From contig CAMCFN010000027.1 in assembly GCA_945874145.1 (NCBI GenBank), forward strand, positions 1 to 52,219: a stretch of DNA of 52,219 nt. Direction: 5' to 3'. This DNA comes from Akkermansia muciniphila. Its GTDB lineage: Bacteria; Verrucomicrobiota; Verrucomicrobiia; Limisphaerales; SXTU01. How positions within the stretch are numbered: the first letter of the stretch is position 1; every line of letters begins with the position of its first letter. The notes under the pieces are model-generated. The model worked only from the letters and a program-made list of their open reading frames with translations, made no database searches and was not told the origin of the DNA. The translations under genes were made by a program, and so were the position numbers. Positions 1-52,219 of this stretch are shown piece after piece.

Positions 1-1510
1 AATTGCCGCTGGTGCAGATGACCCGCATGTCGGGCACGACGGCATGCAGGCGCTGGATCAGTTGGTGGCCGTCCATGTGGGGCATCACCAGATCCGTCAC
101 CACCAGGTCCACATGGGAGTCAGGGTGCTCGATGACTTCCATGGCCTGCTGGCCATTGGCGGCGGTGAGCACCCGGTAGCCGAAGGAGGTGAGCACCATC
201 TCGCTCATGGTGAGGAGCAGTTCCTCGTCGTCCACGATGAGCACGGTTTGGTCCCCGCGCAGGTCCTCGTCGGCCAGCAGGCCCTCTTCGAGGGATTTGC
301 GGTCGGCCGGGAGGTAAACACGGACGGTGGTGCCCTGGCCGGGCGAGCTGGAAATGGCAAGGCTGCCGCCGTGGTTGGTGACGATGCCGTAGGCCCACGC
401 GAGACCGAGGCCGCGATGACCGCGCTTGGTCGTGAAAAAGGGATCCACCACTTGCGGCAGCACGTCTGCCGGGATGCCGGGGCCGGTGTCGTTGATTTCG
501 ATGCAAACGTAAGTGCCGGGCTGAAGCGTGACGCGCCCGTCTTCCGTGGGTCGGCTGAGCTCACGGTTCTGCGTGGAGACAGAGAGCGTGCCCTCTGCGC
601 CGACGGCCTCAACCGCATTGTCGAGAATCTTCTCCAACGCCTGCGCCAGCTTGGCCTCGCTGAACGGCGAGGAGAACTGGCGGGTCTCTAGATTGACACG
701 CCAGCTCACGCCGCCAGCGGCGCGGCCCTTGAACTGGTCCACCAGCTTGCGCACGAGTTGGTTCAAGTTTCCCGCCGCTTCGGGCTGCGCCTCCTGCTCC
801 TCGCGGCTGAAGGTGGACAAATCAAACGCAACCTGTGCCGCGCGCTCGGCGGCTTTCTCAATCTGCTGCACCGAGCCGCGCCACTGGTGCTCCGGCGGCA
901 TCTGGCCGAGGACGTGCGTGGTGTGGCCCAGGATGCTGGTGAGAGCGTTGTTGAAATCCATCGCCACCGTGCGCGTGAGCTGGAGGGCGCAGAGGAGCTT
1001 CTGCTCGAGCATGAAAACCCTCGAGCCAGGTTCGGGCCGGGGTTCGGTATGCGCAACTGATTCCAGTGCCGGACATGCGGGACTGGCCAGCTCGCTAGGC
1101 GACTGCTGCGGGGATGAAGGCTCGCCGGATTTCGCGGCGGATACGGCAGGTCGGGCGTGAATCTGGAGGATGTATTCCTTCTTCCCGTCCCGCTGCCATG
1201 GGCAGACATGGACGGAGAAGGCCACCAGGCCGCCCTTCGTTGTCTGCAGCTTGAGCGGGAAGGTGAAGGTGGACGCGCTCTCCAACTGCCGCAGAAACTG
1301 CTCGGCCGAGCAGCCGTTCTCGAAGGTCCACAGGCCGACAAGTCGTTTGGGTGGGTTGCCATCCCCGCCGCCGAAGACCGCACGTGCGAAGGCGTTGGCC
1401 TGTTGGATCTCGCCCGTGATGCCCACGACCAAGACCGGCCACGACGCGGTCTCCAGTGGGAACCCGGCCGCCTTCGCATCCGCCTCGGCCTGGGGCCGGC
1501 GGAAAAACAT
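1..1510 (-). CDS. Hybrid sensor kinase-like protein (PAS, HATPase, receiver), partial
   Basis: Partial gene: the 3' end runs off the left edge and about 503 codons are visible. In order: a PAS-like sensor region (about residues 20-125), a Pro/Ser/Ala-rich linker, a dimerisation helix (about 175-235), an HATPase_c domain with N-box LDNAVEAV, G1 box DTGPGIP and a GLGLAWAYGIV segment, then a receiver domain with VDDE (D427, D428) and phospho-acceptor D473 in VVTDLVMP. There is no signal peptide or membrane helix, so a cytoplasmic sensor is likely. The dimerisation helix reads VAMDFNNALTSILGH, whereas kinases of this type have HDFNN: the phosphorylatable His is Met184. It may be a pseudokinase or work mainly through its receiver. 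The ATG at 1510 is used here. An in-frame GTG at 1534 overlaps the cdd stop as GTGA and is an equally good coupled start. Family assignment is confident; signal and partner are unknown. Confidence 0.88.
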   Translation of the reverse strand, partial: MFFRRPQAEADAKAAGFPLETASWPVLVVGITGEIQQANAFARAVFGGGDGNPPKRLVGLWTFENGCSAEQFLRQLESASTFTFPLKLQTTKGGLVAFSVHVCPWQRDGKKEYILQIHARPAVSAAKSGEPSSPQQSPSELASPACPALESVAHTEPRPEPGSRVFMLEQKLLCALQLTRTVAMDFNNALTSILGHTTHVLGQMPPEHQWRGSVQQIEKAAERAAQVAFDLSTFSREEQEAQPEAAGNLNQLVRKLVDQFKGRAAGGVSWRVNLETRQFSSPFSEAKLAQALEKILDNAVEAVGAEGTLSVSTQNRELSRPTEDGRVTLQPGTYVCIEINDTGPGIPADVLPQVVDPFFTTKRGHRGLGLAWAYGIVTNHGGSLAISSSPGQGTTVRVYLPADRKSLEEGLLADEDLRGDQTVLIVDDEELLLTMSEMVLTSFGYRVLTAANGQQAMEVIEHPDSHVDLVVTDLVMPHMDGHQLIQRLHAVVPDMRVICTSGN

Positions 1511-1530
1511 CTGAGTGAATCCGGTGCCTT

Positions 1531-1947
1531 TCACTTGCGCGCGTGTTTGTTGCGCAGAGAGCGAAACGCTTCGGGTAGCAGTTGGTCAACGGTGAATTCG
1601 CGGAACTTCGACGGACGCCGGCTGTCCGCGACGAACACACGCGCGTCCGGCGCGTATTCCGCGAGCAACTGCCGGCACGCGCCACACGGCGCGGTCTTCG
1701 CACTCGGCGCGACGATGGCAACAGCGGTGAAATCCTTGTGTCCTTCGGTGAGCGCCTTGAAGAGCGCAATTCGCTCCGCGCAGCACGTCAGCCCGTAGCT
1801 GACGCTCTCGACGTTCGCGCCGCGAATGACCGTGCCATCGCGCGTGAGTAGCGCCGCGCCGACACGGAACTTCGAGTAAGGCGCGACCGCGCGGCGGCTG
1901 GCGCGCACGGCTTCGCGGAGGAGGGAGAGGGGGTCAAGGTCTGCCAT
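1531..1947 (-). CDS. cdd: Cytidine deaminase
   Basis: 138 residues, the usual size of the small tetrameric cytidine deaminases. It hydrolyses cytidine or deoxycytidine to uridine or deoxyuridine in pyrimidine salvage. The zinc and catalytic signatures are intact: C56-A-E58 in TCCAERIA and the PCGAC pair C88/C91. The N-terminal substrate motifs PYSKFRVGAAL and GANVESVSYGLT are also present. The start overlaps the end of the upstream purine nucleoside phosphorylase gene by 14 bases, and its stop overlaps a possible GTG start of the downstream sensor gene, so the three are probably translated from one mRNA. A cytoplasmic salvage role is well supported by both the motifs and the neighbour. Confidence 0.95.
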   Translation of the reverse strand: MADLDPLSLLREAVRASRRAVAPYSKFRVGAALLTRDGTVIRGANVESVSYGLTCCAERIALFKALTEGHKDFTAVAIVAPSAKTAPCGACRQLLAEYAPDARVFVADSRRPSKFREFTVDQLLPEAFRSLRNKHARK

Positions 1948-2776
1948 AAAGCCGGGCGAATTCTTCCAGCAACGCGCCGGTGTGGCGACTCGCGTCTTTG
2001 GCCGTCGCGAGCACTTCGTCGTGGGAGAGTGCGTGTGGACTCAGGCCGGCGGCTTGATTGCTGATGCACGAGACCGCCGCCACACGCAGGCCAAGATGCC
2101 GCGCCACGATGGCTTCCGGCACCGTGCTCATCCCCACCACGTCCGCGCCGAGCTTGGCGAACGCGCGAATCTCAGCGGGTGTCTCGTAAGTCGGCCCGGA
2201 CAGCGCGAGATACACGCCGCGATGCCAGCGCACGCGTGCCGTCCTTGCCGCCTTGTCCAACAAGCCGCCGAGCGCCGGGTCATAGACCTGCGAGAGGTCG
2301 AGAAAGCGTTTCAGCCCCGGAGGACACGGGCCGCGCAGCGGGTTCGTGCCCATGAAGTTGAGGTGGTCCGTCAGTCGCATGAAGTCGCCGGGGCGGAAGC
2401 GCCGGTTCACGCCGCCTGCCGCGTTGGTCAGCAACAAGTCGCGGATGCCGAACTCAGCGAGCACCCGCACGGCGAAGGTGACTTCCGCCATGGAGTGTCC
2501 CTCGTAGTAGTGCGCCCGGCCACTCAGCACGGCGACGGGTGTGCCACCGAGCTTGCCCAGCACGAGCTTGCCCGCGTGGCCTGGCACCGCCGTCTGCGGA
2601 AACCCCGGCAGCTTCGCGTAAGGAATCTCCTTCTCCACTTCGACACGCTCCAGCACCGGCCCGAACCCGCTGCCCAGCACGATGGCGAGCCGGGGCCGCA
2701 GCTTGCTGGCCTTCGCCACGACGCGCGTCGTGGACGCGGCTAACCCTCGACCCTCGACCCTCGACTTTCGACTCAT
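1934..2776 (-). CDS. punA: Purine nucleoside phosphorylase
   Basis: 280 residues, matching trimeric (class II) purine nucleoside phosphorylases, which split purine nucleosides with phosphate into base and (deoxy)ribose-1-phosphate. Visible signatures are the phosphate loop VLGSGFG, the segment SGRAHYYEGHSM, TNAAGGVN, LTDHLNFMGTNPL, the base-site region SGPTYETPAEIRAF, the GMSTVPEAIVARH block and SCISNQAAGL. It heads a salvage operon with cdd, which it overlaps. The first dozen residues are encoded by a degenerate 7-bp tandem repeat, so the true start may lie further in, for example at the GTG encoding the Val before AKASKLRPRLA. The distance from the assigned ATG to the phosphate loop is nevertheless acceptable for the family. 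Confidence 0.93.
   Translation of the reverse strand: MSRKSRVEGRGLAASTTRVVAKASKLRPRLAIVLGSGFGPVLERVEVEKEIPYAKLPGFPQTAVPGHAGKLVLGKLGGTPVAVLSGRAHYYEGHSMAEVTFAVRVLAEFGIRDLLLTNAAGGVNRRFRPGDFMRLTDHLNFMGTNPLRGPCPPGLKRFLDLSQVYDPALGGLLDKAARTARVRWHRGVYLALSGPTYETPAEIRAFAKLGADVVGMSTVPEAIVARHLGLRVAAVSCISNQAAGLSPHALSHDEVLATAKDASRHTGALLEEFARLYGRP
2740..2774 (-). repeat. Degenerate 7-bp tandem repeat at punA start
   Basis: Read on the minus strand, five heptamers follow the A of the punA start codon: GAGTCGA, AAGTCGA, GGGTCGA, GGGTCGA, GGGTTAG. The middle two are identical. They encode the low-information start of punA. The same 7-bp periodicity with different sequences is seen at 14530, 14711 and 17656. 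No recombinase or phage signal is adjacent. Confidence 0.7.
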
Positions 2777-2836
2777 AACGGGCTGTCAGCTTGCATTCTC
2801 ATCGCGCGGAATTAGGCTGCGCACCCTATTTGACTT

Positions 2837-3985
2837 ATGCAATTGAGCAACGAAGAAATCCGCCGCTACTCCCGCCACCTCATCCTGCCCGAGGTCGGCA
2901 TGGCGGGGCAGAAGAAGATTAAGGGCACCTCCGTCCTGTGCATCGGCGCGGGCGGACTCGGCTCGCCCATCGCGATGTATCTCGCTGCCGCCGGCATCGG
3001 GAAGATTGGCATCGTGGACTTCGACACGGTGGATTACTCGAACCTCCAGCGCCAAATCCTCCACACCGACGCCGACGTGGGCCGCTCCAAGGCCGAGTCC
3101 GCGAAGGAAACCCTCGCCGGCATCAACCCGAACACGGAAGTCGTCCTCCACAACACCCGCATCTCCGCCGAGAACGCCCTCGACCTCATCCGCCCCTACG
3201 ACATCGTCGTGGACGGCACGGACAACTTCCCCACGCGCTACCTCACCAACGACGCCTGCGTGCTGCTCAAGAAGCCCAACGTCTATGGCTCCATCTTCCG
3301 CTTCGAGGGCCAGGCCAGCGTCTTCGCGCCGCACCTCGGCGGGCCGTGCTACCGCTGCCTTTACCCCGAGCCGCCGCCGCCCGGCATGGTGCCGAGCTGC
3401 GCGGAAGGCGGCGTGCTCGGCGTATTGCCCGGCATCATCGGCTGCATCCAGGCCACGGAGATTTTGAAACTCGCGCTCGGCAAAGGCACGACGCTCGTCA
3501 ACCGCCTCGTGCTCTTCAACGCGCTGGACATGAAGTTCCGCGAACTCAAACTCCGCCGCGACCCGAAGTGCCCGCTCTGCGGTGACGCGCCGACCATCAA
3601 GGAGTTGATTGACTACGAGATTTTCTGCGGCATCCAGCCCGCGTCCACCGAGCCGGCGTCGAATCCCGACGAAGTCACCGTGCAGGACATGAAGCGCGCG
3701 CTCGACGACCCGAAGCTCGGCATCAAGGTCGTGGACGTGCGCGAGGCGGACGAATACGAAATCGCGAAGGTCAACGGTGTGCCGCTGCTCCCCCTGAGCC
3801 AGCTTAACCAGCGCTTCACCGAACTGGACCCGAACCAGCAATACTACCTGCATTGCAAAGGCGGCGTGCGCTCGCTCAAGGCGCTGAACTTCCTCCGCGA
3901 ACAGGGCTTCAAGTATGTGAAGTCCGTGAAGGGTGGCATTAGCGCTTGGAGCGACGAGGTGGATCACAGCGTGCCGAAGTATTGA
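2837..3985 (+). CDS. moeB: MoeB/ThiF adenylyltransferase with C-terminal rhodanese domain
   Basis: 382 residues. Residues 1-250 are a ThiF/MoeB E1-like domain with nucleotide loop GAGGLG (37-42), DFDTVDYSNLQRQ, and zinc cysteine pairs CYRC (171-174) and CPLC (245-248). Residues from about 275 to the end form a rhodanese domain with active-site loop HCKGGVRS, Cys340. Such fusions adenylate the C-terminal Gly-Gly of a small sulfur carrier (MoaD, ThiS or CysO type) and supply the sulfur as a persulfide, for molybdopterin, thiamin or cysteine synthesis, or tRNA thiolation. No carrier gene lies in the window, so the pathway cannot be fixed; MoeZ/MoeBR is an equally valid name. The start follows a short AT-rich stretch and no strong ribosome-binding site is visible. 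Cytoplasmic, intact. Confidence 0.93.
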   Translation: MQLSNEEIRRYSRHLILPEVGMAGQKKIKGTSVLCIGAGGLGSPIAMYLAAAGIGKIGIVDFDTVDYSNLQRQILHTDADVGRSKAESAKETLAGINPNTEVVLHNTRISAENALDLIRPYDIVVDGTDNFPTRYLTNDACVLLKKPNVYGSIFRFEGQASVFAPHLGGPCYRCLYPEPPPPGMVPSCAEGGVLGVLPGIIGCIQATEILKLALGKGTTLVNRLVLFNALDMKFRELKLRRDPKCPLCGDAPTIKELIDYEIFCGIQPASTEPASNPDEVTVQDMKRALDDPKLGIKVVDVREADEYEIAKVNGVPLLPLSQLNQRFTELDPNQQYYLHCKGGVRSLKALNFLREQGFKYVKSVKGGISAWSDEVDHSVPKY

Positions 3986-4058
3986 GCGCTCGTGCCGGCG
4001 CTTGCAGTCGCTGCGGCAGCCATAGACAACTTTGAGTCGTTGATTGCTTGTGGGCCGA

Positions 4059-4559
4059 ATGAAGCGCCGAACCAAATTTGTCATCGGCATCATTGGCGCG
4101 TTTTGCAGCCTTGGCCTGTTGCTCGTTTTACCATTTGTGTTTCTGGCGCTGATGAGCGGCCAGGCAACGACCGCTCAGGAAATCCCCGTAACCGAAGAGC
4201 GGCGTGAGCAGATGCGCGCTGTCGGCTATCCCATCACGCTGCTTCGCGAGTTTGAAGTAAGCAGTTCCAGCGGCTTCAACGGCGACGGCACCACCATCAA
4301 CGCAAACCTGTTTCCGGCTCGGGAATCGGCCGACTTGGTGGCGGCGCTCAAACGGAACCTTCCCGACCACACTTGGGGCGAGACCAGCTTGGGAATGGCT
4401 GTCAGTGGAACCTCGCTGCTCCAGAAGCTACCCACCGCGTTCTGGCCTGCTGGAGGTGCCGCACCAGTGCTAGCAGGCGGCTTCACAAACCGGACTTTGG
4501 AGCGCATCGCGGTGGACCGGACAAACGGGTTTTTGTATTTCATTTCGTGGCGGATGTGA
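4059..4559 (+). CDS. Hypothetical protein with N-terminal membrane anchor
   Basis: About 166 residues; family not recognised. Basic residues (MKRRTK) are followed by one hydrophobic helix of about 25 residues and then a soluble region rich in Ser, Thr and Gly. This reads as a signal anchor with the bulk outside the cytoplasm. No catalytic motif, metal site or repeat is visible. The ATG at 4059 is preferred over the TTG at 4044 because it places the positive charges directly before the helix. The gene converges on the minus-strand gene ending at 4614, with no clear terminator between them. Composition and codon use match its neighbours, so it is probably real. Confidence 0.6.
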   Translation: MKRRTKFVIGIIGAFCSLGLLLVLPFVFLALMSGQATTAQEIPVTEERREQMRAVGYPITLLREFEVSSSSGFNGDGTTINANLFPARESADLVAALKRNLPDHTWGETSLGMAVSGTSLLQKLPTAFWPAGGAAPVLAGGFTNRTLERIAVDRTNGFLYFISWRM

Positions 4560-4613
4560 GCCGCCGACGAACTTTCATTGGCCCTCTTCAGCAGCCGACA
4601 TCGGAACGCCGAG

Positions 4614-6962
4614 CTACTTGGCCGCCGCTTGCGTCGCCTTCCGCACTTTGATGAGCACGGGGGAACTCGTCGGCTTGCCATCTCCCGCGTTCTGGCGGGC
4701 GCTGCGGTTGATGACGTGACAGAGGCGGTCCGTCTCCGGCACCCAGCGGGAGCAAGTGAAGAAGATCTTCCGCTCCGTCTCGCCCGCCGCGATTTGCACG
4801 CCGTTCAGACCGATGTCCGACACGATGATGCCGTGCGGCAGGTTCTCGATGTCCATGTCCACGAGGTTCGTGTCGCCGTTGCGCACGACGCGCAGCCACG
4901 CTGGGACTTCCGTGCCGGGCGCGATGGTGATTTCGGGGATGCTCGTGGGAATCGAGCCCACGGCAGCGGCGGGCAATGGCGACGCGGAGTTTTGCAGCGA
5001 AAGGAAAACCTTCGGCGCGTCCGCGAGTTTGAGCGTGCCGAAGTTGTTTAACGGCTTCGTGACCGGCTGACCGTCCACCGTGGCGGTGGCCGTGAGCTTC
5101 ACATCCTTCCACGCGTCAGCAGTGGATTCGGCGGCGTCCGCGCTAGCGAAGATGGTGCCGTCCGCTTCGAAGTGTCCGGCCTCGACCACCAGCGGCGTCG
5201 AGGCGAACCAGCCCTTCGGCATGCCGCTCACGTCCACGCGCACCGCGCCGGTGAAGCCGTCGGCGCGGTCGAGCTTCACCGAGAAGTTTCGGCCCGAGCC
5301 GCGCGGGATGGTTTGGTTCGCGCCGGTCAGCGTCGCCGTGAAGTCCGGCTTTGCCTCGCGCACGATGAGCCGGTAGGCGTAGCGGTCGCCGCTGAAACCC
5401 TTCGACTCCGTGACGCGCACGAGGTAGCTGCCGTCGGCGGGCGGAGTGAAGTTCACGCGCGAGTCAGTGCCCAGCTTGCGCTCGCCGTCGTCGTCGTTCG
5501 CGTAGGTCAGTTTGAAAAGCGGCAGGCCGTTCGGCACGAACTGCGCGCCCGGCGGATGCGGCTCGATGATATAGGCCGGCTCGTCGAGCGGATGCGCGAC
5601 AGGGCTGGTGTCGAAGTAAGCGAGGCGACCGCCGCGATTGTAGAGCAGGAAGCCCGCGTCCGGCCCGCGGGGCGCGCGGAAGAGCCGAGCGACCTCGCCG
5701 CCGAAGTAAAGGAACTGGTTCAGCTCCATCTCTTCCCAGTTCACGAGCCGCACGTCGGGGTTGTTCGAGTCAATGCCCCGGAAGGTCACGCTCGAATCGC
5801 GCACGGCCTGTAGCCACAGCCGCTCGACGGGCCGGCCATCGGCGTGCAGCACCTCAATCTTCGTGTCTGCCGGAGAACCGCGCCGCGACGCCATCGTCTC
5901 GATGACCCAGCGCTGCCCTTTCTTCGCGTCGAAGCGGAAATGGTCGGTGTCCGTGGGTTTGCTCAGGCGACCGTTCACCGCGCCGGGGACTTGCATCGAA
6001 GTCGCACCGGCCGGTGTGTCGTTTGGCTCAGCTTCCAACAGCTCCGGCGTCGCGCTGGCGAGCGCCTTGAACTCCTTTCGCGCGCGGAACCGCTCAGCGT
6101 CCACGGGCACGGTGATTTCGCCCATCGCGCCGGCCTTCACCTTCACGGTCGCACCGGCCGGCAGGTTTTCGCCCGCGAGTTGGATGACCGATTCCTTCTC
6201 CGCCGGCACCGCCATCGGGAAGACGCCGGTGACCACCGGCAACTCGCCCACCGACAAGCGGAAGAAATGCTCCGGCGATGCCATGTATTGCAGGTCGCTC
6301 ACACGCACGGTGTAACGGCCCGCGGCGGCGAGGCGATGCACGAGCAGCGCGTCCGAACTGCCATCAAAACCACGGTTCACCACCAGCACGCGCCCGCGCG
6401 CGTCGAGCAGCGTGAGCATCGCGTTCAAGGCCTTCGAGCCGAGGCGCTCGGCGGCGAGGTCGCAGACGAGGTTCTGGCCTGCGACGGCGTTGAAGCTGAA
6501 CTCCACCGGCCTGCCCGGCTGCTCCAGCGTGCCCCAGAAACTCACGGGCAACGTCTCGGTCTTCGTCGTGTCCGTCGCCTGCCGCAAATCATCCACATGC
6601 AGCTTCACCCGCGCGCTTTCGCCCGCCGCGCTCTTCACGGACAGCTCATAGCTCCCGCGTGCGAGGTCCGGCGCGACAGTGACCGCGAGCCACGCCTCAC
6701 CCGCCTTCGCCTCCGGCAGCAACGCGCCGGTGAGCTTGGGACTGTGGAACGTGACATTGGTCAGCCCCGCGAGATTGCTGCCGACAAGCTTGAGCCGCGT
6801 CTCCACGCCGCGCTGGACTCCGCGCGGTTCGAGTCGCGTGATGGCGGGCGCAGCGGCGGGAGCCATTTCCTTCGCCTTCGCCTTCGGCTTTGGCTCAGCG
6901 GCGGACAATGATGCTAACGCCACTGTGACCAATAGGGCGGCGCAGCGAATCACGAAGTTCAT
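4614..6962 (-). CDS. Secreted multi-domain protein with PPC (pre-peptidase C-terminal) and Ig-like domains
   Basis: About 782 residues from the chosen ATG at 6962, which starts a good signal peptide (MNFVIRCAALLV to about SLSAAEP). An ATG 13 codons upstream gives an unlikely N-terminus. After a Lys/Ala/Pro linker come an IPT/TIG-like Ig domain (PAITRLEPRGVQRGVE), two beta-sandwich segments typical of PPC domains (LPVSFWGTLEQPGRPVEFSF; ELLEAEPNDTPAGATSM then TDTDHFRFDAKKGQRW), and more Ig-like domains. EPNDT followed by DTDHFRF is the PPC signature. No protease or other catalytic triad is visible. In planctomycete and verrucomicrobial genomes such proteins often sit beside DUF1501 and PSC genes; here it follows the DUF1501 gene at 7095-8495 on the same strand, though an intrinsic terminator lies between. 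An extracellular binding or structural role is inferred. Confidence 0.82.
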   Translation of the reverse strand: MNFVIRCAALLVTVALASLSAAEPKPKAKAKEMAPAAAPAITRLEPRGVQRGVETRLKLVGSNLAGLTNVTFHSPKLTGALLPEAKAGEAWLAVTVAPDLARGSYELSVKSAAGESARVKLHVDDLRQATDTTKTETLPVSFWGTLEQPGRPVEFSFNAVAGQNLVCDLAAERLGSKALNAMLTLLDARGRVLVVNRGFDGSSDALLVHRLAAAGRYTVRVSDLQYMASPEHFFRLSVGELPVVTGVFPMAVPAEKESVIQLAGENLPAGATVKVKAGAMGEITVPVDAERFRARKEFKALASATPELLEAEPNDTPAGATSMQVPGAVNGRLSKPTDTDHFRFDAKKGQRWVIETMASRRGSPADTKIEVLHADGRPVERLWLQAVRDSSVTFRGIDSNNPDVRLVNWEEMELNQFLYFGGEVARLFRAPRGPDAGFLLYNRGGRLAYFDTSPVAHPLDEPAYIIEPHPPGAQFVPNGLPLFKLTYANDDDGERKLGTDSRVNFTPPADGSYLVRVTESKGFSGDRYAYRLIVREAKPDFTATLTGANQTIPRGSGRNFSVKLDRADGFTGAVRVDVSGMPKGWFASTPLVVEAGHFEADGTIFASADAAESTADAWKDVKLTATATVDGQPVTKPLNNFGTLKLADAPKVFLSLQNSASPLPAAAVGSIPTSIPEITIAPGTEVPAWLRVVRNGDTNLVDMDIENLPHGIIVSDIGLNGVQIAAGETERKIFFTCSRWVPETDRLCHVINRSARQNAGDGKPTSSPVLIKVRKATQAAAK

Positions 6963-7024
6963 GTGCCGGAATCTGACGAAACTCCCGTCCTGCCGCGACA
7001 AGATTTCTCAAGGAAGTCCGCAGC

Positions 7025-7065
7025 AAAAATTTCGGGCCGGCAGGGAGTCGATCCCATGCCGGCCC
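7025..7065 (-). terminator. Intrinsic terminator after DUF1501 gene
   Basis: Arms GGGCCGGCAGGGA (7034-7046) and TCCCATGCCGGCCC (7052-7065) pair over about 13 bp with one bulged base and a GTCGA loop. On the minus strand the stem is followed by GAAATTTTT, a short U-tract. Orientation and position fit termination of the DUF1501 transcript before the PPC-protein gene. Confidence 0.8.
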
Positions 7066-7094
7066 AAAGTGTTCGAGAGGCTGTGTTCTGCAGG

Positions 7095-8495
7095 TCAGGC
7101 CATGATGCCTTTGACCACGCTGCCGTAAACATCGGTGAGGCGGAAGTCGCGGCCGTTGTAGCGGAAGGTGAGCTTCTCGTGGTCGAAGCCCAAGGCGTGC
7201 AGGATGGTCGCGTGTAGGTCGTGGTTGTGGACTTTGTTCTCGACGGCGTTGTAGCCGAATTCGTCGGTCGCGCCGTAGGCTTGGCCACCCTTGACGCCGC
7301 CACCGGCGAGCCAAGCGCAGAAGCCCTTGTTGTGGTGGTCGCGGCCGGGTTCGCCGCGTTGCCCGCGGTCGTGGCGGGGGGTGCGGCCAAATTCGCCGCC
7401 CCAGATGACGAGGGTGTCGTCGAGCATGCCGCGTTGCTTAAGATCGGTGAGCAGCGCGGCCAACGGTTGGTCGCACTCGGAGGCTTTCTTCCGGAGGTTG
7501 GTGCCGACAGCAGTGTGGTGGTCCCAGCCGCCGTGCCAAGTCTGGACGAAGCGCACGCCTTTCTCGACGAGTCGGCGGGCGACGAGCAATTGCCGGCCTT
7601 GCTGGCTGTCCCCGTAGAGCTTCTTCACGCTCTCGGGTTCGCGGCTGATGTCGAAGGCGTCGGTCGCCTCGGTCTGCATCTGGTAGGCGAGTTCAAAGCT
7701 CTGGACGCGGGCTTCGAGCTGAGCTTCACGGCCGAGGTCTTGTGCGTGGGCTTCGTTGAAGGCTTTGACGAGGTCGAGTTGTTCGCGCTGGCGGGCGAGG
7801 CTCAGGTGCTGGCTCTTGATATTCTCGATGATCTTGTCCACCGAGGCGGATGCGTTGTTCACGAGGGTGCCTTGATACGCGCCGGGCAGGAAGGCGGAGC
7901 GCCAGTTGGCCGCGCCACCGAGGCCGCCGCCGAGGGCGATGAAGCCGGGCAAATTCTGGTTCTCCGTGCCGAGGCCGTAGGTGACCCAGGAGCCCATGGA
8001 GGGTTTCACAAGCCGACCGGAGCCGGTGGTCATCATCAGCGTAGCGAACTCATGCGAGGGGACATCGGTTGTCATGGAGCGCACGACGCAGATGTCGTCT
8101 ATGCACTTGCCGAGGCTTTCCCAGATCTCGCTGACCTCGACGCCCGACTTGCCTTGCTTGGCGAACTTGAACTGCGTGGGCAGCGGCACGCCGCCGATGG
8201 CATCCAGTTTTTCGTCACCGTGCTTGGCCAGCGCAGGTTTGGGATCCCAGGTGTCGATGTGCGAGGGGCCGCCTTGAGCCATCACGTGGATGACACGTTT
8301 GGCGCGGCCGGTGAAGTGCGGCTGTTTGGGGGAGAGCGGATTGGCGGAGCTGGCCGCCTGGGCGCGTCCGCCCAGCTCGGGACCGAGCAACCAGGCGAGG
8401 CTGAGGGCCCCCATGCCCATGCCGAAGCGATTCAAAAACTGGCGGCGGCTGCTGAAGAAATCCTCGATTTGGGGCTGATGTTGTTTCGGATCCAT
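7095..8495 (-). CDS. DUF1501 family exported protein (Tat signal)
   Basis: About 466 residues from the ATG at 8495 (MDPKQHQ). The N-terminus has a twin-arginine signal, SRRQFLNRFGMGMGALSLAW, so folded export is expected. The DUF1501 core is intact: GGPSHIDTWDPKP near the N-terminus, [38 protein letters not shown] and LAGGGVKGG near the C-terminus. The His/Asp motifs suggest a metal site like that of alkaline-phosphatase-fold enzymes, but no activity is established for the family. These proteins are normally encoded next to DUF1549/DUF1553 cytochrome-type partners. Here the nearest partner is across the divergent intergenic region (10392-13964), which already has its own DUF1501. An in-frame ATG at 8558 would add 21 residues before the Tat signal and lies inside a palindrome, so it is less likely. 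Confidence 0.9.
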   Translation of the reverse strand: MDPKQHQPQIEDFFSSRRQFLNRFGMGMGALSLAWLLGPELGGRAQAASSANPLSPKQPHFTGRAKRVIHVMAQGGPSHIDTWDPKPALAKHGDEKLDAIGGVPLPTQFKFAKQGKSGVEVSEIWESLGKCIDDICVVRSMTTDVPSHEFATLMMTTGSGRLVKPSMGSWVTYGLGTENQNLPGFIALGGGLGGAANWRSAFLPGAYQGTLVNNASASVDKIIENIKSQHLSLARQREQLDLVKAFNEAHAQDLGREAQLEARVQSFELAYQMQTEATDAFDISREPESVKKLYGDSQQGRQLLVARRLVEKGVRFVQTWHGGWDHHTAVGTNLRKKASECDQPLAALLTDLKQRGMLDDTLVIWGGEFGRTPRHDRGQRGEPGRDHHNKGFCAWLAGGGVKGGQAYGATDEFGYNAVENKVHNHDLHATILHALGFDHEKLTFRYNGRDFRLTDVYGSVVKGIMA

Positions 8496-8862
8496 AGTAG
8501 CTGTAGCTAATTGACTAACACTTTGGTAGTTTGAAGCCAAAGCGCTCGAATAATTCAAGCGCTGTGCATTTCAGTCGCATTCACAATGCGGCGCCCGCGT
8601 ATTCTGCAAGACGCAAAGAGGGAGGGGGTGGTTACAGTCCGGGATTCACGGCTGCCGGCCGAGTGGCTCTGGGCATAGAGGTTGGCTTTGGTTGGTTTAC
8701 AGCCAAATGAAGTGGTCGCCAAGGCTGCTGCGGTCGCCAAGGAAAAATAGTTTGTTAGAACTGTGACTGATCGGCAAAAGATGTAGTGAGACGGGCCTGT
8801 GAATCCGCAAAGCGGGTTGGACGTCTTAGAAAAAGCAAAGCAACGCCCAACAACGAAAATTT
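8496..8862. promoter_or_regulatory. Divergent intergenic region with palindrome and direct repeat
   Basis: 367 bases between two divergently transcribed DUF1501 genes. It contains a near-perfect 23-bp palindrome at 8541-8563 (AGCGCT, then GAAT-ATTC, then AGCGCT; one internal mismatch), about 45 bases upstream of the minus-strand start, and an 11-bp direct repeat GGTCGCCAAGG at 8714-8724 and 8732-8742, spaced 18 bp start to start. The palindrome is operator-like. No convincing -35/-10 pair could be fixed for either gene and no ribosome-binding site is evident. A 61-codon reading frame on the minus strand here has no protein-like features and is not annotated. Confidence 0.5.
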
Positions 8863-10287
8863 ATGTATCCCACCTGTGGCAAACATCCCGGTCAGGAGTT
8901 GAACCCGGCACTTTATTCCACGCGCCGCGAGTTCCTTAATCGCGTGGGCACCGGTTTTGGCTCTTTGGCTTTAGCTAGTTTGCTCGCTGATAAGGCTCAA
9001 GGTCAGTCTGCTGGCGGTGGCGGTTTGCTCGCACCCAAGCAACCGCACTACCCCGGCACGGCTAAGCGGGTTTGCCACATCTATTTCAGTGGAGCGCAGT
9101 CCCACATCGACACTTGGGATCCCAAGCCAGAGATGGCGAAGGCGGACGGCAAGACGGCGGGGCGCGGCAAGATTCTTCCTTCGCCGTTTGAATTCCCGAA
9201 ATCTGGCCAGAGTGGGCTGCAGATCAGTGAGATTTGGACCGAGCTTAGCAAGTGCGTTGATGAAATGTGCATCATCCGCTCCAGTTGGACAGATGTGCCG
9301 GCGCACGAAGAGGCTACGAAGATTATGACTTCTGGCGACTTCCGTCTGCCGAAGCCTTCGATTGGAGCTTGGGTCACTTACGGATTGGGGTCCGATAACC
9401 AGAACCTCCCTGCATTTGTGGCTATGAATCCCGGTGGGTTTCCCAGTGCGGGTGCGGCGAACTGGCAGTCAGCCTTCATGCCGGGCGCCTATCAGGGCAC
9501 CTATGTGGACCCTACAAACACTCGGATCGAGCAGATCATCGAGAACATTAAGAGTCAGTTTATTGGCACCAGTGCTGAACAGCGTCAGCAGTTGGACCTC
9601 CTCAGTCGGCTTAACGAGATTCATAAGCAAAAACGGCAGGCGGAAGGTCAGTTGGATGCGCGCATCCAGTCCTTTGAGCTCGCGTATCGCATGCAGACAG
9701 ATGCGACGGAAGCGTTTGACATGAGCAAGGAGCCAGCTCACATCCTTAAGCTTTATGGAGCGGATTCCGCCGATCGTGGTGAAGCCACCCAAGGTCGCCA
9801 GTTCATTATTGCCCGCCGCTTGCTGGAGCGTGGTGTGAAGTTCGTGCAGTGCTGGAACGGCGGTTGGGACATGCATGCGGGCATCGCCGCTGCTGGTCGG
9901 GCTCGGGCTGCTGCCTTGGATCGTCCGATGGCCGGCTTCATTCAAGATCTGAAGCAGCGCGGGTTGCTTAAGGACACTTTGGTCGCTGCCAGCACCGAAT
10001 TTGGTCGCAGCTCCACGGAAGACGGCCCTGGTGGTCGCACGCACAATGCCAAGGCATTTGCCTCATGGCTGGCTGGCGGAGGGGTCAAAGGCGGCACCAG
10101 CTATGGCAGCACCGATGAACTCGGTAGCGCGGCAGTGGAGAACAAGGTGCATGTCCATGAGTTCCATTCGACAATCCTGCACGCCCTTGGTTTTGATTCC
10201 GAGAAGCTGACGTTCCGGTCTGGTGGTCGTGACTTCCGTCTGACCGATGTGTCGGGCGCTCAGCCGGTGAAGTCCATTTTCGCCTAA
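8863..10287 (+). CDS. DUF1501 family exported protein, divergent motif variant
   Basis: 474 residues. The N-terminus carries a Tat-like signal, STRREFLNRVGTGFGSLALA. The DUF1501 skeleton is clear (SHIDTWDPKP, GAWVTYGLGSDNQNLPAF, LAGGGVKGG, RDFRLTDVSG), but the likely metal motifs are altered: GRDHH of the other three paralogues is GRTHN here, WDHH is WDMH, and GGEFGRTP is STEFGRSS. This copy may therefore have lost or changed its activity. It is the first gene of a pair with the PSC1/DUF1549/DUF1553 gene at 10392, separated by about 100 bases that contain a strong hairpin. Both genes have visibly more A/T-ending codons than the flanking genes. No clear ribosome-binding site precedes the ATG, which follows an A-rich leader. 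Confidence 0.9.
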   Translation: MYPTCGKHPGQELNPALYSTRREFLNRVGTGFGSLALASLLADKAQGQSAGGGGLLAPKQPHYPGTAKRVCHIYFSGAQSHIDTWDPKPEMAKADGKTAGRGKILPSPFEFPKSGQSGLQISEIWTELSKCVDEMCIIRSSWTDVPAHEEATKIMTSGDFRLPKPSIGAWVTYGLGSDNQNLPAFVAMNPGGFPSAGAANWQSAFMPGAYQGTYVDPTNTRIEQIIENIKSQFIGTSAEQRQQLDLLSRLNEIHKQKRQAEGQLDARIQSFELAYRMQTDATEAFDMSKEPAHILKLYGADSADRGEATQGRQFIIARRLLERGVKFVQCWNGGWDMHAGIAAAGRARAAALDRPMAGFIQDLKQRGLLKDTLVAASTEFGRSSTEDGPGGRTHNAKAFASWLAGGGVKGGTSYGSTDELGSAAVENKVHVHEFHSTILHALGFDSEKLTFRSGGRDFRLTDVSGAQPVKSIFA

Positions 10288-10292
10288 TCTTG

Positions 10293-10335
10293 GTGATGAA
10301 ACTTAGCCGGGCGCGTGTTTCATCACGCGCCCGGC
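10293..10335 (+). terminator. Strong hairpin with an alternative overlapping hairpin (terminator or attenuator)
   Basis: Hairpin B pairs GCCGGGCGCGTG (10306-10317) with CACGCGCCCGGC (10324-10335), 12 perfect base pairs with a six-base loop. Hairpin A pairs GTGATGAAAC (10293-10302) with GTTTCATCAC (10317-10326), 10 perfect base pairs. They share 10317-10326 and cannot both form. There is no long U-tract after B. It sits 6 bases after the DUF1501 stop and 56 bases before the next ATG. Confidence 0.65.
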
Positions 10336-10391
10336 CTTCCATTTGCGGGTAGAAAGCTGGATTGTTTGAGAGCATAAGTTGGAAAAAGACT

Positions 10392-13300
10392 ATGAAAAAT
10401 CTGCGTCTGACACACTTGGCCGTTGTGGTCGCTTTCGTTTCCGCGCAGTTGCACGCGCAGGAAAAGCCATTGACGGCGGAAGAGAACGAATTTTTTGAAG
10501 CCAAGATCCGCCCTGCTCTTATTGAGCATTGCCATAAGTGCCATAGCGGTGATACGGACGCCAAGATCAAGGGCGGTCTCCAATTGGATTCCAAGGCCGG
10601 TCTCCTAAAAGGTGGGACAACGGGTCCTGGATTAGTTGCTGGCCAGCCAGATCGCTCGCTCATTATCAAGGCGATGCGGTTCACGGATCCGAACCTCCAG
10701 ATGCCGCCCAAGGATAAACTTCCCGATTCGGTATTGGCGGACTTTGAAAATTGGGTTCGGATGGGGGCCCCCGACCCGCGAACCGGCAAAGCGGCTGCCA
10801 TGCTCAAGACTGATGAGGATCTAGCCAAAGCCAAGAAGCATTGGGCCTTTCAGCAAATTGTAAAACCGGAACCGCCCAAGCCAAAAGCTCACCTTAAAGG
10901 CTGGATTCAGAACGACATCGACCTGTTTATTGTGGCCAAGCTTGAGGAAAAAGGCCTGTTCCCCTCTCCGATCACCGACAAATGGACCTTGGTGCGACGG
11001 GCATACTTTGATCTGCTTGGCATGCCCCCCACAGCCAAAGAGGCCGAGGATTTCATCAACGACCAATCCAAGGATGCTTGGCCCAAGTTGCTCGATAAAT
11101 TGCTGGCTTCTCCGCACTACGGCGAACGTTGGGGCCGTTACTGGCTGGACATCGCCCGATATGCGGACACGCGAGGCGGAGGCAACAATAACAACATGGG
11201 TGATAACCGCCTGCTGCACGCATATACCTATCGCGATTGGGTCGTAAATGCGATCAATGATGACATGCCCTATGACAAGTTTCTCAAGTATCAGATCGCG
11301 GCTGATTGTCTTCCGAATACCGAGACTAAAAATCTTGCTGCCCTTGGGTTTATTACGCTGAATCGCGGTGTAAACAACCAGCAGGAACGGATCGATGACC
11401 GCATCGACGTTGTGACCCGGGGAACCATGTCACTCTCTGTCTATTGCGCTCGCTGCCACGATCATAAATTCGACCCTATTCCAACCAAGGATTATTACTC
11501 TCTTTATGGTGTGTTTGATAGCAGTTCAGATGCTGTCACCAAGCCTCTACTCCAAAAAATCGACGACACTCCTGAGTATCGGGATTATCTGGCCAAAAAG
11601 GCCCGGGTTGAGGCGGACTTGGATAGCTATCGCCAAGGCGCGGTGGTGAATTTTGTCAGCGAGGCGAAAGCCAAAACGATCGACTACATGCTTGCAGTTC
11701 AGGCCATGAACAGCGGCAACACGAATTACGCCATCGGTCAGCGTGCTGACCAGCAGAGGTTTGAGCGCTTCACTAAGCTTCAATTTGAAGTTGCTGGTCC
11801 TTGGAAGCGATACCTGGACAAGCATGTAACTGCAGCACAGGGTAGTAAGGTGGATCCAATATTCACTCCTTGGGCGGACTACGCTGAACTCACTGACAAA
11901 GAATTTTCAAATAAGAGCCGAGCGCTAGCTGCGAAGTATTTCAAGGATGGAGAGCCGCTGAAGGGACTCAATCCAATTGTGGCCAAGGCCTTTTCGACAC
12001 CCGTGTCCAGCATGCGAATGGTGGCGGAGCGCTACTTCAAGCTGTTTAACGATGCTGAAAGAGCGTGGGTCACCGCGATCACAGCGGACGCCAAGAAGAA
12101 AAAGGAAGACGATGCGGCCATACTCAAGAAGCTCAGTGATCCAGCGCAAGAGCAGCTTCGGCTTGTATTTTACGGACAGGATTCGCCTGTAAATATCAAC
12201 TACACTCGGCTCTCTGGTTTTGACAACAACCGCATCCGCAACGGTGAGCAGCAGTTCACGCTGCTCGCGGATCGGCTGGATGCCACTCATCCCGGTGCCC
12301 CTACCCGCGCAATGGCGGTCAGCGACGGAACTCCTCGCAATGCGAAGGTGCTCATCAAGGGCATGCCCAATAACCCGGGCCCCGAGGTTCCTCGTCAGTT
12401 TATCGAAGTGCTAAACCCGGAACGCAAGCCCTTCAACAGCAAGACCAGCGGTCGGGCTGAACTGGCTGAGGAAATCGCCAGCAAGAAAAATCCCCTGACC
12501 GCCCGCGTTCTGGTTAACCGGGTTTGGATGAACCACTTTGGCGGTGCGCTGGTTCGCACGCCAACCGACTTTGGCGTGCGGGCAGACGATCCCACCCATC
12601 CAGAGCTTTTGAATTATTTGTCGGCTTGGGTGATGGAAAATGGCTGGTCCCTGAAGGCGTTGCACAAGTTGGTGATGAGTTCCGCCACCTACATGCAGAG
12701 CAGCGATGACCGCGCCAAACCCCTGTTGAGTGATCCCTCCAACCTCTACACGTGGAAGATGAACCGCCGTCGCCTTGATTTTGAGGGTTTCCGGGATTCT
12801 CTGCTTGCTGTGAGTGGACAGATGGATGCCACGATGGGTGGTCGGCCAGTAAAAATCACCCCGGATGGTGCGAATCCCATGGGTTACAAGGAAAACCCTT
12901 TGCGGCGAACCATCTACGGCTATATTGACCGGGGTAACCTCGCTTCAATTTACCGGACGTTCGACTTTGCCAATCCTGAAGCCACGGCGGGTATGCGTTT
13001 CAGCTCTACCGTGCCTCAGCAGGCGCTCTATTTGATGAACAGTCCCTTTGTTGCCACGCTGGCTCGCGGTATGGTTCAACGCGATGAAGTGAAAGGCAAA
13101 GTTGACGAAGAACAGCGCATCGAAGCCCTTTATCAACTCTGCTTTCAGCGCATGCCTAGTGCGCTGGAGACTAAGTTGGGCATTCGCTTCTTGGAGGCCC
13201 AGTCCGGTCTCAAGAGCGCTGATCAGAAACCTATCTGGCAGGCTGGTTACGGCCAATACAATGTCAGAACCAAGCAAGTCTCCTTCTATAAACTGACCAA

Positions 13301-13964
13301 CTACGTTGCTGCGGCTCAGGGTGGAATGATGAACAACCGCATGAATCAGACACCTGCAGGTCATTACGACGGTGGGGTTCGCATCCCGGGCGTGAGGCTG
13401 GATAAAGATGGTGGCACGGTCGGAACCGTCTCGGTTATCCGCCGGTTCACTTCGCCGGTGGATTCTGTTGTATCCATTGATGGGACGATTGCCCAAAAGA
13501 GCGGTTTGGGTGACGGGGTCAATGGTTTTATAGTCCACAACCGGACCGGACAGCTTGGGTCCTATACCCTAAGTGGTGGCCGTGGCCGGGCTGACACCAA
13601 AGTTGCCAAGGTCGAGGTGAAGAAAGGCGACACCATCGACTTCATCGTGGACAATGGTGGCAAGGGCAACACCGTTGGTGACGCCTTTGAATGGGCTCCA
13701 ACTTTGCGGGTGGCTGTGACAGCAACTGCTGCAACCGGTCCGGCTATGGCGACGCCTTTTGGCGGGCCAATGGCCTCCGGTGCCCCCGCAATGAATGCTG
13801 GGCAAGGAATGGCGATGGGCGGCGGGCAAGGCGCGAATGCCAATGTCTGGAGTGCTGCAGCAGGTTTTCAGTCCCCTTCAGCCGCAGCTCAAAAGCCGTT
13901 GGATACCTGGGAGAAATACGCCCAAATGCTCCTGCTTTCAAACGAGCTCTCCTTCGTGGACTGA
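10392..13964 (+). CDS. Planctomycete-type cytochrome c / DUF1549 / DUF1553 protein
   Basis: 1190 residues from the ATG at 10392, which gives a proper signal peptide ending near HAQEKP. Order: PSC1-type haem domain with C47-HK-C50-H51 and a downstream NLQMPPKDKLP that can supply the axial Met; DUF1549 with RRAYFDLLGMPPT, SPHYGERWGRYWLDIARYADT and a second CXXCH near residue 351 (CARCHDHKFDP); then DUF1553 with NPLTARVLVNRVWMNHFGGALV, ADDPTHPELL and TVPQQALYLMNSP. Before the closing family motif WEKYAQMLLLSNELSFVD there is a beta-rich insert of about 190 residues and a Met/Gly/Ala-rich linker (GMAMGGGQG). The protein is predicted to be periplasmic or surface-located and to bind haem. The partner is the DUF1501 protein just upstream. 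Its lower GC matches that partner rather than the downstream PSC gene. Enzymatic function is not known for the family. Confidence 0.92.
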   Translation: MKNLRLTHLAVVVAFVSAQLHAQEKPLTAEENEFFEAKIRPALIEHCHKCHSGDTDAKIKGGLQLDSKAGLLKGGTTGPGLVAGQPDRSLIIKAMRFTDPNLQMPPKDKLPDSVLADFENWVRMGAPDPRTGKAAAMLKTDEDLAKAKKHWAFQQIVKPEPPKPKAHLKGWIQNDIDLFIVAKLEEKGLFPSPITDKWTLVRRAYFDLLGMPPTAKEAEDFINDQSKDAWPKLLDKLLASPHYGERWGRYWLDIARYADTRGGGNNNNMGDNRLLHAYTYRDWVVNAINDDMPYDKFLKYQIAADCLPNTETKNLAALGFITLNRGVNNQQERIDDRIDVVTRGTMSLSVYCARCHDHKFDPIPTKDYYSLYGVFDSSSDAVTKPLLQKIDDTPEYRDYLAKKARVEADLDSYRQGAVVNFVSEAKAKTIDYMLAVQAMNSGNTNYAIGQRADQQRFERFTKLQFEVAGPWKRYLDKHVTAAQGSKVDPIFTPWADYAELTDKEFSNKSRALAAKYFKDGEPLKGLNPIVAKAFSTPVSSMRMVAERYFKLFNDAERAWVTAITADAKKKKEDDAAILKKLSDPAQEQLRLVFYGQDSPVNINYTRLSGFDNNRIRNGEQQFTLLADRLDATHPGAPTRAMAVSDGTPRNAKVLIKGMPNNPGPEVPRQFIEVLNPERKPFNSKTSGRAELAEEIASKKNPLTARVLVNRVWMNHFGGALVRTPTDFGVRADDPTHPELLNYLSAWVMENGWSLKALHKLVMSSATYMQSSDDRAKPLLSDPSNLYTWKMNRRRLDFEGFRDSLLAVSGQMDATMGGRPVKITPDGANPMGYKENPLRRTIYGYIDRGNLASIYRTFDFANPEATAGMRFSSTVPQQALYLMNSPFVATLARGMVQRDEVKGKVDEEQRIEALYQLCFQRMPSALETKLGIRFLEAQSGLKSADQKPIWQAGYGQYNVRTKQVSFYKLTNYVAAAQGGMMNNRMNQTPAGHYDGGVRIPGVRLDKDGGTVGTVSVIRRFTSPVDSVVSIDGTIAQKSGLGDGVNGFIVHNRTGQLGSYTLSGGRGRADTKVAKVEVKKGDTIDFIVDNGGKGNTVGDAFEWAPTLRVAVTATAATGPAMATPFGGPMASGAPAMNAGQGMAMGGGQGANANVWSAAAGFQSPSAAAQKPLDTWEKYAQMLLLSNELSFVD

Positions 13965-13995
13965 ACTCGGACGAGATTAGATCTTCAATCGAGTC

Positions 13996-14028
13996 GAAGG
14001 CTGCCGTTAAGGCGGCCTTCGTGCTTTT
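13996..14028 (+). terminator. Intrinsic terminator
   Basis: GAAGGC(T)GCC at 13996-14005 pairs with GGC(G)GCCTTC at 14011-14020 around a GTTAA loop, followed by GTGCTTTTGG. It lies about 30 bases after the stop of the lower-GC PSC gene and before the next PSC gene, closing the two-gene unit. Confidence 0.72.
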
Positions 14029-14097
14029 GGCGGGCGAATTCCGCGCTTGGAAATCTGCTGCAACTCCGCTCCCTTTTTCAGCGTCCAAATCACCGCC

Positions 14098-17000
14098 ATG
14101 CCATCAGTTCGCCAAGCCTGCGCCGTTTATCGCATCATCGCGCTTGGCGTAGCTGCCTTTCCTTTCGCACTCGCCGCCGCACCCGTGGATTTTTCCCGCG
14201 AAGTGCTCCCCATCCTCCAACGCGCCTGCTTCGAGTGCCACGACGCGAAACTGTCGAAGGGCAAACTCCGGCTCGACTCGCGGGACACCGCGTTCCAGAA
14301 GCCTAGCATCGTCGTGCCCGGTAACTCAGCAAAGAGCGAACTCTTCCGCCGCATCACTCTGCCCAAGGGCCACGACGACGTGATGCCCAACCGTGGCGAA
14401 CCGCTCTCCACGACGCAGGCCGACCTCCTCAAAGCGTGGATAGATCAAGGCGCAGCGTGGCCCGAAGGCGCGCAAACCGCGAAGCATTGGTCCTACGTCA
14501 GTCCCGTTCGTCCCGCTGCTCCGCCCCTTTCCAATCCCCAATTACCGATCTCCAATCCCCTTGACGCCTTCATCCTCGCCCGCCTCCGGAAGGAAGGCGT
14601 GCAACCTTCTCCCGAAGCTTTGCCCGAAATCCTCGTGCGCCGCCTCCATCTCGACCTCGTCGGCCTCCCGCCCACACCCGCCGAAGTGGACGCCTTTGTC
14701 CGCGACTTCCAATCGGCAACCGCGAATCGACAATCGGCAATTGAAAAGTTGGTGGACTGCCTCCTCGCCTCTCCGCAATTCGGCGTTCGCTGGGCGCGCC
14801 CGTGGCTGGACTATGCTCGTTACGCCGACTCGCATGGCTTCCAGCGCGACGACTTCCGCGACCTCTGGCCATACCGCGACTGGGTCGTGAACGCGCTCAA
14901 TGCCGACATGCCTTTTACGCAGTTCACCATCGAGCAGCTCGCCGGCGACCTCCTGCCCAACGCCACCGAGTCGCAGCGCATCGCCACCGGTTTCAATCGC
15001 AGTGCGCCCACGAATGTCGAGGCCGGAACCGACCCCGAGGAGACGCGCGTCAATCAAGTCCACGATCGCGTCAGCACGCTCGGCATCGTCTGGTTCGGCG
15101 CGACGCTGGAGTGCGCCCAGTGCCACGACCACAAATACGACCCCATCTCCCAGCGCGACTACTACGGCCTCTTCGCTTTTTTCAACAACACGGAACTTGA
15201 GGCCGACCGCACGAACCCCAAAGTTCCCGGCTCCATCCAGTTCAAAGGCCCGACCATGGAACTCGCCGACACCGTTTCCTCCGGCGAGCGGGCTTCCCTC
15301 ACCGCCCGCATCGCCACCGTCCGCGAGCAACTCGCCGCGCTGGAGAAAAGCGCCTCCACCGGTCAGGCCGAATGGGAAGCCACGCTGGCAAAGAGCACCG
15401 CACAAGCCGCGCAGGAGCACATCCTCGACATCGCCGACTTCGACTCCACGGGCGGCGCGACGCACGAAATCCTCCCCGACAAATCCGTCCTCATCAGCGG
15501 CGAACCCGCACCGGACAAGGACACCTATCTCTTCGAAGTCCGCACCTCGCTCATGGGCATCCGCGTGTTCAAGCTGGAAACGCTCACGCACGACTCACTC
15601 CCGGGCAAAGGCCCCGGTCGCGGCGACGCCCAACGCCCGAACTTCGTGCTGAATAATTTCACCGCAACCGCCGAGCCGGCGGACAAATCCGCCGCCGCCC
15701 GCCCGGTGAAATTTGCCTTTGCTCAGGCCTCCTTCTCCCAAGCCAATTTTCCTGTCGCCAACCTGCTCAAGTCTGACAACCCCGCGCGCACCGGTGGCTG
15801 GGCTATCAACCCCAAATTCCATGAACCGCACTGGGTCTTGCTCGAAACCGCTGCGCCCGTTGGCTTTTCCGGCGGCACCGTGCTGCGGTTCAAGCTGGAA
15901 CAAAACTTCGGCGGCGGCCGCACCATCGGCCGCCTGCGCTTCACCGCCATCACCGGCAGCGTGGGCGGCACTGCCTTGCCGGCCGAGGTGGCCGATGCGT
16001 TGAATATCCCCGCCGCCAAGCGCACCGCCGCACAGACCAAGGCCATCGTTGCTTACCGCCTCAAGTCCGACTCCGGGCACGCGAAGCTCACCGCAGAGCT
16101 GACGCGCCTCGAAGCCGAGCTGCGCAAGCTCAAGCTCCCGACCACGCTTGTCATGCGCGAGACCACGCCTCGCATGAGCACGTTGTTCATGCGCGGCGAG
16201 TTCCGCACGCCGGGCGACAAGGTGGAACCGCACACCCCCGCAGTGCTGCATCCCCTCCGCCCCGTAGCAGGCGACGTCAGTAGGCTTCATCTTCCCCAGA
16301 CCCAAAGCACTCAGCGCCTCCTCACGTCGGCTCCTACCCGGCTGGATTTGGCGCAATGGCTTGTGAGCCGCAAAAATCCGCTCGTGGCGCGTGTCGTGGT
16401 CAACCGCTGGTGGGCCGAGTTGTTCGGTCACGGCCTCGTCACCACGCCTGAAGATTTCGGCATCAAGGGTGAGCCGCCGACGCATCCCGAGTTGCTCGAC
16501 TGGCTCGCGGTCGAGTTCATGGACAACGGCTGGTCCATGAAGAAGCTGCTCAAGACCATCGTGACCAGCGCCGCCTATCGCCAGTCCTCGCGCGTTACGC
16601 CGGAGTTGTTCGCGCGCGATGACCAAAACCTCCTCTACGCGCGCGGCCCGCGTCACCGGCTCGATGCCGAGATGATTCGCGACAACGCGCTCGCCATCGC
16701 CGGGCTGCTCAACCCCAAGCAGGGCGGCGCGCCTATCCATCCGTATCAGCCCGACGGCCTGTGGGTGAAGGTCGGCGGCCAGCGTTACGACTACGTGGTC
16801 AGCCCCGGCGACGAGAAATACCGGCGCGGTCTCTACGTCATCTGGAAGCGCGGTGCGCCCTACCCGAGCTTCGTGAACTTCGACGCCAACAGCCGCATGG
16901 CCTGCCGTGTCAAGCGCCCGCGCTCGAACACGCCGCTCCAAGCGCTCACGCTGATGAACGACCCCGTATACGTGGAAGCCGCGATGGGCTTCGCGAAACG

Positions 17001-17259
17001 CGTGCTCACGGAGAAGTTCAGTGTTCCTGACCGCCTCACGCACGCGTTCCGCCTTGCCACCGCACGCGCCCCGCGCCCCGAGGAACTCGCCACGCTCACG
17101 CAACTCCTCACCTCCGCCCGTGCGACCGACGCGAAGTCGGCGAAGGATTTTGTCGGCAAGTTTGAGTTGCCCACCGGTGTGAGCGCCGAGGAATTCGCCA
17201 CATGGTATGCGGTGGCGGCGGCTCTACTGAACCTCGACGAAACCATCTCCAAAGGCTAA
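14098..17259 (+). CDS. Planctomycete-type cytochrome c / DUF1549 / DUF1553 protein
   Basis: 1053 residues from the ATG at 14098; a TTG at 14047 would add a poor N-terminus. Signal peptide to about residue 28, then PSC1 with C44-FE-C47-H48 and DVMPNRGEPLS as possible Met ligand region; DUF1549 with RRLHLDLVGLPPTPAEVDAF, RWARPWLDYARYADSHG and CAQCHDHKYDP near residue 339; a coiled-coil-like segment; a discoidin-like beta region with FSQANFPVANLL, GGWAIN and EPHWVLLE; then DUF1553 (NPLVARVVVNRWWAELFGHGLV, PPTHPELLDWL, RHRLDAEMIRDNALAI, NTPLQALTLMNDP). Two stretches (PQLPISNP and SATANRQSAIE) are encoded by 7-bp tandem repeats that have entered the reading frame without breaking it. The likely DUF1501 partner is at 23340-24764 on the same strand. 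Predicted exported haem protein of unknown activity. Confidence 0.93.
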   Translation: MPSVRQACAVYRIIALGVAAFPFALAAAPVDFSREVLPILQRACFECHDAKLSKGKLRLDSRDTAFQKPSIVVPGNSAKSELFRRITLPKGHDDVMPNRGEPLSTTQADLLKAWIDQGAAWPEGAQTAKHWSYVSPVRPAAPPLSNPQLPISNPLDAFILARLRKEGVQPSPEALPEILVRRLHLDLVGLPPTPAEVDAFVRDFQSATANRQSAIEKLVDCLLASPQFGVRWARPWLDYARYADSHGFQRDDFRDLWPYRDWVVNALNADMPFTQFTIEQLAGDLLPNATESQRIATGFNRSAPTNVEAGTDPEETRVNQVHDRVSTLGIVWFGATLECAQCHDHKYDPISQRDYYGLFAFFNNTELEADRTNPKVPGSIQFKGPTMELADTVSSGERASLTARIATVREQLAALEKSASTGQAEWEATLAKSTAQAAQEHILDIADFDSTGGATHEILPDKSVLISGEPAPDKDTYLFEVRTSLMGIRVFKLETLTHDSLPGKGPGRGDAQRPNFVLNNFTATAEPADKSAAARPVKFAFAQASFSQANFPVANLLKSDNPARTGGWAINPKFHEPHWVLLETAAPVGFSGGTVLRFKLEQNFGGGRTIGRLRFTAITGSVGGTALPAEVADALNIPAAKRTAAQTKAIVAYRLKSDSGHAKLTAELTRLEAELRKLKLPTTLVMRETTPRMSTLFMRGEFRTPGDKVEPHTPAVLHPLRPVAGDVSRLHLPQTQSTQRLLTSAPTRLDLAQWLVSRKNPLVARVVVNRWWAELFGHGLVTTPEDFGIKGEPPTHPELLDWLAVEFMDNGWSMKKLLKTIVTSAAYRQSSRVTPELFARDDQNLLYARGPRHRLDAEMIRDNALAIAGLLNPKQGGAPIHPYQPDGLWVKVGGQRYDYVVSPGDEKYRRGLYVIWKRGAPYPSFVNFDANSRMACRVKRPRSNTPLQALTLMNDPVYVEAAMGFAKRVLTEKFSVPDRLTHAFRLATARAPRPEELATLTQLLTSARATDAKSAKDFVGKFELPTGVSAEEFATWYAVAAALLNLDETISKG
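14530..14564 (+). repeat. Degenerate 7-bp tandem repeat inside a coding sequence
   Basis: Heptamers TCCAATC, CCCAATT, ACCGATC, TCCAATC, CCCTTGA run in register, the first and fourth identical. They encode the segment around NPQLPISNPL between the haem domain and DUF1549, a linker that can tolerate insertion. Confidence 0.65.
14711..14745 (+). repeat. Degenerate 7-bp tandem repeat inside a coding sequence
   Basis: Heptamers AATCGGC, AACCGCG, AATCGAC, AATCGGC, AATTGAA, the first and fourth identical. They encode SATANRQSAIE within DUF1549, between PAEVDAFVRDF and LVDCLLASPQF, where the other paralogues have short unrelated loops. Confidence 0.68.
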
Positions 17260-17272
17260 GTGGAGGCTGACC

Positions 17273-17539
17273 ATGAAACTACTCGACTACCTGATTGTGG
17301 TTGCGCTCGTTGGCTGCATGTTCCTCGGCTACTCTGGCCACCGATTCATCGCCCTCTTGCTGTTTATGCTGTTCACCATCCTTGCTTCGTGGTGTTTCTA
17401 TGACAAGCGGCGGGAGCGGGAGATGATGCGCACCGGTGGTTCCGGAGAATTGAACCCTGAGCACGATAACTGGGCGGATGTGTGGAGCGAGAGTGACTCG
17501 GCTCGCGACGCTGCCGGAGATGGAGGAAGGCATGATTGA
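17273..17539 (+). CDS. Small membrane protein, unknown function
   Basis: 88 residues; family not recognised. Two hydrophobic helices (about residues 5-20 and 25-43) separated by GYSGHR, then a basic patch DKRREREMMR and an acidic, polar tail. A good ribosome-binding sequence (GGAGG) precedes the ATG by about 8 bases, supporting a real gene. It starts 13 bases after the large PSC gene and is likely co-transcribed with it. No Cys, haem or metal motif is present in the tail. It could be an accessory membrane protein of the PSC unit, but this is only context. Confidence 0.62.
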   Translation: MKLLDYLIVVALVGCMFLGYSGHRFIALLLFMLFTILASWCFYDKRREREMMRTGGSGELNPEHDNWADVWSESDSARDAAGDGGRHD

Positions 17540-17655
17540 AGGTGTTAGTTCAAGCTGCGAGGCAACGTGTCGTGGACACTCACTCAAGCTGGCTGGCCTC
17601 GACCCCAGCGGAGCCGAATGTGGCGTGTGCAAACCACGGCTCGGCCGTCTGGATT

Positions 17656-17690
17656 CTTTCGTCATTCCGCCTGCGTCCTTCGTCATTATC
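17656..17690 (+). repeat. Degenerate 7-bp tandem repeat just before a start codon
   Basis: Heptamers CTTTCGT, CATTCCG, CCTGCGT, CCTTCGT, CATTATC end 6 bases before the ATG at 17697. An upstream in-frame extension would read SFVIPPASFVIIQ, which is repeat-encoded and not a natural N-terminus. The rest of the gap 17540-17655 shows nothing recognisable. Confidence 0.65.
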
Positions 17691-17696
17691 CAAGCC

Positions 17697-18851
17697 ATGA
17701 AATCTGCCGAGTTTCTCGCCTTGCTCCTCTTCGCCTTCACCGCATCGGCCGCCGACAAACCCAAGCCCGCCTTCCAATACCAGTCCGGCGACATTCGCGT
17801 GAGCATCCCCACGGCGGACGAGCCGCGCGTCAAGCAGTTTGGGCCCGCTTCGCTGAAGCTCGCCGCGAAATATCTCGAAGACGGCGCCTTGACCTGGGTG
17901 CGCGAAAAATCTTGCGTGAATTGCCACACCACCGGCCCCTACCTAGCCGAGCGCACCGCGTGGACCAAGCAATTCGGCCCGGCCAGCGCGGAGGTTCACA
18001 AGGACTTCGTTGGCTCCGTGCCGAAGGAGGTCAAGCCGGTGAAAGAGACCGAGACACGCGGCCACAAGCATTACCCCAGCACGTTCTACAGCGTGTGGCG
18101 CAGTCTCGGGCTGGCCGAGTGGGACAAGAATATCACTGGCAAACTCTCCGAACCGACCGAGCGCTCGCTGCGCGACCTGTTCGAGCGGCAGTCGGAAAAC
18201 GGCGCGTTCGTCAGCCACGGCGAAGTTGAGATTCCGCACATCACCACGGACTACGAACTGTCGCTGCAAGCCGCGCGCGCCATCACGGCTGCGCCGGGTT
18301 GGCTGGCGGGCTTGAAGGATGAGTCGTTGAAAAGCCGCGTGGCCAAGTTGAAGGACTACCTCCGCACCGGCGCGCCGAAAAACGACTTCGACCGTGTGCT
18401 GAAACTCCAGCTCGCGCACTACCTGTCGGAACTCGTCCTGCCCGCCGAGCGCGACGCCGCGCTCAAGCTGCTCTCCGCCAAGCAACATCCCGACGGCGGC
18501 TGGTGCATCCGCGATTTCTCCGCGCTGAACGACTGGCACTTCGAGATGAGCACAACCGTCGTGAACCTCATCAAAGGCCTGCCCGACGCCGCGAACCCCG
18601 GGAGTGACGCCTACATGACCGCGATCGCCGTCGTGCTGCTGCGCCAGAGCAACGTGCCCACCTCCGACTCGCGCGTGCAGCGCGGCCTCGCGTGGTTGCG
18701 CCGCGAGCAGCGCGAGACCGGCCGCTGGTGGATGCACTCGCTCTATCGCGGCAACTACCACTACATCACCTACATCGCCACCGCGCAGGCGGTGAAAGCC
18801 TTCGACCTGTGCGGGGAGCTCACGATCGCTTCTGAAGAAAGTCGCCCATGA
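17697..18851 (+). CDS. Exported haem-motif protein with prenyltransferase/squalene-cyclase-like toroid
   Basis: 384 residues. Signal peptide MKSAEFLALLLFAF to about SAADK. A c-type haem motif C73-VN-C76-H77 (SCVNCHTTGPYLAER) is followed by helical repeats resembling the alpha-toroid of squalene-hopene cyclases: SENGAF, HPDGGWCIRDF and REQRETGRWWM are QW-like repeat motifs. The cyclase DXDD acid motif is not visible, so cyclisation is unlikely and the toroid may serve binding or electron transfer. The ATG at 17697 is chosen because it starts the signal peptide. Its stop overlaps the next start as ATGA, implying coupling with the esterase-hydrolase fusion gene. Confidence 0.78.
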   Translation: MKSAEFLALLLFAFTASAADKPKPAFQYQSGDIRVSIPTADEPRVKQFGPASLKLAAKYLEDGALTWVREKSCVNCHTTGPYLAERTAWTKQFGPASAEVHKDFVGSVPKEVKPVKETETRGHKHYPSTFYSVWRSLGLAEWDKNITGKLSEPTERSLRDLFERQSENGAFVSHGEVEIPHITTDYELSLQAARAITAAPGWLAGLKDESLKSRVAKLKDYLRTGAPKNDFDRVLKLQLAHYLSELVLPAERDAALKLLSAKQHPDGGWCIRDFSALNDWHFEMSTTVVNLIKGLPDAANPGSDAYMTAIAVVLLRQSNVPTSDSRVQRGLAWLRREQRETGRWWMHSLYRGNYHYITYIATAQAVKAFDLCGELTIASEESRP

Positions 18852-21124
18852 GATTGCCCCTGATCTCCGTAGACCGGAAATTCTTTGCGCTTTCTCGCCT
18901 CGGCTTATCGTTCCAATTCGGGGCATTCGCGCCTGGGGTTCTCACTCTCCTCTTCCTGTTGCTCTCCTTACCTATAGTGGGTGGGGCAGAGCTCGTGCTG
19001 ACTTCCCCGCGCGATTTCCAAGTGGTGCAGCGTGCCACTCCGGCAAAGGGCACGTTGCGGCTCGCCGGGCAGCTCTCTGAAGACGCGCCGGGCGACGCGG
19101 TCGTCGAGACCCGGCTCGTCGTCGGCAAGAGCCACGCGGCGTGGCAGCGGCTGAATGCGAAGGTGGCCGGGCGAGCTGTTTCCGGTTCGCTCGAAGCGCC
19201 GGCGGGCGGCTGGTGGCGGCTTGAAGTGCGCGTGTCACATGCGGGCAAGGTCCTCGCGACCGGCGGCGTCGAGCATGTCGGCGTGGGCGAGGTGTTCGTC
19301 GTCGCCGGACAGTCGAACTCGGCAAATTACGGCGAGGTAAAGCAGACGCCGCAGACGGGCCGCGTCGCCGCGTTTGACGGCGCGAACTGGCAGCTCGCCA
19401 ACGACCCGCAGCCCGGTGCTGGCGGCAAAGGCGGCAGTTTCATGCCGCCGCTGGGCGACGCGCTGACGAAGAAGTTCGACGTGCCCATAGGCTTCGTCGC
19501 CTGTGGCATCGGTGCGACGAGCGTGCGCGAATGGCTGCCGAAGGGCGCGACATTTCCCAATCCTCCGACACTGACCGGCCGCGTGGAGCAACTGGCGGAT
19601 GGCCGGTGGGCCAGCAAGGGCGCGGCGTTTGACATGTTCATCACGCGGATGAAGGCGCTTGGCCCGAATGGCTTTCGTGCCGTGCTCTGGCATCAGGGTG
19701 AGAGCGACGCGAACCAGAAAGACCCGACCCGCACGTTACTGGGCAAGCTCTACCGCGAGCATCTGGAGCAGATCATTCGCGAGTCCCGCCGCGCCATCGG
19801 CTGGGACGCGCCGTGGTTTGTCGCGCAGGCCAGCTACCATGTGCCCGGCGATGAAGGCAGCGATGATATCCGCGCCGCGCAGGCTTCGCTTTGGAAGGGT
19901 GGCGTCGCACAGGTAGGCCCGGACAGCGACGCGCTCAAAGGCGACCTCCGCGAGCGCAACGGCCAGGGCGTTCACTACAGTGGCAAAGGTCTCCGCGAGC
20001 ACGGCGCGAAGTGGGCGGAGAAAGTTGGTCCGTGGCTCGACCAGCAATGGACCGCGCCGCGCAAGGCAAACAGCGGCACCGAGTGGACGACTTTTGAGCA
20101 ACTACCCGAGTGCCACAGCCTCGGTTGGGTCAGCGCGAACTTGCAATCCAAGGACACGAAGAGCTGGAACGGCGTCCTCGACGAGGCGAAGTGGGGCATG
20201 CCCTCGCCGCAGCAGGCCGTCGGACGCAACTGGGACTGGAAAGTCAGCGACGCCCAATGGCGCGAGGCCGTGAAGCAGAAGGGCGAAGGCAACCGCGAGG
20301 AAGTGCGCTTCGAACTTTGGGTGCCGGACCATGTCGGCATCGTGCGCGGCATCGTCGTCATCTCCGGCCACGGCAGCGGCGAGACGTTGTTCCGCCACGC
20401 GGACCTGCGTGCGCTCGCCAAGGAACTGCGGCTCGCGCTGTTCAAGTTCACCGGCAATCCCATGCAGCGCGGTTTCTGGCCGGGGCGCTTGCTGTTCGAC
20501 CAACTCAAGACCTTCGGCGCGAAGTGCGGCCATGCTGAGTTGGAGCACGCGCCGCTCTTCCTTTACGGCCACTCGAACGGCACCGGCTTCTCCGCCGTGT
20601 TTCCCGCATATCTGCCGGAGCGCGTGTGGGGCTGGGTCTCCATGCGGCCGGGCATCACCTTCCAAGTCTATCAACCCGGCGCAGCACGAGTGCCCGGCCT
20701 CGTCATCTTCGGTGAGGACGACCACTTCCTCGCGCGCCCGTCGAAAGAGGAAAACCTCGCCGTCGTGCCCGCCGTGCGGAAGCGGCACCAAGCGCTCTGG
20801 AACTTCGCCGTCGAAGCCAAGACCGGCCACGGGCCCGCCGAAAAGACCTGGCCGCTCGTGTTCTCCTTCCTCCGCCACACCTTCACCGCCCGCGTGCCCG
20901 CGAATGCGGACGCACGCACCGGCCCCGTGAAACTCAACGCGCTCCCCCTCGAATCCGGCCACCTCGGCCAAAACTGGAACCCCGCGAAAGGCGGCCACCA
21001 AACCTTGTCCACCGCGCCCTACGCCACCTTCCCCGGGGACAAATCTACCGCCTCCTGGCTACCCACCGCCGTCTACGCAGCCGACTGGCAGGCATTTCAG
21101 CGGGATGGGGCGGTGGGGAAGTGA
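18848..21124 (+). CDS. Sialate O-acetylesterase-type esterase fused to an alpha/beta hydrolase
   Basis: 758 residues. A long signal region (hydrophobic core FAPGVLTLLFLLLSLPIV) leads into an Ig-like segment and an SGNH/SASA (DUF303) esterase with nucleophile Ser156 in VVAGQSNSANYG, a GIGATSVREWLP block and VLWHQGESDANQKD. After about residue 410 comes a second domain with an alpha/beta hydrolase fold: RGIVVISGHGSG (oxyanion region), LFLYGHSNGTGF with Ser576, IFGEDDHF (acid) and GHGPAE (probable His). Both catalytic sets look intact. SASA esterases remove O-acetyl groups from sugars. The second domain may take a different ester, such as an acyl or feruloyl group, but the substrate is inferred only. 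It overlaps the upstream gene by 4 bases (ATGA). Exported, probably periplasmic. Confidence 0.85.
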   Translation: MRLPLISVDRKFFALSRLGLSFQFGAFAPGVLTLLFLLLSLPIVGGAELVLTSPRDFQVVQRATPAKGTLRLAGQLSEDAPGDAVVETRLVVGKSHAAWQRLNAKVAGRAVSGSLEAPAGGWWRLEVRVSHAGKVLATGGVEHVGVGEVFVVAGQSNSANYGEVKQTPQTGRVAAFDGANWQLANDPQPGAGGKGGSFMPPLGDALTKKFDVPIGFVACGIGATSVREWLPKGATFPNPPTLTGRVEQLADGRWASKGAAFDMFITRMKALGPNGFRAVLWHQGESDANQKDPTRTLLGKLYREHLEQIIRESRRAIGWDAPWFVAQASYHVPGDEGSDDIRAAQASLWKGGVAQVGPDSDALKGDLRERNGQGVHYSGKGLREHGAKWAEKVGPWLDQQWTAPRKANSGTEWTTFEQLPECHSLGWVSANLQSKDTKSWNGVLDEAKWGMPSPQQAVGRNWDWKVSDAQWREAVKQKGEGNREEVRFELWVPDHVGIVRGIVVISGHGSGETLFRHADLRALAKELRLALFKFTGNPMQRGFWPGRLLFDQLKTFGAKCGHAELEHAPLFLYGHSNGTGFSAVFPAYLPERVWGWVSMRPGITFQVYQPGAARVPGLVIFGEDDHFLARPSKEENLAVVPAVRKRHQALWNFAVEAKTGHGPAEKTWPLVFSFLRHTFTARVPANADARTGPVKLNALPLESGHLGQNWNPAKGGHQTLSTAPYATFPGDKSTASWLPTAVYAADWQAFQRDGAVGK

Positions 21125-21148
21125 GTTGCCGATTCACTGATTTAGAAG

Positions 21149-21514
21149 ATGCCGTCTAAACCTAATCTTCCAAAAGCCCAAGCGCCTGAAATGTGCTTTG
21201 AACTGCACACTCTCGGGTGGAAGGCGTTACAGCATCTCGCTGCAACCATGGGCGGAGATATCTTCGGCCAGACAGTGCAAGGTTTCTTCGATTCTCGCGC
21301 CGGAGGGCGGGACGGTGCATTTCACGGAACGTGGACTCCGAAGGCAGCGGAGTGGTTTGCCGGGAGTTTCACGGTTCAGTTCAAATTCTCTGCGAAACAG
21401 GGAAAGCACCTATCGCTGGCAGATGTCCGTGGGGAACTCACCAAGGCCGTGCGCCTCGCCAAACGGGGGGCGGCAGACCCCTGCCTGCTGTTCACCAACG
21501 CATATATCACATGA
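21149..21514 (+). pseudogene. Truncated PDDEXK nuclease-like N-terminal domain (remnant of a larger restriction/STAND-type protein)
   Basis: 121 residues. The segment GFFDSRAGGRDGAFHGTW followed by SFTVQFKFSAKQ looks like a PDDEXK-type nuclease core, with Asp in GRDG and (E/Q)xK as QFK. KAVRLAKRGAADPCLLFTNAYIT resembles the end of that domain in large multidomain proteins (for example STAND NTPases), where the chain normally continues after TNA-x-xT. Here it stops at once. No downstream frame clearly restores the rest. There is no signal peptide, unlike the surrounding genes. I read it as a broken defence-type gene; a stand-alone nuclease-like protein is the alternative. The 183 bases after it hold nothing I can assign. 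Confidence 0.5.
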
Positions 21515-21697
21515 AGCAACGACGAGGAATTGACGGGCATTCACTGCTATACCGGGCGTCCGCCACTTTGCTTCTTACGGCTTGGAACGCATTTCGCAGA
21601 TTACCAGAGAACCCGGCGACGCCGACCCGCCCAGCCGGAGCAAATGAGGGTGCTTAGTGAAACCGGCTTGCTCCTATCAACCTTCACTATCCCCCAA

Positions 21698-22401
21698 ATG
21701 AAGCACTTAACGCTCATCTCATTACTGTTCGCACTTCCCACCTTTGCCGCTGACCAACCGGTCGAGACCGACCCGCGTCTGCACTCCGACGGCAAGGGTT
21801 GGAAGCTCAACCAAGCCACCGTCAAAGATCCGAAGCGACCGCGCGTGCTGCTCATCGCGATTCCATCCTCGGCGGCTACATGGCCCACGCCATCAAGGCA
21901 CTCGACGGCAAAGCCTACGTGGATGCCTGGGTGAACCCGTATAACCAAAGCGACTATCTCAACAACAAAGTGCTGCCCGACGTGCTGGCGAAAGGCCCGT
22001 ATGATGTCATTCACTTCAACATGGGCCTGCACGGCTGGCAGGAAGGCCGCATCAAGCCCGGCACCTTCGAGCCGCTCACGAAGGGCTACGTGGAGGCCAT
22101 CCGCAAGGCATTGCCCAAAGCCAAAATCATCTGGGCCAGCAGCACGCCCGTGCTGCTCGAAGGCGACGTGAAGAAGTTCGGCCCCGGCATCAACCCCAAC
22201 ATCCTCGAGCAAAACCGCATGGCCGCCAAGGTCATGGCCGAATGCAGCGTGCTCGTGAGCGACTTCTACGCGCTGCTCGTGGACAAGCTCGAACTCGCGC
22301 GGGGTGGCAAGGACAAGTTCCACTGGACTCCGCCCGCCTACAGAATACTCGGCGACAAGTGCGTCGAGGAGGTCTTGAAGGCGCTTCCAGCCGCGAATTG
22401 A
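21698..22401 (+). pseudogene. SGNH/GDSL hydrolase, frameshifted in the GDS motif
   Basis: The reading frame opens with a signal peptide at ATG 21698 ([20 protein letters not shown]) and runs to RPRVLLIA. It then leaves frame at about 21857 and the protein continues in another frame as [24 protein letters not shown], through [11 protein letters not shown], to the end at 22401. Restoring one G (atcgcgatt to atcggcgatt) gives LLIGDSILGGY, the catalytic Ser block of SGNH hydrolases. The later blocks, including FNMGLHG and [14 protein letters not shown] (catalytic His region), are intact, so the break is recent or a sequencing or assembly error in a G run. If repaired it would be a 235-residue exported esterase. 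It sits in the co-directional run with other esterase-like genes. Confidence 0.85.
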
Positions 22402-22403
22402 CC

Positions 22404-23192
22404 ATGAAAGTTTCCATCTTCCTCAGCGTGTGCCTGACGGTCGGCGGCCTTGTTGTTGCTGATTCCGCTGTCGCCGATTCGAAGCCGACCGTCGTGCGCG
22501 ATGACGCCACTTGGTTGCGGACGAATGGCACGCTGCTGTTTCACGACACATTCGAGCGTGCGGTGACCGGCAGCGGTGCCAAAGCCATCGGCAACGGCTG
22601 GAACAGCGCCACTGCCGACCGTGTCCCGCAGTTCAAGCAGTCCGACCTGGATGGCGGTATTCTCAAGGTCGCCAGCGCCACCAAGGAAGCCGGTCACGCC
22701 GCGCACATTCATCACGAGGCGGGCTTCACCGACGGCGGCGTGATCGTGCGTTTCAAGTTTCCCGGGCTGAACACAGTAGAATCACTCCAGCTTGGGTTCG
22801 TGGATCGCGAGACGAAGGGTGTTCACGCTGGACACCTATGCTACGGCATTCTTTCGCCGACGAGCGTCACCCTCATTGACCACAAGACCGGCGTAATGAA
22901 CCTCGACATCCGCAATCGCCGCCAGGGTTTCCTCGACCGCAAGGAGCCCTTGCCCGCTGAACTCGCCGCGCTTTTGAATGCCAAGCAGGTGGTCGTGCCG
23001 TGGAAGGCGGACACGGAATGGCACGTGCTTGTGCTGGTGACCGAAGGCGACGAGTTGCGCCTGAGTCTCGACGGCAAATGTTTCGCGACGCACCGCTCCG
23101 ACGGCTTCGCGCATCCGATGAAGCGCTGGCTAAGTTTCCTTGTGCCGGCCACCGTCTGGATTGAAGACGTGAGGATTTGGAGGGTTAAGTGA
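22404..23192 (+). CDS. Exported LamG/concanavalin-like protein
   Basis: 262 residues from the ATG at 22404, which starts a signal peptide (MKVSIFLSVCLTVGGLVVAD). The body has the pattern of a jelly-roll lectin/glucanase fold: LFHDTFERA, GNGWNSATADRVPQFKQSD, a strand-rich middle and WHVLVLVTEGDELRLSLDGK near the end, as in LamG-like and DUF1080 (3-keto-disaccharide hydrolase) proteins. No catalytic acid pair can be picked out, so sugar binding is as likely as hydrolysis. It begins 3 bases after the frameshifted SGNH gene and would be translated with it. The 147 bases downstream contain a short GGCGCAAGCGCC hairpin without a U-tract. Confidence 0.65.
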   Translation: MKVSIFLSVCLTVGGLVVADSAVADSKPTVVRDDATWLRTNGTLLFHDTFERAVTGSGAKAIGNGWNSATADRVPQFKQSDLDGGILKVASATKEAGHAAHIHHEAGFTDGGVIVRFKFPGLNTVESLQLGFVDRETKGVHAGHLCYGILSPTSVTLIDHKTGVMNLDIRNRRQGFLDRKEPLPAELAALLNAKQVVVPWKADTEWHVLVLVTEGDELRLSLDGKCFATHRSDGFAHPMKRWLSFLVPATVWIEDVRIWRVK

Positions 23193-23339
23193 GCGACGGG
23201 TGGCCACACGGGTTCTGGCAGCCGCTTGAGGGCACGGGCGGCGCAAGCGCCGGGTGGCGGGTCTCGAAGCTACCGGGTTGCACTGCGGCGGTGAGACTCT
23301 AACCTTGTGGGCACGTAGCAATCTGCAAAGCAACCAGCC

Positions 23340-24764
23340 ATGAGCATCACGCGTCTCGAGCCTCTCCACCGGCGGCGGTTCTTTCAGCGCGCTGGTTTCG
23401 GAGCCGGCTCATTCGCGCTCGCATCGCTGTTGCGCGGTTCAGTCATTGCCGCACCGACGAATCCGCTGGTGTCGAAGCACCCGATGTTCGCTCCGCGCGC
23501 GAAACGGGTGATCTTTCTGCACATGATTGGTGCGCCGTCGCAGCTCGACATGTTCGATTCCAAGCCGGAGCTGGTGAAGCGTGACGGCGAGGATTGCCCG
23601 GAGTCGCTGCTCAAGGGCCGGCGCTTCGCGTTCATCGGCGGGAAGATGCAGCTTGCTGGCAGCAGGTTTAGGTTCGCCAAGCACGGACGCAGTGGACAGG
23701 AAATCTCCGAGACGCTCCCGCACCTCGCGAAGGTGGCCGACGACATCGCGATCGTGAAGACGCTTCACACGGAGGAGATTAACCACGCGCCGGCGCAGAT
23801 GTTTTTGCACACGGGCTTCGGGCGCGGCGGGCGCCCCAGCTTTGGCTCGTGGGTGACTTACGGACTCGGCACGGAGAATCAGGATTTTCCCGCCTACACG
23901 GTGCTGCTCTCCGGCCCGCCCGGCGGCGCGGGCACGTCGCTGTGGGCGAACGGTTTTCTGCCGAGCGTGTATCAGGGCATCCAGTTCCGCTCTAGCGGCG
24001 ATCCGGTGCTGTTTCTGAGCAATCCGAAAGGCCAGTCCCAGGACGACCGGCGGCGCATTCTCGACGCGGTGAAGTCACTGAACGAACGCCAGCTTGCCGA
24101 CGTGGGCGATCCCGAGACCGCCACGCGCATCAGCCAATACGAGATGGCGTTCAAGATGCAAACCAGTGTGCCGGAGCTGATGGACATTTCGCGCGAGCCG
24201 AAGTCCGTGCTCGACCTCTACGGCGCGAAGCCAGGCGCGGCGTCGTTCTCGAACAACTGTCTGCTCGCGCGCCGGCTCATCGAGCGCGGCGTGCGCGTCG
24301 TCGAGCTTTACGACGCCGATTGGGACCACCACTCCGGCCTCGCCACACGCCTGCCCGCCAAGTGCCGCGACGTGGACCAGGGCATGGCCGGCCTCATCAC
24401 CGACCTGAAATCACGCGGCCTGCTCGACGACACGCTCGTCATCTGGGGCGCGGAGTTCGGGCGCACGCCGCTGCGGCAGGGCATTGATGGCGATGGCAAG
24501 AGCACGAATCCCGGTCGCGACCATCACAAGGACGCCTACACGATGTGGCTGGCCGGCGGCGGCATCAAAGGCGGTGTGACTTACGGACGCACCGACGACT
24601 TCGGCTTCAGCCCGGTGGAGAATCCCGTGCATGTCCACGACCTCAATGCGACGGTGCTCCATCTCCTTGGCCTCGACCACGAGCGGCTCACGTTCAAGTA
24701 TCAAGGCCGCGAGTTCCGCCTGACGGATGTGCATGGCCAGGTGCTGCGTGGGTTGCTGGCGTAG
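23340..24764 (+). CDS. DUF1501 family exported protein (Tat signal)
   Basis: 474 residues. A Tat-type N-terminus, [19 protein letters not shown], is followed by the family core: [56 protein letters not shown] and LAGGGIKGG. All putative metal-binding His/Asp positions are kept. GGPSH of other paralogues is GAPSQ here, a local variation. It ends the plus-strand run that starts with the PSC1/DUF1549/DUF1553 gene at 14098 and is likely that protein's DUF1501 partner, although several genes lie between; such pairs are usually adjacent. The transcript is closed by the hairpin at 24852-24883. Confidence 0.92.
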
Positions 24765-24822
24765 GCGGAACCCTCTTGTCCCGCAGGAACTTCAGGGTTC
24801 TCCTCGGAGCAACTGCATGATC

Positions 24823-24840
24823 GGGGACAGGAGTGTCCCC
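24823..24840. repeat. Short palindromic unit GGGGACA...TGTCCCC (REP-like)
   Basis: A 7-bp perfect inverted repeat with a four-base loop, in the gap between convergent genes. A family of such units cannot be tested within this window, as only one copy was seen. It could also be a weak terminator. Confidence 0.4.
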
Positions 24841-24851
24841 GCTACAAACGA

Positions 24852-24883
24852 ACCAGCCGGTGAAGTCTCCTTCACCGGCTGGT
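24852..24883. terminator. Bidirectional terminator between convergent genes
   Basis: ACCAGCCGGTGAA (24852-24864) pairs perfectly with TTCACCGGCTGGT (24871-24883) around GTCTCC. It lies between the DUF1501 gene (plus) and the DUF5069 gene (minus). U-rich tails are weak on both sides, TCGTTTG on the minus strand being the better one. Confidence 0.7.
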
Positions 24884-24906
24884 GCGTGATTAAGTTGAGG
24901 GAGGGC

Positions 24907-25347
24907 TTACTTCAAGACTGCCGCGTGGAACTCGAACCAGTCGTCGAGGTTGTTCAGGTCCACCGCGCCGGGCAGTACGCTGCCGTCGTCGGGGAGGCCG
25001 CTGGCGCTGAGGATGCCCTTGCGCGTGCCGTCATCGTGGCAATAGCCGAGGATGGCGAGGTTGTGGCGGTGGATGTCAGCCTTCGTCAGCTTCTTGCCGC
25101 TCTTCTTCACCCAGGCCTCGAAAGCCGGATAGGTCGGCTTGTTGGTCTTGATGAACTCCACCACTGCGGCGGCATCCAAGCCGAGCGCGTCGCAGGTCAT
25201 CTGGTCGTAACCCTTGCCTAGGCCGGGGTAGCCGGCGGCGAGCTTGCCGGCGGCTTCGAGGGAAACCTTCAGCCAAAGACGGGGGAGGTGAAGCGCGCCG
25301 AGGGGGCCGGCGACGCCCGAACTGATCATGGGAACGTAAGTGCTCAT
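24907..25347 (-). CDS. DUF5069 family protein
   Basis: 146 residues from the ATG at 25347 (MSTYVPMISSGVAGPLG). It has the blocks LPRLWLKVSLEAAGKLAAGY, GKGYDQMTCDALGLDAAAVVEF and AFEAWVKKSGKKLT, which match DUF5069, a small soluble family common in planctomycetes and verrucomicrobia with no known function. There is no signal peptide or membrane helix. An upstream in-frame extension begins with an Arg/Lys-rich stretch unlike the family. The gene is divergent from the FMN/Fe-S membrane protein, with about 120 bases between that show no clear promoter. Confidence 0.72.
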   Translation of the reverse strand: MSTYVPMISSGVAGPLGALHLPRLWLKVSLEAAGKLAAGYPGLGKGYDQMTCDALGLDAAAVVEFIKTNKPTYPAFEAWVKKSGKKLTKADIHRHNLAILGYCHDDGTRKGILSASGLPDDGSVLPGAVDLNNLDDWFEFHAAVLK

Positions 25348-25468
25348 TGGTAGTGTATGTGTGTGAAACGGATTTCGTGGTGAGCTTAGGGAATCGCCTT
25401 CCCATGGGTCAAAGGGTTTTTCATCACAATCTCGTTTCCTTTCCTGCCGGGGACGGAACACTTGCCGT

Positions 25469-26740
25469 GTGCGTGCGCGTGCCGCCCTGCTTCAACTCTA
25501 CCGCCTCGGGGTCCTGCTGGCCGTGGCCTGGCTCATCCGTGCGCACCACTTGCGGCTGCGGGTGGAAGGTGATCGCCCGGTGCGCGTTGAGGAGGTCGCG
25601 GGCTGGTTCACCAATGCCGCCGGGTTGCAGCTCGATCTGACCGCGCGTGGCGGTTTCCACGTGCTGGACAAGGCCGGTGCGGAACTCGGCTATCTCATCC
25701 GCACGCTGCCGCACGCGGACCGCACCATCGGCTACTGCGGCATCACGGATACGTTGGTGGCATTGGATCTCAATGGACGGGTGCTGGGTTTCAAGATCCG
25801 CCACTCGGAGGACACCAAGACGCATGTCGGCGATGTGATGGCCGACCGGCATTTTCGCAAAACATTTAACCAGATGACTTGGGACCAGGTCGCGGGGATG
25901 GACCTGAAGCAGGCCGGGGTGGAAGGTGTCTCTGGCGCAACCATGACCAGCCTCGCGGTCGCGGAAGGCATCGTTCATCGCTTCCGGGTCGCGCAAGGGG
26001 AGTTGCGCCCGCAGCCCGTCCGCTGGGGAACACGGGACATTGGGTTGGCCGCTGTGCTCGCGTTCGCATTGTGGCTGAGCTTCGCCAAGGCCGAGGGACG
26101 TGAGCGCTGGCGGCGTTGGTTCCAGTGGCTGGTGATTGGCTACGTGGGATTCCTGAATGGCGACTTGCTCGCCCAGTCGCTGTTCGCCGGGTGGGCGAAG
26201 TCAGGCATCGCCTGGCGCATGGCCCCGGGCTTGGTGTTGTTTGCGGCAGCGGCTGTCCTTGTGCCGTGGGCAACGCGGCGTCCGCTTTATTGTCAGCAGT
26301 TGTGTCCGCATGGCGCGTTGCAGGAGGTGGTCACGCGGTTTGCGCCGGGGCGATGGCGTTGGACGGTTCCAGCGTCACTGGACCGGGCACTGCGCTGGCT
26401 TCCCGGGGCGCTGCTGTTTGGGGTTCTGTTTGTGGTGATGCTGCCGTTGGACTTCGATCTCGCCAGTTTGGAGCCCTTTGATGCCTACGTGATCCGCTCC
26501 GCTGGGGTCGCCACCATATTGGTGGCGGTCGTCGGGCTAGGGGCGGCCATGTTCGTGCCCAAGGCCTACTGCAAATACGGCTGTCCAACCGGGGCCTTGC
26601 TGGAATTCGTGCGCGCCCGTGGAGTGGAAGACAAGTTTGGGCGGCGTGATTGGGTGGCTGGGCTGTTGCTGCTGGCCGGCTTAGCCATGCACTGGCAGCA
26701 CGCCGCCTTTTTCCAACTCATCTTTGGCACGGCGGTTTGA
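25469..26740 (+). CDS. NosR-like membrane protein: FMN-binding domain plus CX3CP iron-sulfur motifs
   Basis: 423 residues from a GTG at 25469. A signal or anchor helix is followed by an extracytoplasmic FMN-binding domain (about 35-175) with GVEGVSGATMTS: Thr158 of SGAT is the usual attachment site for covalent FMN. Then come roughly six membrane helices with two CX3CP motifs, YCQQLCPHGALQE (from residue 275) and YCKYGCPTGALLE (from 368), as in NosR and related electron-transfer proteins. The C-terminal ferredoxin domain of full NosR, with CX2CX2CX3C, is missing; the chain ends soon after the last helix. It probably moves electrons between the membrane and a periplasmic acceptor. No nitrous-oxide reductase genes are nearby, whereas PSC haem proteins are, which makes them candidate partners by context only. 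No clear ribosome-binding site. Confidence 0.83.
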   Translation: MRARAALLQLYRLGVLLAVAWLIRAHHLRLRVEGDRPVRVEEVAGWFTNAAGLQLDLTARGGFHVLDKAGAELGYLIRTLPHADRTIGYCGITDTLVALDLNGRVLGFKIRHSEDTKTHVGDVMADRHFRKTFNQMTWDQVAGMDLKQAGVEGVSGATMTSLAVAEGIVHRFRVAQGELRPQPVRWGTRDIGLAAVLAFALWLSFAKAEGRERWRRWFQWLVIGYVGFLNGDLLAQSLFAGWAKSGIAWRMAPGLVLFAAAAVLVPWATRRPLYCQQLCPHGALQEVVTRFAPGRWRWTVPASLDRALRWLPGALLFGVLFVVMLPLDFDLASLEPFDAYVIRSAGVATILVAVVGLGAAMFVPKAYCKYGCPTGALLEFVRARGVEDKFGRRDWVAGLLLLAGLAMHWQHAAFFQLIFGTAV

Positions 26741-26777
26741 TCTGGGACTGGCCGCCAACTCGCCGCCTGGGGACTTC

Positions 26778-29144
26778 CTACTTGCTTTGGAACAACTCGC
26801 TCCCGACCACCGCGTGGATTAAGGAGCGCAGGCCGTAGTCGGTGGCTTTCGCTTCCGCCAGGATCTTGTTCACCGCCGCGTGGTCGCCGAAGCCAACCGG
26901 CTGGCCGGTCGCGTAGGTGACCAGCTTCTCGGATAGACATCGGGTGATTTGTCCGGGGTCGGTGAGCAGCAGCTTCTTGAACTCCTCGACGGTGGCGAAC
27001 TTGCGTCCGTCCGGCAGTTCGTCGCCGGCATCCACGGGCCGGCCTTCGCCGTATTGATACGCGGCCAGGTATTTCGCCAGCGGGCCGACCCGGTTGTTCA
27101 CCCAGTTCTTCCGCTCGGCCACCACGCGATACTTTTCCCGCCAGCCACCGATGACGTCGTAGTTCTCCAACGCAAACCCCGGCGGGTCTATCCGTGAGTG
27201 GCAGCCAGCGCAGTTCTCTGTCGCGCGATGCTTCGCGAGCTGCTCGCGGATGGTCGTCGCGCCGCGGATGTCCGGCTCGACGGCGGGGACGTTCGGCGGC
27301 GGCGGCGGCGCGGGCCGGCCGATGATGCGGTCCAGCACCCACACGCCACGCAGGACCGGTGAGGTCGTCGTGCCATTGGCTGTGACCTTGAGCACGCTCG
27401 CGTGAGTCAGCACGCCGCCGCGATGCCACTCCGGCTTCAGCGCCACCTTGCGGAACGCGACGCCATGCACCTCCGGGATGCCGTAGTGCTTGGCCAGCCG
27501 CGCGTTCAGCATGGCGAAGTCCGAGTCTATGAAGTTCCGCACGCTGAGGTTGTGCTTCAGCAACTCCTCGAAAAACAGATGCGTCTCGCGCACCGCCGAC
27601 CATTGCAGCAGCTCCTCGAACTCGGGGTAAAGCGTCTTGTCCGGCGTGGTGGCTTCGATGTCGCGCAGGCTCAACCACTGGCCGGTGAAGTTCTCGGTGA
27701 ACGCCTGCGCCTTGGGATGCTTCAGCATCCTCTCCACCTGCGCGCGGAGCACCTCGGGCTTGCGCAGTTCACCCTTCGCCGCCAGCGCGAGCAGCGGCTC
27801 ATCCGGCATCGTGCTCCAGAGGAAATACGAGAGCCGCGCCGCCAGCGCATGGTCATCGAGCGGGCCGGTCGGCTCGCGGAAGTAGAGGAATTTCGGCGAG
27901 GCCAGCACCGCCTTATAGCCCACACGCAACGCCGCCTCAAACGGCTGGCCCATCTCCAGAGACTTCGCCGCGACGGCAACGAACGGCTTCTCCTCGCCTT
28001 CCTTCACCGGGCGACGGAACGCGCGCGGGAGCAGCGCACGAATCAACTTCTCCGCGTCGGCGAGTGTGCCCTTCTTTGGGTCCGCGTCGCCGAACACGCG
28101 GCGGTAGCTCTCCGTCGGCCACGCCTCCGGGAACGGCCCCTCCGTCTCGACCCAGTGGACCTTTAGCCCCGGCCCCGGATACTCCGCCATCGTCTCCTGC
28201 TTGAGATACACGAAGGGCAGCGCCATCGGCATGAGCTTGACCGTGTCGTTCTTCGCGCCGAGGCGCTCCTCGAACTCGATGACCGTCGGCTTCGGTCCCG
28301 GCGGCGCGTCGAAGTAGCCGAGGTGCCGCGCGTAGTTGCCGCTCACCACGAAGTTGCCCAGCAGCAGGCCCAGCGGCAGCGGCGTCGGCGAGTTGTGCGC
28401 GGAGACGGCGATGCGAAACTTGTAGCGTCCCGGGGCGGGGGCCTTGAACTGCCGCACATCCGTCGCGCCGCCGCGAAAGAGCACCACGCCGTCGTCCTGC
28501 TTGTAAACGCCGTTGGCGAACCACTTGGGCAACGACTCATAGAAGTCGAAGCGCTCCTGCTTGCTCTCCAGCTTGTGAACGGGCGCGAGCGCCGCCGTGA
28601 TGACCGCATCCGCCGCTTCGAGATAGCGCTCCATCAGCACCGGCGAGACGTTCAACGCCGCTCCCACGTTGTCGAAGCCCTGCGCGATGGTGTCCTCCGG
28701 CAGCATCTCCTTCACCATCACGTTCACGGCGAAGAGGTCGCGCACGGTGTTCTCGTATTCCACGCGGTTGAGGCGACGTAACACCACGCGTCCGTCCGCG
28801 CGATGCTTCGCCGCCGCCTCGTCGAGCTGCGCGTTCAACTGCCGCACGAACGTCTGCACCTGAGCTGGCTCCGGGCGCGGCTCCTTCTTTGGCGGCATTT
28901 CCCCTGACTGCACTCGTGTGACGACTTCTCGCCACCGCTCGAAGGCGCTAGGTTTGGAGAAATCCGTGTCCAACTGATCGAGCCGCAAATCTCCCTTCAC
29001 CTTCTCCGGTCCGTGGCAGCGGAGACAGTGCGCTTTGAGAAACGCACTGTTCGGTGCGTTCAGTGATGCCGGCGCGGCAAACAAGTTATTCGTTCCCCCG
29101 AGCCAGCCCAGCAGCGTGAGCACAGTGATAATGCGTGTCTTCAT
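26778..29144 (-). CDS. DUF1587/1595/1592/1588/1585 planctomycete-type cytochrome protein
   Basis: 788 residues. Signal peptide (MKTRIITVLTLLGWLGG to FAAPAS), haem domain with CLRCH in HCLRCHGPEKVKGDLRL and SGEMPPKKEPRP as possible Met region, DUF1587 (RRLNRVEYENTVRDLF), DUF1595, DUF1592 (HALAARLSYFLWSTMPDE, FTENFTGQWLSLRDI), DUF1588 (GVLTHASVLKVTANGTTTSPV) with a second CXXCH (CAGCHSRIDPPGFALENYD), and DUF1585 at the C-terminus. It is a full-length paralogue of the protein at 33850-36282. Last gene of the minus-strand cluster, 15 bases after the DUF1501 gene. The proline run PAPPPPPNVP before DUF1585 is normal linker. Exported haem protein, function unknown. Confidence 0.93.
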   Translation of the reverse strand: MKTRIITVLTLLGWLGGTNNLFAAPASLNAPNSAFLKAHCLRCHGPEKVKGDLRLDQLDTDFSKPSAFERWREVVTRVQSGEMPPKKEPRPEPAQVQTFVRQLNAQLDEAAAKHRADGRVVLRRLNRVEYENTVRDLFAVNVMVKEMLPEDTIAQGFDNVGAALNVSPVLMERYLEAADAVITAALAPVHKLESKQERFDFYESLPKWFANGVYKQDDGVVLFRGGATDVRQFKAPAPGRYKFRIAVSAHNSPTPLPLGLLLGNFVVSGNYARHLGYFDAPPGPKPTVIEFEERLGAKNDTVKLMPMALPFVYLKQETMAEYPGPGLKVHWVETEGPFPEAWPTESYRRVFGDADPKKGTLADAEKLIRALLPRAFRRPVKEGEEKPFVAVAAKSLEMGQPFEAALRVGYKAVLASPKFLYFREPTGPLDDHALAARLSYFLWSTMPDEPLLALAAKGELRKPEVLRAQVERMLKHPKAQAFTENFTGQWLSLRDIEATTPDKTLYPEFEELLQWSAVRETHLFFEELLKHNLSVRNFIDSDFAMLNARLAKHYGIPEVHGVAFRKVALKPEWHRGGVLTHASVLKVTANGTTTSPVLRGVWVLDRIIGRPAPPPPPNVPAVEPDIRGATTIREQLAKHRATENCAGCHSRIDPPGFALENYDVIGGWREKYRVVAERKNWVNNRVGPLAKYLAAYQYGEGRPVDAGDELPDGRKFATVEEFKKLLLTDPGQITRCLSEKLVTYATGQPVGFGDHAAVNKILAEAKATDYGLRSLIHAVVGSELFQSK

Positions 29145-29159
29145 CGGAAGTGAGTCTCG

Positions 29160-30575
29160 TCAGGTGATCAACTCCCGAACCACTTCGCCGCTCACGTCGG
29201 TGAGGCGGTAGTCGCGGCCCGTGTTGCGATAGGTGAGCTGCTCGTGGTTTAGGCCGAGCTGGTGGAGAATCGTCGCGTGCAGGTCGGGGACGGAGACGGG
29301 CTTGTCCACCGCGTTGTAGCCGAACTCGTCCGTCGCGCCGTGGACCATGCCGCCTTTGATGCCGCCGCCGGCCATCCACATCGTAAAACCTTTCGGATGA
29401 TGGTCGCGGCCCTTGCCGTTTTCCGCGACGGGCGAACGCCCAAACTCGCCGCCCCAGATGACCAGCGTGGTGTCGAGCAGGCCGGTGGCCTTGAGGTCGT
29501 TGAGCAACGCGGCGATGGGCTGGTCCGTTTCGGCGCAGTGGAGGTCGTGGTTTTTTTTCAAGTCGTCGTGCGCGTCCCACGCCTTCGGACCTTCGTTGCC
29601 GCCGCTGTAGAGTTGGACAAACCGCACGCCGCGCTCGACGAGCCGGCGGGCGAGCAGGCAGTTGCGACCGAAGTGCTGCGTGACCGGACGGTCGAGGCCG
29701 TAGAGCTTACGAATGGACTCCGGCTCGCGTGCGACATCCACGCACTCGGCGGCGCTCATCTGCATGCGGAAGGCGAGTTCGTAGGACGCGATGCGCGCGG
29801 CGAGGCTGGTCTCGGAGGGATTCGCGGCGGCGTATTCCTCGTTCCACTGCCGGAGCAGGTCGAGGCGCGCGCGCTGCTGGCTGGCGGTGACACTCTTCGG
29901 CGGCGTGAGGTAGGCGATGGGGTCGCCGCTGGAGCGGAACGGCACGCCTTGAAAGGAGGCGGGCATGAAGCCGTTCGACCAGTTCAACGCCCCGTTCACC
30001 GGCGCGCCTTGGTGGTCGAGCAGCACGACGTAGGCAGGGAGATTTTCGCTCTCCGAGCCGAGGCCGTAAGTCACCCACGAGCCCATGCTCGGGCGGCCCG
30101 GCAGCGTGAAGCCGCTGTTCATCTGGAAGAGCGCCGGGCCGTGGTTGTTGCTCTCCGTGTGCATCGAGCGGATGACGCACAGGTCGTCCGCGTGGCGCGC
30201 GAGGTGCGGATACGTCTCCGCGATATCTATGCCGGCCGCGCCGTGCTTCGCGAAGCCGTAGTAGCTTTTCATCGCCACGTTCTGCGTTTTGCGGCCCATG
30301 AACGCGTCCTCGGGTTTCCACACGGGGATGGCCTTGCCGTGCCATTTCTCCAGCTCTGGCTTTGGGTCGAAGAGGTCCACATGGCTCGGCCCGCCATACA
30401 TGAAGAGGAAGATGACGGACTTGGCGCGCGGCGCGAAATGCGGCGGATGCGCTGCCAGCGGGTTCGTGGAGGCCGGGGCGGAGAGAGCGCCCTCCGCGCG
30501 CAGCAACGAGTTCAGCGCCAGCGCGCCGAAGCCGCCGCCGCTCAACTGAAGCATTCGTCTCCGGGTCAGGTTCAT
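29160..30575 (-). CDS. DUF1501 family exported protein (Tat signal)
   Basis: 471 residues. The N-terminus NLTRRRMLQLSGGGFGALAL is a Tat signal. The core has [51 protein letters not shown] and MAGGGIKGG. The WDHH motif of other copies is WDAHDD here with extra inserted residues (NEGPKAWDAHDDLKKNHDL). The start ATG at 30575 overlaps the stop of the upstream DUF1549/DUF1553 gene as ATGA, a strong sign of translational coupling and of these two acting as a pair. A longer open frame upstream lies inside that gene and is not coding. Expected location: periplasm or cell surface. Confidence 0.92.
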   Translation of the reverse strand: MNLTRRRMLQLSGGGFGALALNSLLRAEGALSAPASTNPLAAHPPHFAPRAKSVIFLFMYGGPSHVDLFDPKPELEKWHGKAIPVWKPEDAFMGRKTQNVAMKSYYGFAKHGAAGIDIAETYPHLARHADDLCVIRSMHTESNNHGPALFQMNSGFTLPGRPSMGSWVTYGLGSESENLPAYVVLLDHQGAPVNGALNWSNGFMPASFQGVPFRSSGDPIAYLTPPKSVTASQQRARLDLLRQWNEEYAAANPSETSLAARIASYELAFRMQMSAAECVDVAREPESIRKLYGLDRPVTQHFGRNCLLARRLVERGVRFVQLYSGGNEGPKAWDAHDDLKKNHDLHCAETDQPIAALLNDLKATGLLDTTLVIWGGEFGRSPVAENGKGRDHHPKGFTMWMAGGGIKGGMVHGATDEFGYNAVDKPVSVPDLHATILHQLGLNHEQLTYRNTGRDYRLTDVSGEVVRELIT

Positions 30576-32488
30576 TCGATGTAGATGAACTCGCTGCTGT
30601 TGAACATCACATGGGCCAGGTCCGTGAGCGCACGCTGGCGCGGCAAGTTCGTGGGCGAAGGCACCTTCGCATAGACGGCCTCGCGCGCCTCGACGAACGC
30701 CACCGCCTGCTTCAGCCGTTCCGGGCCCGCCGGCTTGGCCAGCGCGAGCAACAGCATCCGCTCGATGACACGAGCTAAGTTCTCCCCCGCCTCGGCCACG
30801 GCGCGTAGCGCGAGGAAGCCCGCCTGGTCCTCGACAAACTCGTCGTTCATCAGCACCAGCGCCTGGGTCGGCACCACACTCTGCATCCGCTCGGCGCAAC
30901 TGTCCGTGGTCGTGGGCGCATCGAAGAGTTCCATCATCGGCATGAGCAGCTGGCGCTTCGCGTAGATATAGACGCTGCGCCGCCACTGTGACGGGCCTTC
31001 GGACATAAGCACGGGCCACTTGTTACGCTGGCTGGCTGTCAGCAGGTCGGCGCGAATGCGCGGCTTGATGCCCGGCCCCCCGAGTTGCGGGTTCAGCTTC
31101 CCGCTCACTGCAAGAATACTGTCGCGCAGCGCCTCGGCTTCGAGCCGCTGCCGACTTGCGCGCCAGAGCAACGCGTTCTCCGGGTCGATCCGTTGGCCAA
31201 GCTCGTTGGGCTGCGATGCCTGCCGATACGTCGCCGACATCAACAGCAGCTTGTGCAACGCCTTCCACCCTCCGCCGTCGGCGATGAGCCGGGCCGCGAG
31301 GTAATCAAGCAACTCCGGGTGCGTGGGGCGCTCTCCGTTGAAACCGAAGTTGCTCGGCGTCGCGACCAGTCCCCGGCCGAAGTGATGCTGCCAGATGCGG
31401 TTTGCCAGCACTCGCCATGTCAGCGGGTTCTCCGGTGCGGCAATCCACTCCGCCAGCGTGCGGCGGCGCCCAGAGGACTTCGCGTCCGGCTCCGGTTCCG
31501 GAAACCGCAGCGGGTTCGACACGAGCACGAGCGGAGCCGCGGGCGGGACTACGGGCCCCTTGTTTTGCAGGCTGCCGCGTCCGAGCAAATGCGTCGGCGG
31601 CACTGCGCCCTTCGTCTCCACGAGCGCTTGCAACTTCACCACCTGCTTCGCCTTGTCCTTATCGTCGCTCTCCATGGGCACGCCGCGCTTCACCGTGCCA
31701 TTGAAGACCGCGAGCAGGCTGTAGTAATCCGCGCTCGTGACTGGGTCATACTTGTGGTCGTGGCAACGCGCGCAGCCCACGGTGAGGCCGAGGAATACCG
31801 TCGAGGTGGTGGAGATGACATCGTCCAACTCGTCGAGGCGATACTGCTCCTTGTTGTTGCCCATGTTGTCGTCGTTGCTTGGGCCGTTGCGGCAGAAGCC
31901 GGTGGCCACCAGCGTCTCCTCGTCCGCGCCCGGCACCTCGTCGCCCGCTAGTTGCTCGGCGATGAACCGCGCGTAGGGCTTGTCCTCATTGAAGCTGCGG
32001 ATGACGTAGTCGCGGTAACGCCAGGCATGCGGACGGTCGAGGTCGTTGTGGAAGCCGCTGCTGTCTGCGTAGCGCGCAAGGTCCAGCCAGTGCCGCCCCC
32101 ATCGCTCGCCGTAGTGCGGACTCGCCAGCAATCGGTCCACGACGCGTTCCCACGCTCGCGGCGCGGGGTCCTTCACAAACGCCTCTACTTCCTCCGGCGT
32201 CGGCGGCAAGCCTATGAGGTCGAAGCTGGCGCGGCGAATCAACGTGCGCCGGTCTGCTTCCGGCGAAGGTTTCAGCCCCTTTGCTTCCAAGGCCGTGAGG
32301 ATGAAGCGGTCCACTTCGGTTCGCGCCCAAGCTGCATCCTTCACGGTCGGGAGTTTGCCTGAATGCAAGGGCTGAAAAGCCCAATGTTTGCGCCCGACTT
32401 CCAATGACGGCGTCGCCGCGAAGCTGACCGCACAACCCACAGCGAGGCAGACCGCCGCTAGTCTCAGGATGGAGCGAAGCGTGTTCAA
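30572..32488 (-). CDS. DUF1549/DUF1553 protein lacking the N-terminal haem domain
   Basis: 638 residues from a TTG start at 32488, preceded by AGAGAGAG and leading straight into a signal peptide (LNTLRSILRLAAVCLAV). DUF1549 blocks: RRASFDLIGLPPTPEEVEAF, SPHYGERWGRHWLDLARYAD, and a single CXXCH in CARCHDHKYDP. DUF1553 blocks: NPLTWRVLANRIWQHHFGRG, RPTHPELLDYL, VPTQALVLMNDEFV, and the closing FNSSEFIYIE. Unlike the two other DUF1549 proteins in the window there is no PSC1 haem domain before DUF1549, so this is the short form. Overlaps the DUF1501 gene by 4 bases (ATGA). An upstream open extension to 32692 reads as low-complexity Arg/Ser and is rejected. Confidence 0.88.
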   Translation of the reverse strand: MNTLRSILRLAAVCLAVGCAVSFAATPSLEVGRKHWAFQPLHSGKLPTVKDAAWARTEVDRFILTALEAKGLKPSPEADRRTLIRRASFDLIGLPPTPEEVEAFVKDPAPRAWERVVDRLLASPHYGERWGRHWLDLARYADSSGFHNDLDRPHAWRYRDYVIRSFNEDKPYARFIAEQLAGDEVPGADEETLVATGFCRNGPSNDDNMGNNKEQYRLDELDDVISTTSTVFLGLTVGCARCHDHKYDPVTSADYYSLLAVFNGTVKRGVPMESDDKDKAKQVVKLQALVETKGAVPPTHLLGRGSLQNKGPVVPPAAPLVLVSNPLRFPEPEPDAKSSGRRRTLAEWIAAPENPLTWRVLANRIWQHHFGRGLVATPSNFGFNGERPTHPELLDYLAARLIADGGGWKALHKLLLMSATYRQASQPNELGQRIDPENALLWRASRQRLEAEALRDSILAVSGKLNPQLGGPGIKPRIRADLLTASQRNKWPVLMSEGPSQWRRSVYIYAKRQLLMPMMELFDAPTTTDSCAERMQSVVPTQALVLMNDEFVEDQAGFLALRAVAEAGENLARVIERMLLLALAKPAGPERLKQAVAFVEAREAVYAKVPSPTNLPRQRALTDLAHVMFNSSEFIYIE

Positions 32489-32537
32489 TTGACTCTCTCT
32501 ATGCTGGCGGCAAGGGCCAGAGAGCGCAACGCCCGCT

Positions 32538-33842
32538 TCACAGCATCTCCAGCCCCTGTAGCGGCCCGGTTCCCGAACTGAACTTCTCCGTCTCAATGCC
32601 CATGCGCTGGAGCATGGAGACGTAGAGGTTGCACAGCGGTGGCGGGGACTTCGGGTCGAAGGCGAGGTGCTGGCCGTGCTTGAAGCCGCCACCGGCCAGC
32701 AGCACGGGGAGGTTGCGCGTGGAGTGGTTGCTGGCGTTGCCGAGGTTGCTGCTGAAGAAAACCATCGTGCGGTCGAGGAGGCTTTCGCCCTGCTCCTCGG
32801 TCTGCTTCAGCTTGTTGAGCAGTTCGACGAGCGTCTTCATCTTCTCGATTTCGAGGGTCTTGAGCTGCGCGAGCTTCGTGGGGTCCTGGCCGTGGTGCGA
32901 GAGGTCGTGGTGGCCCTGCGACACGCCCTGAATCGGTGGCACGAGGCTGGTGCCGAGGAGGAGCATCGAGATGAGGCGCGTCGAGTCGGTCTGGAGCGCG
33001 AGGTGGATGAGGTCGAACATGCTCCGGTTTTTGCCGATGAGGTCGGCGGAGTTCAGGTTGTTCTGCGGCGGCTTCGCCTCGACCTTCGGCTTGGGCTTCT
33101 TGGACCATTCTTCGTTCGTGACCATGCGCTGCTCCAGCTCGCGGACGCTGGTGAAATACTCGTCCATCTTCTCGCGGTCGCGCGTGCCGAGCGAGGTCTG
33201 CAAGCGCCTCGCCTGCTCGCGCACGGTGTCGAGGATGCTCTGGCCGTCGCGCAAACGCCGCGCCTGTGCCTGCACTTCGTCGGGCCGGCCTTCGAGGAAG
33301 AGGCGCGCGAAGACGTTCGCGGGATACAAGTCTGGCGGCACCAGTGCGCCGCTGCGCGTCCACGAGAGTCCAAAGCCCTCCGCCGAGAGCGACAGGCTGG
33401 GGAAACGCGTCTGCCCGCCGATGCGCTCGGCGGCGAACTGGTCCACGGAAATGCTGTTGCGGAAGCCCGCGCGAATCTCCGGGTGCGGCGCGCCGGTGAG
33501 GAAGCTGAAGATGGAATCGTGGCTCGACCCGACCTCGGGATGCGCCAGCCCAGACATCACGGTGAATTCGTTGCGGAAATTCTTGAGCACGTCGAGATAC
33601 GGCGTGGGCGCGTAGTCGCGGCCCGCCTCGGTGGGGAAGAAGTTCGCGGGATGCACCCCGAGCGGCGTGCAAATGAAGAGAGCGCGGCGAATCGCCGGGC
33701 CTTTTCCAGCGGCGAAGGCACGCGGCTGGAGCGACTCCAGCACGGGCAAGGCGAGCGAGACGCCGGCAGCCCGGAGGAAGGTGCGGCGGGTGAGGGCGGG
33801 GCGAGTAAGCGGAGTGGTGGACTGAAGGAGTGGTGCGATCAT
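32538..33842 (-). CDS. DUF1552 family exported protein (Tat signal)
   Basis: 434 residues. Tat signal PALTRRTFLRAAGVSLALPV, then the DUF1552 pattern: RALFICTPLGVHPANFFPTEAG, NEFTVMSGLAHPEVGSSHDS, FPSLSLSAEG, MVFFSSNLGNASNHSTRNLPVLLAGGGF and a C-terminal CNLYVSMLQRMGIETEKF. DUF1552 proteins resemble DUF1501 in length and in the closing LLAGGG motif and are usually encoded beside DUF1592-type cytochromes, as here: the DUF1592 gene ends 7 bases upstream. No reaction has been established for the family. The ATG at 33842 gives a short N-region ahead of the twin arginines. Confidence 0.9.
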   Translation of the reverse strand: MIAPLLQSTTPLTRPALTRRTFLRAAGVSLALPVLESLQPRAFAAGKGPAIRRALFICTPLGVHPANFFPTEAGRDYAPTPYLDVLKNFRNEFTVMSGLAHPEVGSSHDSIFSFLTGAPHPEIRAGFRNSISVDQFAAERIGGQTRFPSLSLSAEGFGLSWTRSGALVPPDLYPANVFARLFLEGRPDEVQAQARRLRDGQSILDTVREQARRLQTSLGTRDREKMDEYFTSVRELEQRMVTNEEWSKKPKPKVEAKPPQNNLNSADLIGKNRSMFDLIHLALQTDSTRLISMLLLGTSLVPPIQGVSQGHHDLSHHGQDPTKLAQLKTLEIEKMKTLVELLNKLKQTEEQGESLLDRTMVFFSSNLGNASNHSTRNLPVLLAGGGFKHGQHLAFDPKSPPPLCNLYVSMLQRMGIETEKFSSGTGPLQGLEML

Positions 33843-33849
33843 GGCTGGC

Positions 33850-36282
33850 TCACTTGCTCTGAAACAACTGGCTGGCGACGACTTCGTGGATGAGGGAACG
33901 GAAGCCGTAGTTCATCGCGTGCACCTTGCCAACGATGTCGTTGACTGCGCCCCTGTCCGCTGGCTCCAGCCCTCGACCGGTGGCGTAGGTGAGGAGTTTC
34001 GTGGTGAGGGAGCGGGCGAGCTGGTCCTTGTCGGTGAGGAGGAGCTGCTTGAGTTCGTCAATGTCCCGGAAGGAGCGGCCATCGGGCAGCACGTCGGAGG
34101 GGTCCACCTTCGGCCCGTGGAGATAAGGCATCCGGCGTCCGTCAATGGTCACGGACTTGCCGTTGCCGCTCACGCGGTAGAACTCCCGCCAGCCGCCAAT
34201 CACATCGAAGCTCTCCAGCGCAAAGCCCGGCGGGTCCATCTTCACATGGCAGCTCGCGCAGGACTCCAGTTGCCGGTGCTTGGCGAGCTGCTCGCGGATG
34301 TTCTTCGTGCCGCGCGTGTCGGGCTCGAGCGTGCCGACGTTCTCCGGTGGCTTGGGCGGCGGCGTGCCGAGAATTCGGTCGAGCACCCACGCGCCGCGCA
34401 GCACAGGCGAGGTCGTCGTGCCATTCGCCGTGACCTTGAGCACGCTGGCCATGGTGAGCACGCCGCCGCGATGGCTGTCCGGCGGCAGCTTCATCTTGCG
34501 GAACTCGAACCCGCTCACGCCGGGAATGCCGTAGTGCTTCGCGAGCCGGCCGTTGAGCATGGTGAAGTCCGACGCGATGAAGTTCGCCAGGCTCAGGTCG
34601 TGCCGCAGCACTTCGGCGAAGAACAGCTCGGTCTCGCGCACCATCGAGACCTTCAGCATGTCGTCGAACTCCGGGTAGTGGATGTGGCTCGGCACCGTGA
34701 AATCAATGTCCCGCAGTCCAAGCCACTGGCCGGTGAAGTTCTCGGTGAACTGCGCCGCCTTCGGGTGGTTCAGGAGCCGCTCGGTCTGCGCGCGGAGCGT
34801 CGCTGGATGGGAAAGCTGCTTCTGCTCGGCAAGCGTGAGGAGTTCCTCATCCGGCATCGTGCTCCAGAGGAAGTAGCTCAAGCGGGAGGCCAGCGCAAAG
34901 TCGTCGAGCTTGCCGGGCTTCTCCCGGAGGAAGAGGAACTCCGGCGAGACCATCACCGCCGACAGCGCGGCGCGCATCGCCTGCTCGAAGGTGCGTTGCT
35001 CCGCCAGCTTCGCCTCGACCAGCGCGGCGAACGGTTTCACGTCCGCATCGGTCACACTGCGGCGGAACGCCCGGCGTGCGAACGAGCGCAGGATGCGGTC
35101 GGGGTCCGCGAGTGGCTCACTGGAGACGACTTCCAAGCGGTCGCGGAAAATATAGCCGGGAAACGACGCTTGCTTCATCTCACCGAAGAGGCGGCGATGA
35201 CTCTCCGGCGGCCATGTCTGGTTCAGCGGCCCTTCCACGTCCACCCAATCCACCACGAGGCCCGGCCCTTCCCACGCGTCCGCGCCGACCTTGTTCACCG
35301 TCTGCGAGGACGCGAGGCCGTAGGGCAGAATCGAGATCGAGGTGCGTGGCTCCATGTGGTCCACGAACTCGATGACCTTCGGCTTGTCCGGCGGCGCATC
35401 GAAGTAATTGACGAGGTGCCCGCGCGCGCCGCCCATGCCGCCGGAGCCGGACCACACGCGGAAGACGACGGGCTGGTTCGAGCTTTGCACGGCGGACGCG
35501 GAGATTTGAAAGCGATAGGAGCCGCGTTCCTGCGGATAAAACTTCGTCGGCCCGACCTGCTGCCACGCGGATGACGTGAAGGCCACGATGCGACCGGTGT
35601 CGTTCGTGCGGAACACCTTCTCCGTGGTCGAGCGGACTTGGTGCGAATCCGTCAGCAGGTAGCGGGTCTTGGTGGACTTGGGCTGCGGGCGGTTGGCGAT
35701 GGCTTGATTGAGCGCGGTGTCGGCCGCTTCGAGATACTTGTCGAGCAGGAAGGACGACGTGTGCAGCGCCTCGCCGATGTTGTCGAAGCCGTCGGCGGAA
35801 GAGTCCTGCGGCAGCAAGTCCCTGAGCGGTGTCTGCACGCCGAGCAGGTCGCGCACGGTGTTCTCGTATTCGGTGCGGTTGAGCCGGCGCAGCACGCCGC
35901 GGCCCTCGGCCCGTCGCTTCGCGCCCGCTTGGTTTAGCCGCGTGGATAATTGGCGCACGAACGCCTGCAACTGGGCCGGTTCCGGGCGCGGTTCCTTCTT
36001 CGGCGGCATTTCACCTGACTGCACGCGCGTCAAGACCTCCCACCAGCGTCCGAGCGTCGCAGACTTGCTGAAATCCAGGTTCAACTGGTCGAGCCGCAAG
36101 TCGCCCTTCGTTTTCTCCGGCCCGTGGCAGCGGAGGCAGTGCGTCTGGATGAAGCCGCTGGTCTGGATGGCCAGCGCTGCACCGGACTCGGCGCCGGGGA
36201 GTTCAGAAGCGCACGCGAGCGCGAGCAGCAGCGCCAGGGTGACGCTGCGCCGCGTGTGGTGGAAGACTGGCCGGGTGGACAT
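33850..36282 (-). CDS. DUF1587/1595/1592/1588/1585 planctomycete-type cytochrome protein
   Basis: 810 residues. Signal peptide VTLALLLALACASELPG after HHTRRS. Haem domain with HCLRCHGPEKTKGDLRL and SGEMPPKKEPRP; DUF1587 RRLNRTEYENTVRDLLGV; DUF1592 FALASRLSYFLWSTMPDEE and FTENFTGQWLGLRDI; DUF1588 GVLTMASVLKVTANGTTTSPV; second CXXCH in CASCHVKMDPPGFALESFD; DUF1585 at the end. It shares domain order and most motifs with the protein at 26778-29144, so the cluster holds two related copies. It is followed at 7 bases by DUF1552, the usual partner. It starts 81 bases after the pectate-lyase-like gene; no terminator was seen in that gap, so the two could be co-transcribed. Confidence 0.93.
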   Translation of the reverse strand: MSTRPVFHHTRRSVTLALLLALACASELPGAESGAALAIQTSGFIQTHCLRCHGPEKTKGDLRLDQLNLDFSKSATLGRWWEVLTRVQSGEMPPKKEPRPEPAQLQAFVRQLSTRLNQAGAKRRAEGRGVLRRLNRTEYENTVRDLLGVQTPLRDLLPQDSSADGFDNIGEALHTSSFLLDKYLEAADTALNQAIANRPQPKSTKTRYLLTDSHQVRSTTEKVFRTNDTGRIVAFTSSAWQQVGPTKFYPQERGSYRFQISASAVQSSNQPVVFRVWSGSGGMGGARGHLVNYFDAPPDKPKVIEFVDHMEPRTSISILPYGLASSQTVNKVGADAWEGPGLVVDWVDVEGPLNQTWPPESHRRLFGEMKQASFPGYIFRDRLEVVSSEPLADPDRILRSFARRAFRRSVTDADVKPFAALVEAKLAEQRTFEQAMRAALSAVMVSPEFLFLREKPGKLDDFALASRLSYFLWSTMPDEELLTLAEQKQLSHPATLRAQTERLLNHPKAAQFTENFTGQWLGLRDIDFTVPSHIHYPEFDDMLKVSMVRETELFFAEVLRHDLSLANFIASDFTMLNGRLAKHYGIPGVSGFEFRKMKLPPDSHRGGVLTMASVLKVTANGTTTSPVLRGAWVLDRILGTPPPKPPENVGTLEPDTRGTKNIREQLAKHRQLESCASCHVKMDPPGFALESFDVIGGWREFYRVSGNGKSVTIDGRRMPYLHGPKVDPSDVLPDGRSFRDIDELKQLLLTDKDQLARSLTTKLLTYATGRGLEPADRGAVNDIVGKVHAMNYGFRSLIHEVVASQLFQSK

Positions 36283-36363
36283 TGCGGTGTTCGACGGTGC
36301 GGAGCGATAAATTGCTTGAAGCGGATGTTGCCGACTGAGGCACGGCCCCCGAAAAGGAGCGCG

Positions 36364-37779
36364 CTATTGCTTCGCCGTTGACCTGACGTAGTCAGTCAAG
36401 GCTTCGAGATGCTTGTTGAACACCTCGCTGGCGAGGAACTGGAAGCCGGGAGCGAACTTGGGCTGGCCGACGAGTTTCATGCCCTCGGTGGCGGTGCTCA
36501 CCCAGCGGCCTTGCGCATCGAGGTCGCGGAGGATTTGGCGGACTTGCGCTTCGGTTGGGGCTTTCGGCTGTGGAGCCTTTGCCTTGCCCGACTGCGCGGT
36601 GGCGAGGGCCTGCTCCAACTGCTCGACGTGCGCGGCGTTCTTCCAGCCGTAGTGCTGCGGCACCTCGGCATCGCTGTTGGTGAGTTGGTAGTCCGAGGTC
36701 ATGTAGAGGGGCTTGTTGGTGCGCAGCTCGTAGTAGCGGGCGAGGCGGCCATCGGCGAGGCGCGAGCGCTTGAGCCACGCGAGCGCGCGGGGGATTGGCT
36801 CCAGATACTTCGCGTCGCCGGTGACGCGGTGGACTTGCAGCAGGGTCTCGATGGCGTCCTGCGATTCGTGGCCAGCGAGCGCGGGCGGCTCGAACTTGCG
36901 CGCCCAGATGGGTCGCGTCTTGAAATCGTATTGCTGCGCCCAGCCGGGCTGCGGCTCGGGCAACTGCGCGAGCAGGAGGAAGTCGCCGAGCTTCGCGAGC
37001 GCAGTGCGGCAGCGCTCGTCTTGGTAAATCGTCCAGCCGTCCTCCAGCATTTGCGCGACGTAGGTGCAGAGGTCGTCGTTGAGCGTTGGCATGTTGTAGT
37101 AATTCTTGAGGCGGTTCTCGGTGCGCCACTCGTAGTCGGGGAAGCTGGCCTTCACCGGCGGATACTGCGGTGCAGGTCCAATCCAGACCTGTGGGAACGC
37201 GCCATTCGGATGCTGCGCGGCGAACACCGCCTTCCGCGCGAACTCGGTGGCCTCGTGAATCGCCCCGTGCTTGAAGCCGAGTGCCTGGTCCGCGTGCATG
37301 AGGAAGCGCAGCGCGCTCTGCGAGATGCCGTCGTCGAAGGTCGAGTAGTTGCGCCTGCGCGACTTGCCGTTGCGATACTGCCCGGCCTTCGCACCACGCG
37401 GGTCAAAGTCAATCACCTGCGCCCAGCCGCCGGACTGGAGCTGACCGAATACGAGCGCTTCGGCGGCGGCTTGCGCGGCGTCGAGGTAAAACTTGTCCCC
37501 GGTGGCAGTGTGCGCCTTGAGGAACGCCATGCCGACGGCAGGGGTGCCGGGCGGCTGGATGAAGATTTGGTCGTCAGTTGCCTTGCCCTCGCCCCAGCGC
37601 TGTCGGAGGTCGAGCGAGGTGTAATAAACGTAGCCGCCGTGCGCCGCCGCCTTCGCTCGGTAGAACTCAGCGGCGCGCTTCATGCCGACGATGGCTTGCT
37701 CGCGGAGTGGTGACTCGGCGGCCAAGGCCGCGATGGGCAGGTAGAACGAGGCGAGCAGGAGGAAACGCAGTGGGTTCAT
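36364..37779 (-). CDS. Pectate lyase family 10-like exported protein
   Basis: 471 residues. Signal peptide MNPLRFLLLASFYLPIAALA. The rest is helical with the blocks of Pec_lyase (PL10): SGGWAQVIDFDPRG, RNYSTFDDGISQSALRFL, HPNGAFPQVW, YYNMPTLNDDLCTYVAQML, and an extra C-terminal domain. PL10 enzymes cleave polygalacturonate by beta-elimination with Ca2+ and a catalytic Arg. I cannot map the catalytic Asp/Arg residues with confidence, so activity on pectin is inferred from family. It starts 3 bases after the stop of the upstream secreted protein and precedes the DUF1592/DUF1552 genes, linking polysaccharide attack to the haem-protein cluster. Predicted periplasmic or extracellular. Confidence 0.78.
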   Translation of the reverse strand: MNPLRFLLLASFYLPIAALAAESPLREQAIVGMKRAAEFYRAKAAAHGGYVYYTSLDLRQRWGEGKATDDQIFIQPPGTPAVGMAFLKAHTATGDKFYLDAAQAAAEALVFGQLQSGGWAQVIDFDPRGAKAGQYRNGKSRRRNYSTFDDGISQSALRFLMHADQALGFKHGAIHEATEFARKAVFAAQHPNGAFPQVWIGPAPQYPPVKASFPDYEWRTENRLKNYYNMPTLNDDLCTYVAQMLEDGWTIYQDERCRTALAKLGDFLLLAQLPEPQPGWAQQYDFKTRPIWARKFEPPALAGHESQDAIETLLQVHRVTGDAKYLEPIPRALAWLKRSRLADGRLARYYELRTNKPLYMTSDYQLTNSDAEVPQHYGWKNAAHVEQLEQALATAQSGKAKAPQPKAPTEAQVRQILRDLDAQGRWVSTATEGMKLVGQPKFAPGFQFLASEVFNKHLEALTDYVRSTAKQ

Positions 37780-37782
37780 GGG

Positions 37783-40200
37783 TCACTCATAGACGAACGT
37801 CACGGTCGCGGTAGTTTCACGATCCGCGACGGCGCGGACCCAGTAGGCTGTGTAGGCCGCTGGGAAGGTGTGTTCCGTCGGCTTGCCCGGCTCGACGATA
37901 AACTCGCGATACGTCACCCACATTCCCGTGCCAGTGAGGTCCGCTTCGAGGCGGATTTTCACGGACTCCTTCGCGGTGTGTGAGAGCGTGACGCGCTTGC
38001 GGTCGTAGCCGGTCATCAAGTAGGCGTCGCTCGGCTGGTCGGCTTTCACGGCCGAGTCCTTCCACGGGCCACCGATGCCGCGCGGCTTGCCGAGGTGCCA
38101 CAGGTCATCCACCGCGCCGACCCAGAGCGCGCACTTGCCGTCGTCGCTGCGGACGACGTGCTCGCCGGCGGGTGCGTCGGCTCCGAGGCCGGACAGGACG
38201 AGCAGGCCACGATAGCTCGCATAGTCCTTGATGCGGCGGTTGTGCGTGGTGATGGGGCGGACCTTCGCGAAGCCACCCGCGTTGTCGGCGGGCAGCTCGT
38301 AGAACGTCCCCGCAGCATTGAACATGTCGCGCTCCGTGCAGACCTCGCGGCAGATGCGTTCGTCGCCGAGCGGGCCGGGGCGCTCGAAAGACGCTTCGCC
38401 CTTCGGCAAGCGCCAGCGGCCCTTGTTGTCCACGTAGAGCACGGAGGCGGCGTCCAGGCTCAGCACGTTCTGCGGAATGGCGACGTTCTTCTTCATCCAC
38501 GCGATGCCGGGCGCGTCATTGGTCTTGCGCAGCTTCAGCTCGCTGTCGAGGTCGTAGCAGCCGAGTTCGCCGGAGGCATCGCTGGCGACGAAGCGCAGGT
38601 TTTTGAACTCCGCGCCACGCGCGTAGAGCAGGCCGCCGTTGGCTCCGGCTTCACCGGGCTTGGCGAGGCTCGCGAACATCGGAGCCGCCGTGATGGGCCG
38701 CTCGTCCGCGCTGCGATAGTGGAAGAACGCGGTGGCCTTCGCGCAGTCGCGGCTGGCCTTCACGCGCACCCACACGCCCTTTTCTTGCGCGCTGAACTCC
38801 ATCCACGCGTAGCCGTTGGCGGCCACTTCCACGTCGCGCAGCTTGGTCCACTGGTCGTTGCCCTGGGCATTCACTTCGAGCGTGAACGTCACGGCTTGGC
38901 CGGATGACTGCGCGAGATGCAACGTCCGATGGGTGTAGCCGGAGAACATGTAAGCATCGCTGGGCACGCCCGCTTTTACCGGCTCATCGAACCACACCGC
39001 ACCCCGACCGATGGCGGGCCCAAGCTGGTCGAGGCGCGCCGGCTCGGTGAACCACAGGTTCGACTGCGAGCGGCCCGGTCCGACGATTTCGCCCTTGGCC
39101 TTGCGCTTGTTGAGGAACTCGCTCTTTGCCGTGTCATCGCAGCCGAAGACGAGCTGGTCATTCCAGCGACAGAAGTCGCCGATGACTTTCAGGTAGTTCG
39201 AGCGCGGGGCGAGGCCGGCGGAGTTTCCCGCGCTGAAAGTCTTGGGGAATTTCCAGAACGTGCCGTGCATGGTCATCAGGAACTCGCCGCCTCCGATCTC
39301 GCGGATGCGCGGCCACTCGGTGTTCCAGCCGTGCGCGCCATCGTAGCTGTGCGAGCCTTTGGGCAGGCGGAAGCTGTGCCACTTGCCAGCATCAAGCACC
39401 TGCAGGATTAGCGAGCGATGGTCCCAACCGATGCTCCAGACCGGGTCGCGGTCGGGCTGTTCGTTGCCATAGATGCCGCCGGGGCCGGTGACCTCGGTGA
39501 ACTGGTTGCGGCGCACGACGGTCCACGCGGCGGCCTTGCCGTCCCACTCGGCCAGCACGCCGCTGGGCACGGCGGGATTCGACAACGCTGCCTGCGCGTG
39601 GTCGCCGTTGTTCGCGTAGATGATCCGGCCGAAGCCGGAGTAAAGCCCCTTGCCATGGTAGCCGGGCAGGTTGGAGTGACGGCCTTCCTTCTTCTGCTCG
39701 TCGGCCCACAGCTCCGTTACGGCGAGGGTTTTCACATCAATCTCGTAAAGGCCCTCCTCCATTGTCGCAGAGTAGATCTTCCCCGCCGGATCGGTCAGAT
39801 GACGGGCATTGCCCGTGGGCCGGCCGAACATCTGCGAGTAAGGAATCACGCGCACCTTGCCCTGCGCATCCACCGCGTATGGTCCGATGAAAAGCTGTTG
39901 GGATTCGCGATGAATCATCCGGTTCGCCGGCGTGCCACCGATGCTCTCGGGGCGGATGATCTGTTCCAGCGCGGGCGTGATTTCGTAGAGCTTGTCGGAC
40001 GAGCCGCGCGGCATGTGCGGCGCGTAAGTGATGACCCACAGCCGCCCCGCCCACGGCACCACTGCGCCAGTGCCGCATTCACCCTCGTTGTTGAACATGG
40101 CGAGGTGCGGGTAGATGCCGGAGACGCTGTGGGGTGCGGCGATGGTAACTTGACTCCACAAGGTGCAAGTCAGAGCTAGCAATGACAGGTTCTTTCGCAT
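37783..40200 (-). CDS. Large secreted protein, propeller-like, function unknown
   Basis: 805 residues from the ATG at 40200 (signal peptide MRKNLSLLALTCTLWSQVTI). An ATG at 40212 is equally possible, and longer upstream frames overlap the divergent gene and lack signal character. The N-terminal half has repeated strand patterns with Trp and Gly turns (GRLWVITYAPH, GRIIYANNGDH, NQLVFGCDD), suggesting a beta-propeller. Two beta-sandwich modules with DAYM(F/T)(S/T)GY motifs (SDAYMFSGYTHRT and SDAYLMTGYDRKR) are internal duplicates that end in a YWVRAV-type strand. No catalytic motif is recognised. First gene of the seven-gene minus-strand run. It may bind or cleave sugar chains together with the lyase; family not assigned. 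Confidence 0.68.
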   Translation of the reverse strand: MRKNLSLLALTCTLWSQVTIAAPHSVSGIYPHLAMFNNEGECGTGAVVPWAGRLWVITYAPHMPRGSSDKLYEITPALEQIIRPESIGGTPANRMIHRESQQLFIGPYAVDAQGKVRVIPYSQMFGRPTGNARHLTDPAGKIYSATMEEGLYEIDVKTLAVTELWADEQKKEGRHSNLPGYHGKGLYSGFGRIIYANNGDHAQAALSNPAVPSGVLAEWDGKAAAWTVVRRNQFTEVTGPGGIYGNEQPDRDPVWSIGWDHRSLILQVLDAGKWHSFRLPKGSHSYDGAHGWNTEWPRIREIGGGEFLMTMHGTFWKFPKTFSAGNSAGLAPRSNYLKVIGDFCRWNDQLVFGCDDTAKSEFLNKRKAKGEIVGPGRSQSNLWFTEPARLDQLGPAIGRGAVWFDEPVKAGVPSDAYMFSGYTHRTLHLAQSSGQAVTFTLEVNAQGNDQWTKLRDVEVAANGYAWMEFSAQEKGVWVRVKASRDCAKATAFFHYRSADERPITAAPMFASLAKPGEAGANGGLLYARGAEFKNLRFVASDASGELGCYDLDSELKLRKTNDAPGIAWMKKNVAIPQNVLSLDAASVLYVDNKGRWRLPKGEASFERPGPLGDERICREVCTERDMFNAAGTFYELPADNAGGFAKVRPITTHNRRIKDYASYRGLLVLSGLGADAPAGEHVVRSDDGKCALWVGAVDDLWHLGKPRGIGGPWKDSAVKADQPSDAYLMTGYDRKRVTLSHTAKESVKIRLEADLTGTGMWVTYREFIVEPGKPTEHTFPAAYTAYWVRAVADRETTATVTFVYE

Positions 40201-40312
40201 GACGTGGACCATTTCACTTTTCAACGGGGACTGTCGAGTGAGCAGGGCCTTGGGTGGTGGGGCGGGCGTCTTTCCGATTGACGCGGCGGCGGGCTTGGCG
40301 AGATTTTGCGGC
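40201..40312. promoter_or_regulatory. Divergent promoter region of the lyase/PSC cluster and the esterase
   Basis: 112 bases separate the start of the seven-gene minus-strand run from the plus-strand esterase gene. Both promoters should lie here if the two units are co-regulated. I could not fix a -35/-10 pair or an operator by eye. Confidence 0.4.
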
Positions 40313-41902
40313 ATGCAAAAATGTCGTTTGTCCGCTCGTGCATTTCTTCGTTTCAAGGCCTTGGCCGCTGCTTTCGCGGTGTTGGCCACCGTCAACCTCC
40401 GCGCCGAGGTCAAGCTGCCGACGATTTTCTCCGACCACATGGTGCTTCAGCAGGGCATAAGCGTGCCCGTCTGGGGCTGGGCGGACGAGGGGGAGCTGGT
40501 GGTGGTCCAGTATCGCGACCAGGTCGTGCAAACGCGGGCGAGGAACGGCAAGTGGCAGGTGAAGCTCGGCTCCATGAAGGCGGACGCCAGACCGGCCACG
40601 CTGCTGGTGAATGGCAGCAACCGAATCGAGTTGAAGAACGTGGTCGTGGGCGAGGTGTGGATTGCCAGCGGTCAGTCGAACATGCAGTGGGCGCTGCGCC
40701 AGACCGTGAACTGGCAGGCGGCCGCCGCCGCGTCGGCGAATCCCAACCTCCGCCTGTTCTACGTGCCGCGCGTGAAGGCGCCGCAGCCGGTGGCGGACAT
40801 TCAGGGGCAATACAACAACGCCAAGCCCGCGTGGACGGTGGCTAGCCCGGAGACGACGCCAGATTTTTCGGCGGTGGCCTACTTCTTCGGCCGCGACCTG
40901 CAAAAGGCGCGTGGTGTGCCCGTGGGCGTCATCCACACGTCCTGGGGCGGTTCGCCGGCCGAGGTGTGGATGAGCGAGCGCGTGCTGGCGGGCAACCCAT
41001 CCTACAAGAAGGACATCCTCGACAACTATCAGGTGGCGACGAAGAACTTCGAGGCGGCCAAGGCGCGCTTCCCAGAGCTGCTCGCCAAGGCCAAGCAGTC
41101 CGGTGCCAAGGCTTTACCGCAGGCTCCGCGCGAGCCGTGGCGGCCCACCGAGCTTTACAACTCCATGATTCATCCGCTCCTGCCCTTCGCCATTAAGGGG
41201 GCGATCTGGTATCAGGGCGAGTCCAATGCGGGCCGTGCCTGGCAGTATCGCACGCTCTTCGCGGACATGATCCAGAACTGGCGGCAGGATTGGAGGCAGG
41301 GAAGCTTCACCTTCCTCACCGTGCAGCTCGCCCCGTTCACGGCGATCTTGCCGGAGCCGGCGGACAGCACGTGGGCGGAGTTGCGTGAGGCGCAGATTAT
41401 CGCCAGCAAGAACGTGGGCAACGCCGGCACGGTGGTCATCACCGATGTGGGTGACGAGAAGGACATTCATCCGCAGCAGAAGGAGCCGGTGGGCACGCGG
41501 CTCGCGCTGGTGGCCCGCAAGCTGACCTACGGTGAAGACGTCGTCGCCAGCGGCCCGACCTTCAAGGGCGTGAGCTTCAGCGGCGGCAAGGCAATGGTGA
41601 CCTTCGGCGATGTGGGGCAGGGCTTGGAAGCCCGGGGCGGCGATCTGAAGGGCTTCACCATCGCCGGGGCGGACGGCAAGTTCGCATGGGCCAACGCGAA
41701 GCTCGTCGGCAAGGACAAGGTCGAGGTGTCCAGTTCCGCCGTGGGCAAGCCCAACGCAGTCCGTTTTGGCTGGGCGAATTACCCCGTCGTGAATCTGTGG
41801 AACAAGGACGGCCTGCCCGCCCATCCCTTCCGCACCGATGATTTTCCGCTCTCGACCAAGCCCAAGCCGGTCGTTGCGGCCAAGGCCGACGCCAAGAAGT
41901 AG
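40313..41902 (+). CDS. Sialate O-acetylesterase-type (SASA) exported esterase
   Basis: 529 residues. Signal peptide after MQKCRLSARAFLRFKA (core LAAAFAVLATVNL, cut near RAEV). An N-terminal beta region with FSDHMVLQQG and VWGWADEGE, then the SGNH/SASA catalytic domain: Ser122 in IASGQSNMQWALR, IHTSWGGSPAEVW, IKGAIWYQGESNAGRA, and DVGDEKDIHPQQKEPVGTRLA with the probable His, followed by a C-terminal beta domain. It removes O-acetyl groups from sugars; given the divergent lyase gene, acetylated pectin or xylan is more likely than sialic acid. It is a different type from the fused copy at 18848. The ankyrin gene follows after 6 bases, so the two are co-transcribed. Confidence 0.9.
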   Translation: MQKCRLSARAFLRFKALAAAFAVLATVNLRAEVKLPTIFSDHMVLQQGISVPVWGWADEGELVVVQYRDQVVQTRARNGKWQVKLGSMKADARPATLLVNGSNRIELKNVVVGEVWIASGQSNMQWALRQTVNWQAAAAASANPNLRLFYVPRVKAPQPVADIQGQYNNAKPAWTVASPETTPDFSAVAYFFGRDLQKARGVPVGVIHTSWGGSPAEVWMSERVLAGNPSYKKDILDNYQVATKNFEAAKARFPELLAKAKQSGAKALPQAPREPWRPTELYNSMIHPLLPFAIKGAIWYQGESNAGRAWQYRTLFADMIQNWRQDWRQGSFTFLTVQLAPFTAILPEPADSTWAELREAQIIASKNVGNAGTVVITDVGDEKDIHPQQKEPVGTRLALVARKLTYGEDVVASGPTFKGVSFSGGKAMVTFGDVGQGLEARGGDLKGFTIAGADGKFAWANAKLVGKDKVEVSSSAVGKPNAVRFGWANYPVVNLWNKDGLPAHPFRTDDFPLSTKPKPVVAAKADAKK

Positions 41903-41908
41903 TGCCTG

Positions 41909-43279
41909 ATGCCGACTTCTTCTCCAGCAAAGCAGGCGCGCAGCTGGTTTCGCTGCCTGAGTGCTGGGCTCTTGGTGGGTTGCTGGCTGGCATCAGCTGC
42001 TCAGGCCGGCGAGATCCACGATGCCGTGCTCGCGCATGACGTGCAGCGGGTGCGGCAGTTGTTGCTGGAGAATCCTGACTGGGTGAACCAGCCCACCGAA
42101 AAAGGAGACACCCCACTCTACATTGCCACCTTCCGCCGTTACTCAAAGCAGATGATGCCGCTGCTGCTGGAGTTTGGCGCAGAGGTGAATCCACCACCCA
42201 ACCAGCGCGGCGAGACCCCGCTCTCCATCGCCCGGGAAATCAACCTTCGGCAGGGCGCCGACTTGTTAATTCGGGCGGGGGCGAAAGAAGACGACCGCTC
42301 CCGGGGCGCTGAGATCCGCTACCTGGCAGGGAAGCGCGACGCCACGGAACTAGCCGCGCGGTTGGCCCGCCACCCGCACCTCGTCAATGCGCGCGACGCG
42401 TTTCAGCAGACCGCGCTGATGCTTACGATGCTGGATGAGCGACCGGATGCGAACGTTGCCCAGACGTTGCTTCGGCTCGGAGCGGACCCTAATGCCACCA
42501 ACCTCTTCGGCGGCACTCCCTTCTCCGCTGCGGTGGAGCGCGAGCAGGAGGGCATGGTCGCGCTGCTCCGCCAGCATGGGGGGAGGGAGACGCCGATGAG
42601 CCGCAGCGCGCCACTGAGAATCGCCCTGCAAAAGGGGCTGCTGAATGAAGCCCAGCAGATGTTGAAGGAGCATCCGGAATGGGCTGGGGAGCATGATTAT
42701 TTGCGCCGAAGCCCGCTGTATTTGGTGAGCAGCCGGAGCCTGCCGTTGGTGAAGTTGCTCCTCCAGCACGGGGCGGATGAGAATGCCCGGGACTTCGGCG
42801 ACAACACGCCCTTGCACGCTGCCGCCGGGGCTGGGAATGTGGAAATCGTCGGTGCGCTGCTTGCCAAAAAAGCCGATGCACGGGCCGTGAACCGCCAGCG
42901 GGTGACGCCCATTTTGAGCTCTGCCAGCAGCGGTTCGGTGCCCATCGTCGAGATGTTGTTTGCGGCGGACGCGGACCTCAAGGCCGCTGACAACCTCGGA
43001 GAAACCGCGTTGCATCGTGCGGCCACCGGCGGTCATCTGGACTTGATCAAGTTCCTGCTGGCGCGCGGCTTCGCGGTGGATGTTTTGGATCGGCAGCGGC
43101 AGACCCCGCTTCACCAAGGAGTCTTGGCGGCGCGCACTGAAGCGGTGAAATTGCTCCTCGCCCATGGGGCCAATCCGACGCTGGTCGACGTGAACGGTGA
43201 CAGTCCGCTGCGAGTTGCCGAGCGCAACAAACGCGAGGAACTCGTGAAGCTGCTGCGCGCTGGATCGCCTGCGAAGTAG
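41909..43279 (+). CDS. Exported ankyrin-repeat protein
   Basis: 456 residues with a signal sequence (CLSAGLLVGCWLASAAQAG). The rest is made of ankyrin repeats, most clear in the C-terminal half: DNTPLHAAAGAGNVEIVGALLAKKAD, ETALHRAATGGHLDLIKFLLARG, QTPLHQGVLAARTEAVKLLLAHGAN and DSPLRVAERNKREELVKLL. The N-terminal repeats are weaker but show TPLYIAT, TPLSIA and TPFSAAV. Ankyrin domains bind other proteins; the partner is unknown. It follows the esterase gene directly, which suggests a role near the cell envelope. Export implies a periplasmic interaction rather than a eukaryotic-host effector, though that cannot be excluded. Confidence 0.88.
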   Translation: MPTSSPAKQARSWFRCLSAGLLVGCWLASAAQAGEIHDAVLAHDVQRVRQLLLENPDWVNQPTEKGDTPLYIATFRRYSKQMMPLLLEFGAEVNPPPNQRGETPLSIAREINLRQGADLLIRAGAKEDDRSRGAEIRYLAGKRDATELAARLARHPHLVNARDAFQQTALMLTMLDERPDANVAQTLLRLGADPNATNLFGGTPFSAAVEREQEGMVALLRQHGGRETPMSRSAPLRIALQKGLLNEAQQMLKEHPEWAGEHDYLRRSPLYLVSSRSLPLVKLLLQHGADENARDFGDNTPLHAAAGAGNVEIVGALLAKKADARAVNRQRVTPILSSASSGSVPIVEMLFAADADLKAADNLGETALHRAATGGHLDLIKFLLARGFAVDVLDRQRQTPLHQGVLAARTEAVKLLLAHGANPTLVDVNGDSPLRVAERNKREELVKLLRAGSPAK

Positions 43280-43364
43280 GTCGAGTCTTCGCCGGTCGGC
43301 GGCTTGCCGGGCTTCAAAGACGAACGGCCAACGGAGTGGAAAAATCCTGATCGACCGACTGAAC

Positions 43365-44156
43365 TTACTTCCCCACCGGACGGCGATACAGCTTGTGAAC
43401 GGCCGCTTGGTCCGTGCATTTCACCAGCAGTTCGTCAATGCACACGTGCGCCGGACGGCTGGCGCACCAGACGAGGATTTCGGCGATGTCGTTGGCCGTG
43501 AGCGGAATAACGCCTTCGTAAACCTTGGTGGACCGTTGCTCGTCGCCCTTGAAGCGGACCATGGAGAACTCCGTTTCCGCCATGCCGGGGTCAATGGTGC
43601 CCACGCGCACGCCGGTGCCGTTTAGTTCGAGGCGCAGCGAGCGGGTGATCATGATCTCCGCCGCCTTCACGCCGCAATACACCGAGCCGCCCTCGTAGGC
43701 CTGCCGGCCCGCGACGGAGCCAATGTTCAAAATGTAGCTGCCCGGATTCTTCACCATGAAGGGCAGCACCGCGCGGGTGACGCGCATGACACCCAGCAGG
43801 TTCGTCTGCACCATCGCTTCCCAGTCCTCGTCCTTGCCGTTGGCCACGGTGTCGAGTCCATGCGCGCCGCCGGCGTTGTTGACCAGCACGTCAATCTGCG
43901 GGGTCACCGAGGGGATGGCCTCGGCAAAGGCATTCACGCTCTTGGTGCTGCTCACGTCCAGCTTGTGGAAGTTCGCGGTCGGGGCTCCCAGCTTCTTCGC
44001 CTCGGCGGCCACGGCTTCGAGCTTGTCCGTGCGGCGGGCGCCGAGGATCAGGTTACAGCCCTCGGCGGCAAAGGCGCGGGCGGCGGCCGCACCGAATCCG
44101 CTGGAGGCACCGGTGATGAGAACCCACTTGTTGGCAAGACGTGATGACATAGGCAT
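43365..44156 (-). CDS. Short-chain dehydrogenase/reductase (YdfG-like)
   Basis: 263 residues. Classical SDR: nucleotide loop TGASSGFG near the N-terminus, GARR (NADP-type basic residues), DVSS, NNAGGAHG, catalytic Ser in NIGSVAGRQAYEGG, Tyr and Lys in YCGVK, and PGMAETEF. The order matches the NADP-dependent 3-hydroxy-acid/serine dehydrogenase YdfG group, but the substrate cannot be told from sequence. An ATG two codons downstream (44150) is equally plausible. It converges on the ankyrin gene with no obvious terminator. Cytoplasmic, not linked to the neighbouring cluster by orientation. Confidence 0.88.
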   Translation of the reverse strand: MPMSSRLANKWVLITGASSGFGAAAARAFAAEGCNLILGARRTDKLEAVAAEAKKLGAPTANFHKLDVSSTKSVNAFAEAIPSVTPQIDVLVNNAGGAHGLDTVANGKDEDWEAMVQTNLLGVMRVTRAVLPFMVKNPGSYILNIGSVAGRQAYEGGSVYCGVKAAEIMITRSLRLELNGTGVRVGTIDPGMAETEFSMVRFKGDEQRSTKVYEGVIPLTANDIAEILVWCASRPAHVCIDELLVKCTDQAAVHKLYRRPVGK

Positions 44157-44256
44157 GGATGTTAGTTAAGCGCGCGAAGTTCTAGCCGTCGCCCGCGCGG
44201 GCGCAAAGGAAAAAGGCCGGCTCGACTTTCCGGCGGCCGGCTTCTACACGTCGCCC

Positions 44257-45057
44257 GTGCACGATTGGTCCTCATTCCTGCTGGCGGCGGTGGCGGTGCT
44301 GTTCATCGGCCTTTCCAAGGCCGGTTTTGGCGGCGGTTTGGGAATGTTGACCACCCCGCTGTGCGTGCTGGCGTTCGGCCCGAAGGACGCCATCGGCATC
44401 CTGCTGCCCCTGCTGTGTGCGGGCGATGCGTTCAGCCTTTATCACTATTGGGGCAAGTGGGAGCGCAAGAATCTGAGGTTTCTCCTCCCGGGCGTGGTGG
44501 TCGGGGTGGTCATCGGCGTGCAGCTCATCGGGCGCTTCTCCGCGCGGGAGCTGAATGTGTGCATCGGGGTGCTCGCGGTGGCGTTCGTGGTCTTCCAGCT
44601 CACCAAGGAACGCATCTTTGCTGCGGAGGGAGCCTTTGCTCCGAACCATGCGTTTGGGGTGCCGTGCGGCATCGGGGCGGGCATCACCAGCACGTTTGCG
44701 CATGGGGCCGGACCGGTGGTGAGCGTCTTCCTGATTCCCCAGCAAATGCCCAAGGAACGCTATGTGGCCACCACGGTGCTTGTCTTCACCTGCATCAACT
44801 GGATCAAGATGCCGTTCTTCATGGTGGACCGGGAAATGATGAGCCTGCCGGTGCTTGCACCCGTCGCCATCATCAACCGCCACACGCTGGAGCAAAGCCT
44901 GACGTTTCTTCCGTTCATTCCGGCTGGGGTTTGGCTGGGCGTGTGGTTGAACCGCAAGTTCTCCGAGAAAACCTTCATGAAGGTGGTGTATGTGATGACC
45001 TTTGTGACTGGCGTGCAGCTCATCACCGGCTTCAACCCGGCGAAGTGGCTGCACTAG
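44257..45057 (+). CDS. TauE/SafE (DUF81) family membrane permease
   Basis: 266 residues from a GTG at 44257; no upstream in-frame ATG is available. Seven to eight hydrophobic helices with the family features: GLSKAGFGGGLGMLTTPL near the N-terminus, ALLPL-type loop (GILLPLLCAGD), and the mirrored second half with GIGAGITSTFAHGAGPVVSVFL. TauE/SafE proteins export sulfonates, sulfoacetate or other small organic anions, but the substrate is unknown here. It is divergent from the SDR and precedes the tRNA with no clear terminator between. Confidence 0.88.
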   Translation: MHDWSSFLLAAVAVLFIGLSKAGFGGGLGMLTTPLCVLAFGPKDAIGILLPLLCAGDAFSLYHYWGKWERKNLRFLLPGVVVGVVIGVQLIGRFSARELNVCIGVLAVAFVVFQLTKERIFAAEGAFAPNHAFGVPCGIGAGITSTFAHGAGPVVSVFLIPQQMPKERYVATTVLVFTCINWIKMPFFMVDREMMSLPVLAPVAIINRHTLEQSLTFLPFIPAGVWLGVWLNRKFSEKTFMKVVYVMTFVTGVQLITGFNPAKWLH

Positions 45058-45165
45058 GCGCACCGTTCCCTGACCAACTGCCCCATCCGCTGAAAACTCG
45101 ACAACGAAGCTGCCGCGCCCCGGGCAAGGAGAAAAACAGAGCCGACATTTTCTCCACCGTGCCTA

Positions 45166-45194
45166 TTGACGGGCGGAGAGCGGGTTTGTAGTTT
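45166..45194 (+). promoter_or_regulatory. Sigma70-type promoter for tRNA-Asn
   Basis: TTGACG (45166-45171) and TAGTTT (45189-45194) are separated by 17 bases. Transcription would start around 45201, about 10 bases before the tRNA. The -35 is a good match; the -10 is moderate. Confidence 0.55.
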
Positions 45195-45210
45195 CGCCCC
45201 GCTTTCGAGT

Positions 45211-45285
45211 TCCAAAGTAGCTCAATGGTAGAGCATCCGGCTGTTAACCGGAATGTTGTAGGTTCGAGTCCTACCTTTGGAGCCA
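45211..45285 (+). tRNA. tRNA-Asn (GTT)
   Basis: The acceptor stem TCCAAAG pairs with CTTTGGA, followed by discriminator G and an encoded CCA. The D arm has AGCTCAATGGTAGAGC, the anticodon stem is CCGG around loop CTGTTAA with anticodon GTT, and the T arm is GTAGGTTCGAGTCCTAC. All stems form cleanly, so it looks functional. The 3' end is a common integration site, and an integrase remnant follows. Confidence 0.97.
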
Positions 45286-45293
45286 TCTTCTTT

Positions 45294-45309
45294 CCCCGTG
45301 TTTACGGGG
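45294..45309 (+). terminator. Short hairpin after tRNA-Asn
   Basis: CCCCGT and ACGGGG pair around GTTT, nine bases after the CCA end. There is no strong U-tract (GAGTTCCTCC follows), so termination is plausible but weak. Confidence 0.4.
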
Positions 45310-45443
45310 GAGTTCCTCCTTCCGTGGGCCCCACTGCCAGTAAAATTTCCAGTAATTTGGGGCACGAAACACTGCCCCTTCACTACCGGCGAGGCCAGCG
45401 GCCTGCCCGCTTACTGCTCGGTAACGGGGAAAACAATTGAACC

Positions 45444-45611
45444 ATGAGGAAAAATGTCGCCGAAAACCGCTACCGACTCTACCAGCGTGCCAATGGGGTG
45501 TTCTACGCGGAGTGCGTTGTCAGCCGAAAGCAGCAGAGCCTCGGCACGAAGGACGTGGACATCGCAAAATCAATCCTTGGCGAGATGAGCGAAGCCAAGA
45601 GCGCTAGTTAA
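45444..45611 (+). pseudogene. N-terminal remnant of a tyrosine integrase
   Basis: A 55-codon frame (ATG 45444, TAA 45609-45611) reads YRLYQRANGVFYAECVVSRK then QQSLGTKDVDIAKSILGEM. This is the pattern of the N-terminal DNA-binding domain of phage-type tyrosine recombinases (strand-rich, G-V-F-Y, then SLGTKD, then a helix). The catalytic R-H-R-Y region is absent and the frame closes before it, so the gene is a fragment. It lies about 160 bases after the tRNA-Asn 3' end, the normal place for an integrase of a tRNA-inserted element. Upstream, two CCAGTAA direct repeats (45337 and 45349) and a GGGGCA...TGCCCC inverted repeat (45359-45378) are present. No second copy of the tRNA end was seen in the window. 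Confidence 0.68.
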
Positions 45612-45701
45612 ATCCAACGCGCAAGAGGGGTTGTTGTCCTCAAAGTTTGTGACCCGCTCACGCCCACGCGAACGTGGGCCGGTGTCGGAGCTTGAACCCA
45701 A

Positions 45702-46328
45702 TCAGTCCGCCGCGTCCTTCTGTTCCAAAAAGGCACGGATTGCCGCCAGTTCCGGTTCCCCCGCGATCGTGTGCTCTTTGGCATACTCCAGCCATTGGAT
45801 TTGGAGGCCTCCGTCTTGAAGAATTTGAACTTGGCTCCGCACCGGCGCAATCGGAATCACCGGGTCGAGCCTTCCGTGCGTGAGCAGCAGCCTTTGTTGG
45901 TTGGCGATGGCGGATTTCTCCCGCAACAACCGCCCCGGGTCATGCACGTAGCCGCTCACGCCCACCAAGCCCGCGAACCGGTGTGGGTAGCGAAGGCCTG
46001 TTTCAATGGTCATCAGGCATCCCTGTGAGAAGCCAAAGAGCACCGTCTCCTCGGTTGGATAACCATGTTCCCGCTGGGCATCCAGCAAGCGAAACAACAG
46101 GCGGACACTACGCTCAATATCGGCCCGGGCGTCCCCCGGAAACGCATACCACGAATAGCCGCCGTAGTATTCGTCCGGCGCGTTGACCAGCAGGTAATTC
46201 ATGTCCGGCAGATCGAGCGCTGACGGCAGCCAGCGGTAGCCGTCCATGCTGTCGCCCAGGCCGTGGAGCACGATCATGAGGCGGCGAGAACTCTGATTGA
46301 CGGCTGGAAGCAGTTCGGAAGAAAGCAT
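45702..46328 (-). CDS. Phospholipase/carboxylesterase family hydrolase
   Basis: 208 residues, no signal peptide. Alpha/beta hydrolase with HGLGDSMDGYRWL (oxyanion loop), nucleophile Ser in GFSQGCLMT, acid Asp in LTHGRLDPVIP, and His in YAKEHTIAG near the C-terminus. This is the carboxylesterase/phospholipase (YpfH/EstB) type that cleaves short-chain acyl esters. The triad is complete. It is divergent from the hydrolase at 46507. The integrase remnant upstream on the other side may mark an island edge, but composition is like its neighbours. Confidence 0.85.
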   Translation of the reverse strand: MLSSELLPAVNQSSRRLMIVLHGLGDSMDGYRWLPSALDLPDMNYLLVNAPDEYYGGYSWYAFPGDARADIERSVRLLFRLLDAQREHGYPTEETVLFGFSQGCLMTIETGLRYPHRFAGLVGVSGYVHDPGRLLREKSAIANQQRLLLTHGRLDPVIPIAPVRSQVQILQDGGLQIQWLEYAKEHTIAGEPELAAIRAFLEQKDAAD

Positions 46329-46506
46329 CCGGGTGGTTTAGCCGACCCGGGAGGCGTGGAGAAGCGCAAGTTGTCGGCCTGGCTGCGCATTATTGGGGCG
46401 ACTTGCTTTTGCAACCCCTCAGGAATCGGGGCGGGAGCAGGGGCGTCGTCGTCAGCTTTGCACTTGCTTGCAACTTTTAGGGCTCCTCGTCAGTTTGCTC
46501 CCCACC

Positions 46507-47835
46507 ATGCGCCACCTCGCTTTTCTATTCCTCGCCCTCGCAGGTTCTTCATTGGCTCAGCAGCCGCCGTATGATGTCTTTCCGCCGGCCGAGCCCCCCT
46601 ACTATCGGGTGCGCTACGCGGCCTCGACGAAACCGGGCGAACTGGTCTTTCCCGTGAACTACACCGTGTGGTTGCCGCCGGGTGTAAAAGTGCTGCGCGG
46701 CCTCATCGTCCACCAGCACGGCTGTGGCGAAGGCTCCTGCAAATCTGGCCTCACCGGCGCCTTTGACCTGCACTGGCAGGCGCTTGCCCAGAAGCACGGC
46801 TGCGCGTTGATGTCCCCTTCGTATGAGCAGCCCGACAAGGCCAACTGCCAGCTCTGGTGTGATCCGCGCAACGGCTCCGATACGGCGTTTCAGAAGTCGC
46901 TGACCGAGTTGGGTGCCAAGAGCGGCCATCCGGAGTTGGCGACGGTCCCATGGGCCCTTTGGGGACACAGTGGCGGCGGGCATTGGGCCGGCGGCATGGT
47001 GCTGTTGCACCCGGAACGCGTCGCGGCGGCATGGCTTCGCTCCGGCGTGCCCCCGGTGAAAGCCGCCGAGGGCAAACCTGCGCCCTACACCATTTCCAAC
47101 GCCGCGTGCCTAGTGCCGGTGATGTGCAATCTCGGCACCAAGGAAGGCGTGACCGACAAGACCAACCGCTTTGCCGGCGTCTGGCCGGGCGTGGAAACCT
47201 TCTTCACGACGATGCGAGCCAAGGGTGCGCTCATCTGCGTCTCCGCCGATCCGCTAACCAGTCACGAGTGCGGCAATCAACGCTACCTCGCCATACCTTG
47301 GCTCGACGCCTGCCTCACCGCTCGCCTGCCTGCCACGGGTGGCAACCCGCTGAAACTGATGCCGGCAGCGGATGCCTGGATTGCCCCGCTGCACACGGGG
47401 GGGGCTACCGTCATCGCCCCCGTGCCGGCAGCGAAGTTTGCCGGGCCGACGGAGCGGACGGTGTGGCTCCCCAATGAGCTGATTGCCAAAGCCTGGGCGC
47501 AGTATGTCAAAGACTCCGCCGTGACCGATGTCACCCCACCTCCGGCTCCCATGAACCTCCGCGTCCGGGGAAATGAGCTGAGCTGGGAAGCCACCGCCGA
47601 CCTCGAAAGCGGTCTCGCCAGCTTCATCATCGAGCGCGACGGCCAGTTCCTCGCCAACGTCCCTGAGCAAGGGAAGAACCCGTTTGGCCGCCCGATCTTC
47701 CAAAACCTCCAATACAGCGACACCCCAAGCCAACCGCTGGTCCAAATGCGTTTTACCGATGCCAAAGTGGTAGCTGGCAAGACCCATCAGTATCGCGTGA
47801 TCGCGGTGAACACGGTTGGGCTGAGGTCAAAATAG
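46507..47835 (+). CDS. Exported alpha/beta hydrolase with C-terminal Fn3-like domain
   Basis: 442 residues from the ATG at 46507, which begins a signal peptide ([18 protein letters not shown]). The body is hydrolase-like: [19 protein letters not shown] (oxyanion region) and nucleophile Ser in [15 protein letters not shown]; the acid and His are less clear. The last 100 residues ([20 protein letters not shown], then [15 protein letters not shown]) form a fibronectin type III domain. Such secreted esterase-like proteins often act on polysaccharide side chains. It converges on the gene ending at 47900. Cysteines are numerous (CGEGSCK, CQLWCDP), consistent with disulfides in an exported protein. 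Confidence 0.76.
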
Positions 47836-47899
47836 CCGCCCGGTGCTTCATTCCTTTGCTAAAAGCCTCCGATGGCTACGGCAGGCCGAAGAGTCCGAT

Positions 47900-48904
47900 T
47901 CACGGTTTTGCCTGTGCGACCACCAGAGCCAACTGCCCTTTGACCTCCTTCCGCCAGACGTTCGCGTCTGCCTCCACGTAGGACTGGTGCCCCAACTTGG
48001 GGAAGACCACGAGCGACTTTTCACCGCCGAGCCGCTCGTAAATGCGCTCGACCTCGCGGACGTAAACGCGCGGATCTTTAGCCCCGTGCATCAAGAGCGT
48101 TGGACACCGCACTGATGGAGCATAGTCCACGGGGTTGTGGGCAAACGCATCGAAGCCGCCGGTTTGGCCGCCCCAGAACACGAGTAGTTCCGCGAACGGA
48201 AAGGACGGCAGCCGCATCGCGTGGAAGCGGTGTTGCACGGTCGTCAGCATCCGGTCAAAGGGACATTCTAGAATGAGCGCGTCCGGCCTCACTCCCTGCA
48301 CATGGAGCGCGCGCAGGCAGGCTGCCGCCCCCATCGAAACACCGTAGAGCACGCGGGGCTTGCTCGGCGCGAGCTTCGCCGCTTCTGCGAAGGCCGCCGC
48401 CACGTCCTCCGCCTCGTGCCAGCCCACGCTCGTAGTGTCGCCTGCCGAACCGCCGCTGCCGTGAAAGTCCACCAGCAGCGTGTTCCAGCCCAGCGCGTGG
48501 AACTCAGCAGCGGGCGGGAGCAGCGCAGCCTTGCTCGCGCCGTAGCCGTGGAAAAGCAGGATGGTGCCATTGGTTGTTGGTGGGATGGCGGGGACGAACC
48601 ACGCCGCCAATTGAATGCCCTTCGCTCCGGGGAAGTGGACAGTTTGAAACTCCAACCCTACGTCCTTCGGCGTCTGGCGGTTCTCCGGTCGCGTCAGCGT
48701 CACGCCAGTCAGCAGCACCCGCGCCTTGGCGAGGCCGCCGAGTTTCTCCGGCGACGCCGTCCGCTCGCCGCTCCGCACGAAGCGCGACATTGCCCGCGCG
48801 TGTGCCCAGGCAATGACATTACCCGCGACGACGCCAGCCACTAGCAGGATGGTCACGGCCAAGCGCCAGTGCGCTCGGAATCCATGCAGCAAGCTTTTTA
48901 CCAT
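47900..48904 (-). CDS. Membrane-anchored alpha/beta hydrolase
   Basis: 334 residues. An N-terminal helix (LAVTILLVAGVVAGNVIAWAH) anchors it. The hydrolase domain has LLFHGYGASKAALLP (oxyanion loop), DFHGSGGSAGD, nucleophile Ser in YGVSMGAAACLRA, DPRVY for the acid and GHQSYV for the catalytic His, as in FrsA/BAAT-type and serine aminopeptidase-like hydrolases. All three catalytic residues can be assigned. It begins 5 bases after the GIDE-LemA fusion gene and is therefore probably co-transcribed. Substrate unknown; the active site would face outside the cytoplasm if the helix is an anchor. Confidence 0.82.
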   Translation of the reverse strand: MVKSLLHGFRAHWRLAVTILLVAGVVAGNVIAWAHARAMSRFVRSGERTASPEKLGGLAKARVLLTGVTLTRPENRQTPKDVGLEFQTVHFPGAKGIQLAAWFVPAIPPTTNGTILLFHGYGASKAALLPPAAEFHALGWNTLLVDFHGSGGSAGDTTSVGWHEAEDVAAAFAEAAKLAPSKPRVLYGVSMGAAACLRALHVQGVRPDALILECPFDRMLTTVQHRFHAMRLPSFPFAELLVFWGGQTGGFDAFAHNPVDYAPSVRCPTLLMHGAKDPRVYVREVERIYERLGGEKSLVVFPKLGHQSYVEADANVWRKEVKGQLALVVAQAKP

Positions 48905-48909
48905 TCAGG

Positions 48910-50226
48910 CTACGGCGCGAAGTTCACGGCCACCGGCTCGCGCTCGAAGTCGTTCGCCAGCATGAGCGGCTGCGGTTGCAGTCCCCCCAGCGCCGCGACA
49001 AAGCGGTCGGGGATGACCTCCAGCCGCGTGTTGTAGTAGGTGGCAATTTCGTTGAAGTAGCCCCGCGCCAGCGCGATGCGGTGCTCCGTGTCCACGAGCG
49101 ATTTCTGGAGTTCGAGGAACAGCGGCTGCGCGGTGAGTTCGGGATAAGCCTCGCGCACGGCGACGAGGATTTTGGTGCAAGCCGCATAGTCTGGCCCGGC
49201 CACTCCGGGCGGCGTGGCGGTCTGTTGCGCGCGGAGCAGGGCGATGCTTTCCTGCAACTTCGCCTCGTGGTCGCGCAGGCCGGTGACGGTGGCGACGAGA
49301 TTCGGGATGAGGTCGAAGCGGCGCTTGAGTTGCACGTCCACTTGCGCCCAGCCCTGTCGCACGCGCTGGCGCAGGTCAATGAGGCTGTTGAAGACCATCC
49401 ACACCCAGCCGAGCGCGACCGTGAGTCCGAAGCCAAACGCGGGCAGCAGATAAACCGGCCATTGCCGCTGCAAGTCGCGGCCTTGCACGCCATCGCGCCA
49501 CACGAAGCCGCCGACCGCCAGCACGAGGCCGAAGATGAGCCAGCCCCAGAATGCCCACGCGAAGCCCGAGCTGATTTGCTGCTCGCTGCGCGTCGAGATC
49601 AGGAACATCGGCGCGCTCTTGTCCGCCGCGATTTCTGGCGCGACCACGCCCGCCCGCTCGCGCGACTGCCCCATAACGTAGATGGGCGTGTGCAGCGGGA
49701 GGGCGTGCTCATGGAAGTGCCTCCGGCCCGTCGAGTTCATGATGCCACCTGCCGGGCCTTTGCCGTAGTATAGCGCGTCCCAACTCGTGCAGGTCTGGTC
49801 GAAGACGCTGAGCGCCTCAATGTCTGCGCCTTCAGGCCGCACCAACACCGCGCCGGAGTCGTCGTTCAGGTAAAAGGGAATCATCTCGCCGCCGCTCGCC
49901 ACCGTGGTCCAGCCGCGCTCCGTCCGCCTGCGGGTCTGGGTCTTGCCGTTGCTGTCGGTGTAAGTCTCGGTGACGGTGCGCTCCCATTCCTCGTCCACGC
50001 CCCACGAGTAGTGAACACAACGGCATTCCGCGAGGAAGCTCTTAAGCGGCGAATCAATTTCCGCCGTGCCCTTTAGCTCGACGAGGCCGATGAACACGCC
50101 CGTGGTCTTCGACGTGGGCAAGTTGTCCACGAGCCGGCGACGCCTGCCCGCGCGCAACGCGCCGAGCAGGCACAGGAAACCCAGCACGCAGCCAATCACT
50201 GGCAGCCACGGGACAAGCTCGTTCAT
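48910..50226 (-). CDS. GIDE domain fused to LemA family membrane protein
   Basis: 438 residues. A helix at 5-27, then a GIDE (E3-ligase-like, PF12483) domain: RRRRLVDNLPTSKTTGVFIGLVELKGTA, SPLKSFLAECRCVHYSWGV, GEMIPFYLNDDSGAVLVRP. Two further helices (FAWAFWGWLIFGLVLAVGG and YLLPAFGFGLTVALGW) lead into LemA: MVFNSLIDLRQRVRQGWAQVDVQLKRRFDLIPNLV, VREAYPELTA, RIALARGYFNEIATYYNT. LemA and GIDE are normally separate membrane proteins, so the fusion is notable. LemA proteins are helical membrane proteins of unclear role; GIDE is related to the sensor domain of MULAN-type ligases, without a RING here. Likely in an operon with the downstream hydrolase. Confidence 0.85.
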   Translation of the reverse strand: MNELVPWLPVIGCVLGFLCLLGALRAGRRRRLVDNLPTSKTTGVFIGLVELKGTAEIDSPLKSFLAECRCVHYSWGVDEEWERTVTETYTDSNGKTQTRRRTERGWTTVASGGEMIPFYLNDDSGAVLVRPEGADIEALSVFDQTCTSWDALYYGKGPAGGIMNSTGRRHFHEHALPLHTPIYVMGQSRERAGVVAPEIAADKSAPMFLISTRSEQQISSGFAWAFWGWLIFGLVLAVGGFVWRDGVQGRDLQRQWPVYLLPAFGFGLTVALGWVWMVFNSLIDLRQRVRQGWAQVDVQLKRRFDLIPNLVATVTGLRDHEAKLQESIALLRAQQTATPPGVAGPDYAACTKILVAVREAYPELTAQPLFLELQKSLVDTEHRIALARGYFNEIATYYNTRLEVIPDRFVAALGGLQPQPLMLANDFEREPVAVNFAP

Positions 50227-50287
50227 GGCCCTTGGCTATAGCAAAGCCGGACGGGGGAAGGACACTACAGAAACCGGGCGGGAGTGG

Positions 50288-50299
50288 AGCAGGCCTGCT
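50288..50299. promoter_or_regulatory. Palindrome upstream of marR-type gene
   Basis: AGCAGGCCTGCT is a perfect 12-bp palindrome, 78 bases before the regulator start. MarR proteins often repress their own operon through inverted repeats near the promoter. The assignment is by position only, and the palindrome is more GC-rich than usual MarR sites. Confidence 0.3.
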
Positions 50300-50377
50300 G
50301 TTCGCCACTTTCTCCAATAACCTGCCCAGATTTCTCAATGGTGACATCTCAACAATCGCCTGCTAAACCATGCGCCA

Positions 50378-50842
50378 ATGAAACGCAAAACAACTTCTCC
50401 CGGCCCGCGCTACGCGGCGCTCATCCAGTTGCTCCGCACGGCGGAGGAGCTGTGGAACGCCAGCCGCGTCTTCTTCGCCCGCTGGGACTTAAGCCCCAGC
50501 CAGTTCAACCTCCTCAACGTCCTCACCGACTATCCGGACGGCTGCACGCAGTCCGACCTCAGCCGCCAGCTCATCATGCACCGCTCAAACGTCACTGGCC
50601 TCGTTGACCGCCTTGAGGAGCGTGGCTTGGTCGCACGTAAAGAGAACGCCACTGACCGCCGCGCCTGGCTCGTCGTCCTCACGCCGACCGCGCGCAAGCT
50701 GCTGGCTGAGATTTCCCCACACTACTACGCCGCCGCCGAACTGGTCTGGGGCAAGCTCCCCGCCGACCGTGCCGAGAAGCTGCTCACCGAACTCGCCGTC
50801 ATCAGCGAAAACGCCACCCGCGCCGCCCAAGCCAATTCCTAA
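50378..50842 (+). CDS. MarR family transcriptional regulator
   Basis: 154 residues. Winged helix-turn-helix: SPSQFNLLNVLTDYPDG, CTQSDLSRQLIMHRSNVTGLVDRLEERGLV (recognition helix), and wing KENATDRRAWLVVLT. The N- and C-terminal helices form the dimer face. It ends 9 bases before the LplT-like transporter and probably regulates it. No conserved Cys near the N-terminus, so an oxidation-sensing type is unlikely; the ligand is unknown. A 12-bp palindrome lies upstream. Confidence 0.93.
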   Translation: MKRKTTSPGPRYAALIQLLRTAEELWNASRVFFARWDLSPSQFNLLNVLTDYPDGCTQSDLSRQLIMHRSNVTGLVDRLEERGLVARKENATDRRAWLVVLTPTARKLLAEISPHYYAAAELVWGKLPADRAEKLLTELAVISENATRAAQANS

Positions 50843-50851
50843 ACCACCCCC

Positions 50852-52141
50852 ATGAAATCTAACCGCAACTATCCACTGCTCCTCGCCAGCCAGTTCCTCG
50901 GCGCGCTGGGCGACAACGCCATCCTCGCCGTCATCGTCGGCCAGCTCACGCTGCTGGCGAAGACCGGCGCCATCACCTCGGACGAGCTGCGCACCCGCAG
51001 CACGATTTACACAAGCATCTTGTTCATCCCCTACATCCTGCTTGCGCCGCTCGCCGGCTACCTCAACGACCGCTACGCGAAGACCTCGTGGCTCGCCGGC
51101 GGAAACTTCCTCAAGCTGCTGGGCACTGCCATGTGCGCCATGAGCATCTGGTTCGGCTACATCTGGCAGGCCCCGGGCTACTTCCTTGTCGGCATCGGTG
51201 CGACGGTTTATGGCCCGGCCAAATACGGCATCCTCCCCGAAATCCTCCCCCGCGAGCGCCTCGTCAAGGCCAACGGCATGGTCGAACTGCTCACGCTGCT
51301 CGCCATCCTCATGGGCGCCATCGTCGGCTCGGTGATGGTGGACCAACTTCCCGTCGGCACCTGCTACATCATCGTCGCTGGCATCTTCGGTGCCTCCCTC
51401 GCCTTGAACTTCTTCATGGAGCGCACGCCCTCCGATGCGAACGTCCGCGTTGGCCAGAGCGTTGGCGAGTTCTTCGGTCACTTCGGCGCGCTGTTCGCGG
51501 GGCCTCGGCTGGGCAAAGTCCTCGTCGGCACCGCGCTCTTCTGGGTCTGCGGCGCGACCATGAAAATCAACTTCCAGGCGTGGGGCCTCGACGTGCTCAA
51601 GCTCCCCGACAACACCCAAATCGCCCTGCTCGGTCTGTGGCTCAGTGTCGGTGTCATGGCCGGCAGCCTCACCGCCGGCAAGCTCCTCGCCGTGAGCGAC
51701 CTCAGCCGCACACGTCGCTACGGCGTCCTGCTCGCGGGGATGTTGCTCGCGGTCTTCGCCGTCGAGCCACTGGGCCTGCAGCACATCGGTCAGCAACTTA
51801 TCCAGAAGGCCGGCCCCGGTGGCGGGCAGCAGACCGTGCTCGTCATCCTCCCTGTGGTGATGGGCCTGCTCATCGGCGCGGGCTTCGCAGCGGGCCTGTT
51901 CCTTATCCCGCTCAACGCCGCGCTCCAGGCCGAGTCCGACCCCACCAAGCTGGGCAAGACCATTGCCGTGCAGAACTTCTGCGACAATCTCGGCATGGTC
52001 ATCGCGGGTCTGCTGGTCTTCATCTGCGTGAAGATGCACCTCTCCGCCTCCCAAGTCTTCCTCGTCCTCGCGGTCATGGTGGCCGCCGCGCTCACCTGGC
52101 TCAAATTCCCGACATCCGTGAAGGAGGAGGTAAAGCAGTGA
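50852..52141 (+). CDS. lplT: LplT-like MFS transporter (lysophospholipid transporter family)
   Basis: 429 residues, about twelve helices. N-terminal QFLGALGDNAILAVIVGQL, loop LAPLAGYLNDRYAKTSWL, and YGPAKYGILPEILPRERLVKANGMVE are typical of LplT, which flips lysophospholipids into the inner leaflet for re-acylation. In the E. coli case it works with the acyltransferase Aas; here the window ends 78 bases later, so the next gene cannot be read. A MarR gene precedes it by 9 bases. The alternative is a related MFS sugar/phosphate carrier, but the PAKYGILPE block favours LplT. Confidence 0.85.
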   Translation: MKSNRNYPLLLASQFLGALGDNAILAVIVGQLTLLAKTGAITSDELRTRSTIYTSILFIPYILLAPLAGYLNDRYAKTSWLAGGNFLKLLGTAMCAMSIWFGYIWQAPGYFLVGIGATVYGPAKYGILPEILPRERLVKANGMVELLTLLAILMGAIVGSVMVDQLPVGTCYIIVAGIFGASLALNFFMERTPSDANVRVGQSVGEFFGHFGALFAGPRLGKVLVGTALFWVCGATMKINFQAWGLDVLKLPDNTQIALLGLWLSVGVMAGSLTAGKLLAVSDLSRTRRYGVLLAGMLLAVFAVEPLGLQHIGQQLIQKAGPGGGQQTVLVILPVVMGLLIGAGFAAGLFLIPLNAALQAESDPTKLGKTIAVQNFCDNLGMVIAGLLVFICVKMHLSASQVFLVLAVMVAAALTWLKFPTSVKEEVKQ

Positions 52142-52179
52142 ACTGATTGGCTACCCACGAAACACGCGAAAGGACACGC

Positions 52180-52219
52180 ATGAACACCAACGCTGACCAA
52201 CCCACAGGAGCGGGGGGGG
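52180..52219 (+). CDS. Possible start of a further gene, cut by window end
   Basis: An ATG at 52180 opens MNTNADQPTGAG and runs into the terminal G run. Only about 13 codons are visible, so it is uncertain. The 38 bases before it (52142-52179) include a weak 7-bp pattern (CCACGAA, ACACGCG) similar in style to the tandem repeats elsewhere. Confidence 0.3.
   Translation, partial: MNTNADQPTGAGG

Follow-up and report, generated by a model that had tools for sequence, protein, structure and literature searches.

Among the genes of Planctomycetota and Verrucomicrobiota that still lack an explanation, those of the PSC type rank with the most abundant, and we know of no activity for any of the four PSC-system families. 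A run of such genes on the minus strand of the window (the whole stretch of 52,219 nucleotides analysed) raises the question of whether they form, together with their neighbours, a single system. According to the original prediction, the run would carry out, with the lyase gene that it contains and the esterase gene beside it, a haem- or redox-dependent step in the degradation of an acetylated pectic polysaccharide, as a dedicated system expressed from one transcription unit. The reading that we prefer, and to which we give about even chances, is a modular one, where two widespread modules of two genes each would make up the run together with an orphan PSCyt3 gene, the modules being extracytoplasmic carbohydrate-redox pairs. 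Module 1 is a PSCyt3 protein with a DUF1552 protein, and module 2 is a PSCyt2 protein with a DUF1501 protein. The parts are ordinary, and their arrangement is unusual yet not conserved.

The seven genes follow one another head to tail, starting at 40200 and ending at 26778 (Table 1), in the order secreted protein, PL10-like lyase homologue, PSC3a, DUF1552, PSCyt2+PSD1, DUF1501 and PSC3b, and the starts used here return the gaps originally given, of 3, 81, 7, 49, −4 and 15 bases. The family names hold as well: Pfam scores lie above the cut-offs for the PL10-like, DUF1552 and DUF1501 proteins, for all six domains of the two DUF1592-type PSC proteins (PSC3a and PSC3b), and for both domains of the DUF1549/1553 protein, in which Pfam found no PSCyt1 domain. 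Twin-arginine sequences at the N-termini of the DUF1501 (TRRRML) and DUF1552 (TRRTFL) proteins agree with their description as Tat-exported families, and Pfam also recovered the divergent SASA-type esterase and the exported ankyrin-repeat protein, the latter being the sole Ank_2 match in the genome. Instead of the four haem-motif products first proposed, the run has five CXXCH motifs spread over three products (2+2+1). No terminator-like site is listed in the 81-base gap, a result that says little because the scan gave fewer sites than shuffled sequence did (13 versus a mean of 16.2).

Table 1. Genes of the run and its divergent neighbours (window positions; for the seven minus-strand genes the higher coordinate is the assumed start, a TTG in the case of PSCyt2+PSD1)
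Feature	Position	Strand	Assignment
PSC3b	26778..29144	-	PSCyt1+PSD3+PSD5+PSD4+PSCyt3+PSD2 (Pfam), two CXXCH
DUF1501 protein	29160..30575	-	Pfam 545 bits, twin-arginine start
PSCyt2+PSD1 (DUF1549/1553), compact	30572..32488	-	Pfam 303 + 286 bits; one CXXCH
DUF1552 (HXXSHH) protein	32538..33842	-	Pfam 272 bits, twin-arginine start
PSC3a	33850..36282	-	Domains as PSC3b (Pfam); CXXCH at residues 49-53 and 675-679
PL10-like lyase homologue	36364..37779	-	Pec_lyase (PF09492) 61.5 bits, cut-off 22
Secreted protein	37783..40200	-	No known Pfam family
SASA-type esterase	40163..41902	+	SASA 64.6 bits (Pfam); divergent from the run
Exported ankyrin-repeat protein	41909..43279	+	Ankyrin repeats (Pfam)

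Further PSC-system genes occupy two other spans of the window (7095-17259 and 23340-24764), with DUF1501 genes at 7095 (minus strand), 8863 and 23340 (plus strand) and PSCyt2+PSD1 genes that do carry PSCyt1 at 10362 and 14047 (plus strand). A second SASA-domain protein (18848-21124) stands apart from the cluster. At 25469-26740, convergent with PSC3b both here and in the sister genome G002, there is a NosR-like membrane protein with FMN_bind and 4Fe-4S domains, which was rejected as a cluster member because it is found genus-wide at other sites; a homologue lies 415 bases from a lyase in locus L161.

The genome as a whole (4.58 Mb in 157 contigs, 82% complete) is rich in these families, with matches to PF07624 (25), PF07583 (63, of which 62 above the cut-off), PF07394 (83) and DUF1552 (24). 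These 195 matches, some of them fragments at contig ends, would amount to about 8-9% of the genome DNA by a rough estimate from typical gene lengths, and chance neighbours are therefore to be expected. Pairing is frequent: a same-strand PSCyt3 gene lies within 4 kb of 13 of the 15 DUF1552 genes listed, and a same-strand DUF1501 gene within 4 kb of 43 of the 62 PSCyt2 genes, counts that leave out nine of the 24 DUF1552 matches and the one PF07583 match under the cut-off (contig C39). No DUF1552 gene was seen within 4 kb of 12 of the 25 PSCyt3 genes, partly because of those nine DUF1552 matches and of contig ends. Mixed runs also occur elsewhere, one example being on a single strand of contig C20 (PSC3, DUF1552, PSC3, DUF1552, PSC2, DUF1501). 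Around the PSCyt3 and DUF1552 genes in 22 stretches of this genome, the 65 neighbouring open reading frames within 1.5 kb include at most three members of any family, and the 46 beyond 4.5 kb include a sulfatase in three cases. Pec_lyase and SASA are both missing among the 25 listed of the 76 neighbour families, and each can therefore have no more than one member near these genes. DUF1800 was considered as the usual partner of DUF1501 and rejected, with just two matches in the genome.

The same modules reappear in related genomes, in other combinations. The DUF1501 orthologue (83-97% identity, the next best match being at 59%) is present in eight other genomes of the genus, and the compact PSCyt2 gene adjoins it in all eight. 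PSC3b follows this pair in G010 only, and its orthologues in G002, G005 and G010 stand each in a different setting. The DUF1552 orthologue, found in six genomes at 81-97% identity, adjoins PSC3a in G034 and G027, is separated from it by about 3 kb in G004, precedes PSCyt2-DUF1501 in G005, accompanies neither in G010, and sits at a contig end before PSC3b in G002, with no PSCyt2-DUF1501 pair between the two. Relatives thus carry PSCyt3-DUF1552, PSCyt2-DUF1501 and lone PSCyt3 as mini-modules, and these differing arrangements show that at least three parts are combined in the run as a mosaic. In G005, a stretch upstream of the full PSC3b gene (L061:5370-5504) is 80% identical to PSC3b residues 26-70 and is perhaps the remnant of a duplication. 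The secreted protein was rejected as a functional partner: the five loci of other genomes where it has homologues (L056-L060) gave no match to the PSC or lyase proteins of the window. It also has homologues in G014, G022, G025 and G037, genomes in which DUF1552 had no match at all.

By profile comparison, the product of the lyase gene is a member of the PL10 family and a putative lyase, matching solved PL10 lyases (1r76, E 2e-24; 1gxm, E 2e-18) and scoring 76.9 bits against the TIGR02474 pectate lyase, below the NCBI equivalog cut-off of 189.8. At E 1e-10 the genome yields one match to the lyase, against 25 PSCyt3 genes, and the other PSC clusters therefore manage without it. Close orthologues (74-91%) occur in five other genomes (G001, G002, G005, G010 and G012), with PSC genes directly beside them in G002 only. 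There, most of the neighbourhood is retained (SDR, ankyrin, SASA, secreted protein, lyase and PSC3a, then a contig break, then DUF1552 and PSC3b), which, like the tight spacing of the run, would fit the dedicated lyase-esterase-PSC system; however, the G002 lyase is broken (147 bases encoding its most conserved block are gone, with a one-base shift and a missing end), and both the secreted protein and PSC3a persist in that genome, the latter matched over residues 41-810. Since G002 is a fragmented MAG of 950 contigs, an assembly error could underlie this break. The G001 lyase, with one in-frame stop, is again adjoined by SASA, and its PL10-SASA-ANK order also favours the dedicated system, but the lyase stretches read in G001, G010 and G012 hold no match to the PSC-system proteins of the window. 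In G005, PSC3b lies 4.5 kb from the lyase, a sulfatase and a DUF5122 protein being encoded between the two. The orthologue of G012 (L025:462-8749) stands amid sulfatases and a DUF7133-HEAT-cytochrome c protein.

A survey of the best 80 of 501 lyase relatives gives the broader picture. Any PSC-system gene is found within 10 kb at 22 of the 80 loci, among them tight same-strand PSCyt2-PL10-DUF1501 arrangements in L141 and L155 and DUF1501 genes no more than 500 bases upstream of the lyase in L106, L111 and L115, all of which speak for a lyase system. Nevertheless, these genes are not enriched near the lyase in this sample: 12 fall within 2.5 kb of it (in 349,482 bases, or 0.34 per 10 kb) and 30 further away (in 789,588 bases, or 0.38 per 10 kb), as counted by a midpoint rule that is biased against long adjacent genes. 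SASA appears at a single locus of the 80 and so does ankyrin. One of the relatives, 75% identical to the lyase of the window, comes from a record (L108, CALQJI020000002.1) whose title, Klebsiella pneumoniae, seems wrong. We regard the dedicated system as highly unlikely, and the cluster taken in that sense would have little importance. The lyase is probably a mere neighbour of the PSC modules; like the secreted protein and the SASA-ankyrin pair, it is best seen as a separate neighbour, with or without a substrate in common with the modules.

Module 1 is also found outside PVC bacteria. The PSC3 protein was matched in 16 of 72,556 plasmid records (12 from Sphingobium, two from Novosphingobium, one from Planctomyces and one from Pseudoalteromonas), and all 16 contain DUF1552, 15 of them by search and Pseudoalteromonas by annotation and Pfam, the two genes being adjacent in all seven records checked. 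In two of the three annotated Sphingobium loci, a cytochrome b561 gene comes after the pair, together with cytochrome c' in S. herbicidovorans and by itself in strain TomTYG65, whereas in strain TomMM7A the pair is followed by a glyoxalase-like gene, without any cytochrome b. The Pseudoalteromonas gene, which ends 16 bases before DUF1552, encodes a fusion of three CBM26 domains, a glucose/sorbosone dehydrogenase (E 1e-40), a cytochrome c and PSD3, PSD5, PSD4 and PSCyt3, with no PSD2 found by Pfam. Such a union of carbohydrate-binding and sugar-dehydrogenase domains, along with the CBM fusions of PSC-type proteins also described in PMC5615132, argues against a stress or envelope role unrelated to carbohydrate; this alternative draws on the reported link of PSC/PSD genes to stress in Rhodopirellula baltica (PMC2754498), and we consider it very unlikely.

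The PSC3 proteins themselves share two invariant CXXCH motifs (C49/C52/H53 and C675/C678/H679) and an invariant M92 in 38 sequences; the alignments used 38 of 39 rows for PSC3, 17 of 19 for PSC2, 43 of 45 for DUF1552, 24 of 24 for DUF1501 and 8 of 13 for the lyase. The methionine of the invariant MPP motif may be an axial ligand. In the predicted model of PSC3a (pLDDT 88.2), a beta-sandwich between PSD3 and PSD5 resembles CBM6, CBM15 and other jelly rolls, including TNF- and C1q-like proteins, and PSCyt3 proteins thus seem to hold a CBM-like jelly roll. The helical haem core found no match among the structure matches listed, the PSC3 profile gave just weak matches to class I cytochrome c (best E 0.027), and a viral fold library gave no useful match to PSC3. 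Homology between PSC3 and PSC2 could not be shown by profile comparison (13% probability). Together with the Pseudoalteromonas fusion, the jelly roll supports one half of the original prediction, a haem-dependent step on carbohydrate, while its other half, the coupling to a lyase, finds no support in the flat gene density at the 80 loci or in the broken gene of G002.

A different function has been proposed for a haem protein of perhaps the same kind, Cbp2D of Cellvibrio japonicus, which has DUF1587, two CXXCH domains (X183 and X132) and an attached CBM and takes part in cellulose utilisation. LPMOs are reduced by its X183 domain, and growth on cellulose suffers when cbp2D is lost (PMC8981238, PMC12542752). 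By analogy, PSC3 and PSC2 would be electron donors for LPMOs or other oxidases and not sugar oxidases. However, the Pfam scan of the window genes revealed no LPMO gene in or beside the cluster, the Teredinibacter results are said to appear inconsistent with the role first supposed (PMC10916295), and the analogy depends on equating X132 with the PSC3 core, which we infer from the DUF1587 and DUF1592 names in the passages of these papers. An LPMO-donor role is in our opinion unlikely, although less so than a stress role.

The partners of the two modules are related to each other. A single hhalign comparison of DUF1552 with DUF1501 gives a probability of 98.2 (E 5e-14), and the two families are homologous by this profile evidence. 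The predicted DUF1552 model (pLDDT 87.4) has 31 Foldseek matches in the PDB at E<=0.001 (best 1.2e-5), with low TM-scores of 0.23-0.43. Among them are members of the alkaline phosphatase superfamily, namely sulfatases (choline sulfatase included), phosphoglycerate mutase and lipoteichoic acid synthase. This model assigns an alkaline-phosphatase-superfamily fold to DUF1552, and homology and profile evidence extend the assignment to DUF1501, whose profile reaches LTA synthase (E 0.0085) and local sulfatases (probability 86.7), its C-terminal half aligning with the latter so that E381 stands opposite a sulfatase metal Asp. At the sequence and profile level, DUF1552 has no sulfatase match and nothing relevant, nor did a PDB sequence search with the single DUF1552, DUF1501, secreted and PSC3a proteins return anything relevant. 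H149, D338, H340, E381 and H396 of DUF1501 are invariant in 24 of 24 sequences; in DUF1552, H312, H316 and H373 are conserved in 43 of 43, H317 in 41 and H108 in 33. Type I sulfatases carry the formylglycine motif C/S-x-P-S-R. This motif is absent from the columns around H149 of DUF1501 and H108 of DUF1552, which align with each other near the position of the sulfatase nucleophile, and, unlike in sulfatases, Gly replaces the first Asp pair, differences that lie partly in weak alignment. The position of these histidines suggests a metal site devoid of the usual nucleophile.

The demonstrated parts of the modular reading are the gene pairing, the homology of the partners, the two invariant haem motifs of PSC3 and the (predicted) fold of DUF1552. 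Each module would combine a c-type cytochrome protein with a Tat-exported partner of alkaline-phosphatase fold, acting outside the cytoplasm. The PSC3 jelly roll would bind carbohydrate, and the second haem core could take up or give electrons in a sugar oxidation, electrons that might pass from there to the PSCyt1 haem and on to the respiratory chain, while the DUF1552/DUF1501-type partner would perform a metal-dependent step on the same substrate. A bolder proposal, which is possible but doubtful, is that a single two-component extracytoplasmic carbohydrate redox machine exists in two forms, PSCyt3-DUF1552 and PSCyt2-DUF1501, and is shared by PVC bacteria and Proteobacteria, a machine where a nucleophile-less partner with a conserved His/Asp/Glu metal site works with a haem core (X132) that has no PDB match, in combination with varied sugar dehydrogenases, CBMs and membrane cytochromes. 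If the modules are indeed carbohydrate-redox pairs, a large unexplained share of these genomes would have its place in carbon turnover, and tests of the reaction could make use of the tractable hosts and fusions that come with the short Proteobacterial versions (Sphingobium, Pseudoalteromonas).

How much of this was known before? He et al. (2017) described PSCyt/PSD genes in freshwater Verrucomicrobia, where PSCyt2 and PSCyt3 each adjoin an unknown family and lie near sulfatases and putative pectin lyases, and suggested a role in carbohydrate metabolism (PMC5615132). The domain families, their pairing and their surroundings are the same as here, and the system cannot be called undescribed, as it had been. 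The partner families go unnamed in the passages of the main text of that paper, with DUF1501 and DUF1552 mentioned three times each in its listing, and our literature search found no work on DUF1592 together with DUF1501. Cbp2D and the Teredinibacter proteins TERTU_3803 and TERTU_2913, which combine DUF1587, X183 and X132 with CBMs (PMC10916295), are similar by description, and the passages of these papers (PMC8981238, PMC12542752, PMC10916295) mention no DUF1552 partner. A parallel to the Pseudoalteromonas fusion is seen in TERTU_3803, which has in addition a domain resembling PQQ-dependent glucose/sorbosone dehydrogenase (PMC10916295). The families, their pairing and their suspected role in carbohydrate use were therefore already known (PMC5615132), whereas the homology of the partners, their fold and the occurrence of the pair beyond PVC bacteria come from the present analysis and are absent from the passages of that paper. 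These results, along with the mosaic nature of the cluster, its lack of a tie to the lyase and the association of the pair with sugar dehydrogenases and cytochrome b, are new here and make it easier to test what PSC genes do.
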